Shown one piece after another: positions 1 to 64,000 of a stretch of DNA of 64,000 nt. Made by a program: the position numbers and the translations under genes. The notes under the pieces are model-generated. The model did not search any database. It was not told the origin of the DNA and saw only the letters and a program-made list of their open reading frames with translations. Numbering within the stretch: the stretch's first letter is position 1; every line of letters begins with the position of its first letter. The DNA is taken from assembly GCF_964355755.1 (NCBI RefSeq), contig NC_092677.1, positions 625,001 to 689,000 on the forward strand, given 5' to 3'. The stretch comes from Antedon mediterranea (taxonomy: Eukaryota > Echinodermata > Crinoidea > Comatulida > Antedonidae).

Positions 1-2543
1 TGAAAGTACCGGAAACAGAGGTCGATGGCACTATTTATTTAGTAAATATAACAGTTACAAACATCATTGGATCAACAACGGATTCAGCTAATATCACAAT
101 ATCTGGTAAGATTTTAAATGAAATGATATCCATGAGAAATATTTTAGCTTTATCTACTGGATACAACTGTGAATACCAGTGATTCTGAGATTGATCTAAA
201 TGTTATCTGCTAGCTTCATTTTTGGTATTAGGTGTTAACTTCATCAATTCATTTTTGTAAAATATTAAAGCAAACGATGGATGGACTGGAATTGCATTTA
301 CATGAGCAAGATTTATACAATATTAGTTTAACTATAGATTGTTCATTAAAATACAATTAAGTAGTTGATGTTTCGATTTGTTAACTATAAATAATAATTA
401 TTTTAATTGCATAGCAAGTATTACTAATAATTGAGGTAATTTATACTGTAGGCCTACAAACGACTTAAACATAAAAACAGTCGTTTAGGAGTATGGAAAT
501 GTATACTACTGTATTATGCTATGGATGTATTAGTTCCTTCAACTTAGTTCATTTAAATTTTTCCTAAAACGATTTCAGTAATTATGATTCAAGATTCAAG
601 ATTCAAGAAATTTTATTTGTCCATAAAATGGAAATTCACTTTGCTTGGTAGATTAAAACAACAGTATTGCAACAATTTAAAAACGTGCAGTATTATAACA
701 GATTAAAAATACAAGATAAAAAGTTAAAAATACTGTTAAAAATGTAAAACTATTAAAAATTGCATTAACGTCTTACATTAGAATTAAAAATATGAATGCT
801 ATTTACAACGAAGGATTTTCTAGTTCTACAATGATTTGCTCTTGGAGGTCGTAGCCTAATGCCTGATCTATTTAAGTTATAACAGTAATGTAACGGATGA
901 GTGGGGTCTTTCATAATATTGTTAACTTTTTTTTAGAATACTCTTTTCATAGATAAATGAACAAGGCGTTAGATCAGCTTTAATAATACGTTGTGCAATT
1001 TTACGTGGTCTCTCAATATTTTTCTTATCATTTTCAGTAAAGTTACCATAAAAACATCCAATGCTAAAAGATAAAATACTTTGAATAATACTTTGATAAA
1101 ATAGAATTAAAATAGTGTTATCAACTCTAATTTGCTTGAGTTTTCTGAGAAAGTAGAGCCTTTGAGATGCCTTCTTGGAAATCATGAGAGAGTTTGACTC
1201 CCATTTTAATTTGTTGTCAATTATAGTACCTAAGTATTTGTATTGAGTTACTCTTTCAACCTCGGTTTCTTTAATAGTTATTACATTATGTTCAACTGCG
1301 GTTTTACGAAAATCTGACTGCTTGTATGAGTTCTTTATTTAATTATAAATGTCATTTCATATTAATGTTTGTGTTAAGGTACAGAGTAACAATTTATATT
1401 TTCCATGATCAACTGCAATGCAATTAAAAAAAAAACACCCAGTTTTTAATTAGAATATAAAAATCACCATATTAAGCACCAGTAAGATAACCATTATGAA
1501 ATCATGCCACTGATGCGCTGAGCAGGCCTACTACAAACTTGTTTTATTTAGTTGATGAGCGTTTACGTGTTTTCGGTTAAAAATAGCATTAAGTCAACAG
1601 TTTCAGTCAAAACCACGTCTATACCAATTACAAGTAAGCGTCGTTTAATTAATGAATTTGTGTTTTAGATATATTCAGTACTATACTGGAGTTTCATACA
1701 AACGACATTGGCTCATATTCTACAATACCAGATTTTACTACAATTTAATTTCAATATCAATATACACCCGTTATGTGTACTTATTGAAATAAACAAATCA
1801 TATAAAATACATTGATAGATTAGGACTGTAATATGCTAACAAAAAACATTTTCCTTCAGAAACAACAGCCGAGTCATGTAATGATACTACTGGTCTGACC
1901 ATCGGGATGTTCTTTGTTGGCATCATACTGGGTGTCTTAGGATTTTACATTGCAGAAATTACTCACAACAAGATAAAGAAGGTTGGTAAAATGCAGTATG
2001 AATATTATACTTATATAACCTTTATAATTTTCGAACTATTCATGCTGACAGTGGCAAAAATAATTCAATTGATGGACTACATTCTACTAAAATAAAATGT
2101 CCAACATTATTGCACAAAATATAATTGAAAAACATACAGTAGTGTATACAGAGTAATAATAACTTTATATTAATCTATTAGAAGTCAGTGTCAACGAAAC
2201 AAGACGCAGAGAAAAAGAAACAAGATGTAATATTGATACAATCTATAAAGAGGACAAACCAACGACTGGTAATCCGATTGAAAATATTATAATTGTGCAT
2301 ACTATATTTTAGTTACTTTTAGTACGATTACCATAAGTTATTGGACTGTGAGTTTATTGCTTATTAACTACATTGTATAATAGTTTCTTATGTTAGCAAT
2401 CCTTTGCTTTTTAACAGACATACATGGATTACGTAGGAGACACTGGCGAGCAAAACCAAACCTATCAAGATTTACAACATAAAGAAGAAGAGTCAGCTTA
2501 TGTTAATGTTAAGACTGGGAATAAGCAAAAGGGAAAAGTATGA
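1..2543 (+). CDS. Ig-superfamily receptor, gene A, 3' part (cut by the window edge)
   Basis: This is the last part of a receptor gene like gene B. Exons: 1-105 (end of the cysteine-free third Ig-like domain, donor GTAAG), 1860-1981 (transmembrane), 2182-2226 (15 basic juxtamembrane residues), 2418-2543 (tail, TGA stop). The introns are phase 1, 0 and 0, as in the other copies. The membrane segment is about 18 residues with a GVLGFY core, followed by a basic stop-transfer stretch. The tail carries YQDL and YVNV eight residues apart. Two oddities: the donor after 2226 reads GTAATA where the other copies have GTAAGT, and intron 4 holds a 727 bp LINE fragment (588-1314). The donor after 1981 is a weak GTTGGT, shared with B and C. 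The 5' exons lie outside the window. Exon calls rest on alignment with the other copies. Confidence 0.8.
588..1314 (-). mobile_element. 5'-truncated LINE fragment in intron 4 of gene A
   Basis: Genes B and C lack this segment, which defines its edges. On the minus strand 922-1185 encodes 87 residues typical of the C-terminal part of LINE reverse transcriptases (a LFYQSIIQSILSF block). The element's 3' end lies to the left and finishes in a short GAATCTT-type repeat (about 588-607), as CR1/L2-type LINEs do. The flanks share only TGA (585-587 and 1315-1317), so the target-site duplication is weak. Confidence 0.75.
2418..2543 (+). CDS. Tail exon of gene A with paired tyrosine motifs
   Basis: The 42-codon final exon follows a TTTTTAACAG acceptor. 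Tyrosines occur as YMDY at the start, then YQDL and YVNV separated by eight residues. The first motif fits YxxL; the second, with valine, fits a relaxed activation motif, an inhibitory SxYxxV motif, or a Grb2-type YxNx site. An AATAAA signal follows at 2605-2610. Confidence 0.75.
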   Translation, partial: TYMDYVGDTGEQNQTYQDLQHKEEESAYVNVKTGNKQKGKV

Positions 2544-2610
2544 ACTATTAAGAAATGAACTAAAAGCATAAATCAATAGATATAAGCTTTTAAGGACTGT
2601 GTTTAATAAA

Positions 2611-3909
2611 GTAAATGTAAATGTATGTATAGCGCATTCCACAAACTATGCCGTCTTTTGTTTATATTGTTATCTTTATTTGCTACATTTTATATTCACA
2701 AATTCAATAATGTTACAGTAATTTTAAATTGTATGATAACTTGAAATGTTATTGTAACTTTACATTTTTTTAATAATTGTCTTTTTATGAAATGTATTTT
2801 TGTAACTGTAATTGTATTATCGAGGACCCCAATGATCATCTTTTGGTGAACGGGCTACCCTCATTAAAAATGAATAAAAAACGTACGATTCATTACTTAA
2901 CCTCTCAATGTGTAGTTATTTGTTCGTGTCTATATTTATAAGGCATTTGAATTAGCATGAGATACTTGAGTTATTGTTGCTGTTGCATTTGCCTACTGAT
3001 AGGTGACAGTATTAGGATTACAATAAAAAACTTCCTTGATAGGGATGGACTTAATATTTGGTGTAAATGACGACTAAATGGGTGCGAACTTTGTGTACGG
3101 TGCAAGAGTATTTGTAATAAACGTTCGGTAAACAATTCTGTGCAGTCGTAAAGAGCGGTTCATTGTCACTTCCGGCATCGATAGGTCTAAATTAAATTTG
3201 TTATTTTATGGCAATGAAACAATTATGAGTTGGGAGAGGAGTTAAGTTTTGTCAACGAAATATACTAGACGGCCGCCGGATCATCAAACATAAGGTATGT
3301 CATTACTATAGAACTTCGCCCGAGAGCTGGTATCCCAAACTCTCATTTTGATATTCCATTACTGATAAAACCTCTATACCCTAACTCTCTCGATCCCGGC
3401 GGAAATGTAGTTTATAAACTTTCCAGTACAATTCTAGCAATGTTGATACCGGCCTTCCCCAATGGATACATTCTCCCTCCTCTCTCTGCTGATATACATT
3501 AGCTGTTTCCTTTATAGGGATGGACTTATTTTGTGCAAATGACGACCAAATTAGTGCGAACTTTGTATACGGTCTAAAAGTATTTTGTTTTTAAACTTAC
3601 GTTTTAAAATTCTTTGTAGTACTAAAGAACGGTTTATTGCCGCTTCCGGCATCAACAAACATACATGTAAATTTATGAAAGAATTATGAGTTGGACCCGG
3701 GACTTTCCCCACTAAATTCTTAATTGTGTCTAGTCACGTGCAGTGGCACGATAATACAATCCTGTACTACCTATTGAAATGGGGTTGTAATGTGGTTAAA
3801 ACACTGTATTTGTTAGACAATGAAATGTATTAGGTAAATTATCTAAACATCGTTAAACATTCTTTCCATTTACGATAGGTAGCCTACACGAGTAATTGAA
3901 TTGTGGATA
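2611..3909 (+). promoter_or_regulatory. A-B intergenic spacer with a duplicated block; presumed gene B promoter
   Basis: The spacer recurs before gene C (26674-27887) and before D (31615-32910). It opens with a LINE-like 3' remnant (2760-2885). It then has two diverged copies of a block of about 190 bp, near 3036-3235 and 3521-3695, each starting TATAGGGATGGACTTA or TGATAGGGATGGACTTA and each containing a CTTCCGGCATC core. CACTTCCGG (3167-3175) and CGCTTCCGG (3641-3649) resemble ETS-family sites on the minus strand. No convincing TATA box was seen. The regulatory role is inferred from position and conservation only. Confidence 0.35.
2760..2885 (+). repeat. Old LINE-like 3' end fixed in the spacers
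   Basis: A segment with GAGGACCCCAATGATC, GGGCTACCCTCATT and a terminal AATAAAA resembles the 3' ends of CR1/L2-type LINEs. The same segment lies near 26735-26860 and 31750-31880, so it was present before the gene array duplicated. Confidence 0.4.
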
Positions 3910-3955
3910 ATGTTATCAAAGCAGGATATTTATTTGCATCTCTTTCTTTTATGCT
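3910..3955 (+). CDS. Signal-peptide exon of gene B
   Basis: ATG at 3910 opens 15 codons with a hydrophobic LHLFLLC end, then one base and a perfect GTAAGT donor. Phase 1 fits the acceptor at 4335. The same exon is at 27888-27933 and 32911-32956 with one residue change (Q to K in gene C). This start was chosen because the next exon has no in-frame ATG upstream that is shared between copies. Confidence 0.7.
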
Positions 3956-6900
3956 GTAAGTAATCGAATATGGTTCTATTTGTGCTTTGTTTTTTTTTTA
4001 TTTTGTAACATTACAAAGTTATTATAATACTGGAATACTTCTTCATTTTCTACATTGTTTTCTGCCTTTGATATTTTATTCGGACCCCAATGGAAACTAA
4101 TTCTTTTTCTTAGGATTAATTGGGTTGTTCTGAATTCATCACCAAATGTTTCTCCTTTGTTTTCTCTCTTATGTTTTTTCATTTGACTGTTTTTATGTAT
4201 GATATTTTTGATGTTTGGATTCTAAATAAAAACAAACAATATCATTCTGTACAGTAGTATAAAACACTTAAAAGTAAAAACAATCCCATTATTGTTTGAT
4301 GATGTTCTATTACTTTTTTGTTTAACAAATTCAGTCTTACGAAAATATGTTGCAGTAACAGTGACTGTTGATGACATAGATGTAGCTGAAGGATCTGAAG
4401 CAAGAATAACATGTAACATTGTACCAGCTAGCAGTGGAGCTGATCCTACTGTAACATGGTATAATGTTACCAATGGGGCAAATGATTTAATAGCCAATTA
4501 TCAGGGTGGATTTGGAACAGTAGAACCAGGTTACACTGACAGATTTAGTGTTGAAAATGACATTACTCTTGTAATTACCAACACTCTCAGAATTGACAGT
4601 GGAACATATCAATGTAGTGCAAATTTAGTTGGAGATAGTCCATCATCTGATAATGATATATGCACTCTGACTGTAAATTGTGAGTAAATCTTTTATTTTT
4701 TATCCATGGGTACGCTTACTTTAAAACTCAGTAGTGTCAGATTTTCAGAAAAAAATCTAATTACGAATAACTTTAATCCCACCTTTTTAATTTTAATTTT
4801 CTTTAGTTTTTTCTCATCTTTTTTCTGTTGATTGCTCAGCGCGTAGAGGCGTCCTGCATGTTGCGCTATAGTAAATTGAACATTATTATTATTATTATAT
4901 AACTTTGATAAGTACCATGGTTGAGGGGTAAAAGTTCATACTCCACTCAAATTCATCTGGATTCTTTCCTGTCTGAAAATTGTATTCAGTGATTTTATAA
5001 AGTGAGACAATTGTGTTAATATAAGATTAAACAATATTGTTTTTAACTCAAATGATCCCATTTTTAAATTGTACTATTTTTTGCCAAATACAGTAATATA
5101 GATTATTCTTAAATTTTATAGATTTGGATAAACCTAGAATTAGGTTTTCGACACTTGTAACTGAAGGAGATGAAGTTGTCATGACCTGTGTTGTGGATTC
5201 TAGTCCAGAAGCTATGTGCAACTTTATAAAAGATGGTGACGTACTACCACATGATGGTTCATGTACGTTTACAATTCCATCAGCCAGTCGTGCTGATGAT
5301 GGAAGTTATGAGTGCGAGGCGGATAATGGTGTTGGTAACAAACAAAAAAGTGACAATAGAAACCTAGAGGTACAATGTAAGTAGTTTGTGATGATTTGAT
5401 GTTAAGGTAAAATGATGATCAGATCTAAGTTTATAATTCTACAATACACTAAAATGGGCCGCCATGTGTGCTAATTAATGTAGGATTGCAAATGCCAATA
5501 AATAGATATCTACAATGTAGGCCTACACGTTTATAAGAATGGTGACATGACATAATTGTCACGTGGTGATTAAAATACATCAACAATCCATTAATCGCAG
5601 TAGCGAGTGGGACGCGGAAAAATGTTTATTTACCAAGACCAAATCTTATATAGGCGACATGGGTTACCTTACGGTTTAAACAAGGTTTAAACAAATTATT
5701 AATGTTATAGGTTTAAAACTGAACAATTAAACACACGACTTTTGGTTTTCAGATAAACCTGATGAGGATATTGCAAATGATCAGACTGTTCCTCCTGGTG
5801 AGACTTTTACAATAACATCTACTGTAACAGCTAATTCTTCTGACGTCACTTATTTGTGGACTACTGATCTTCCTGGAAATGAAGATTCTGTCAACTATCG
5901 ACCAACATTTACACTGAAAGTATCGGAAACAGAGGTTGATGGCACTATTTATTTAGTAAATATAACAGTTACAAACATCATTGGGTCAACAACGGATTCA
6001 GCTAATATCACAATATCTGGTAAGATTTTAAATGAAATGATATCCATGAGAAATATTTTAGCTTTATCTACTGGATACAACTGTGAATACCAGTGATTCT
6101 GAGATTGATCTAAATGTTATCTGCTAGCTTCATTTTTGGTATTAGGTGTTAACTTCATCAATTCATTTTTGTAAAATAATAAAGCAAACGATGGATGGAC
6201 TGGAATTGCATTTAACATGAGCAAGATTTATACAATAGTAGTTTAACTATAGATTGTTCATTAAAAAACAATTAAGTAGTTGATGTATCGATTTGTTAAC
6301 TATAAGTAATAATTATTTTAATTGCATAGCAAGTATTACTAATAATTGAGGTAATTTATACTGTACAAACGACTTAAACATAAAAACAGTCGTTTAGGAG
6401 TATGGAAATGTATACTACTGTATTATGCTATGGATGTATTAGTTCCTTCAACTTAGTTCATTTAAATTTTTCCTAAAACTATTTCAGTAATTATGACTGT
6501 TGTTATGAGTTCTTTATTTAATTATAAATGTCATTTCATATTAATGTTTGTGTTAAGGTACAGAGTAACAATTTATATTTTCCATGATCAACTGCAATGC
6601 AATTAAAAAAAAAACACCCAGTTTTTAATTAGAATATAAAAATCACCATATTAAGCACCAGTAAGATAACCATTATGAAATCATGCCACTGATGCGCTGA
6701 GCAGGCCTACTACAAACTTGTTTCATTTAGTTGATGAGCGTTTGCGTGTTTTCGGTTAAAAATAGCATTAAGTCAACAGTTTCAGTCAAAACCACGTCTA
6801 TACCAATTACAAGTAAGCGTCGTTTAATTAATGAATTTGTGTTTTAGATATTCAGTACTGGAGTTTCATACAAACGACATTGGCTCATATTCTACAATAC

Positions 6901-7717
6901 CAGATTTTACTACAATTTAATTTCAATATCAATATACACCCGTTATGTGCACTTATTAAAATAAACAAATCATATAAAATACATTGATAGATTAGGACTG
7001 TAATATGCTAACAAAAAACATTTTCCTTCAGAGACAACAGCCGAGTCATGTAATGATACTACTGGTCTGACCATCGGGATGTTCTTTGTTGGCATCATAC
7101 TTGGTGTCTTAGGATTTTACATTGCAGAAATTACTCACAACAAGATAAAGAAGGTTGGTAAAATGCAGTATGAATATTATACTTATATAACCTTTATAAT
7201 TTTCGAACTATTCATGCTGACAGTGGCAAAAATAATTCAATTGATGGACTACATTCTACTAAAATAAAATGTCCAACCTTATTGCACAAAATATAATTGA
7301 AAAACATACAGTAGTGTATACAGAGTAATAATAACTTTATATTAATCTAATAGAAGTCGCTATCAAAGGAACAAGACGCAGAGAAAAGGAAACAAGATGT
7401 AAGTATCGATACAATCTATAAAGAGGACAAACCAACGACTGGTAATCCGATTGAAAATATTATGATTGTGCATACTATAGTTACTTTTAGTACGATTGCC
7501 ACAAGTTATTGGATTGTGAGTTTATTGCTTATTTACTACATTGTATAATAGTTTCTAATATTACCGGTAGCAATCCTTTGCTTTTTAACAGACTTACATG
7601 GATTATGTAGTAGACACTGGCGAGCAAACCCAAACCTATCAAGATTTACAACATAAAGAAGAAGAGTCAGCTTATGTTAATCTTAACGCTGTGAATAAGC
7701 AAAAGGGAAAAGTATGA
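3910..7717 (+). CDS. Ig-superfamily receptor with ITAM-like tail, gene B (complete, 7 exons)
   Basis: Exons: 3910-3955, 4335-4679, 5122-5376, 5753-6019, 7032-7153, 7354-7398, 7592-7717; total 1206 nt, 401 residues. Introns 1-4 are phase 1 and the last two phase 0. Domains: signal peptide (MLSKQDIYLHLFLLC, then FLRKYVA); V-like Ig with Cys, Trp, DSGTYQC and one extra Cys; C2/I-like Ig with DDGSYEC, in which Phe replaces the core Trp and two extra Cys occur; a third Ig-like domain with a core Trp but no Cys; a transmembrane helix; 15 basic residues; a tail with YQDL and YVNL eight residues apart, an exact ITAM match. Such motifs, once phosphorylated, bind tandem-SH2 kinases in vertebrates. Likely a type I plasma-membrane recognition receptor; the ligand is unknown. 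AATAAA at 7779-7784. Sure of the exons, fairly sure of the start, inferential on signalling. Confidence 0.85.
7592..7717 (+). CDS. Tail exon of gene B: exact ITAM consensus
   Basis: The exon encodes 41 residues. Tyr-16 opens YQDL, then QHKEEESA (eight residues), then YVNL at Tyr-28. This matches YxxL/I, 6-8 residues, YxxL/I. YVNL also matches a Grb2-SH2 YxNx site and an SxYxxL inhibitory-type motif. Two further tyrosines sit at residues 2 and 5. Confidence 0.8.
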   Translation, partial: TYMDYVVDTGEQTQTYQDLQHKEEESAYVNLNAVNKQKGKV

Positions 7718-7882
7718 ACTATTAAGAAATGAACTAAAAGCATAAATCAATAGATATAAGCTTTTAAGGACTGTGTTTAATAAAGTAAATGTAAATGTAT
7801 GTATAGCGCATTCCACAAACTATGCCCTCTTTTGTTTATATTGTTATCTTTATTTGCTACATTTTATATTTTTCAAATTCAA

Positions 7883-8457
7883 ATATTCTTTATTCATCCT
7901 CAATCATGAAAATATACAACAACAATATATGAGAACATAAAAAAGATGAAAAGGAAACACATACAAACTCAAAAGAGCTTGATTAGTTGTGTCCCCCTAT
8001 GTCCCTAACTAGCCTAAAAAACTAAAACATAAATAATAAAAAAAGCTAAATCCTGCAACAAGTATTTTTAAAATTATTTGTAAAATGATAAATGTTCTTT
8101 AAACAATGATTTAAATATATATATTGATTTGGTACTTTGTAGTTCGTAATTCAAGTCATTCCACAATTTGGGTCCCACACATGACACAGTAAAACTAGTA
8201 GAAGTACGATTACGTTTTCTGAGTCTCATTTTGTCTTTAGATCTTGTATTATAATTATGGTAAGAACCATTTTTAATAAAGAGCGATGAAAAACGCACGT
8301 CCTGATTAGTAGTAACATTATACATGAAAAGCCCAATTTGGTACTTATTGATATCCGCAATTTTAAGAAGTTTAAATTTATAGAAACATTCAGTCATTGA
8401 ATCATTAAACTTTGACCATGTTATAGCTCGTAATGCCCTTTTCTGGAGTTTAAATAA
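7883..8457 (-). mobile_element. LINE family X, copy 2, 3' part
   Basis: This is the 3' end of a non-LTR retrotransposon on the minus strand; the rest is at 25433-26673. Codons in 8074-8450 give the C-terminal region after the reverse transcriptase (FKLQKRALRAITW, then a GPKLWNDL block). The outer flanks carry CAAATTCAA at 7874-7882 and 26674-26682, a 9 bp target-site duplication in the B-C spacer. X copy 1 is inserted at its inner edge. Confidence 0.85.
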
Positions 8458-8618
8458 ATAACAACAATATATGAGAACATAAAAAAGATGAAAAGGAAAC
8501 AAATAAAAACTCAAAAGAGCTTGATTAGTTGTGTCCCCCTAAGTCCCTAACTAGCCTAAAAAACTAAAACATAAATAATAAAAAAAAGCTAAATCCTGCA
8601 ACAAGTATTATTTTAAAA

Positions 8619-9212
8619 TTATTTGTAAAATGATAATAAATGTTCTTTAAACAATGATTTAAATATATATATTGATTTGGTACTTTGTAGTTCGTAATTC
8701 AAGTCATTCCACAATTTGGGTCCCACACATGACACAGTAAAACTAGTAGAAGTACGATTACGTTTTCTGAGTTTCATTTTGTCTTTATATCTTGTATTAT
8801 AATTATGGTAAGAACCATTTTTAATAAAGAGCGATGAAAAACGCACGTCCTGATTAGTAGTAACATTATACATGAAAAGCCCAATTTGGTACTTATTGAT
8901 ATCCGCAATTTTAAGAAGTTTAAATTTATAGAAACATTCAGTCATTGAATCATTAAACTTTGACCATGTTATAGCTCGTAATGCCCTTTTCTGGAGTTTA
9001 AATAACTCGTCTAAATAACTTGGAAATGTGCTACACCATATTATGTTGCAATAATTTAATACTGGTTCAATGAGTGATTTGTATATTGTCCAGAGAGCAT
9101 AGGTTGGTAAAAAATGTCTTACTTTATATAGTATGCCTACATATCGAGATATTTTCCTAGCTGTAACATTGATGTGGTTCTTATGTGAGAAATTCATCAA
9201 TATGTACTCCAA
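8619..9212 (-). pseudogene. X copy 1: reverse transcriptase C-terminal region
   Basis: About 190 codons cover the thumb-like region and tail after the polymerase palm (HINVTARKISRYVGIL, YKSLIEPVLNYCNIIW, GPKLWNDL). The open stretch ends LLSFYK. The catalytic FADDT block belongs upstream and lies beyond the inserted CR1 element at 13445-13609. The pieces no longer form one frame. Confidence 0.8.
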
Positions 9213-9592
9213 GGAATTTAGTCGATTTAACTCTACCTATTCTTTTATTGTTGACATAAATATTTACATTCTCTAAATTACTTGGATTTCGCTGATTGCG
9301 GAAAATTATGTAATTAGTTTTTTTAACGTTGATTGATAGTTTATTGCACATGAACCAATCCGAAACATTTTTTAGTTCACCATTAACTAGTTCTATGAGA
9401 TAGAGGGCGCACTAGCGGTGGTTGGTCGTGTTTGTGATTTCGTAGTCTGGAGATCTTTTTACTATCATAATTTTTACACTTTTCGATCGCAAGTATTTAA
9501 AAAACATAACGCTATTTGCTCTTTAGTATTATTGCTTGACGGATTCATAGAAAATAAGCCTTTTTGTTCAAGGATTGTTGTGATTTTTAAGG

Positions 9593-10453
9593 ATGGCTAG
9601 TGGAGGCTATATTGGAGGTGGTGGTAGGCCTAAGTCTAAGACAGCTCGTAAGCTTAGGTCGGCGTTAACCCCAGCGGGGGATGATTCGATACCTCATCTA
9701 GGCCTATGTGGTAGTTGTAGTAAAGCTGTTGATAATCAATCAGTAACGTGTGGCATGTGTGGGTTTTGTTTTCATTGTTCATGTCAAGACGTAGGAAAGT
9801 CTTTATTTGATGTTATTTCATCTGGTGAACAGGGCCTTCATTGGTATTGTCGTACCTGTAATAAGTCTGCTTATGGTTTTTTGAAAGCGTTGTCGACGAT
9901 CGGTAAAACACAAGAAAATATTCTCAAAGACATAAAACGTATAGATGAAACTATCACACGAAATTCAAGTGATATTGCTGATCTCAAGGCTAAGGATTCA
10001 ACTGATAAGATTGATTTGTTAACAGCAATAAATGAGAGATTTGAAGATGAAGCTGAGAAGGAAAGAAGAAGGTGTAACCTAATGTTATATAATATTGAGG
10101 AAAATACAAGTAGTGATCCCATGATCCGGAAACAACATGACGTATCTGTTATCCGTTCTTTTTGTAACGGTTCAGTTGATATCGACGCCGAAATGAAAGT
10201 TATCTATCGTGTTGGAAAAGCTGAGAAGGATGTTAAGAGGCCTTTGAAATTAGTTTTCAGAAAGGAGTCTATTAAACGTCAAGTTTTTTCTTTAGCATTT
10301 CAAAAGGGTTTTGCTGTTAGTAATGATAGAACCATGAAAGAAAGAGAAGCATTCACTAAGTTAAAAGGTGAATTAAAAACGCGATTAGATGCAGGTGAGA
10401 AAGACATAGTTATCCGAAGTGGGAAGATTGTGAAGCTTTTTCGTTCCCAATAA
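9593..10453 (+). CDS. CR1-like ORF1 with PHD-type zinc finger
   Basis: 286 residues, intact. Residues about 37-90 hold a C4HC3 pattern: CGSC, CGMC, then FHCSC, then WYCRTC, typical of PHD fingers in CR1-type ORF1 proteins. A coiled-coil-like charged stretch follows (about 100-165), then a basic C-terminal domain. ORF1 proteins bind the element's RNA; that role is from family knowledge. The ATG at 9593 follows an AAGG context. The stop overlaps the ORF2 frame, which is already open at 10446 in the -1 frame. Confidence 0.85.
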   Translation: MASGGYIGGGGRPKSKTARKLRSALTPAGDDSIPHLGLCGSCSKAVDNQSVTCGMCGFCFHCSCQDVGKSLFDVISSGEQGLHWYCRTCNKSAYGFLKALSTIGKTQENILKDIKRIDETITRNSSDIADLKAKDSTDKIDLLTAINERFEDEAEKERRRCNLMLYNIEENTSSDPMIRKQHDVSVIRSFCNGSVDIDAEMKVIYRVGKAEKDVKRPLKLVFRKESIKRQVFSLAFQKGFAVSNDRTMKEREAFTKLKGELKTRLDAGEKDIVIRSGKIVKLFRSQ

Positions 10454-11199
10454 AGAAAATAAAAACAGAAAGTTCTCTAATTTAAAAGAAAGTACGTTTT
10501 CCAATCAGAAATTTAACTTTTGGTACTCAAATTGTGATGGTTTTCTAAATAAGAAGTCAGAGTTACTTTCCCGTTTGGTTTCAGAAAAAGTTGATTTTAT
10601 TGCATTGACAGAGATTTTACCAAAGCATTGTTTGTACCCGCCACTGATAAATGAATTTCGTGTCCAAGGTTACCAAGCATTTTTTTCGAATGAGGATTTT
10701 ACTTCTGGTCGTGGTGTTTTAATTTATGTCAGAAATGGAATTTCAGTTTCTCAAATTTTCTTTAAGAAGAATAAGTTTGTAGAGTCAGTTTGGGTTAGAG
10801 TAAAAGAAGTAAAAACGGATCTTTTATTAGGTTGTGTTTACCGTAGCCCGACTTGTAGTATGGATAATAATATCAAGCTGAACTCATTGTTCCGTGAAGT
10901 ATATAAATCATCTTTTTCTGATTTAATCGTTGTCGGCGATTTTAACTATAAAAGTATTAACTGGGAATTAAATTGTGTGTCTTCGGAAGATGGAGATTCC
11001 AGCAGAAGTTTCTTTGACACCATCAACGATCTATTTTTAATTCAACACGTTATGGAACCTACTAGATACAGAGAAGGCGAAACACCCAATGTTTTGGATC
11101 TGGTTTTTACAGACAAAGAGAATACTATAAATGGCATTATGCAGTCTCCACCACTGGGTAAAAGCGACCATATGATGTTACAATTTTCTTGTAAAGGAT
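10446..11199 (+). pseudogene. CR1-like ORF2: endonuclease domain
   Basis: The open frame overlaps the end of ORF1. The APE-type endonuclease starts with NFWYSNCDGFLNKKSE and LTE, continues with GRGVLIYVRNGI, VGDFNY and ends with the GKSDH catalytic block. The first expected Glu and Asp/His residues are present. A single-base shift near 11198-11206 breaks the frame before the linker. In an intact element this domain nicks target DNA and belongs to the same protein as the reverse transcriptase. Confidence 0.8.
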
Positions 11200-11205
11200 G
11201 ACAGA

Positions 11206-13365
11206 ATTGAACCAAATATTCGAAGTTACAGGCATGGTAACTATGATTTGCTGCGCGAGAAAATTGGTTTGGTAGATTGGGATGTGGTTTTCAATGACAA
11301 ATCAGGTATTCAATCGTGGGACGAATTCGAGCATATTCTTGCGAAGAATATTGATGAGTGTATCCCGATGAGGAAGGTTTGCCACGGAAGAAAACCTCTT
11401 TGGATGAACAAAAAAATTGAAAAGCAGATTGCCAAAAAAAATAAATGTTGGAAACAGTATGTAAAGGCCAAGAGAAAACAAAAAGTATGTGTGTCAGCAA
11501 AATGGTCGAAGTTTGTCCAAGTAAGAAATCAAACAGTAGATCTGATTCGATGTAGTAAATCTGACTTCGAAAATAAAATAGCAATTGAGATCAAATCTAA
11601 TGAAAAGTCTTTTTGGAGGTATCTCAGTTCTCAGATCAATATAAAGTCTGGTATACCCAACTTAACTGATAGTAATGGAGGCATGTGTCTGATGACAAGG
11701 ATAAGGCTGAGTTGCTAAACACGTTTTTTAGTAGTGTATTTGTCGATGAAAATTTTTCGAATGTACCGGCTGTTGATGACATTTCAGAGGATTTTTTTAT
11801 CTCAAGTTGACTTTCCTTGTGACGAAATCTTAAATATTTTATCAACGTTGAATATTACTAAAACAGCTGGACCTGATGGTATTCACCCACGCATCTTAGT
11901 CGAACTAAAGGATATCATTTGCTACCCCCTCCATATTATTTTTACGAAATTGTTTCAAGAAGGAGCCGTCCCTAATAGTTGGAAACGGGCTACAGTGGTA
12001 CCGATTTTTAAAAAAGGAGTGAAGTCTGACCCAAGCAACTATAGACCTGTGAGTTTAACTTCGGTAGTTGGTAAAATTATGGAGAGAATTATCAGGAAGG
12101 AATTATTGGACTTTCTTGAACATCACTCACTTATTTGTTATGAGCAATTTGGTTTCCGGCAAGGTCGTTCCTGTGCTTTACAATTACTTGATGTTCTTGA
12201 AAACTGGTTTTCTTATTTTGATAATCAGGATTGTTTTGATTGTATCTACCTTGACTACAAGAAGGCTTTCGATAGTGTGCCTCATCATAGACTCCTTCTG
12301 AAAATGAGTGCATTGGGTATTAGAGGTAAACTTCTAAACTGGTTTCAAGAATTTCTTAACGATAGACAACAACGGGTTAGTGTCAATGGATGTGTTTCAG
12401 ATTGGGCTGATGTTCGTAGTGGTATCCCGCAAGGAAGCGACGTTGGACCTGTTCTTTTCATTATGTTTATAAATGATTTACCTTCTGTTATTTCTTCCTC
12501 TGTACGCATGTTTGCAGATGATACTAAATTGTATAGAGTAGTTAACACTGTGAATGATGCTCAAGTCCTACAAGAAGATTTAGAGAAAGCATGTGACTGG
12601 TCTGACAAATGGCAATTACCTTTTAACGAGGGTAAGTGCAAAGTAATGCACTTTGGGATGAAAAACAACAAACATCTGTATGCCATGCGTGGTTTCTTAT
12701 TGAATGAAGTTGATCATGAAAAAGACCTCGGTGTTACTATTGACTCTAAACTTGTTTTTAATGTACATGTGGCAGATGTAGCAATGAGAGCAAATCGGAA
12801 GTTGGGCATGGTATATCGAGCTTTCAAGTTTTTAAATATGGATGGGTTTCTTCGTTTATATAAAGCTATTATTCGTCCGACCTTGGAATACTGCAACGTT
12901 GTTTTTAACTCGCTACATTGTAAGGAGGAAGACCTATTGGAAAAAGTCCAAGAACGTGCCACCAAGCTTATTTTTTCCATTCGTCATTTACCTTATTCAG
13001 AAAGGCTGAAAATTCTCAACCTACCTACTCTCGCATACAGAAGGCAAAAAGCTCATTTGATACAGATTTTTAAAATTTTACATGGAGTGGATAGTATTTC
13101 TGCTGATTCTTTTTTTGAGCGTGATGAAGATGTTAGAACACGTGGTCATTCTTTTAAATTAAAATTTAAGTTCTCACGCACAAATTGGATGAGGGACTCA
13201 TTTGGTCGAAAAGCTATTATATTATGGAATTCGTTATCGGAGGATGTAGTAGCTTCAAGATCAACCAATCAATTTAAGTCCGGTCTTGAACGGGCATGGT
13301 CCAACCACCCTCTTAAATTTGCGCCATATTCAAGAGTTGATATAATTATCAAGAGGGGCTTATAG
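11206..13365 (+). pseudogene. CR1-like ORF2: linker and reverse transcriptase
   Basis: The linker 11206-11690 is followed by two more frameshifts, near 11685 and in a T-run near 11795, before the main frame continues to the TAG/TAA region at 13365. Reverse transcriptase blocks in order: AGPDGIHPRIL, NYRPVSLTSVVGKIMERII, QFGFRQGRSC, YLDYKKAFDSVPH, GIPQGSDVGP and the catalytic MFADDT. The C-terminal region has NSLS and HPLKFAP. The order and wording fit CR1-clade enzymes. Confidence 0.85.
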
Positions 13366-13444
13366 GCATAGCCTAGCCTCGACTCCGGACCCAGCATTGC
13401 TGAGCTCCGGAAACAAGTAAACAAGCAAGTAAGTAAACAAGTAA

Positions 13445-13609
13445 ATGAGCGTATCCAAGTTTTCGTGAGATGCAGATATGTTTGTGTCGTCAGCAAATAA
13501 AACAAAAGATAACGAGTTTGAGCAATTAAATACATCGTTAATGTACAAAATAAAAAGTAGAGGCCCCAGAATTGAACCCTGTGGTACACCGCAATTTATA
13601 TCCATCAAA
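13445..13609 (-). pseudogene. X copy 1: reverse transcriptase palm fragment
   Basis: This short piece of X between the CR1-like and Y insertions encodes GVPQGSILGPLLFILY and the catalytic VLFADDTNISAS block on the minus strand. It joins in sequence order to 9399 on one side and 16460 on the other, as the uninterrupted copy at 25440-25993 shows. Confidence 0.85.
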
Positions 13610-14018
13610 TTCAATTCACATTTATTTACTCATCGTTTATAAATACAGTTTCATAGCATAAATGATGGCAAGGATCCTGCATAGAGAAGTTTACACTTCT
13701 GTTTTTGCAGGACACTTTTACATAAAACAATAAACACAACATAATAGATACAAAATAAAAAAAAAACATTTCCTATATACATTTTAGAGTTGTTCATCAT
13801 CAAAAAGCGATACTGTTTTTCTAACATGATTATTTATACATTTTGTCTTAAAAAAGAAGATATTCAGTTTATTACTTCCAGTATACATGTGGATTCTTTC
13901 TATATATATTATAGCAAAAGTATGAATACATATAATATAAAACAGGCTATGTGTGTACACTTGCACACACCAACACAAATGCATAATATATGCATCTATA
14001 TTTTATGAGTGAAGCATT

Positions 14019-15980
14019 TTAAGTTCTGTAATTCGATAAAATGTCTCTTTTTACATATTTTTTTAGTATTTTATAATTTTTGTTAACAATATCTAAGTGA
14101 TTTCTACAGAGCTCGTTCCATAGTTTTGGTCCGTGAATACTGATAAAATGTTGACCAGACGTTAACCTAGAGTATGGTTGTTTTACGCTACAAATATTTC
14201 GAAGATTATGGGTAGTATTTTCGTTTCTTTTGAATATCATTTGGATTCGTCTGGGTAAAACATTGCTTTTAATCTGGGCCATGAAACCTAGGACGGTAAC
14301 TCTGTTGATATCTTGTATGTTAAGTATATTTAATTGCTTAAACAGTGGCTCAGAATGTTGCCATGGCTTTTTAAATAAAATTATTCTAGCAGCCTTTTTC
14401 TGGAGTTTAAGAAGGGATTCTAGTGTACTATCATATGTACTGCCCCAAATAATGTTTCCATACTGAAGGTGCGGTAGAATTAATGTATTATACAAATTTG
14501 TTAAAATATAATTAGGAAAAAAATGTCTAGTTTTTATCAATATTCCAATAGACCTAGCGGTTTTTTTGCTAATAAGCCTTATATGATTTTTCCAGCAAAG
14601 GTTCTCATTTATTACAACCCCAAGAAATGTTAAATTTTTTTGTTGTTCTAAAGTAATGTTATTCATTTTCAATTCAATGTTGGTTGTAATAATACGCCTT
14701 TGGGCAGTTTTAAAGATTACGTAATTTGTTTTGCTGGTGTTTAATAAAAGTTTATTAGCTTTGAACCACATATTAATTCTATCTAGTTCCACATTCATAG
14801 TGTTTGCCAATGCGTTCAGGTTTTTTCCACACTTGAATCCTGTTGTATCATCGGCAAAGCTAATTAATTCAATTTGTGTACTTGAGTTACATATATCGTT
14901 TACATATACAAGAAACAACAAAGGTCCCAAAACGGACCCTTGTGGAACACCAATACTAGTCTCCGTAATATTAGACGAAGTACCATTTATAAAAACATAT
15001 TGCTTTCGTGATTTTAAGTAGTTACTGAACCATTTTAGTGTAACACCTCTTATACCATAGTGGAATAGCTTGTTCAGTAATATACTGTGGTCAATAATAT
15101 CAAATGTCTTTGACAGATCCATAAATGTGGCAATTACGAACTCTTTGTTTTCAAATGCCTTTAGTATTTTGTGGATCAGATCAATTATAGCGTGGGAGGT
15201 TGAATGATTGTTTCGGAAGCCGTATTGCCAATCATTTAGTATATTGTAAGTTTTAAAGTAATTATACAATCTGGAATGGACTATCTTTTCAAAGATTTTA
15301 GAGAAAATTGGTAGTAGTGATATCGGGCGATAATTCGAGGCTAAATGACGGTCCCCTTTTTTGTATATGGGAATTACTTTTGCAATTTTTATCTGTTCCG
15401 GTATTGAGCCGGAGTGAAGAGATACGTTAAATATATAAGTCAAGGGCTTTACAATAGCATCACCAACTGCCTTGACTAACTTTGGTGAAATATCATCAAA
15501 ACCAGGTGTTTTGTTTGCATCAAGTGATTGAATCACTTTTAACACTTCCTCCTCATTTACATGGTAGAAAAACATAGAGTTACTTTGCCTGTTTAGCAGG
15601 TAATCAGAGTATTGTGCCGTTGATGGCTCAATACTGTCTCGTACCTTGAGACCAACATTAATAAAATAATCGTTAATGTGGTTTGCAATAGGCTCACAAC
15701 CCTCTATGAGTTTGTCACCAGATGTAAAAGTGGATGGAACATTATTTTTGCCTCCACCTGGATTTATAATATCATTTATAATATTCCATGTTTTTTTTTT
15801 ATTTCCTTTAGTATTGTTAAAAACATTTTCATAATATGATTTCTTTGCCTTTTTGCATGTACGCATAAATGACTTATTAAACTCTTTATAAATATCCTTA
15901 TTTTTAGACGAGGGATGTTTTATAAATTTGTTGTACAACACATGTTTTCTTTTGCTAGACTTTAAGAGTCTTGAGCTCAT
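14019..15980 (-). CDS. Family Y reverse transcriptase, intact frame (repeat unit 1)
   Basis: 653 codons open from MSSRLLKSSK to the end. Blocks: TPGFDDISPKLVKAV, NYRPISLLPIFSKIFEKI, YGFRNNHSTSHAI, ATFMDLSKTFDIIDH, GVPQGSVLGPLLFLVY, FADDTTGF (catalytic), then a C-terminal GPKLWNEL block. It is the longest undamaged transposon frame in the window. Its start is not a real protein start: in an intact element it follows the endonuclease, which lies in another frame at 15977-16459 because of a base change in a T-run near 16021-16036. Confidence 0.85.
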   Translation of the reverse strand: MSSRLLKSSKRKHVLYNKFIKHPSSKNKDIYKEFNKSFMRTCKKAKKSYYENVFNNTKGNKKKTWNIINDIINPGGGKNNVPSTFTSGDKLIEGCEPIANHINDYFINVGLKVRDSIEPSTAQYSDYLLNRQSNSMFFYHVNEEEVLKVIQSLDANKTPGFDDISPKLVKAVGDAIVKPLTYIFNVSLHSGSIPEQIKIAKVIPIYKKGDRHLASNYRPISLLPIFSKIFEKIVHSRLYNYFKTYNILNDWQYGFRNNHSTSHAIIDLIHKILKAFENKEFVIATFMDLSKTFDIIDHSILLNKLFHYGIRGVTLKWFSNYLKSRKQYVFINGTSSNITETSIGVPQGSVLGPLLFLVYVNDICNSSTQIELISFADDTTGFKCGKNLNALANTMNVELDRINMWFKANKLLLNTSKTNYVIFKTAQRRIITTNIELKMNNITLEQQKNLTFLGVVINENLCWKNHIRLISKKTARSIGILIKTRHFFPNYILTNLYNTLILPHLQYGNIIWGSTYDSTLESLLKLQKKAARIILFKKPWQHSEPLFKQLNILNIQDINRVTVLGFMAQIKSNVLPRRIQMIFKRNENTTHNLRNICSVKQPYSRLTSGQHFISIHGPKLWNELCRNHLDIVNKNYKILKKYVKRDILSNYRT

Positions 15981-16459
15981 CCATGGTTGTTTGAACTTTT
16001 TATACTTTTTGTGATTTTCTTGAACTTTTTTTTTTTCAAGTTTTTATTATATAATTTTTTGAAAGTGTTGATAAAAGCATTGTAAGCATCATCAGCGTTT
16101 GTCCTTACATATACATCAGCCCAATCAACAGGTAATAAGTCATTATATAGTTTATTTATATTTCTTTCGTTTATTGCATATTTATGAGGTTCTATATTAC
16201 CGGTTTTTACTTTAATATGTTTGTCGGGCACGGAGTGGATAATTTGGTATACCGGTAAATGATCAGATATGTCTGAGATTAGTATACCAGATAACATTTG
16301 TTCAGAAAGTGTATTGGAGAAAATGTTATCAATTAATGAAGATGTGTTGTTTTGTATTCTAGTGGGTCTTGAAATCGATGGGTAGTAGGAATGCGACATC
16401 ATTACTTCTAGAAAATTATTTACAAAATCAGTCGATGCATGCTTAAGTAAATTAATGTT
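15977..16459 (-). pseudogene. Family Y endonuclease C-terminal fragment (repeat unit 1)
   Basis: About 160 residues: SRPTRIQNNTSSLIDNIFSN, then ISDHLPVYQIIH (the Ser-Asp-His catalytic end of APE endonucleases), then a lysine-rich linker. The N-terminal half is missing because the element is 5'-truncated. The frame is out of register with the reverse transcriptase. Confidence 0.75.
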
Positions 16460-16844
16460 AAACACGAACTTGTGTTATCAATAGACGTAAATTGTTTCCT
16501 TCCACTAATATAGTTTCTAAACCATTTAAGAGCCGTGCCTGTTATGCCATAGTGTTCCAATTTTTTAAGAAGTATATCATGGTTGATGGTGTCAAACGCT
16601 TTTGACAAATCAATAAATATTCCGATGGTATTTTTTTTCTTATCAAGCGCATCGGTTATTCGTTCAACCAGATCTATAACGGCCATAAATCAGTTTATTA
16701 CTTCCAGTATACATGTGGATTCTTTCTATATATATTATAGCAAAAGTATGAATACATATAATATAAAACAGGCTATGTGTGTACACTTGCACACACCAAC
16801 ACAAATGCATAATATATGCATCTATATTTTATGAGTGAAGCATT

Positions 16845-18807
16845 TTAAGTTCTGTAATTCGATAAAATGTCTCTTTTTACATATTTTTTTAGTATTTTAT
16901 AATTTTTGTTAACAATATCTAAGTGATTTCTACAGAGCTCGTTCCATAGTTTCGGTCCGTGAATACTGATAAAATGTTGACCAGACGTTAACCTAGAGTA
17001 TGGTAGTTTTACGCTACAAATATTTCGAAGATTATGGGTAGTATTTTCGTTTCTTTTGAATATCATTTGGATTCGTCTGGGTAAAACATTGCTTTTAATC
17101 TGGGCCATGAAACCTAGGACGGTAACTCTGTTGATATCTTGTATGTTAAGTATATTTAATTGCTTAAACAGTGGCTCAGAATGTTGCCATGGCTTTTTAA
17201 ATAAAATTATTCTAGCAGCCTTTTTCTGGAGTTTAAGAAGGGATTCTAGTGTACTATCATATGTACTGCCCCAAATAATGTTTCCATACTGAAGGTGCGG
17301 TAGAATTAATGTATTATACAAATTTGTTAAAATATAATTAGGAAAAAAATGTCTAGTTTTTATCAATATTCCAATAGACCTAGCGGTTTTTTTGCTAATA
17401 AGCCTTATATGATTTTTCCAGCAAAGGTTCTCATTTATTACAACCCCAAGAAATGTTAAATTTTTTTGTTGTTCTAAAGTAATGTTATTCATTTTCAATT
17501 CAATGTTGGTTGTAATAATACGCCTTTGGGCAGTTTTAAAGATTACGTAATTTGTTTTGCTGGTGTTTAATAAAAGTTTATTAGCTTTGAACCACATATT
17601 AATTCTATCTAGTTCCACATTCATAGTGTTTGCCAATGCGTTCAGGTTTTTTCCACACTTGAATCCTGTTGTATCATCGGCAAAGCTAATTAATTCAATT
17701 TGTGTACTTGAGTTACATATATCGTTTACATATACAAGAAACAACAAAGGTCCCAAAACGGACCCTTGTGGAACACCAATACTAGTCTCCGTAATATTAG
17801 ACGAAGTACCATTTATAAAAACATATTGCTTTCGTGATTTTAAGTAGTTACTGAACCATTTTAGTGTAACACCTCTTATACCATAGTGGAATAGCTTGTT
17901 CAGTAATATACTGTGGTCAATAATATCAAATGTCTTTGACAGATCCATAAATGTGGCAATTACGAACTCTTTGTTTTCAAATGCCTTTAGTATTTTGTGG
18001 ATCAGATCAATTATAGCGTGGGAGGTTGAATGATTGTTTCGGAAGCCGTATTGCCAATCATTTAGTATATTGTAAGTTTTAAAGTAATTATACAATCTGG
18101 AATGGACTATCTTTTCAAAGATTTTAGAGAAAATTGGTAGTAGTGATATCGGGCGATAATTCGAGGCTAAATGACGGTCCCCTTTTTTGTATATGGGAAT
18201 TACTTTTGCAATTTTTATCTGTTCCGGTATTGAGCCGGAGTGAAGAGATACGTTAAATATATAAGTCAAGGGCTTTACAATAGCATCACCAACTGCCTTG
18301 ACTAACTTTGGTGAAATATCATCAAAACCAGGTGTTTTGTTTGCATCAAGTGATTGAATCACTTTTAACACTTCCTCCTCATTTACATGGTAGAAAAACA
18401 TAGAGTTACTTTGCCTGTTTAGCAGGTAATCAGAGTATTGTGCCGTTGATGGCTCAATACTGTCCCGTACCTTGAGACCAACATTAATAAAATAATCGTT
18501 AATGTGGTTTGCAATAGGCTCACAACCCTCTATGAGTTTGTCACCAGATGTAAAAGTGGATGGAACATTATTTTTGCCTCCACCTGGATTTATAATATCA
18601 TTTATAATATTCCATGTTTTTTTTTTTATTTCCTTTAGTATTGTTAAAAACATTTTCATAATATGATTTCTTTGCCTTTTTGCATGTACGCATAAATGAC
18701 TTATTAAACTCTTTATAAATATCCTTATTTTTAGACGAGGGATGTTTTATAAATTTGTTGTACAACACATGTTTTCTTTTGCTAGACTTTAAGAGTCTTG
18801 AGCTCAT
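16845..18807 (-). pseudogene. Family Y reverse transcriptase, repeat unit 2 (frameshifted)
   Basis: Nearly identical to 14019-15980, but an 11-T run near 18617-18627 shifts the frame between 18598-18807 (N-terminal 69 codons) and 16845-18659 (604 codons). All catalytic blocks are present in the longer part, including FADDT. The matching endonuclease fragment is at 18804-19286. Confidence 0.85.
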
Positions 18808-19671
18808 CCATGGTTGTTTGAACTTTTTATACTTTTTGTGATTTTCTTGAACTTTTTTTTTTTCAAGTTTTTATTATATAATTTTTTGAAAGTGTTGATA
18901 AAAGCATTGTAAGCATCATCAGCGTTTGTCCTTACATATACATCAGCCCAATCAACAGGTAATAAGTCATTATATAGTTTATTTATATTTCTTTCGTTTA
19001 TTGCATATTTATGAGGTTCTATATTACCGGTTTTTACTTTAATATGTTTGTCGGGCACGGAGTGGATAATTTGGTATACCGGTAAATGATCAGATATGTC
19101 TGAGATTAGTATACCAGATAACATTTGTTCAGAAAGTGTATTGGAGAAAATGTTATCAATTAATGAAGATGTGTTGTTTTGTATTCTAGTGGGTCTTGAA
19201 ATCGATGGGTAGTAGGAATGCGACATCATTACTTCTAGAAAATTATTTACAAAATCAGTCGATGCATGCTTAAGTAAATTAATGTTAAACACGAACTTGT
19301 GTTATCAATAGACGTAAATTGTTTCCTTCCACTAATATAGTTTCTAAACCATTTAAGAGCCGTGCCTGTTATGCCATAGTGTTCCAATTTTTTAAGAAGT
19401 ATATCATGGTTGATGGTGTCAAACGCTTTTGACAAATCAATAAATATTCCGATGGTATTTTTTTTCTTATCAAGCGCATCGGTTATTCGTTCAACCAGAT
19501 CTATAACGGCCATAAATCAGTTTATTACTTCCAGTATACATGTGGATTCTTTCTATATATATTATAGCAAAAGTATGAATACATATAATATAAAACAGGC
19601 TATGTGTGTACACTTGCACACACCAACACAAATGCATAATATATGCATCTATATTTTATGAGTGAAGCATT

Positions 19672-21634
19672 TTAAGTTCTGTAATTCGATAAAATGTCTC
19701 TTTTTACATATTTTTTTAGTATTTTATAATTTTTGTTAACAATATCTAAGTGATTTCTACAGAGCTCGTTCCATAGTTTCGGTCCGTGAATACTGATAAA
19801 ATGTTGACCAGACGTTAACCTAGAGTATGGTAGTTTTACGCTACAAATATTTCGAAGATTATGGGTAGTATTTTCGTTTCTTTTGAATATCATTTGGATT
19901 CGTTTGGGTAAAACATTGCTTTTAATCTGGGCCATGAAACCTAGGACGGTAACTCTGTTGATATCTTGTATGTTAAGTATATTTAATTGCTTAAACAGTG
20001 GCTCAGAATGTTGCCATGGCTTTTTAAATAAAATTATTCTAGCAGCCTTTTTCTGGAGTTTAAGAAGGGATTCTAGTGTACTATCATATGTACTGCCCCA
20101 AATAATGTTTCCATACTGAAGGTGCGGTAGAATTAATGTATTATACAAATTTGTTAAAATATAATTAGGAAAAAAATGTCTAGTTTTTATCAATATTCCA
20201 ATAGACCTAGCGGTTTTTTTGCTAATAAGCCTTATATGATTTTTCCAGCAAAGGTTCTCATTTATTACAACCCCAAGAAATGTTAAATTTTTTTGTTGTT
20301 CTAAAGTAATGTTATTCATTTTCAATTCAATGTTGGTTGTAATAATACGCCTTTGGGCAGTTTTAAAGATTACGTAATTTGTTTTGCTGGTGTTTAATAA
20401 AAGTTTATTAGCTTTGAACCACATATTAATTCTATCTAGTTCCACATTCATAGTGTTTGCCAATGCGTTCAGGTTTTTTCCACACTTGAATCCTGTTGTA
20501 TCATCGGCAAAGCTAATTAATTCAATTTGTGTACTTGAGTTACATATATCGTTTACATATACAAGAAACAACAAAGGTCCCAAAACGGACCCTTGTGGAA
20601 CACCAATACTAGTCTCCGTAATATTAGACGAAGTACCATTTATAAAAACATATTGCTTTCGTGATTTTAAGTAGTTACTGAACCATTTTAGTGTAACACC
20701 TCTTATACCATAGTGGAATAGCTTGTTCAGTAATATACTGTGGTCAATAATATCAAATGTCTTTGACAGATCCATAAATGTGGCAATTACGAACTCTTTG
20801 TTTTCAAATGCCTTTAGTATTTTGTGGATCAGATCAATTATAGCGTGGGAGGTTGAATGATTGTTTCGGAAGCCGTATTGCCAATCATTTAGTATATTGT
20901 AAGTTTTAAAGTAATTATACAATCTGGAATGGACTATCTTTTCAAAGATTTTAGAGAAAATTGGTAGTAGTGATATCGGGCGATAATTCGAGGCTAAATG
21001 ACGGTCCCCTTTTTTGTATATGGGAATTACTTTTGCAATTTTTATCTGTTCCGGTATTGAGCCGGAGTGAAGAGATACGTTAAATATATAAGTCAAGGGC
21101 TTTACAATAGCATCACCAACTGCCTTGACTAACTTTGGTGAAATATCATCAAAACCAGGTGTTTTGTTTGCATCAAGTGATTGAATCACTTTTAACACTT
21201 CCTCCTCATTTACATGGTAGAAAAACATAGAGTTACTTTGCCTGTTTAGCAGGTAATCAGAGTATTGTGCCGTTGATGGCTCAATACTGTCCCGTACCTT
21301 GAGACCAACATTAATAAAATAATCGTTAATGTGGTTTGCAATAGGCTCACAACCCTCTATGAGTTTGTCACCAGATGTAAAAGTGGATGGAACATTATTT
21401 TTGCCTCCACCTGGATTTATAATATCATTTATAATATTCCATGTTTTTTTTTTTATTTCCTTTAGTATTGTTAAAAACATTTTCATAATATGATTTCTTT
21501 GCCTTTTTGCATGTACGCATAAATGACTTATTAAACTCTTTATAAATATCCTTATTTTTAGACGAGGGATGTTTTATAAATTTGTTGTACAACACATGTT
21601 TTCTTTTGCTAGACTTTAAGAGTCTTGAGCTCAT
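19672..21634 (-). pseudogene. Family Y reverse transcriptase, repeat unit 3 (frameshifted)
   Basis: It has the same break as unit 2: 21425-21634 and 19672-21486 are in different frames. It differs from unit 2 at few positions, for example one Arg to Lys change in the C-terminal region. The endonuclease fragment follows at 21631-22113, with one Ser to Leu change just before the Asp of the DISDHLP block. Confidence 0.85.
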
Positions 21635-22113
21635 CCATGGTTGTTTGAACTTTTTATACTTTTTGTGATTTTCTTGAACTTTTTTTTTTTCAAGTTTTTA
21701 TTATATAATTTTTTGAAAGTGTTGATAAAAGCATTGTAAGCATCATCAGCGTTTGTCCTTACATATACATCAGCCCAATCAACAGGTAATAAGTCATTAT
21801 ATAGTTTATTTATATTTCTTTCGTTTATTGCATATTTATGAGGTTCTATATTACCGGTTTTTACTTTAATATGTTTGTCGGGCACGGAGTGGATAATTTG
21901 GTATACCGGTAAATGATCAGATATGTCTAAGATTAGTATACCAGATAACATTTGTTCAGAAAGTGTATTGGAGAAAATGTTATCAATTAATGAAGATGTG
22001 TTGTTTTGTATTCTAGTGGGTCTTGAAATCGATGGGTAGTAGGAATGCGACATCATTACTTCTAGAAAATTATTTACAAAATCAGTCGATGCATGCTTAA
22101 GTAAATTAATGTT

Positions 22114-22986
22114 AAACACGAACTTGTGTTATCAATAGACGTAAATTGTTTCCTTCCACTAATATAGTTTCTAAACCATTTAAGGGCCGTGCCTGTTATG
22201 CCATAGTGTTCCAATTTTTTAAGAAGTATATCATGGTTGATGGTGTCAAACGCTTTTGACAAATCAATAAATATTCCGATGGTATTTTTTTTCTTATCAA
22301 GCGCATCGGTTATTCGTTCAACCAGATCTATAACGGCCATAAAAGTAGAACTGTTTTTTCTGAAACCATATTGTGCATTATTAAGGATGTTAAACTTTGT
22401 GATATAATTATTTACTCTAATTTGAACAATTTTTTCAAGAATTTTTGAAGCGGTAGGCAGAATAGAGATCGGCCTATAATTACTGACGTCACTTTTATTG
22501 CCAGATTTAAAAATTGGAACTACTCTAGCTACTTTCATACTATCAGGGACCATGCCTGTCTCAAGAGAGAGGTTAAAGATATGTACAAGAGGAGATGCCA
22601 CAGCAGCAATAATATGTTTTAGAATGCGATTACTTAAGTTATCAACACCTTCTGAATTTGAATTTTTGATTTGACTAACTATTTCAATGACCTCTTCTTC
22701 ATTCGTAGGATTGAAAAATATGGATTGGGATTGACTCTCTTTCATATATTGTTTAAAGTCAGAATTGTTTACATTTGGTATTTTGTTTGCTAATTCATTT
22801 CCAATGTTGGAGAAGAAGTTATTAAAAGCGTCAGACATACCTTTTGGATCACATACCAAAGTTTTATTACTATGGTTAATTACCTCATTTGGCTTAACAC
22901 TCGATTTTTTTCTATTTAGAACTTCATTTAAAACTGTCCATGTTTGCTTTGAATCGTGTCGAGCTGCATCCAGTTTTTTGGAATGA
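22114..22986 (-). pseudogene. X copy 1: N-terminal half of the reverse transcriptase
   Basis: Minus-strand frame with SEGVDNLSNRILKHI, NYRPISILPTASKILEKI, AQYGFRKNSSTFMAVI and [16 protein letters not shown]. It ends where family Y was inserted. Upstream, near 22990-23035, a frame change separates it from the endonuclease part at 23032-24198. Confidence 0.85.
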
Positions 22987-23031
22987 TATTGTTTTTTTCC
23001 GAATTCTAATTAAATGAGTTAATTTATTTTT

Positions 23032-24198
23032 TTACTTTTTATATATATTTTTTAATAATTGTGTTGGGTTTTTAAGGTATTTTTTATAAAGTTTATTTTT
23101 CCTTTTTATTGAAATCAAAATTCCTGTTGTGATCCATGGTTTTTTCTTTGTATTACCATTTGGCTTATTACTTTTTGTAGGTATGTTATGATCTTTGAGA
23201 TTGGATAGTTTTTTAATAAATAGGTTATATGTTGTATTGGTATCTGTGCATAAATATAGTTCACCCCAATCCTCATTAGAAATAGCAATAAGCAAGTTAT
23301 TTAATGTTGTATCATTAATTATTTTTTGTTTTGTAATTGGAGCTTGTGTGTTAGTATTTAATGACAAGTGTGTTGTCATGAAAATGGGTAAATGATCGGT
23401 AATGTCAGTGACTATTACTCCACAATGCGAAATTTTATCATCATTTGTAATAATATTATCTAAAACTGTAGCAGAAGACGATGTTATTCTGGTGGGTAAG
23501 TTGATTAATGGATTAAAAGATGTTGAGTAAATAATGTTTGTGAATTCCTGTGTTGTTTTTTGAATGTCATATTTTAATAAGTCTTGATTAAAATCTTCTA
23601 AGATATAGCAGTTTTTGTTTTCGCGATTAAGTTTATGTAAGATTTCTTCCAGATCAGAGTTAAATGAGTTTACGTTTGAATTTGGTGGTCGATACAACAT
23701 ACCTACAATAGTATTTTTGCCGTTTGTGTTTATTATTTCTAGAAAAAGTGAATCAATAGAGTTATCATTAAATACAAAATCATCACGTGTTACGGTGTTG
23801 ATTTGTTCTTTTAAATATAGACAAACTCCACCACCGACTCTACCTTCTCTATTACAAGTGTACATATTGTATCCATTGATATTTAATAAGTCAATTGGCG
23901 TGTTCTTATTTATCCAGGTTTCCGAGAAACCAAGTACATCAAACGCACGACCTATGGTATCTAACATAATGCTAATTTCGTCGAAGTGTTTTGGAAGACT
24001 ACGTGCATTCATGTGTAACGTTGTAAAGATACCATCGTTATCAATTTGCGCCTGTAGCTCATTTAGTTGTGTTGGAGTGAAATATTTGCATAAACCAGCC
24101 TCGTCACTTTCAAAGCAATCTAAGGAATGTGTAGGACTCGATTTATTTTCATATTGAGTCGTGCTCATAAAGTAGTATTGGAAAAGAACAAAATACAA
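23032..24198 (-). pseudogene. X copy 1: ORF2 endonuclease domain
   Basis: Up to 388 codons; the likely protein start is the Met at MSTTQYENKS. APE endonuclease landmarks: HMNARSLPKHFDEI, FSETWI, GGGVCLYL, MLYRPPNSN, ILEDFNQDLL, and TDITDHLPIF. The usual GDFN block reads EDFN, so a conserved Gly is lost. It ends PWITTGILISIKRKNKLYKK, then the frame is lost in a T-rich stretch. Confidence 0.8.
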
Positions 24199-24430
24199 TC
24201 AATTCACCAAAGCTGTTAAGCAAAATGGCGTTCAAATAAATGACTAAAAACCGGCAGGTTAGCAATACAATAATAAAAAAAAAACAATTTACAATAAAAA
24301 GAATCACAATAAAGCACACACACCAAACAGTTAATGCAGTCTATAATGTATACAATAGTTAAAATTCTGGTTTCAGGGCAAAAACAAGAAATCTCACAAT
24401 TTCACATTTAATGTACTACCACACGGTAAA

Positions 24431-25255
24431 TTAGGTGGAATGCAGTTTGTTGAGATCGGAAAATTTTGTTACGACAATCTTCTTATTATTCTTAGTTAGT
24501 ACATGTATGCGTCCATCTTGGGTCCAGACTGCGGTCAAGGCGGAATTATGCTGGGTTTTGATGGTTCTTAACAATTTCATCCTTTTCATTGTTAGGTTCT
24601 CGTGTATAAAGGTATCGGTACCTTTCAGTTTTCTTTTTGCTTTATAAACTTCATTTCTTTTATTGTATTGAGCGAACTTCACAATAACTCCCCGGGGCTT
24701 GCCGTTACTTGGTTTCTTGGGGCCTAGTCTGTGACTCCTATCAATGTCATTATGATTCACCGTAAGGTTCATCTTAGAACTAAATAATTGTGTAACAATA
24801 TTATCGGTATTCTCACCTACTTTCTCCTCCAGTCCGTGTATCACCAAACAGTTCCTCCTGGAATATTGTTCACTTTCATCCAGTGATTCCCTAATGTCCT
24901 CGATTTCCTGTTCCATTTTCTTCATGCGATCATTCGACTCGTCAAGTTCAAATCTAAGAGCATCCATAGTGGCTTTACTAACAATTTGCATAATATGCTC
25001 AGCCAGTTGGTCCTTGATCATCGATGTTATTTGTTTCGCTAAGTTATCCAATATGTCCGATTTGCCATCAAATAAGAGTTTCAATTCAGATTGGATAATG
25101 CCAGCGATTTCCTTAGAGTCTATGTCGCAATTGGACTTATCTAACTTATTTTCAAGGCAAGGGATGCCTTTTCCTTCAGCCTCTTTTTGGTTACGACGTG
25201 GCCTGGCTGCAGGCTAATCGTCCCTCTGTCCTCCCTTTGGCTTACCACCGCCCAT
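24431..25255 (-). pseudogene. X copy 1: L1-type ORF1 with a premature stop
   Basis: The long open part (24431-25084) encodes a coiled coil (MKKMEQEIEDIRESLDESEQ), then NCLVIHGLEE and a basic domain, the plan of L1 ORF1/transposase-22 proteins (coiled coil, RNA-recognition fold, C-terminal domain). The natural start seems to be ATG at 25253-25255 (MGGGKPKGGQRDD), in the same frame but stopped by TAG at codon 14. ORF1 proteins coat LINE RNA. A pairing of L1-type ORF1 with this reverse transcriptase type is worth noting. Confidence 0.75.
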
Positions 25256-25432
25256 GTTGCGGGCAAATAAAACACTGAAATCGAGTAAACAAAATTGAAC
25301 AATGAACAATAGTAAACGTAGGTTGCGACTATGTGTAACAATGCATTCAGCTTGTGTGACACGTGAAATGTTTGATTTCCAGGAGCGAGTATTCGACACG
25401 TCTTACTCGCATCGCTTCTCGATTATTTCTCG

Positions 25433-26673
25433 AAATAACTCATCTAAATAACTTGGAAATGTGCTACACCATATTATGTTGCAATAATTTAATACTGGTT
25501 CAATGAGTGATTTGTATATTGTCCAGAGAGCATAGGTTGGTAAAAAATGTCTTACTTTATATAGTATGCCTACATATCGAGATATTTTCCTAGCTGTAAC
25601 ATTGATGTGGTTCTTATATGTGAGAAATTCATCAATATGTACTCCAAGGAATTTAGTCGATTTAACTCTTTCTATTCTTTTATTGTTGACATAAATATTT
25701 ACATTCTCTAAATTACTTGGATTTTGCTGATTGCGGAAAATTATGTAATTAGTTTTTTTAACGTTGATTGATAGTTTATTGCACATGAACCAATCCGAAA
25801 CATTTTTTAGTTCACCATTAACTAGTTCTATGAGCGTATCCAAGTTTTCGTGAGATGCAGATATGTTTGTGTCGTCAGCAAATAAAACAAAAAATAACGA
25901 GTTTGAGCAATTAAATACATCGTTAATGTACAAAATAAAAAGTAGAGGCCCCAGAATTGAACCCTGTGGTACACCGCAATTTATATCCATCAAACACGAA
26001 CTTGTGTTATCAATAGACGTAAATTGTTTCCTTCCACTAATATAGTTTCTAAACCATTTAAGGGCCGTCCTCTTATGCCATAGTGTTCCAATTTTTTAAG
26101 AAGTATATCATGGTTGATGGTGTCAAACGCTTTTGACAAGTCAATGAATATTCCGATGGTATTTTTTTTTTTACAAGCGCATCGGTTATTCGTTCAACCA
26201 GATCTATAACGGCCATAAAAGTAGAACTGTTTTTTCTGAAACCATATTGTGCATTATTAAGGATGATAAACTTTGTGATATAATTATTTACTCTAATTTG
26301 AACAATTTTTTCAAGAATTTTTGAAGCGGTAGGCAGAATAGAGATCGGCCTATAATTACTGACGTCACTTTTATTGCCAGATTTAAAAATTGGAACTACT
26401 CTAGCTACTTTCATACTATCAGGGACCATGCCTGTCTCAAGAGAGAGGTTAAAGATATGTACAAGAGGAGATGCCACAGCAGCAATAATATGTTTTAGAA
26501 TGCGATTACTTAAGTTATCAACACCTTCTGAATTTGAATTTTTGATTTGACTAACTATTTCAATGACCTCTTCTTCATTCGTAGGATTGAAAAATATGGA
26601 TTGGGATTGACTCTCTTTCATATATTGTTTAAAGTCAGAATTGTTTACATTTGGTAATTTGTTTGCTAATTTA
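25433..26673 (-). mobile_element. LINE family X, copy 2, 5' part (truncated)
   Basis: Frames at 25403-25993 (GVPQGSILGP, FADDTNIS, HINVTARKIS) and 26073-26621 (NYRPISILPTAS, AQYGFRKNSS) are pieces of one reverse transcriptase with frame damage around 26065-26180. It is 5'-truncated at 26673, next to the CAAATTCAA duplication (26674-26682). It gives the uninterrupted reference for the insertion sites in X copy 1. Confidence 0.85.
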
Positions 26674-27887
26674 CAAATTCAATAATGTTACAGTAATTTT
26701 AAATTGTATGATAACTTGAAATGTTATTGTAACTTTACATTTTTTTAATAATTGTCTTTTTATGAAATGTATTTTTGTAACTGTAATTGTATTATCGAGG
26801 ACCCCAATGATCATCTTTTGGTGAACGGGCTACCCTCATTAAAAATGAATAAAAAACGTACGATTCATTACTTAACCTCTCAAGGTGTAGTTATTTGTTC
26901 GTGTCTATATTTATAAGGCATTTGAATTAGCATGAGATACTTGAGTTATTGTTGCTGTTGCATTTGCCTACTGATAGGTGACAGTATTTGGATTACAATA
27001 TATAAAATACTTCCTTGATAGGGATGGACTTAATATTTTGTGTAAATGACGACTAAATGGGTGCAAACTTTGTGTACGGTGCAAGAGTATTTGTAATAAA
27101 CGTTCGGTAAACAATTCTGTGCAGTCGTAAAGAGCGGTTCATTTGTCACTTCCGGCATCGATAGGTCTAAATTAAATTTGTTATTTTATGGCAATGAAAC
27201 AATTATGAGTTGGGAGAGGAGTTAAGTTTTGTCAACGAAATATACTAGACGGCCGCCGGATCATCAAACATAAGGTATGTCATTACTATAGAACTTCGCC
27301 CGAGAGCTGGTATCCCAAACTCTCATTTTGATATTCCATTACTGATAAAACCTCTATACCATACTCTCTCGATCCCGGTGGAAATGTAGTTTATAAACTT
27401 TCCAGTACAATTCTAGCAATGTTGATACCGGCCTTCCCCAATGGATACATTTTCCCTCCTCTCTCTGCTGATATACATTAGCTGTTTCCTTTATAGGGAT
27501 GGACTTATTTTGTGCAAATGACGACCAAATTAGTGCGAACTTTGTGTACGGTCTAAAGTATTTTGTTTTTAAACTTACGTTTTAAAATTCTTTATAGTAC
27601 TAAAGAACGGTTTATTGCCGCTTCCGGCATCGACAAACATACATGTAAATTTATGAAAGAATTATGAATTGGACCCGGGACTTTCCCCACTAAATTCTTA
27701 ATTGTGTCTAGTCACGTGTAGTGGCATGATAATACAATCCTGTACTACCTATTGAAATGGGGTTGTAATGTGGTTAAAACACTGTATTTGTTGGACAATG
27801 AAATGTATTAGGTAAATTATCTAAACATCGTTAAACATTCTTTCCATTTACGATAGGTAGCCTACACGAGTAATTGAATTGTGGATA
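26674..27887 (+). promoter_or_regulatory. Spacer and presumed promoter of gene C
   Basis: It resumes the spacer broken at 7874 and closely matches 2700-3909. The duplicated block appears near 27015-27213 and 27490-27665 with the same CTTCCGGCATC cores. No separate gene was seen in it. Confidence 0.35.
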
Positions 27888-30800
27888 ATGTTATCAAAGA
27901 AGGATATTTATTTGCATCTTTTTCTTTTATGCTGTAAGTAATCTAATATGGTTCTATTTGTGCTTTGTTTTTTTTTTTATTTTGTAAAATTACAAAGTTA
28001 TTATAATACTGGAATACTTCTTCATTTTCTACATTGTTTTCTGCCTTTGATATTTTATTCGGACCCCAATGGAAACTAATTCTTTTTCTTAGGATTAATT
28101 GGGTTGTCCTGAATTCATCATCAAATGTTTCTCCTTTGTTTTCTCTCTTATGTTTTTTCATTTGACTGTTTTTATGTATGATATTTTTGATGTTTGGATT
28201 AAAAAAAAAACAAACAATATCATTCTGTACAGTAGTATAAAACACTTAAAAGTAAAAACAATCCCATTATTGTTTGATCATGTTCTATTACTTTTTTGTT
28301 TAACAAATTCAGTCTTACGAAAATATGTTGCTGTAACAGTGACTGTTGATGACATAGATGTAGCTGAAGGATCTGAAGCAAGAATAACATGTAACATTGT
28401 ACCAGCTAGCAGTGGAGCTGTTCCTGTTGTAACATGGTATAATGTTACCAATGGGGCAAATGATTTAATAGCAGCTTATCAAGGTGGATTTGGAACAATA
28501 GAACCAGGTTACATTGACAGATTTAGTGTTGAAAATGACATTACTCTTGTAATTACCAACACTCTCAGAATTGACAGTGGAACATATCAATGTAGTGTCA
28601 ATTTAGTTGGAGATAGTCCATCAGTTGATGATGATATATGCACACTGACTGTAAATTGTGAGTACAGTAACTCCTTAATTAGGTGTGGTACATAACTTGA
28701 GTCTTATAATTCTCATAAATTGAAATGCTGTTTGTCAATAGGATAGGACGGTCAAAGGTTTAAAGAGGAATCCTAGTTTAAAATTTCTCTTATCGTTCCA
28801 GTCCTTAACAGTGTATTAAGTGAAGACAAAAAAGGATAGGCCTATGTTGATAGAAGATTAAACAATATTGCTTTTACTCAATAACTTACTGTTTTCTTTA
28901 AATTTTACCAAATATAGCCTAATAATATGAATTATCCTTAAATTTTATAGATTTAGATAAACCCGAAATGAACTTTTTGACACTTGTAACTGAAGGAGAT
29001 GAAGTTGTCATGACCTGTGTTGTGGATTCGAGTCCAGAAGCTATGTGCAACTTTATAAAAGATGGTGACGTACTACCACATGATGGTTCATGTACGTTTA
29101 CAATTCCATCAGCCAGTCGTGCTGATGATGGAAGTTATGAGTGCGAGGCGGATAATGGTGTTGGTAACAAACAAAAAAGTGACAATAGAAACCTAGAGGT
29201 ACAATGTAAGTAGTTTGTGATGATTTGATGTTAAGGTAAAATGATGATCAGATCTAAGTTTATAATTCTAAAATACACTAAAATGGGCCGCCATGTGTGC
29301 TAATTAATGTAGGATTGCAAATGCCAATAAATAGATATCTACAATGTAGGCCTACACGTTTAAAAGAATGGTGACATGACATAATTGTCACGTGGTGATT
29401 AAAATACATCAACAATCCGTTAATCGCAGTAGCGAGTGGGACGCGGAAAAATGTTTATTTACCAAGACCAAATCTTATATAGGCGACATGGGTTACGTTA
29501 CGGTTTAAACAAGGTTTAAACAAATTATTAATGTTATAGGTTTAAAACTGAACAATTAAACACACGACTTTTGGTTTTCAGATAAACCTGATAAGGATAT
29601 TGCAAATGATCAGACTGTTCCTCCTGGTGAGACTTTTACAATAACATCTACTGTAACAGCTAATCCTTCTGACGTCACTTATTTGTGGACTACTGATCTT
29701 CCTGGGAATGAAGATTCTGTCAACTATCGACCAACATTTACACTGAAAGTATCGGAAACAGAGGTTGATGGCACTATTTATTTAGTAAATATAACAGTTA
29801 CAAACATCATTGGATCAACAACGGATTCAGCTAATATCACAATATCTGGTAAGATTTTAAATGAAATGATATCCATGAGAAATATTTTAGCTTTATCTAC
29901 TGGATACAACTGTGAATACCAGTGATTCTGAGATTGATCTAAATGTTATCTGCTAGCTTCATTTTTGGTATTAGGTGTTAACTTCATCAATTCATTTTTG
30001 TAAAATATTAAAGCAAACGATGGATGGACTGGAATTGCATTTAACATGAGCAAGATTTATACAATAGTAGTTTAACTATAGATTGTTCATTAAAATACAA
30101 TTAAGTAGTTGATGTATCGATTTGTTAACTATAAGTAATAATTATTTTAATTGCATAGCAAGTATTACTAATAATTGAGGTAATTTATACTGTACAAACG
30201 ACTTAAACATAAAAACAGTCGTTTAGGAGTATGGAAATGTATACTACTGTATTATGCTATGGATGTATTAGTTCCTTCAACTTAGTTCATTTAAATTTTT
30301 CCTAAAACTATTTCAGTAATTATGACTGTTGTTATGAGTTCTTTATTTAATTATAAATGTCATTTCATATTAATGTTTGTGTTAAGGTACAGAGTAACAA
30401 TTTATATTTTCCATGATCAACTGCAATGCAATTAAAAAAAAACACCCAGTTTTTAATTAGAATATAAAAATCACCATATTAAGCACAAGTAAGATAACCA
30501 TTATGAGATCATGCCACTGATGCGCTGAGCTAGCAGGCCTATTACAAACTTGTTTCATTTAGTTGATGAGCGTTTGCGTGTTTTCGGTTAAAAAGAGCAT
30601 TAAGTCAACAGTTTCAGTCAAAACCACGTCTATACCAATTACAAGTAAGCGTCGTTTAAATAATGAATTTGTGTTTTAGATATTCAGTACTGGAGTTTCA
30701 TACAAACGACATTGGCTCATATTCTAAAATATCAGATTTTACTACAATTTAATTTCAATATCAATATACACCCGTTATGTTTACATATTGAAATAAACAA

Positions 30801-31547
30801 ATCATATAAAATACATTGATAGATTAGGACTGTAATATGCTAACAAAAAACATTTTCCTTCAGAGACAACAGCCGAGTCATGTAATGATACTACGGGTCT
30901 GACCATCGGGATGTTCTTTGTTGGCATCATACTTGGTGTCTTAGGATTTTACATTGCAGAAATTACTCACAACAAGATAAAGAAGGTTGGTAAAATGCAG
31001 TATGAATATTATACTTATATAACCATTATAATTTTCGAACTATTCATGCTGACAGTGGCAAAAATAATTCAATTGATGGACTACATTCTACTAAAATAAA
31101 TTTCCAACATTATTGCACAAAATATAATTGAAAAACATACAGTAGTGTATACAGAGTAATAATAACTTTATATTAATCTAATAGAAGGCACTGTCAAAGG
31201 AACAAGACGCAGACAAAAGGAAACAAGATGTAAGTATCGATACAATCTATAAAGAGGACAAACCAACGACTGGTAATCCGATTGAAAATATTATGATTGT
31301 GCATACTATATTTTAGTTACTTTTAGTACGATTACCACAAGTTATTGTATTGTGACTTTATTGCTTATTTACTACATTGTATAATAGTTTCTTATGTTAG
31401 CAATCCTTTGCTTTTTAACAGACTTACATGGATTATGGAGGAGACACTGGCGAGCAAAACCAAACCTATCAAGATTTACAACATAAAGTAGAAGAGTCAG
31501 CTTATGTTAATGTTAAGGCTGGGAATAAGCAAAAGGGAAAAGTATGA
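27888..31547 (+). CDS. Ig-superfamily receptor with tyrosine-motif tail, gene C (complete, 7 exons)
   Basis: Exons: 27888-27933, 28313-28657, 28951-29205, 29582-29848, 30864-30985, 31185-31229, 31422-31547; total 1206 nt, 401 residues, the same exon lengths as gene B. The layout matches B: signal exon, V-like Ig (Cys, Trp, DSGTYQC), C2/I-like Ig without the core Trp, Cys-free Ig-like domain, membrane helix, basic exon, tail. The tail has YQDL, eight residues, YVNV. Introns, membrane exon and third domain are nearly identical to B; the V-like domain and the first residues of the second domain differ, mostly by amino-acid changes. Weak donor GTTGGT after 30985. AATAAA at 31609-31614. No disabling change seen. 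Confidence 0.85.
31422..31547 (+). CDS. Tail exon of gene C
   Basis: The encoded tail has YMDY, YQDL and YVNV; the last two are eight residues apart. It differs from gene B at a few residues, including YVNV for YVNL and a Val for Glu in the intermotif stretch. Stop TGA at 31545-31547. Confidence 0.75.
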   Translation, partial: TYMDYGGDTGEQNQTYQDLQHKVEESAYVNVKAGNKQKGKV

Positions 31548-31614
31548 ACTATTAAGAAATGAACTAAAAGCATAAATCAATAGATATAAGCTTTTAAGGA
31601 CTGTGTTTAATAAA

Positions 31615-32910
31615 GTAAATGTAAATGTATGTATAGCGCATTCCACAAACTATGCCGTCTTTTGTTTATATTGTTATCTTTATTTGCTACATTTTATATT
31701 CACAAATTCAATAATGTTACAGTAATTTTAAATTGTATGATAACTTGAAATGTTATTGTAACTTTACATTTTTTTAATAATTGTCTTTTTATGAAATGTA
31801 TTTTTGTAACTGTAATTGTATTATCGAGGACCCCAATGATCATCTTTTGGTGAACGGGCTACCCTCATTAAAAATGAATAAAAAACGTACGATTCATTAC
31901 TTAACCTCTCAATGTGTAGTTATTTGTTCGTGTCTATATTTATAAGGCATTTGAATTAGCATGAGATACTTGAGTTATTGTTGCTGTTGCATTTGCCTAC
32001 TGATAGGTGACAGTATTTGGATTACAATAAAATACTTCCTTGATAGGGATGGGCTTAATATTTGGTGTAAATGACGACTAAATGGGTGCGAACTTTGTGT
32101 ACGGTGCAAGAGTATTTGTAATAAACGTTCGGTAAACAATTCTGTGCAGTCGTAAAGAGCGGTTCATTGTCACTTCCGGCATCGATAGGTCTAAATTAAA
32201 TTTGTTATTTTATGGCAATGAAACAATTGTGAGTTGGGAGAGGAGTTTTGTCAACGAAATATACTAGACGGCCGCCGGATCATCAAACATAAGGTATGTC
32301 ATTACTATAGAACTTCGCCCGAGAGCTGGTATCCCAAACTCTCATTTTGATATTCCATTACTGATAAAACCTCTATACCCTAACTCTCTCGATCCCGGTG
32401 GAAATGTAGTTTATAAACTTTCCAGTACAATTCTAGCAATGTTGATACCGGCCTTCCCCAATGGATACATTCTCCCTCCTCTCTCTCTGCTGATATACAT
32501 TAGCGGTTTCCTTTATAGGGATGGACTTATTTTGTGCAAATGACGACCAAATTAGTGCGAACTTTGTGTACGGTCTAAAAGTATTTTGTTTTTAAACTTA
32601 CGTTTTAAAATTCTTTGTAGTACTAAAGAACGGTTTATTGCCGCTTCCGGCATCGACAAACATACATGTAAATTTATGAAAGAATTATGAGTTGGACCCG
32701 GGACTTTCCCCACTAAATTCTTAATTGTGTCTAGTCACGTGCAGTGGCACGATAATACAATCCTGTACTACCTATTGAAATGGGGTTGTAATGTGGTTAA
32801 AAAACTGTATTTGTTAGACAATGAAATGTATTAGGTAAATTATCTAAACATCGTTAAACATTCTTTCCATTTACGATAGGTAGCCTACACGAGTAATTGA
32901 ATTGTGGATA
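31615..32910 (+). promoter_or_regulatory. Spacer and presumed promoter of the D/E gene
   Basis: It matches the other spacers, with the duplicated block near 32041-32235 and 32511-32690 and the LINE-like relic near 31750-31880. Regulatory function is inferred only from position. Confidence 0.35.
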
Positions 32911-35900
32911 ATGTTATCAAAGCAGGATATTTATTTGCATCTCTTTCTTTTATGCTGTAAGTAATCGAATATGGTTCTATTTGTGCTTTGTTTTTTTGTT
33001 ATTTTGTAACATTACAAAGTTATTATAATACTGGAATACTTCTTCATTTTCTACGTTGTTTTCTTCCTTTGTTATTTTATTCGGACCCCAATGGAAACTA
33101 ATTCTTTTTCTTAGGATTAATTTGGTTGTCCTGAATTCATCATCAAATGTTTCTCCTTTGTTTTCTCTTTGATGTTTTTTCATTTGACTGTTTTTATGTA
33201 TGATATTTTTGATGTTTGGATTCTAAATAAAAACAAACAATATCATTCTGTACAGTAGTATAAAACACTTAAAAGTAAAAACAATCCCATTATTGTTTGA
33301 TCATGTTCTATTACATTTTTGTTTAACACAATTCAGTCTTACGAAAATATGTTGCTGTAACAGTGACTGTTGATGACGTAGATGTAGCTGAAGGATCTGA
33401 AGCAAGAATAACATGTAACATTGTACCAGCTAGCAGTGGAGCTGTTCCTGTTGTAACATGGTATAATGTTACCAATGCGGCAAATGATTTAATAGCCAAT
33501 TATCAGGGTGGATTTGGATTAGTAGAACCTGGATACAGTGAGAGATTTAGTGTTGAAAATGACATTACTCTTGTAATTACCAACACTCACAGAAGTGACA
33601 GTGGAACATATCAATGTAGTGCAAATTTAGTTGGAGATAGTCCATCAGTTGATGATGATATATGCACTCTGACTGTAAATTGTGAGTACAGTAACTCCTT
33701 AATTAGGTGTGGTACATAACTTGAGTCTCATAATTCTCATAAATTGAAATGCTGTTTGTCAATAGGATAGGACGGTCAAAGGTTTAAAGAGGAATCCTAG
33801 TTTAAAATGTCTCTTATCGTTCCAGTCCTTAACAGTGTATTAAGTGAAGACAAAAAAGGATATGTTGATAGAAGATTAAACAATATTGTTTTTACTCATT
33901 AACTTACTGTATTCTTTAAATTTTACCAAATATTGCCTAATAATATAAAATATTCTTAAAATTTATAGATTTAGATAAACCCGAAATTAAGTTTTTGACA
34001 CTTGTAACTGAAGGAGATGAAGTTGTCATAACCTGTGTTGTGGATTCTAGCCCAGAAGCTATGTGCAACTTTATAAATGATGGTGACGTACTACCACATG
34101 ATGGTTCATGTACGTTTACAATTCCATCAGTGAGTCGTACTGATGGAGGCAGTTATGAGTGCGAGGCAGATAATGGTGTTGGTAACAAACAGAAAAGTGA
34201 CAATAGAAACCTAGAAGTACAATGTAAGTAAACTTTTGGTTTATTTCAAGTAGATCACAGATATCTGATCTTTCAAAAAACGATTATATTACTTTAAAAA
34301 CATTATACCAGGTCATTCCGTGTCTTAAATGTACGTTTTATGGTAAATGAGAGAAACAATGCATTACTGTACCTAAAGTAGTTCACTGTGAAAGTCCTCT
34401 CGTGGACGGTCTTAGGCTTAGTTTTATAGGTCTAGCTGGTAAACAGCATTAACATTGTACGCTAGCTATGCCTAGCCTGACGTCTACAGTAGTTGCTGCA
34501 TTAATTGTCTTTCTGTTTTTGCCAGAATCCATTATTACAAATTAAGGAAAACCTGATATTTTCGCTAAAAAGTTACGATTTTTTCTTTTGTTTTGGCAAA
34601 AAAAAAAAAAAATTAAAAAAATATCAATCAGCGCGCAGTGCATGTTGGGATTTATAGCGGACCAACATATTTTTTACCATTTAAAGAGAAAAAAAGTTAT
34701 CGCAATAGGAACATGTAGTATTTATTTTTACATTAAATGTAGTTGGTGACCTTAAATTAGATCTAAAAATGTAAGGAATGGGACTTTAACATGAATTATT
34801 CCATGGTAACTCGCTTTTTATGGGTAGTTAAATTAGTGTATGTGTTGTTACCTTGAGGATAAATAAAATGTTGAAAAGTGTATGAACTATAGTCAAGAAA
34901 AACAAGGCCAACAGCCATTAAGTCGCGTGCTACAATGCATAGTGATACCGGACAGACAGACCGACAGACAGACCGACAGACAGACAGACAGACCGACCGA
35001 CCGACCGACATAGTGAACTATACTGACCAAAATTACTGAGCATGTTTAAAAATGTTGAAATGTTTAAAAACATTTATATTTTTTTAATTTACACGTGCGT
35101 AGCCTGTCACTTTCGACGTGCTCGTATAACGTAATTTCGAGTTGAAAAGTAAGTCAAGAAAACAGAAATCGGGCAAAAAGAATGCGCAATAACATTTAAC
35201 GCGCAGTGCGCGCGCAAAAATATGCGCACTCATGGCAATTTTGTAAACGCTTAAAATTGCCTGAAATGTACTCTTATTTCATCGAAAATAAATTTTGAAA
35301 ATTTTAAGCGCGCGTACGCATGCGTTACATGCGCTACGCACGTAATTGTATTGCCATATGATGATTTATGCCCTGAAATTTATTAGTACCAAATTTTATT
35401 TAATTGTGATTCATGGTTGTTAAGATATGATTACAAACGTGATTTCGTTAAATCGTGCGTAGACCGCGTAATTTTTTATTGCGCACCGTGAAAACATAAC
35501 CACATCGATTCCTGACCATAAGGAATATTCTGTGAAAAATTGACTTAGTTAGATTAAACTGATATCAAGATAAGGTCAGAAAGCGATAAAACGCATAGTG
35601 ATACCGGACCGACAGACAGACCGACAGACAGACAGACAGACAGACCGACCAACCGACCGACATAGTGAACTATAGAGTCGCTTCCACGCGACTAAAAACC
35701 AAAAATAATCATTTGTGTAGGACATGACCAAAAAAAAAAACGAAATTGAAATTCTCCTCATACCAGTAAGCTATTGTTGAAAAGTTATTAACCTACAAAA
35801 TGGTATGTAACGTCAAGAATACTTTGAAATAATGTTATAAATGTCCATTATTAAATTTTAAATGGTATAAATTTTGGTAACTTACATGTCCAGGATATAT

Positions 35901-36784
35901 GAATGTCTATAGAAACAATTTGTTCACAAGATTAATTACTGTAAACTTTCTTAAATATCAACTAAAAATGCAGTATTGTACTTTAGAAAACTAAAGTCTT
36001 TCACTTGTAGCCCAACAAATAAATTTATGAAAACTTTAGGCCTATGCTTAAGTAACTCGCCTTACATAAATTAGTGCTGTTGAAATCACGTTGCTATTTT
36101 TTTCATATTTTCAGAAAAAGAAATTACAATAATTATTTTTGTTCATAGAAGTATAACTTATATGTTATGCAGGAAAGGTATAGAATTTATAATTACTGAG
36201 AATGAGATTTTCAGGTCATGTCCATTTCTCATGGAAATGCCCATTAGAATAACTGTGTCTAAAGTTGTAGGTATTTGAGCTGTACTGAAAAAAAAACATA
36301 TTTACAAGATAAGATAATGTCATGAAGAATCAACTGAAGTCTTGTAATATTTCTGAAAACAATTATGTTCGTTTCATTGGTTGAAATCCATATTTACATA
36401 CCGACCACCCCATTAAGCTAGTTAATATGGTATGATAAGCTATGTCATTGTTCTGATATTTGTGGTACATTTTTTATAAATAATAAATTGTATTTCACTG
36501 TTTTTCAGTTAAACCTGTTGCTAATGATGATAATGATATAAATGATCAGATTGTTTTCCCTGGTGAAACTGTTACAATGACATTCAGTGGAATAGCGAAT
36601 CCCCCAGACATCACTTATCTGTGGACTACTGATGTTCCTGGAAACGAAGATGCTGTCAACAATGGATCATCATTTACAGTAAAAGTGTCGGAATCAGAAG
36701 TTGATGGTGCTTTTTATTTTGTTAATTTGACAGTTACAAACAGCATTGGATCAACAACTTATTCAGCCAAAATCACAATATCTG
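32911..36784 (+). CDS. Copy D: signal and three Ig-like exons (5' half)
   Basis: Intact signal exon, V-like exon with Cys, Trp and SDSGTYQC, C2/I-like exon ending GSYEC, and a Cys-free exon 276 nt long (267 in B and C). The third exon has diverged most from its counterparts. Intron 3 has grown to 2.3 kb because of an element at 34901-35695. Downstream, intron sequence matching genes A-C is found at 42658-42944 and 49337-49590, then stops just before the point where the membrane exon should be. Confidence 0.85.
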
Positions 36785-39700
36785 GTAAGATTTTTGTTAA
36801 ATTTTTATATTTCATTTATAAACAAATACATATAAATACAGTAAAACTTTATACCAGAACTGAGAAATTTATTTTTTAAAATAGTATGTGTGCTCTAATT
36901 TTTATCTTCTATTCATTGATTACTTTTTGTCATTTTGGTATTACAATAATTAGGCTACCTTATTTTATAAAACACTTCTTATATTCGTGAATAGTTGATT
37001 ACTCATCGTGTGCCGATTGCATTGAACAAAACAATGAACGAATGAGCTTTTGTAAAAATGGTGATATTTTTTGCCATGCACATGTAGTGCACGCTGTCAA
37101 TAACTGTTCTACTCTGTGTCCTGTATTGGAGTGCTTCCTTTTTTAATGGCCTAGCTTCCCATCCAGCCTAGCCTTGGACGATGATCCAAGATGGAACAAT
37201 TGTTTACAATTTAGTTTAAAATAGTAGGTGTTCAAATAATGAATGTTCTGTTTTCGTCAACAAATGAGTAACTATATTTGGGCACACTTTTTCGTCAAAC
37301 TAATTTGATGTGTAGACAGAGCTTAATACATGTTTCGTTATGTATTTTAATTCATTTTAATTATATTGTAACAGTTATTACTATTTAAATCTAGTATATT
37401 TTTTCCGAGCAGGGGAAGAGATGGGTATTCTTGCTTGTTTTATATAATATATAGGCCTAAGTTTAACAATAATTATAGTGCAGTAGGTAAAATATTGCAG
37501 AATTTGTTTGTTTATTAGGGCAGTACTTTGTCAATCAGTAAATTTTACCACAATTTATATTAATATCATGGTTATTTATTATTTTTCCGAATTTTACAAC
37601 ATTATAACACGATTACGATACTTTACCTGAGTTCTAATAAATTATATTACTTTTTGCACAATTCTTAAAAAACAAATGAGTAATAATATTTCATTCATTG
37701 AAAGTTGACTGCTCAGTTCTGCTATGCTATGCATTAGTTCCTTCAACAAGAAGCTACTTCGAAATTTATACTATATAGATATTATTTAGTTAATTTTACT
37801 CTGCTCTTAAATGATGAAATCACATTACATGTTTATGTCAATTTATGTATCAAAATACAACAAAATAATATATTTTTTCTATGGTCTACTGCAATGAAAA
37901 CAAGATCTATTAAATATATACTTGTTAGAATATCAAAATTACAACTAGATTTAATTCGTCACTATGACGAATTATAGGTTATATGCATTGATTTAAATAA
38001 AGATAATTGATTTTTAAAAGATATATTGATTGATTGATTTTCTCAGAATCTTTAATTATTTATAATATATGATAGGACCTTGCTAACGCGAATACCATAG
38101 CCGGTATCACAATCCGATCAAAGATCCATATGGATGCGTATAATGTCATAAACCACATTTGTTGTTACATAATAATAAAGACATAAGTTAATTTTTATCT
38201 AGATTTAATTATAAATCATGTGTATAATCTATACACTAAGAAATAAATTTAAACAAACAATACGGATAATAAAAAAGAAATCTTTTTCGTTTCCCAAGGT
38301 GAGACTCGATCTCGGTACCTTGAATGCCATAGACACGAGCACAGACCACCGAGCCGTACACAACTGACTAAAAGTTGTAGAAAAATTCCTCCGTGTATTT
38401 ACTATGCAGTAACCACTTTGATGCAAATAGATTATTACATACCGAAATGAATTATAATTTTTTACTATGATGACATCTTTAAAATGTATACAAATGATGC
38501 ACTGTCAAACTACATACTTTTAACCTTAATATATGAATTTTTGAAGGAAGAAAGTTAATGTTAAGTTTGTTATTTTGGCCTAAGAAAATGTCATAATTTG
38601 TTTGATTGTCGAAATTATTTTTTTAAAAATTTAATATGCAATTAATGATGACTTAATCAACTTTTGTTCTCTTTATTTGATAATAAATCATACATATGAT
38701 ACATACACTTCAAGAAAATGAAATAAAAAATAGGTGTTCTCCTGCATTCTGACGATATATATTAATTTTAAAATTTAGCATATTTTCATCATTTTGTTAA
38801 CTTATACGTGCGTAGCCAGTCACTTTTGACGTGCTCGTATAACGCAATTTCGAGTTGAAACCTGAATCAAATATGATGATATTATTAAAGAAAGATTGTA
38901 AAACAGAAATCGGGCAAAAAGAGTGCGCAGTAACATTTAACGCGCAGTGCGCGTGCAAAAATCTGCGCACTCATGGCAATTTTTTAAACGCTTAAAATTG
39001 CCTGAAACGTACTCTAATTTCATCGAAAATAAATTTTGACAATTTTGAACATTTTAAGCGCGCGTACGCAAGCGTTATATGCGCTACGCACGTAATTTTA
39101 TTGCCATATGATGAAATATGACCTGAAATTTATGATTACCAAATTTTGTTTAATTGTGATTCATGCTTGTGAAGAATGATTACAAACGTGATTTCGTAAA
39201 ATCGCGCGTAGACCGCGTAATTTTTGATTACGCATCGTGAAAATATAACCACATCGAATCCTGGCCATGAGGAATATACTCTGAAAACTTGACTTAGCTA
39301 GATTAAACTGATGCCAAGATAATGCACGGACAAAATAGTGCTAAGGAAAGAATAAATAAACTAGACATGAAACTCGTCACTTTGACGAGTTAGTTATCCG
39401 CACGACAAACGCCACGTGCACGTCATACGTTGGAATATTGCGCACAGAAAAAGATTATGGCATTATGACCTGAACTGAAGAATATCATATCTTGTTAGTG
39501 CTGAATTCTGTCTATTTTGTGTCATATAGTATATACAGTATAATCTGTATACATATTACATACAGTGTAGAATAGGTGAAATTACGGGACCCACCGTTTA
39601 TTCCAATTTTTAACATGGTGACGGTATTAAAATTAAACACTAAGATAGCAATTTCGGAAGGACATTATCTCACCAACAACATATTAACGTGTAGAAGAAA

Positions 39701-42700
39701 TTTGAATACGTAGAATATGGATGCGTGCTCGTTTAAATGTGATGAACTATGACGCATAATATCAAAATACGACTTTTTTTATTCAACTGGCCATATGATA
39801 ACTTCACAACATCCGATTGGCAAAATGTTCACATTAATTCGTATCTACAGTCCAATAGCTTCCAGAAAATGTTTTAATCATAATTATAGCTTTTTATTCT
39901 TACAAGCTATAACAGATTAAAATTTACTGTAAAGATGAAATTAATGACCCTGTTAATTATAATTTTTAGGCATGATGACGTCATAAAAATTAAAATATTT
40001 TTAACTCATGCGTAAGATAGTTGATTGACCTAGAAAATATTAAAGTCTTGGAAAAAAAGGAATACAGATAGGCGTGATGCGCTCCATTGAATATGATGAG
40101 CAATAACGAAAGAGACAAAAATCCTATATTTTACATTCGTGTGGCCATACGATGACGTCACAATGTCCGGTTAGCCATATCGATTCATGATCCGATATCT
40201 ACAACTCTTCAACTTCCAGAATATGTAATTAAAAAAAAGTTCACCTCGTTGTTTAGAATCTATGACTGTTTAAAAAAAGGCATAATTTTGACCAATTTTT
40301 AAACTTTTTCATAAAAAACGCACGTAAATTATCCAATTCAACGTGCCCGTATGACGTAGTTTTAAGTCGAAATTGTTTAAAAGTTGGTAAAATTACTAGA
40401 AAAGGCTGAAAAAACTGAAATCACACAAAAAAAATTGTTTTCAACGCTACGTTTGCACCATGCGCGTAAAACAATGCGCGCGCGTGGGAATTTTTTACAT
40501 GCTTAAAATTACATGAAACGCGTAGAAAGTTGATTAGAAATTGATTTTTCGCATTTTGAAATTTTAAACGCGCGTGCACGCGTAACTTCGTGTAAAACAT
40601 GCCATTTTTCCCCTATAGTCAGTTAGCGCAAGATATAACTTAAACTTTTTGTCAAGTTTCATATTAAATTGTTATATGGTTTTCGATCTATGTTAAATAC
40701 GCGAAATTCGTAAAAACGCGCGTAAGTCTTGTTGCGCAACTCTGACGTCATTCAAAATAGGAGGTGCACAATTTCACATAAATGCCCACATGTTGACAAA
40801 GTTATGAAATGTTATGTTTACACGTTTTTGAGTTGCGCGTGACACAAAAATGACAGAAAGAAAGAAGAATACAGAAAAAAAAGATGATGAAACAGGACAG
40901 TTACAAGGAGTTATCCGCTGAATGCGGATAACTAACTAGAACTTAAACTCGTCACTTGAGGACGAGTTTGGTTATCCGCCCGCAACAAAACGTATCTTGC
41001 GTATTAAAGTACTTCTCAGTTATGACTTTTCCAAAAAAAGTAGCCTATTCAAAAGTAAAACCGCCCTTTCAGTGTAATAACCATTTAAATCCTGTTATTT
41101 AATTACTTTCCCGTGATGGGATTCGAACCCGGTACCTCTGATACCAAAGTCGGTGGCACTACACATCGAGCAATATGAGCACCTGCTGAAGAGAATCCGA
41201 AGAAAGTTAACTCGTCCATTCGGTATGTCGTGAACCACTCGATGCAAATAGATTATTACTTACCAAACTATATCATAATTTTCACTATGATGGAATCTTC
41301 ACAAATTTTAACCAATGACATATTATGAAAGTGCATACTTTTTAGTTTTATATATTAACATGTGAAGAAAAAAGATAAACGTTATGTTTATTGTTTTGCT
41401 CTTTGAAAAAGTTTATGTTTGTTTGATGATAAAAATTTCAAAAATTATATTTAATATGCAAATAATGTAGCCATCAAACACTTTTTAACATTCAAGACTA
41501 TAATAAATCAGAGCTATGATTCATACACTGCAAGAAATTAAAATAAAAAATGAGGGTAACCTTGCATTCTGATGAACTGTTTCATTTTTAAAAGTAGACA
41601 TATTTTGCAACATTTTCACAATTTGTTGACGTTTTTGTGCGCAACCTGTCATGTTTAACGTGCTCGTAGAACGCCATTTCAAGTTGAAAAGTGAATAAAA
41701 TAACGTAAAATTGTTAACCGAAGATTTAAAAACACAACTCGTGTAAAAGAAATGCTCATACGTGTTCCCTGCGCCGTGCGCGCGTAAAAATGTGCGCACC
41801 AGTGGCAATTTTTTAAACGCTTAAAATGACCTGAATCGTGCTCTAATTTAATCAGAAATTGATTTGAAGCATTTTAAAATTTCAAACGCCGTTTACGCGC
41901 GCACTTTCTAATGTTACAAATTGCGGTAGCGTTAAAAAAGTTAACTATTGATGTGAAGCAAACGTGGCTGAAAATGACGTTAACAAATATTCATTTGTTT
42001 CGAAGTTATAACCAATTTAAGATTTTCAGAAAATCACGCGTAACTTACGCTACGCGGCTATGACATCGTCAAAAAGCTTGGCTGGACAACTTCAGTAAAA
42101 TGTCTAAATGCTGAACAAGTTACAACATATTATGTTTACACGTTGAAGAGAAACAGCATGCACAAAATAAGAAGAGTTAAATATTTCAAACGCAATTTAC
42201 GCGAAAACTTTCTAATCTCCAAAAATTTGTTAAACATTCCAAAAGTTAGCCATTGATGTGAAGAAAACGTGGCTGAAAATTTTGTTAAAAAATATTTATC
42301 GGTTTCGAAGTTATGACCAATTTAAGATTTTCAGAAAATCGCGCGTGACTTACGCTACGCGAATCTGACAGCGTCCAAAAGCTTGGCTGAACATCTTCAG
42401 TTAAATGTCTAAATGTTGACCAAGTTACAACATGTTATGTTAACACGTTGAAAAGAAAACGCGTGCACAAAATTCGAGAAAGAAAGAAGAATAATAATAA
42501 AAAAAAAAAAGTAACACTACAATAACAAATGCTTATCCGCTTGAGGCGGATAACCAATAAATAAATAAATAAATAAAGATTTTGACAGAATCAAGAGGTT
42601 ATATGCATATCATGCATATAACCTAATAAAATTTCAATCAATGATTAGGAATATACCAACTTAGTTCATTTAGATTTCTCCTAAAATTATTTCAGTAATT

Positions 42701-45700
42701 AATTTCCCACTGCTGTTATGAGTTCTTTATTTAATTATAAACTTTATTTCATATTAAATATTCGTGTTAAGATACAGAGTAACAATTTATATTTTCCATG
42801 ATCAACTGCAATGCAATGCAAACAAAATAATTGTTTTTAATTAGAATATAAAAATCCCCATATTAAGCACCAGTAACATACCATTATGAAATCATGCCAC
42901 TGATGCGCTGAGCTAGCAGGCCTATTACAAACTTGTTTCATTTATATGGGCAATTTCACAGTAACCTAGGCCGTCAGTAATAATTGAGAAATAAGCAAGT
43001 AGTATTTGTCTGATTTAGTTTGTAATTTTTGATAAAGCACCTGATGGGCAAACTACAAAAAAAAATTTATTGAGCTACGATGAAAACTTTTGTTACAGCG
43101 GCCAAAAATGTCATATTTTTAGACAAAATTGAGTGTCTCATTGCAAAAAATCATTTTTATGAAATGCATTGTTGTTGTTTGTATGTATATATATATATTT
43201 ATATGAATTATGTACATTTAAATTGGTTGATCTACCCCCAAACGTATAAGGTATAAACAATGAGTGTGAAATGTATACATGTTTAACTTTTTTGTTGTTT
43301 TCATTATTGTAATTCTGTCCGTCCAAAATATCCACTCCGACACGTTGGCTTATATCCAGAGCAAATAAGTAAGCAAGTCTACTGTTTTTCATCTATATAA
43401 AACACTAATAAGATTAACCATACATTAAAACTTAAATAATATATTTAACTGACAATTTGGCTGAATGCCGGGGAATCGAAATATGTCCGTCCAAAAAAAT
43501 TTCCACTCCGACACCTCATAAAATACCATTAATTTTTATGTTAATAATATAAAAAGTTGAATATTCATAGCAAAAATTATAAGCTGACATACTACAATTA
43601 ATATAATGTACATATAATGTTTCTAAACCCAAGTAATTCACTGTAATGCACTCTAATATGGTGTTCACATAATGTCCACTCCGACACACATATTTGATCA
43701 AAGTAAAATGGCTGATTTTTTAACAACTATGAGACAATGTTATTGTTATTTTATTTATATCTGTTTGTGTCATTGATATTTAAGTGAAAATAATCTTGTT
43801 TAACTGTGTTTTTAGTATTACTAACGAGTCACCGGCACCTGCTTCGAGGCGGTATTTTAGTCTCTCAGAAAATAATTTCAAACTAGTTGAAGCCACCATG
43901 GCAAAAGTTATGAATTCCTAATAATACTGGCTGTTTAGGTGATCAATTTAAAATGGATATGAAAGGGTTCTTAGCAATATCATTTTATTGGCTCAACGTG
44001 GAGATAAATCAGTTTTAAGCTTGCCATAGTCATACTTAATGTTTTGGAGGACGACAACGCCCTCAAAACGCCCCTGAGAAACCTGTGAAAAACTTTTTGT
44101 GACGTCACTAAAAGTTATTTTTGTATTACAGAGATAGGAATTTAGCAGTAAATCATTGATTGATGCAAAAGCATGGTAGTAATTACTTATCGCTTTGATA
44201 GTTTTATTCTTGGATAAGTATGTTAGCCTAATCGAATAAAATTAATTCATATTATCAACCATTTTTTTTTTTAAACGGATTTTAATTTCGATTTTCAAGG
44301 CCACCTTTTACGAAATTCATAGCCAAATGCCTATCTTGCTGGGTACACGGAGTTATTTTGCGCATGCGTGAGAATCACAGAGTCGACCACCTTGGCCTCT
44401 CTCTCGACCCTCCTCCTCTCGCGAGCGATGTTTATTTTGCTATTTATTATACACGTATTATTGAAACATTCATTTTATTATTACTTCGTTGTAATTAACT
44501 GAAATTAATAGAAATTCGTCCACATCGTCTTGTTAACACGGATGTTAACATCGTTTTGAAGAAACGGTTGGACGAGTAAATGGTGTTTGACAATGCCATG
44601 GCCTGGAGCTAGCTAGGCCTAGCTAGGCTAGGCCTAGGCCTTTTTAGTAGTGATGACTGCTGGATACGGTGTTTAGTCGGCCCGCGATTTTTTTTTTCGT
44701 ACATAAGTTGGGGACCCCCTCATGAAACGTCACAAAATAAACATAAATAATTCATCAGTTAAATTTTCTTGTTCCGTGTGCACCCAAGCGTATAGCAAAA
44801 AGAAGTGAGCACACAAGTGCGGTACGATTCTAGGCCTATCTCCGCTGTTGTTGCGGCGTGCGATTTCATAGAAGATAGCGGCGTTTTGTGTGGATTGTCA
44901 AAATAATCAGCCTTTAGTTTATGGTGTTTTTAATATAATTTATTACTAAAGAATTACGTGTTAAAATTATAGTTTCTATTAATACTATTAGGCCTAATTA
45001 TTAGTCTCTAAACCCATGTGTGTCTATTCTAGTAGTAGCTGTGTGGGTGTGTGTGTGACGTGTGTGTGTTAGGTATGACCAAAGATAGTTATCTTTGGTA
45101 TGACACAATCCGAGTAATAAGTCAGCAAAATTAAACAATAAACATTACACAAAAATACATTTTTTATTCTCGTGGGTCCAATCTTCCCATCTCATGTGTT
45201 CATATACGGGCATTTTTAAAGTTCCTTTGAGTACATGCATATTGTTTGATAATAAAATAGCAGAATTAAAAAAATACAGTACACAAATTATATACACATT
45301 CTTTATTCTTGTGGCTCTAAGCTTTCTTTGGGCTATGTCCAATGAATTACTACTTATAGTTTAATCATGGAGGTATAAAAATATACCTCCATGGTTTAAT
45401 GTCTTGCCTAGCTGTCGATTAGCCTCGACTCGACACATTTTGTGTGAAGAAGAGTGCGCGAAGGCAATCACGTGAATTGACTTATAATCCTAGGCCTACT
45501 GCAGAAAGTATCGTATCGCAGTTGTGTAATCACTTCTTGTTGCTATACGCTTGGGTGCACACGGAACAACAAATTTAACTGAAGAATTATTCATGTTTAT
45601 TTTGTGACGTTTCATGAGGGGGTCCCCAACTTATGTACGAAAAAAAAAATCGCGCCCGGCCAGAGGTGAGCTGAGAGCGTATGCTCCTTGTTGATGTATC

Positions 45701-48700
45701 GTTGAGGGTGTTAATGGTAGTAGGCACAATTGTGTAACTGTATTATGTATATACACATTAATTATTTATAAGTATGTTTATTAATATTGTTGTGTGCTGT
45801 AGTGTCTTGACTAACGCATTGTTAAAATATTTTTTTGTTATTACATGCCGCCCTTGGCTAGGCAACACTGAATACTAAATATTAGGATTCCCAATAAAAT
45901 TAATAGAGGTGGATTTTCTCTATGTAATAATAAAGGTTATAACCGGCCGGGCCTAGTTAGGGGTATTTGAGCTTGTATCATATATTATTAATACAGTAAA
46001 TAAACAATTCATTTGTATTTTTACCTACCAACAGGTCTATAATTGGAGTGCAACTATGATAATTGATGGACGGGATAAGCAAATGTATTTATTGATTGGA
46101 ATGGAAGCGCAAATGTTAGAGTCAAATTATAATATTAAGGTAACAGATACTGAGCATTGCTATTTTAAACTGTTGATCAAACCTACATAATACATTATAC
46201 TAAATTATTATTTTGTTTTGAGGGCAGATAAACATGTGCTTATTCATTTTCCTTTTTTCAGGTGAATAGAAAGATGCCCAGCGTACTTTATAATAGATGC
46301 TACTTGGATCATGCTTGCACGATACATTTATGCAGTATACTAAGACACCAAGTATAGAATGAGCGCAGACAATTAAAATTACAGAACTAAATATTTATGA
46401 AGAATAGTAAAATATGCATAATAGAATTCTTTAGACGTGAGTGCTAGGGTTACAGTCATACTGTAACTATGTATGTAGGTAATGTACTACCAGACAGTAC
46501 ACTAGTAGCAGTGCATCATATAGTGTTTTTTTTAACCATCTAAATGGGTCTGGGTATATAAACAAATAAACCACTACTGTACTTCTTTTTTTATTTATTT
46601 AGCCAAATACTATGTACAATAGACATTTATGAAAGAATCCATCTCTTGAATATGATGGAGCTGCCTGGTGTTGATAGAATTAAAATGTATCACTCAGGTC
46701 TCAAAAGTAATTTATGTCCCGTTTGAAAAATCCTGCTTGTTCCAAACTCATTATGATACATTTGTTCAATAAAATTCATTCCACACACTATATCTGTTAT
46801 ATAATTTGTTGATGTTTACAATGTTATTACTAGTACTATTACAGTTCTTCAAAGTCATCTCATGTACTGTTGATTCCATAAATCTGCAAAGATAAGACCA
46901 ATAAATGGATGGAAGTGTACTATTATTTTTATTCAATCCTACCTAGGCCTAGGCCCTATAGTATTATATTTTATGACTTGGTAACAAACAGAAAGAGGTT
47001 ATTATTTAATTACAGTTACTAACTAAACTATAATAATCCTCTCTGCCTCACCTCTGCTCTACTTTAATTATTAGTATTATTATATTACTATATTATTATT
47101 AGTCAATAACAAAAGTCAGAGCCAAAAACAAGTTCAACACAAGCTTACCTTTTTTTATTTACGTCGCCTTTTACATACGTCTACGCCCGCGCCTTGTCCA
47201 CTTCCTGGAGGTTCGTCGGTGGACCGACTCTCTTGTTTGTACTGTACTACAGTCTGTAGGCCATGGAGTAACTCCATGTGTAGGCCTGGCCTAGCCTAGT
47301 AGTATAGTACTAGCGAATTTAGAAGAAACTATAGTCTACTAGACCTAGCCTAATTTGTAGTTTGCGTGAGTGGTTTAGTGTGAGATGTACAAATACACCC
47401 TTTCTTCTTTTCACGTACAATCTTTGCAGACATAACTTTTTATTGATTTGTGAAATATCGATGTTTTCTACGACTGCAGCAACAGGGAGCTTGCAACACG
47501 CGAGTCTCGTGTAGGATGGGTTTGTTTATTTTGTTTACACCACACAGTCCGCGAACGAGACAAGGTGGTGATTGGACTGTATTAAAATTCATTAACCAAT
47601 CACAAAACGACTGCTGCCGTGGCTACAACCCCGGGTGTTTCAAACTCTAAATTTGACGATCTCGTACGTGCGTATAGAACGTTCATAAAAATTAAGATGG
47701 CGTGCCAGTTGGTCGGCCATTTTGCGGACGTTTTATACCAAAATTTAATTTGTTTATTTCTCAAGTTCTACTAGGTATTTGAATCTAATTTTGTGTGTGC
47801 TGTTTATTAACATTAAAAGGATTCATACAAAGTCATTTTTGTGAAATTTTAAAATCCTTTCATATCCATTTTAAGTATTTAATCCAAAAAAAAAAAACAC
47901 ACAAAAAATGTAACATCTTTAATATTGAAGTTTTTCATGTCCTGTTTAATATGTCCAAAAATTGTCCACTCCGACACATATTAACAATCTTTGTTTTAAC
48001 GACATCTTTTTATTTAAAGTAGGTACTGGTACCAAATATGACCACAGTAAACTTTATAATTGCCAACTGATGGTTTTATGGTGTTTGGCTATGTTAATAC
48101 CATTATTTTTTATATATTGGATAAAACATTTGTTAAAATTCTCTAACAATTTTGTTTTACTCAGATGATGTTTTGGACATGGTCATGAGTGTGATGTTTT
48201 GGACATGGTCATGAGTGTGATGTTTTGGACATGGTCATGAGTGTGATGTTTTGGACATGGTCATGAGTGTGATGTTTTGGACATGGTCATGAGTGTTATG
48301 GTTGTACATTTTTTGTGACATGTACTAATGCATAAAATAGCAAATTGAATTCATTGAACATGCTTAATATTAACAAGTTTTTAATTATTTATACTGTTTA
48401 TTCATGTCCAAAAAATGTCCACTCCGACACAAATTAACAATCCTTGTTAAAAGACAGTTTTTATCATACTAAAGCTTAAAAAGTACAAAATGTTAACACT
48501 GTACACTTTAGAAGTGCCAACTGGTTGGTTTTAATGTGTTTATGGAATAGTAAAACCATTATTTTTTTTCATTTGGATAAAATGTTTGTTAAATTCTCTG
48601 ACAAATTTAATTTTGTCTTACTCAGATGATGTTTTAGGCGTGTCATGAGTGTTATAGTTGTACATTTTTGTTTTGTGTCAATTGGTATCATGTACTTATG

Positions 48701-51700
48701 GATAAAATAGCAAATTTAATTCATGCTTAATATAATAACAAGTTTTTAATTTATTTATACTGTTATTCATGTCCTAAAATGTCCACTCCGACACAAATGA
48801 ACAATCCTTGTTAAACGACAGTTTTTATCATGGTAAAGCTTAAAAAGTACAAATTTTAACACAGTAAGCTGTAGAAGTGGCAATTAGTTGGTTTTATTGT
48901 ATTTGTAGCTATATAATAAAACACATTTTTTATTTGAGTGTAAATGTTTGCTAATTGTTCAACATTTATTGTTAAAATTCTCAGAAAAATTCAATTTTTC
49001 CAATCATATGATGTTTATATAAAGCGCAAGTATATTTTTTATATTGATACTCTGTACTAGTAATTAAATATTAGCCAAATAAGCAGTGGATTTTGTGTTA
49101 TAATAAAAAATATTGAGATGTTGATTTCCAAATTTTTCAATAAAATTCTTCCAGTTACTAAATTCCTACTATTACTGTGAAAATGTCCGGATAGTTGTAG
49201 CTTTATAATATTATTTTTTATTAAATATAAACCTGTATGTTTCAAAATTAATTGAAAAATATGTAAAAAAAGGACTTTGAATTTTTGACCCTGTGAGACA
49301 CTTGCGGCCTAGGTTACTGTGAAATTGCCCATATTATGAGCGTTTTCGGTGTCTTTCAGCTAAAAATAGCATTATGTCAACAGTTTCAGTCAAACCCACG
49401 TATATACCAATTACAAGTAATCGTCGTTTAATTAATCAATTTTTGTTTTAGTTATATTCAGTACTATGAGTTTTATACAAACTACATTGGCTCATATTCT
49501 ACAATACCAGATGTCACTACAAATATTTAAATTAATTTCACTATCAATATACACCCGTTATGTGTACTTATTGAAATAAACAAATTATATAAAACTAGAT
49601 GGTAGCTCGCGTACCATCTAGGTCGTGCCCACAGATGGTTCTCGAATACACAGTAATTTCAGCGTAACAAAACTGGCGATTTCAAATGTACGTTCCGCAG
49701 GACTATAATACTATAATTGTCGTTTACAGAAACGAATAAATAGACACGATGATTTATGTAGTCAACTAGAATTAGCACCCTGGGAATTACTTCCGAAGGA
49801 GAAACTTATCACAAAATGAGTCCAAATTTTTGATTTGGACTCATTTAAAGAAACCCAATTTGTGTTTTGTATGTAACATTAGGGTTGAGGGATGGGAAAG
49901 CGGATAGGTACAAAGAGGAACAATTTTTAAATATATTCTTTATCCACTCAGTAACGAAATATTTTTTTTCATGTTTTATACGCCTATAAATAATATACCT
50001 CTAAATACAGTAAAACATTTGCGATTTAATACTTTGTTAAAACTGTCACTGTTATAATCGATTGATCGATCGATCGAAATATTGAAGTACATGTCACGAT
50101 ACACCACTACGACGTTTATATTGTTGGTAATTATTAATTAATACAAACGTTGAGAAGGAACTGTCAGTATAAAGTTTATGTGTATATAATAATGTGTTTA
50201 TATATCTAACAGTAGAGCCACAATCTCAGTAACGTTTATTTGTATATATTTTTATATTACATCCAACAGTACGAACATTCACAGTAAGAAATCTTTTATC
50301 CATGGATACTGTTTACTAAAAAGATTTTAGATGAGTTTCAGATTTTAAAGATACAACTAAGAATTAACTAAATAATACCATGGAGAAATAAGTTAGGATT
50401 TCTCCATGATAACACATAACTCAATATCAATGTAATGCAAATTTAGTTGGAGATAGTCCATCAATTGATGATGATATATGCACCCTGACTGTAAATTGTA
50501 AGTACAAAATAATACAGAATAATTAAGAATATTGGATGTATAGGACTCGCACATTATTACTTAACAAAACCATGTGCTTGTGTGAGAATAGAGTACATTG
50601 TTTTATTGTATACTTTCCATGTTAATAAAAAGTGTTAATCGGAAATCTGAAGCATGACACATGATTTTTCAATAATATTTTTACAAAATAAATTGCAATT
50701 AATAACATTTAAAGTTTACCATCAATTAACCATTATTTGTACAGTAAGCTTGGCATATGGTACAGTTAAAATGTCATAATCCGTGAACCAAACCAACGGA
50801 AACATTGACATTTTCATACAATATTTCTTGATAACTTTTCTTATTCATTATAATTCTTTGTCTGTTTTTTTCACAGTACAGCTAGTAAATGCTATTGAAT
50901 GATTTTTGTTAAAATATTAAAGAAATTAAAACAGACAGGAAAAAAGTAAATGTACAGTTTTTGCAGCAAATAAAGATATTTTTATTTAAATGCTGCTACT
51001 GTACTGTAAAGTGTATCAAACAAAGTCATAAGAGATAAATTCCATCATTTCAGATTTTATTCTTTAAAAAGTGAATGTTCTTTTAATGTTGTAGAGTTTT
51101 AATTTAATTATTAGTTGCACATGGTTAATTTGATATTGTTTCCTGAAGTTATACATATTTTGGTAAACATTGTAAATTTGTAAAATAAGAAATAATAAAT
51201 ATTTTGTCTATCTCTTACAGATTTTTCAAGTGGTAATGTGATTACTATCAATGTTAATTCTAATACCACTGCTTATAATGTTATTATCACATGCTTTCCT
51301 GGTACAGTAGATGGCAATCCAGTTCCTGATATAAACCTCTATAAAGATACCACCATTATTAACACACAGAAAACATTACCTCTAACATACACAATAGCTA
51401 CTGTGTCAGATGATGACAGTGGAGACTACAGATGTGAAGCAAGTAACAGTGTTGGAAGTGTAACAAGCAATACAATAACACTCGATTACTGTAAGTACTG
51501 TAACAAATTTTGAAATCAATGTTAAATTTCTTTTCTCATTATTTTTAATGAGTTCTAGTATTGACAATATTAGGCAACATTGGTATATTAGATATTTGCC
51601 TTTACAGTATGTACTGTTGTTAAATGTGCATGGTTATGCCTATAAACAGAAAACAATATTTGTATCGGTAGAATCTAGTGTTAGTAACTAATGATAATTA

Positions 51701-54487
51701 GACTACCATTCAAGTTTATCGCTTTTATGTGCAAGAATGGCCTATGATAATGCTTGTTTATAGAATCACTATAATTAAACTAACAATTAAATGTAATTAT
51801 GCTTGTCTTCAATATGCAATATCAATTTTCCCCAGATTTAACTGATACTGTCACCATTAGTTCCACCTCAAATGATACCACTATAGTACTAACATGCTCT
51901 GGTTCAGTTGATGGTAACCCATCTCCTGACATAGTCCTTAACAAAGATTGTAATATCATTCTGCAACAATCTACATTACCTATAATATACACAATAGACA
52001 GACCAACAGAGAATGATGGAGGTTATTACACGTGTGAAGCTGATAACACTGCTTTCTCTACAAGAAGCAACGTAGAAAAACTACGCAAGTATTACAAAAT
52101 GTGTATGGTTTGGTAAAATAAAAATAGTAATGTTGAATATCAGATTTCTACTGATTTGTAAGAAGTATTGATAATGCTGATCAATTTATAGTTTAAATGT
52201 TTTTCATGCAAATTTGAATAAATAACTTGTCATCATGTACAAATTGTTTAAAATGAAATGTTTGTATATAAAAAGCTGAATGGTGAAATGAAATGCTATG
52301 CTTAAAAGTCTTATCTATTACTGACTTTTAAAGTAAATGTTTAAAGTAAATTATATTTTTAGATAAACCAAGATACGAGACAACAGAACCAGATACTCTG
52401 AAACCTGGGAAAATCGGTATGATTGCAGTTGAAAATGTTGAAGTGAACCCTGAACGTGTAACTTATATTTGGAGCATTGATGGTGTTGTGGATCCAAATG
52501 CAAATTCTGCATCATTCACATTCACTGGATCAATGGTAGTTGGTACAGTTCATACCATATCAGTGAATGTTACAAATCTCATTGGGTCAACTTCAAAGAC
52601 AATACGGATCGCAGTCTCAGGTTGTTATTCAGTATTCTGTTGTTATATTGGAAGATCCATAATACAAATAAACTCCTGACCATTATACATACAAAAGAAA
52701 GCAATTTCAAAATGAATAGCAGTAGGCCTATTACAGTGCAGTATTAGTAAAAGATTGCTTGTTAATGTTTTTCATTTAGCTACTATAAGATTGAATCAAC
52801 AACAAATTCAGCCAAAATCAAAATACCAACAACAACAATTGTTTAGGCTTATCTATTTTATTATTTAATTGTGCATGTGTTTTTATTCATCATAGAAACA
52901 AGCTTTGGGGTTAAAATATATGCGGCTTATTTCACTTTCGCTTATATCATGTTCTATTCGATAAGTAAACCTATAATAACCTATTCGTATTTATCAATGA
53001 TCTATTTCTACATACTTTAGTTGAAGTTGAATAAAGACTAATAAGCTTAATTCAGTATAGATAATAATCTCTGTTGATACAGTAATAATTATTGGTAACC
53101 TTTACATGTAAATAAAACGTACTTTACTTTTCAGAGCGATCTAATAGCAACACAGGGCTGATCATTGGAATGCTCTTCGTTGGCATCTTCATTGGTGCCG
53201 TAGGATTGTATATTGGACAAATTATTCACAATAAGATAAGGAAGGTATGTTAGGTTGATGATGACTTTAATATTATTCATTTATAATTACAAAACATGCA
53301 GACTTGATACAATCGAAGACTCTGAGCCACTATGCCATACAAAGTACTATAAATTATAATGGTACTTCATGTATTCTAGCAAAGATGCTTTGAATTCGAC
53401 TACAAGCTTTACAACACGTCACAATGTCGGTTATTTGTTTCTATTTAGAAAAAATTACATTCGAGTAGAAGAGATAATTAGGTTATGAACACTTACATCA
53501 TTATCCTTTAAAATGTATTGAAATAAATGGAATTGAAAGACACATTAATGACATGCAAGTAATGACATAATGTTGTTATTTTTTATTTAGAAGTCACTGT
53601 CAGAAAAACAAAACACAGACAAAAGAAAACAAGATGTAAGTATTGATCTATAAATACGATAAAAATGACCAATAAAACGATTAATATAATCAATTAAATA
53701 CAAAATCTTTATTATCCCAAACTGGGAGATTCATTTGGTCGTGGGGGACAAACATCAACAGCCTGTTAAAATACACAAACAGGAAATGAAAGATTGCACA
53801 ACATAATTATGATATAATAATAGCACCGTTATAATAAGAATATAATTGAGAATAATTACCATTCTAAAAATTTAATTCAGCAGAAATGATAAAAGGTAAA
53901 CTAACAAACTAAAGTCAAATAATTTGATTCTAGACTTCTTCCAGTTAGTGTAGTTTGTTGTGCGACAGCACAATTTAAAATTCAAATCATTTAATTAAGT
54001 ATTAATATTAATTAGATCCTTATTTTGAGTTTAGTTTCGTTTTCTTTGTTTACTCACATAGTTTCTAAAAGGCTCTTATAATTGGTCATATGTTTTTCCC
54101 TACTCTGATGTAATTTGTAATTTATACCCACGACCTCCAGATCAAAGCCTGGCGTTCATACCTCTAGACCACCGAGCTTGCGCTGATGGCTAGTGGTTAG
54201 ATTCGAGCCCAAAAGTAAGCAGCGGGTACTGCACCAACAGGGTTGTAATTGTATTTAACTACTGCGGAGTAGCTTTGCCCTGGCGCAAAGCTACTCCACA
54301 GTAATTAAATACAATTACAGGCCCTTATAAGTTTGCAATTACTGTATTTACTTGACAGACATACATGGATTATGTAGGAGAAAGTAGAGGGCAAAACCAA
54401 ACCTATCAAGATTTACAACATAGAGTAGAAGAGTCAGCTTATGTTAATGTTAAGGCTGGGAATAAGAACAAGAAGGGAAAAATGTGA
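32911..54487 (+). CDS. Fused D/E Ig-superfamily receptor with six Ig-like domains (10 exons, proposed)
   Basis: Exons: 32911-32956, 33337-33681, 33969-34223, 36509-36784 (copy D); 51221-51490, 51836-52084, 52363-52620, 53135-53244, 53591-53635, 54359-54487 (copy E). Total 1983 nt, 660 residues. Every Ig exon is a multiple of three and phase 1, so the halves join in frame. Domains: signal; V-like; C2/I-like; Cys-free; two C2-like (GDYRCEA and GYYTCEA, both without core Trp); Cys-free (core Trp, IWSIDG); membrane helix; basic exon; tail with YQDL and YVNV. D has no membrane or tail exon nearby and E has no signal exon, which supports one transcript. Intron 4 is 14.4 kb of transposons. The donor after 52084 is GC. 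Alternatively D and E are two broken genes. Confidence 0.6.
34901..35695. mobile_element. Non-autonomous DNA element with GACA/GACC minisatellites, copy 1
   Basis: About 0.8 kb, repeated at 58253-59040 and 61037-61835. It starts AACAAGGCCAACAGCCATTA then AGTCGCGTG and ends with an AGTCGC/GCGACT hairpin containing CACGCGACT, the inverse of the start motif. A CCGACAGACAGA-type array flanks both sides of a conserved core (GCGCAGTGCGCGCGC). The core is shared with 38800-39330. No coding capacity. Asymmetric end motifs point to a Helitron2-like origin; that is inference. Confidence 0.7.
36785..37947 (+). other. First part of D/E intron 4, no gene seen
   Basis: AT-rich intron sequence. Traces of the gene A-C intron are visible, such as GCATTAGTTCCTTCAAC near 37730-37747. 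I see no exon, RNA gene or clear element in it. Confidence 0.5.
38270..38375 (-). repeat. tRNA-like SINE fragment
   Basis: On the minus strand GGCTCGGTGGTCTGTG resembles a tRNA A box and GAGATCGAGTCTCACC a B box, about 45 bases apart. A full cloverleaf was not evident. A tRNA-derived SINE head or decayed tRNA gene is likely. Confidence 0.45.
39361..40935 (-). mobile_element. Inner Helitron-like element 1
   Basis: Minus-strand 3' end: hairpin with arms AACTCGTCA/TGACGAGTT (39371-39391), a short spacer, CTAG, then host T. The AGTTATCCGC beside this hairpin reappears at the other end as a 10 bp stem with loop TGAAT (40909-40933). Non-coding body rich in ACGCGCGT-type words. Confidence 0.6.
40936..42555 (-). 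mobile_element. Inner Helitron-like element 2
   Basis: It lies directly beside element 1. Minus-strand 3' end: hairpin AAACTCGTC/GACGAGTTT (40945-40969), then AAGTT, CTAG, T. GGTTATCCGC recurs as a TTATCCGC/GCGGATAA hairpin at 42533-42553. Contains an internal diverged repeat (about 41900-42130 versus 42180-42450). No long frame. Confidence 0.6.
41105..41180 (-). repeat. tRNA-like SINE fragment inside inner element 2
   Basis: The minus strand contains GGGTTCGAATCCCATC, a good Pol III B box, with a possible A box (GCTCGATGTGTAGTGCC) upstream. Decayed cloverleaf. Likely SINE head or tRNA pseudogene. Confidence 0.5.
44683..45656. mobile_element. Foldback element with about 110 bp inverted repeats
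   Basis: The left arm starts CGCGA plus ten T and CGTACATAAG; the right arm at 45535-45654 is its inverse, and both run through a GGGGACCCCCTCATGAAACG block. CGGCC is present on both sides (44678-44682 and 45657-45661), a possible 5 bp target duplication. The 600 bp between the arms holds palindromes (about 45078-45099 and 45366-45395) but no gene. Confidence 0.7.
48167..48296 (+). repeat. 26 bp minisatellite, five units
   Basis: Five identical head-to-tail units beginning GATGTTTTGGACATGG. It lies in one of the larger repeats at the right end of the TIR element. Confidence 0.95.
49595..50411 (-). mobile_element. Hairpin-ended element at the D/E junction
   Basis: The left end has a 10 bp hairpin, CTAGATGGTA/TACCATCTAG (49595-49621), with CTAG at the very edge and a T beyond it on the minus strand. 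The right end has an ACCATGGAGAAAT / ATTTCTCCATG hairpin (50375-50411). A second copy is at 54656-56145. Non-coding. Its left neighbour is gene D intron sequence and its right neighbour is a broken gene E exon. Confidence 0.6.
50424..50497 (+). pseudogene. Copy E: 3' remnant of the V-like Ig exon
   Basis: It matches the last 74 bases of the V-like exons (TATCAATGT, then GTTGGAGATAGTCC) and keeps the GTAAGT donor. The acceptor and the first 270 bases are missing, and stops lie just upstream in frame (50407-50412), so it is unlikely to be spliced in. It marks the deletion or insertion breakpoint that removed the 5' half of copy E. Confidence 0.8.
51221..54487 (+). CDS. Copy E: three Ig-like exons, membrane exon and tail (3' half)
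   Basis: Exons: 51221-51490, 51836-52084, 52363-52620, 53135-53244, 53591-53635, 54359-54487. The first two encode similar C2-like domains with shared VDGNP.PDI and YTI segments and CEA after the second Cys; the core Trp is replaced. The third is Cys-free, ending VTNLIGSTS. The membrane segment keeps MLFVGIFIGAVGLYIG. The tail keeps YQDL, eight residues, YVNV. Sequence divergence from A-C is greater than between A, B and C. There is no signal exon of its own. Confidence 0.85.
52784..52830 (+). pseudogene. Relic of a Cys-free Ig exon in copy E intron
   Basis: The stretch matches the end of the third-domain exon of genes A-D (GAATCAACAACAAATTCAGC, then AAAATCA). It has no donor and is short. 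Probably the end of an older duplicated exon. Confidence 0.5.
53700..53800 (-). repeat. LINE-like 3' end in copy E intron
   Basis: On the minus strand CCCAGTTTGGGATAATAAAG resembles the 3' tail of CR1/L2-type LINEs. No coding part is recognisable. Confidence 0.4.
54123..54181 (-). repeat. tRNA-like fragment
   Basis: On the minus strand the order GCTCGGTGGTCTAGAGGTAT, a CTTTGATC anticodon-like stretch and GGAGGTCGTGGGTA recalls tRNA-Pro, but the T arm is degraded. SINE head or tRNA pseudogene. Confidence 0.35.
54244..54319. repeat. 76 bp near-perfect palindrome next to the E tail exon
   Basis: Arms TGTAATTGTATTTAA and TTAAATACAATTACA enclose a second pair, GGAGTAGCTTTG and CAAAGCTACTCC. It ends 39 bases before the tail exon, in its intron, where it could fold in the pre-mRNA. 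Probably a small foldback element. Confidence 0.75.
54359..54487 (+). CDS. Tail exon of copy E
   Basis: 43 codons, one more than in A-C. The tyrosine pair (YQDL, eight residues, YVNV) is kept although other positions changed, such as GESRGQ for GDTGEQ. This suggests constraint on the motif. No good AATAAA was seen in the next 150 bases. Confidence 0.75.
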   Translation, partial: TYMDYVGESRGQNQTYQDLQHRVEESAYVNVKAGNKNKKGKM

Positions 54488-54655
54488 ACAATTAATCATT
54501 GAAATGAAAGAATAGATAAATATGCTTTGTTAATGCACAAAATAAGTGATCGATTCCAAAAGGATCGATCAATATTTTAAAGAAATGTGTAGCCTGTTGT
54601 ATGTCATCTGCAAGGTGATCGAGTGGCATCATTGAATTTCGTTAAATTACGAAGA

Positions 54656-56145
54656 CTAGATGGTACGCTCGCTTCGCTCGCGTACCATCTAGGTCGTGCA
54701 CACAGATGGCTCTCGAAAACACAGTAATTTCAGCGTAAAAAAATGTACGTACCGCAGGACTATTGTCGTTTACAGAAACGAATAGACATAATGATTTATG
54801 TAGTCAACCAAAATTAGCACCTTTGGAATTACTTCCAAAAGATAAATTTGTCACAAAATGAATTTTTGATTTGGACTTTTAACTTTTAAACAAACCCAAT
54901 TTGTGTTTTAATTATGTAACATTAGGGTTGAGGGAAGGGGGATAGGTACAAAGAGGAACAATTTTTAAAATAATTCTTTATCCACTCAGTAACGAAAAAG
55001 TGTTTTCATGTTGTATAGGCCTATAAATAATAGCCTATACAACTAAATACAGTAAAACATTTGCGATTTAATATTAGTAATAGTAATACTACTACTGTTA
55101 AAAATATCACTGTCATAGTCGATTGAATAAATAGTACATGTAACGATACACTACGACGTTTATATTTGTTTTGTAATTATTAATTAATACAAGCGTTCTT
55201 AAGCAACTGTCAGTAATAAAGTTTAGTTGTATATTATGTGTTTATAATCTAACAGTAGCGGCTACCCACACTCACAGTAATAAAATTTATTTGTATTTTT
55301 TTTTTATATCTATGACCCCATTTACACTTACGATTTAGGCCGGCCCTGGGTCGGCCCTGGGTCGGCAATTGATAAGTGTAAATACTCCAAAAAGTTAGGC
55401 CGGCCCTGGGCCGGACGCAGATCTGGGCCACCTCTCCAGGTAGGTTCAGGAGCGGCTTTTACGTTTGGGCCGGTTTACGCAGTGAACCGTGAACAACGTT
55501 TGACCTTTTTATGAGGTTGTTGTTATGACGATCCGACATTTTCAGTACATACCTTCCTCCTTTTCGGGCGACAATTTGTTTTCTTCATCATTTATATAGT
55601 TAAATTTATTTTCAGACATCTTCTTTCAATAAAGTATTCCTCCGCTTGTTTCGCATATACATAAAATACAGCCATATTATATATAAAACAGTGGGGTTCA
55701 TTTTGTTTTTAATGGGACAAAAAAACAACAATAGGCTAAATATAAAACGGTCGGTTCGCGCGGAGAGTAATTGAATTGACGATCGAGAGAGAAAAAATGT
55801 AAACAAACTGTACTTCGTATCCCAGCATGCAATGGTACTTCCGATAAAATTATTTACGACCAGTAATCTGCGTCGCTAGTGTAAACGCTCTGGGGCCGGC
55901 CTAAAAGATTAATATTTGCAACCGGCCCAGGACCGGCCCTGGACCCAAACGTAAGTGTAAATGGGGTCTAACAGTACCAACACTCACAATAAGAAATTTG
56001 CGATTCAAATGGCGATCAAAAGTGGTTAAATACCTATTTACAGCATTGTATAGCATTACAATACTATTTATGTTTATTCTCCAAGGGGCCATAAATTTAC
56101 CTACCTGTGTTAAACCATGGAGGTATATAGGTCCATGGTTAAACC
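54656..56145 (-). mobile_element. Hairpin-ended element, second copy, with an inserted MITE
   Basis: Related throughout to 49595-50411. The left hairpin has a 13 bp stem (CTAGATGGTACGC and its inverse), again with CTAG at the edge and T beyond on the minus strand. The right end holds an AACCATGGA/TCCATGGTT hairpin (about 56113-56142). It is split by the MITE at 55314-55968. Confidence 0.6.
55314..55968. mobile_element. GC-rich MITE-like element, 655 bp
   Basis: Perfect 19 bp terminal inverted repeats: GACCCCATTTACACTTACG at the left and CGTAAGTGTAAATGGGGTC at the right. Several GGCCGGCCCTGG-type repeats lie just inside both ends. The host element copy at 49595-50411 lacks it. The flanks share TA or TCTA, so the target duplication is 2-4 bp and not resolved. 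No gene. Confidence 0.8.
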
Positions 56146-58252
56146 AAATAATTTGGAATGTTCCATTCACCACAAATCAATACATTTGTATAAACGTATA
56201 TTAAATCTATCAAAATAGTATTTTTTTTAAAGAAAAGGGAAGAAGAGACTAACAGTGACGTGTCTTTAGAAGATAAGAGGAAGGTTTATCATTCTATGAT
56301 ACGACACGAAGGTATTACTGTACATTTAATTACTGACGACAGCATCAATAATGCAAATACATTCTCTGCATTATCGACATTATAGCATAAGAGTCTGAAC
56401 AATATTATAAAATCTTACCTCAAACTACCAGTGAGTACCGCACGACAACGCACTTCTCTTGAACATCATTTCTAGCCATAGCCATTCTACAATACATAAC
56501 GACGAAACAAGATTAGCTTAGAAATTTTCATTTAGAAATAGTGTCCAATAAGTAATATACTTGCACTCAAGCTAACAATGTATAATGTAAAAGTGTAATT
56601 TTAATAAACACACTGTAAAAAAGCTACTTGAAACGCTTACCTGTGCTTCAGAACCCATATACCACATCCTTCGCTAAACAAACCGTAAGCAAACGACGAG
56701 ACAAATAAAACACAAGGGTCTATTGTCACCTGTATGCAAATGATGTACATACCGTAATACGAACTGACACGAATAAAAGAAACAATACACCAATTATGAA
56801 TAAATGAAACTAAATAGTTCATAATAATTTATCATTTATGTATATTATTTAATTATCTGGTATGCCAACATACTTTCTCATAATCAAACTGTATTAACTT
56901 TTCCCATAGATATTTTTAAAGAGGGTACTATACAACAAGATATATATGCTATACCATACACCGGATAATAGAAGAAAATGATAAAAGTTGAGAATCTTTG
57001 AGACTTTTAATGTGTTTTTGATACACAGAGAAGGAAATTAGTTGAAATAGTTCAACAGAAGGGCAACGAAAAACTATGACTATAAATTGTTTTTAAAAGA
57101 AGAAAAATAACAGTGTGTAAAGGGGAAAGAAAAAATACAAACTTTATGTCGTGAAATTAAAAACACAGTACTTCTATTTAGTAATTTGCTATTGTATTAT
57201 TTGTGTTTAACAACTTGAGCTTCACACATAATAGACAAAAGAGCACCAGGGTTTCCTGATTGTAGCTACAAAATACAATCAGTTCCTTGTTGGTTTTATG
57301 ATTATATATAGTTTGATATTGTTGTGTTTACAGTACAGTGAGTGTTACACAATACACTGCAAACAATGTTATACTTCCTTGTAGGGATGAACTAAACATT
57401 TCGGAGGACCAGATAAATTGATCGAACAATATTCATTTTATTTCCCCCTTGGTATAAGCATGGACCTATACATTTATTTTAGATGTACTGTACATGGTAT
57501 AAGGAAGTTTTATTTGTTATCGCATGATTAATTCAGCATATAGATGCAGGCCTATGATAAATTCAGTTCGAAAATACACAATCATATACAAACAACGAAT
57601 AATACTGCAAAACAACACAATGATATACAATATAATCCGTTTATTATAAAAAATAACTGTATTTTAACCCAATAACCGCGTACACAATATCGCACATTTA
57701 CGTGAATTTTGAATTAGTAAAAAATTAATACTCCAATAACTATGTGTGTAGACGAGGTAATGTTTACTGCAGTATATCTCACTGTTGTATGAATAATGTG
57801 ATACTGTAACTTTGAATGTGTTTTTAACTTTCAATATTTATTTAATTATGTACACAGTAACGTGATGTTCTTGACAATGGTATTCAGTCAGTCATTCTAC
57901 ACAGTTGACACTGAATGCAATTTGTATACCTTTTTAAAGAATCTACTGATTAGTAAAAACTATATATTATATTTACTCTGTTAGACCATCTATGAACTGA
58001 TGCATATCCTTCTATTCATTAATCGATGATTGTACCATGGAAATAGCCGCGTTTCAGTATTACAGTAGACCTACTATTATTACATGATGGTAAAATTTCA
58101 CTTGTTATCAATGATAGTTATGCAAAATAAGTAGTATTTATTAAAATATTCCCATATACTTGGCTGAAAGCAGTTTGCAGAAGAAATCGTTATATTATCA
58201 TTACTTATTCAAATATAATAGTTTATTTCAATACTTATAAAACCATAAGTTA
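56146..58252. other. Intergenic, nothing recognised
   Basis: AT-rich sequence with no long frame, no splice-bounded Ig exon and no clear repeat end on either strand. Confidence 0.5.
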
Positions 58253-59040
58253 AACAAGGCCAACAGCCATTAAGTCGCGTGCTACAATGCATAGTGATAT
58301 CGGACCGACATTCAGACCGACAGACAGACCGACAGACAGACAGACCGACAGACCGACAGACAGACCGACCGACCGACATAGTGAACTATACTGACCGAAA
58401 TTACTGAACATGTTTAAAAATGTTGAAATGTTTAAAAACATTTATATTTTTTTAATTTACACGTGCGTAGCCTGTCACTTTTGACGTGCTCGTATAACGT
58501 AATTTCGAGTTGAAAAGTAAGTCAAGAAAACAGAAATCGGGCAAAAAGAGTGCGCAATAACATTTAACGCGCAGTGCGCGCGCAAAAATATGCGCACTCA
58601 TGGCAATTTTGTAAACGCTTAAAATTGCCTGAAACGTACTCTTATTTCATCGAAAATAAATTTTGAAAATTTTAAGCACGCGTACGCATGCGTTACATGC
58701 GCTACGCACGTAATTGTATTGCCATATGATGATTTATGCCCTGAAATTTATGAGTACTAAATTTTATTTAATTGTGATTCATGGTTGTGAAGATATGATT
58801 ACAAACGTGATTTCGTTAAATCGTGCGTAGACCGCGTAATTTTTTATTGCGCACCGTGAAAACATAACCACATTGATTCCTGGCCATAAGGAATATACTG
58901 TGAAAAATTGACCTAGCTAGATAAAACTGATATTAAGATAAGGTCAGAAAGCGATAAAACGCATAGTGATACCGGACCGACAGACCGACAGACCAACCGA
59001 CCGACAAAGTGAACTATAGAGTCGCGTCCACGCGACTAAA
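58253..59040. mobile_element. Non-autonomous element with GACA/GACC minisatellites, copy 2
   Basis: It aligns over its full length with 34901-35695: same start, left array (58303-58375), core, right array (58975-59003) and terminal GTCGC/GCGAC hairpin. The arrays differ in repeat number between copies. Confidence 0.7.
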
Positions 59041-59089
59041 AATATAAGGAGTACTATTTTTAATTTTTTTTTCAGTTTATAAGCTCTGA

Positions 59090-59405
59090 TTGGTATTACT
59101 AGTTAAGATTAATTTATTTAACAGAATATAAAAATAATTGATCCAACTTATACATAGATTATTTTTATCTTTATTTTGTTTAAACAATCTGATGGTTGTC
59201 CGGTTTTTCTTCTTGATATGTTAAAGTTTCTATTTTCTCTATGTCGTTTGTATGTGTTTTTATATTGTAAGATGTTGCCCAATTGCTTTTTATTTATTTT
59301 TTATTGGTATCTTTTCTTTGTCTCATAACCAGCAACAAATTGTTTATTTTATACCAGTTGTTGAAAACATAATAAAGATTACTTGAATTTGGACTTGAAC
59401 TTGTA
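59090..59405 (+). repeat. LINE-like 3' untranslated end
   Basis: T-rich sequence ends ATAATAAAGATTACTTGAAT, then TTGGACTTGAACTTG, a 3' tail repeat typical of L2/CR1-like LINEs. No reverse transcriptase remains. Confidence 0.45.
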
Positions 59406-59589
59406 CCCGAACTTGGTAAGGTAGACCAACAGTATCGTTTCACTAAAAACAATCAAAATGAAATGATTGAAATATATGATGTAGGAGTACGTTTCCGTAT
59501 ATAGATTAAAATCAGTGTTCATTGGAAGCAATACATACACTGTAGTATAACAGAATTTTGAAATCCAAAATTACTGAACAAATGACAAT

Positions 59590-59960
59590 GCTGTGGGTAT
59601 CAGTGACAGGGTCTCAATGGAGTAGTAATCATTTGAGAGTTTTGTCGCTCCATTAGACATCGTGGTCTATTGCAATAACTCTAAAATTTGCAATCGAGTG
59701 ACCAGCTGAATTAAAATGTTCGGCTACAGGTTGATCAAGGTTTAATGTTTGATAGCTGATCTGTGTTGTGTCATTCTTATACAGAGACTGTTTTTTGTTT
59801 CCTCGACGTACTGTTTACCACAAATATTAAAAATGCGGCCAGTTTGGTTACTCTTAAAATATCCAGTAGACTCGACAAATAAACAAGTTTGCAAGATTTG
59901 CCGCAAAGGTGACTGCCCAAATGCTGTCCTTTGTGAGAGTCAATTTGTTTAACTCTTAAA
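59590..59960 (-). pseudogene. Penelope-like element GIY-YIG endonuclease relic
   Basis: The minus strand encodes CGKQYVEETKNSL (59784-59823), then HRSAIKH and PVAEHFNSAGHSI, in the order seen at the GIY-YIG nuclease end of Penelope-like retroelements. Stops and frame changes interrupt it, and the G of the usual YVGET is replaced by E. The reverse transcriptase part was not found. Confidence 0.65.
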
Positions 59961-60009
59961 TTTAGATCTACCTATAATATCAAAAACGTTGAGAGGTCTA
60001 CGGAATGTA

Positions 60010-61036
60010 ATAATGGGTGGTTCCGGAAAAACAGTCCCGAGACGTTCTGTGGACTAGTAGAATGGGGCATATGTTTCTAAAAAATAGCCCGTAATGGAGG
60101 CAACCTAGTGTTATACATAATGTATATGTTGTCCGAAATCTTTGCTAATTTTTCTGGATGTTTTACTTTATCGTTTTGATTTACCTTTTTGCTTATTTTA
60201 TTTTGTTTCTCAATTGAGATCCAGCAACTGATACCCACAGCATTTTTACTATTTTTAGTTATTTGCCTTAGGAATTATATATACATATAAATAATATAAA
60301 CACTGTCTAATTATTGAAACAGTGCTCATATTTGGAACATGATCTCATAACCACGTCGAGCATAGCTCCTCGGCAAAAGTTCCGTATTTTGTAAGTTGTA
60401 TGAAAAAATGTCTCTGGCGGGATTAGAATCATATATACATTCTTTTTCACTTACATACACAAATGCTGATGAGAAAAACCAAAACTACAACAATCACTAC
60501 ACTAATTGTCCATATTGGTGTAGTCTCTGTAATAAAAAAATAATTATCACTGATTATCAACGAATCCACTTAGCCCAACCCCTGTCCGGTCTACGCTGTC
60601 CAAAATCCTAAGTATGGGTGTAAAATACATTCAAGAGGTCCAGATAGTTTGAAGCATATTGGCGATATTATCTCTATGATTATTTATTAGGAAACATGCA
60701 ATTAGAAAAAAAGTTATTTCAAGAACAATTTAGTGTTTGGAGGTTGTGGGTATAGCTCCCTGATGCAAGTTACTTCGTTTATTATAATCATCATTGTAAT
60801 AATTGTGATAAGTTATAATGAATTTTGGAATCAGATGCACTGATGCATGTTTGGTTGAAAATTAAAAGCTGCAATGATTGTTGTTCTTGTTTTAACTTCT
60901 GTTGGAGTGTTGGTACTACTACTGTGACTTCACCCTGGCCAGTACGGCTATCAAGTATGTAAGAATGTAGATGTTGGCAACAACTTGGCAACAAGCTTGC
61001 AAATGCAAAGTTTGAAAATGTAGTGATACAATATAA
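60010..61036. other. Intergenic, nothing recognised
   Basis: Short frames only, including one of 71 codons at 60396-60611 that matches nothing I know. No clear repeat ends. Confidence 0.4.
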
Positions 61037-61835
61037 AACAAGGCCAACAGCCATTAAGTCGCGTGCTACAATGCATAGTGATACCGGACCGACAGAATAA
61101 CCGACAGACCGACAGACAGACGGACCGACCGACATAGTGAACTATACTGACCGAAATTACTGAACATGTTTAAAAATGTTGAAATGTTTAAAAACATTTA
61201 TTTTTTTAAAATTTACACGTGCGTAGCCTGTCACTTTCGACGTGCTCGTATAACATAATTTCGAGTTGAAAAGTAAGTCAAGAAAACAGAAATCGGGCAA
61301 AAAGAGTGCGCAATAACATTTAACGCGCAGTGCGCGCGCAAAAATATGCGCACTCATGGCAATTTTGTAAACGCTTAAAATTGCCTGAAATGTACTCTTA
61401 TTTCATCGAAAATAAATTTTGAAAATGTTAAGCGCGCGTACGCATGCGCTACATGCGCTATGCACGTAATTGTATTGCCATATGATGATTTATGCCCTGA
61501 AATTTATGAGTACCAAATTTTATTTAATTGTGATTCATGGTTGTGAAGATATGATTACAAACGTGATTTCGTTAAATCGTGCGTAGACCGCGTAATTTTT
61601 TATTGCGCACCGTGAAAACATAACCACATCGATTCCTGGCCATAAGGAATATTCTGTGAAAAATTGACTTAGCTAGATTAAACTGATATCAAGATAAGGT
61701 CATAAAGCGATAAAACGCATAGTGATACCGGACCGACAGACAGACAGACAGACAGACCGACAGACAGACCGACAGACAGACAGACAGACCGACCGACCGA
61801 CATAGTGAACTATAGAGTCGCTTCCACGCGATTAA
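61037..61835. mobile_element. Non-autonomous element with GACA/GACC minisatellites, copy 3
   Basis: Same structure as copies 1 and 2. The left array is short (61085-61130), the right one long (61727-61800). The terminal hairpin has one mismatch (GCGATT for GCGACT). Confidence 0.7.
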
Positions 61836-61899
61836 AAATAAATAAATAAAAATAAATAAATGTTGAATTGAAATTATCTACCTTCTGGGCACAACGTTT

Positions 61900-63066
61900 T
61901 TGAGAAAGTTACAAAAACTGGATGATTTTATAACTAACTTCCAAGAAATTCCCTATTATATTTATCTACATAAGCAGTTCTTAAGTTCAAAGCTAAAGTC
62001 ATGTCTAGGTACTTGCATGTTTGAACCATCAGGGCCATGGTCACCAGTAGACCTATGGTTGGTATGTTTTCAATCTGATGACCACTTTTTTGTCAGAAGC
62101 TTGAAGGAAATAAAGATACAGCTCATTCACAAGCTCCATGAGCAGCATTAACTCCCACATCTCATCTTCTATAGTCTGTACAAATTTCATTTGAGGTACC
62201 CCCTAAGATGGAACATTATACACTGGTTTGATGAGTGCACAGGGTCGTGGTATAACAACTCAGAGAAAGGCAAAATAATTCCCAGTGATGACTCTTGACC
62301 AAGATGAGTAGGAGGTGGACAGAGATGATTTATTTCGACCCGGTGAGCTGTATGTCTTTTGGACATGCATTATTGGGAATATAGTGTTGAGGCCAGTGGA
62401 ATTAAGATTTGGTTGAAGCTGAACTTGTATTTCCTACAAAAGCGACACAAATATCTTAAATGGAAAAAATCTCTACAGGACGTCACAGAAGCCCATATAC
62501 TAACTCTGCTTTCTATCTCTGGCATCCTTTCTAGAAAAAAAATGATTGAAATGATGAGAAAGAGATTACAAGTGACGTATCGTTTTGTTGGAAAGACACT
62601 TATCATTATGAACTTGAATAAAGAGCTGAGTCAACGAAATTAAAATGCTGTCAATAAAAGTTAAACTATATCCCTTTTATGTCTGAGCCACAGGGACAAC
62701 GAAATCTGTTGTGGCACATACAAAGTACACAGGCTTTTATGACCACCTGAACTACGCCCGGTTACTTCTGATTTATCTTTCAACAATGCAGACCACAGCA
62801 CATTCCAGATATTGGACAGAGTTTATAAGAGGAAATTATGTGTGACAAAGGGACTTGCTGGATCTGTCACGGAATTGAACAAGAAGATCGTAAAGGTCAT
62901 TGGGTGTGGTGTCATTGGAGTAACACAATTACACAAATTAATGATTTCATCAGAGCTGACAAATCTAGTTGATGTGTTTGAAAGTCAACAATTAAAGAGA
63001 GATGACACAAGGAAAGGCATCCCGAATAATAAGGAATGGAATGTTGCATTTGTAGGTGTTACTTGA
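61900..63066 (+). pseudogene. Unidentified coding-like remnant
   Basis: Three separate frames, 61900-62151 (83 codons), 62359-62643 (94) and 62812-63066 (84), are richer in G and C and in lysine and leucine codons than the flanks, and follow each other on one strand. Read together they look like a decayed gene or transposon protein, or exons of one. I recognise no domain. Intervening stretches contain stops, and no splice sites clearly link them. Confidence 0.25.
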
Positions 63067-64000
63067 CTATGAGATCCATTCAATTCAGTAATGATTGTAA
63101 TGAACTTTATATTCTTGCAAAGAAATAATGAATGAAAAGGTAATAAAGGATATAATAAAGCATGATGACATTGTACAGAAAATGTTTGAGGCATTGAAGA
63201 ATTGGCTAACTGTTTATATGGGATCCAATGAAAAGGAAGACATTCAAATACATGACGGTGAAAACAGGTGACAAACTTATAAAAGTGAAAGAGGACTCCT
63301 ATTTTAGCGATTCTTTGTCACATACGTAGTCCGACCGGACATATGTGTAAGAGTTTAGCGTTATTCATGTGCACTTTTTACTTTTAACTTTTTACTTCTT
63401 CTGGTATATGACAAAGATATCATCAGAAGCATACTGTAATTCCTAAAGAGCAATACATTTCAATAGATGAAACAATACAACTAGGACTTAACATCAGATC
63501 AGTACACAATTAATATTATTATAAATGGTTAGATGGTAGTAAACTCAATATATAAAACATATGAAATGAGGTATTGCAGTGCTTTTGCTTTGTTTCTAAA
63601 CAAGTTGTTGAGATCGCAGATCGGTTCTGTTGTAGTACGATGGATACAATTAGTTCTGGAAGTCAGTTGTCATTCAACTGAAGAAGTTTATGAAATGTTT
63701 TGATATGAAGAAATATACTGTACTGTAGGCTTCCTGATAGTCACACTATGTCACATACTTTTTAAAAATAAATTTAATCCATTAAAAAAAATGGCAGCCA
63801 TTTTGAAATTCAAATTTGCTGTTGTTGTTGTCATAGGCCTCATTTTATGTGATTTCAATCAATGTTATTTAAGGTACACACGTTTTAATAAGAAATGTAA
63901 CATTTCTTTTTTAAATTGGTCCATTTTGAAGTTTAAAATGGCAGATTACTACTTTTGAATGTTTATATAGCAGAAAACCCATAAGCCTTAATTTTAACTT
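63067..64000. other. 3' end of the window, nothing firm
   Basis: AT-rich. One palindrome, CACATACGTAGTCC and CGGACATATGTG, lies at about 63320-63346. No gene seen. Confidence 0.4.

Follow-up and report, generated by a model that had tools for sequence, protein, structure and literature searches.

The window analysed here, a 64-kb stretch of DNA (C8:625001-689000 of a genome of 354 Mb in 18 contigs), contains part of a large tandem family of immunoglobulin superfamily (IgSF) receptors, hereafter array I, whose last exon encodes a constrained pair of tyrosine motifs; a second, related Ig array (array II) is present on C8. The array I proteins are best read as single-chain activating receptors that would combine an ITAM-type YQDL site with a Grb2 site, a reading held with a confidence slightly above even and favoured because strict ITAMs are rare in the family, because the second motif has an asparagine at Y+2 without exception and because SH2 readers are encoded in the genome. 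In this family, arranged over ~1 Mb, each protein would be a type I receptor with a variable V-set/I-set head, one transmembrane (TM) helix and a constant short tail, and the tail carries tyrosines in YMxY, YQDL and Y[VIL]N[V/I/L], with 8-10 residues between the two latter motifs.

Gene B of the window illustrates this architecture. Indeed, its seven plus-strand exons join in one continuous reading frame into a 401-residue product and encode (i) a signal peptide, MLSKQDIYLHLFLLC (3910..3955, in-frame model), (ii) a V-set Ig domain on a phase 1-1 exon (4335..4679; Pfam V-set 58.7 bits, cut-off 26), (iii) an I-set/C2 Ig domain (5122..5376; Pfam Ig_3 83.3 bits, I-set 59.2 bits), (iv) a Cys-less Ig or PKD-like domain (5753..6019; PKD 17.9 bits, which is under the cut-off), (v) a TM helix, whose exon has 14 matches in the genome (7032..7153), (vi) a charged linker of 45 nt and 15 residues (7354..7398, in-frame model) and (vii) the tail TYMDYVVDTGEQTQTYQDLQHKEEESAYVNLNAVNKQKGKV, with 41 codons followed by TGA (7592..7717, the acceptor AG ending at 7591). 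With V-set and I-set scores above the curated cut-offs, a signal peptide and a TM helix, gene B tests as an IgSF receptor; a Pfam search detected no sushi domain in it. An AlphaFold model of the V exon, obtained with three close sequences, had a mean pLDDT of 45. Within the tail, an ITAM-spaced pair YQDL-x8-YVNL (7637..7684) is encoded, the second motif of which also has the Grb2-type form YxN. An earlier note on this DNA had given the exon coordinates (7592-7717), the motif sequences and the spacer of 8 exactly, and its grouping of the last three exons agrees with the TM, 45-nt linker and tail exons connecting in frame. It had also singled out gene B as an exact ITAM, and in the window only gene B does fit the strict Yxx[L/I]-x8-Yxx[L/I], genes A, C and E having YVNV as second motif. 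Shuffling the gene B tail produced a strict ITAM match in 0.18% and a relaxed match in 3.5% of the shuffles; rare in shuffles and recurring in 62 tails genome-wide, the ITAM-spaced module is beyond chance.

Tails of the same kind are present in the other genes named in the earlier note, A (2418-2543), C (31422-31547) and E (54359-54487), all on the plus strand. Gene A is represented by its 3' end (1860..2543, delimited by splice sites and frames), with a TM exon (1860-1981), a linker exon (2182-2226) and a tail exon encoding YMDY, YQDL and YVNV, while its Ig exons lie mostly upstream of the window start. Gene C (27888..31547) is a complete paralogue with seven exons (27888-27933, 28313-28657, 28951-29205, 29582-29848, 30864-30985, 31185-31229 and 31422-31547) and a YVNV-bearing tail. 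Genes A, B and C share ~96% identity across exons and introns, so the agreement of their tails is weak proof of conservation and reflects mostly recent copying; within the window, only the gene E tail is informative in this respect. Gene E (51221..54487) comprises two I-set exons (51221-51490 and 51836-~52084, the latter with a GC donor), a Cys-less Ig exon (52363-52620), a TM exon (53135-53244), a linker exon (53591-53635) and a tail exon with YMDY, YQDL and YVNV. Gene D (32911..36784, plus strand) has signal, V, I and Cys-less Ig exons only, and a search for exon matches found no TM or tail exon of the array I family before 53135. Since only a V-set exon remnant (50420..50502, plus strand) lies upstream of gene E, this gene is either 5'-truncated or else joined to gene D.

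At the scale of the genome, the tail exon has 65 matches: apart from a single one on C7, all (64) lie on the plus strand of C8, within 621-1574 kb. The set of tails read comprises 62 sequences, namely 13 of class 1 (window-like, 621-1088 kb) and 49 of class 2 (1117-1574 kb). Three of the 62 (C8:1189994, 1315565 and 1573514) carry the same in-frame stop between both motifs and are a duplicated pseudogene lineage. The C7 match, which also contains a stop, belongs to a small outlying cluster of Ig, TM and tail exons (C7:15.696-15.710 Mb) with a LINE beside the TM exon. Furthermore, class-2-like I-set exons that lack a YQDL tail occur by array I on the minus strand (C8:1058, 1078, 1106 and 1348 kb); they are possibly partners with other tails, or remnants, and no inhibitory partner tail was recognised beside those at 1078 and 1106 kb.

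The array I tail follows the pattern YM[TDE]Y ... TYQDLQ ... AYVNV or AVYVNV, with a spacer between YQDL and YVN that is always 9 residues long in class 2 (49 tails), whereas class 1 has 8 residues in 11 tails and 10 in two. Four residues are invariant in all 62 sequences: the second tyrosine of YMxY, the tyrosine of YQDL, the tyrosine of YVNV and the asparagine at Y+2 of this last motif. The YMxY pair, conserved upstream in the tail exon, was absent from the earlier note, as was the invariance of the asparagine. A plain ITAM, in which a doubly phosphorylated YQDL/YVN[VL] would engage the tandem SH2 domains of Syk and the asparagine would be incidental, is compatible with the spacing of 8-10 residues, with the YxxL form of the first half, with the relaxed Y..[LIV] pair present in 59/62 tails, with the exact match of gene B, with the presence of Syk in the genome and with the canonical ITAMs of the related array II. 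However, isoleucine or leucine stands at Y+3 of both sites in only 3/62 tails, gene B included, so that the family as a whole fails the strict test (Yxx[L/I] x6-12 Yxx[L/I]); moreover, Y+3 of the second motif, mostly YVNV, drifts between V, I, L, F and E, whereas the invariant residue is an asparagine that ITAMs do not require. This explanation is therefore considered unlikely. The earlier claim of a tandem invertebrate IgSF family with an ITAM-spaced tail pair thus stands for the array and for a constrained pair, but not for the strict consensus. The Grb2-type Y-x-N is satisfied by 62/62 tails, which extends to the whole family the earlier remark that the second motif fits a Grb2 pattern and is in line with the preferred reading of an ITAM-type site coupled to a Grb2 site.

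Several comparisons indicate that the tail, and above all its core motif, is under purifying selection. Changes counted on the tree amounted to 21 synonymous and 10 nonsynonymous in the core-motif codons versus 66 and 196 elsewhere in the tail (Fisher P 4e-6). Among class 2 genes, mean amino acid identity was 49% for the V domain, 67% for the I-set domain, 83% for the TM exon and 89% for the tail, pooled dN/dS was 0.73, 0.65, 0.70 and 0.28, respectively, and tail identity exceeded V-domain identity in 65/66 gene pairs (12 genes). The 3' exons of these genes show a reduced dS as well, so part of the low tail divergence is probably due to gene conversion or exon exchange; selection was read from the dN/dS ratio. 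For YVNV itself, recent homogenisation is not fully separable from selection, since its Tyr and Asn codons show no synonymous changes either. These data also bear on whether array I could be a family without immune function that serves in adhesion or guidance, its tail merely docking adaptors and its array resulting from tandem duplication with no role in recognition. CEACAM, Robo and contactin are among the closest Ig sequences of solved structure, although this is a general IgSF signal, and non-core changes in the tail have a nearly neutral ratio, as such a family would allow; but array I has over 60 copies, pseudogenes, fragments and V domains that diverge fast while the tail is conserved, all typical features of recognition receptors, and the core motif is clearly constrained, which makes an adhesion or guidance role rather improbable.

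Genes for SH2 proteins that could read these sites are encoded in the genome. In brief, these include a Syk, whose N-SH2 domain scores 124 bits to SYK versus 53 bits for the next family; an SHP2 (286 bits); and four Grb2-type SH2 loci, of which one lies at C1:18.58 Mb and the others form a tandem group at C1:643-660 kb. Three of the four Grb2-type loci retain the KYFLWV segment, which contains the Asn-selecting Trp, and the FLWV segment is lost from the other (L120). One locus (L113) looked SHP2-like at first and was reassigned to the Grb2 type on the basis of its following exon. In Shc (Y317) and Bcr (Y177), YVNV forms the classical Grb2 SH2 site, and an asparagine at +2 is the residue demanded by Grb2. 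The array I motif is identical to the Shc pY317/Bcr pY177 tetrapeptide but differs in its setting, as it is paired with a YxxL site in an Ig receptor tail. Under the activating reading, ligand-induced clustering would lead a Src-family kinase to phosphorylate the tail tyrosines; pYVNV would then dock a Grb2-type adaptor, with a Ras/ERK output, and pYQDL, as an ITAM-type half site, could recruit Syk or SHP2. An inhibitory, ITIM-like family recruiting SHP2 was also weighed, as the earlier note had left such a role open. The SHP2 gene and the SxYxxV form of site 2 in most class 1 tails would suit it, but the residue at -2 of site 2 is Ser in these tails only and Ala in class 2, and site 1, with Gln, His, Lys or Asn at -2, has no ITIM-type residue there. 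The consensus [S/I/V/L/T]xYxx[I/V/L] consequently fails in about four fifths of array I tails, an ITIM identity was set aside for most of them on account of these off-consensus residues, and an inhibitory family appears very improbable.

With an I-set exon of class 2 as query, related Ig exons (~35-40% identity) were retrieved on both strands at C8:4.70-5.78 Mb; they constitute array II. One gene of this array, read through, ends in YQALQFSSNSEDYKWL. Eighteen tails of this type were found, including one copy on C3 (26.18 Mb), and 14 of them contain a canonical ITAM (Yxx[L/I] x6-12 Yxx[L/I]) with spacers of 7-9 residues, for example YQALQLSSNTGEYKDL, YQALQFASSGSGVYQEL and YQTLKFPSNVGDYKEI; the remaining four are broken by loss of a tyrosine or by a deletion. 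Although located outside the window, array II is the strongest backing for the ITAM idea of the earlier note. Comparison of the array I and array II tails with hhalign placed YQ[DA]LQ in register (P 0.003, probability 11%), and descent of the array I tail from an array II-type ITAM is plausible, though statistically weak. Array I could accordingly represent innate activating receptors in which the second half of an ITAM-like module became specialised as a Grb2 site, while its array II relatives would have kept the full ITAM. More tentatively, and with a confidence somewhat below even, the two megabase-scale arrays of single-chain Ig immunoreceptors with diversified heads on one chromosome, one coupled to Syk through canonical ITAMs and the other switched to Grb2 through a YQDL/YVNV tail derived from an ITAM, together with multiplied Grb2-type adaptors, may form an invertebrate counterpart of the vertebrate leukocyte receptor complex.

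In vertebrates, FcgammaRIIA is a single-chain ITAM receptor and DAP12 has YQ[DE]LQ. Array I tails resemble those of FcgammaRIIA and DAP12/CD79 in having a YxxL pair of comparable spacing and, like DAP12, YQ[DE]LQ, but their second site is YxN[V] and there is no evidence of shared descent. Invertebrate Ig receptors whose own tails bear tyrosine motifs are already known, namely Hydractinia Alr, Botryllus FcoR and oyster CgIgIT2 (PMC12065747, PMC11999971), so the kind of receptor is not new. The Alr allorecognition complex of Hydractinia, with 41 members and ITAM/ITIM motifs reported on candidate genes, is likewise a cluster of invertebrate IgSF receptors with V-set and I-set heads; compared by description only, it differs in belonging to another phylum, whereas array I has a near-uniform YQDL/YVNV tail. 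The fester co-receptors (FcoR, 53 loci) of Botryllus, encoded in a polymorphic locus, are Ig receptors whose core motifs are of the hemITAM, ITIM or Yxx[ILV] type (PMC12065747); again by description only, they share tyrosine motifs with array I but possess a sushi domain, which was not found in gene B, and mixed motif types. Oyster CgIgIT2 is an IgSF receptor with a TM region and its own classic ITAM that signals through ERK (PMC11999971), and resembles array I in its own-tail tyrosine motif but has five Ig domains and was described singly rather than as a member of an array. As to the lineage, two tektins encoded in the genome matched chains of PDB entry 8snb, a sea urchin sperm axoneme structure, much better than any vertebrate tektin (411 versus 289 bits and 477 versus 285 bits), these being the groups compared; the genome is thus most probably that of an echinoderm, or at least of an ambulacrarian. 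A COX1 search of the genome gave no match. The open-access papers searched described no array of Ig receptors with ITAM-type tails from an echinoderm; relative to them, novelty lies in the lineage, in the scale, in the near-uniform YQDL/YVN tail and in the occurrence of a canonical-ITAM array on that chromosome as well. The arrays look like an unreported invertebrate innate-recognition complex. If so, single-chain ITAM plus Grb2 immunoreceptor signalling with large, fast-evolving heads would exist outside tunicates, cnidarians and molluscs, and the age of ITAM wiring in variable Ig receptors would become directly testable from one genome.

Two repeat features were also observed in the window. 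A 2,827-bp LINE unit is present in three head-to-tail copies of 99.9% identity (14019-22200), which reflects either tandem duplication of very recent date or an artefact of the assembly. Furthermore, TAGGCCTA occurs 16 times in the 64 kb, far above the expectation from base composition.
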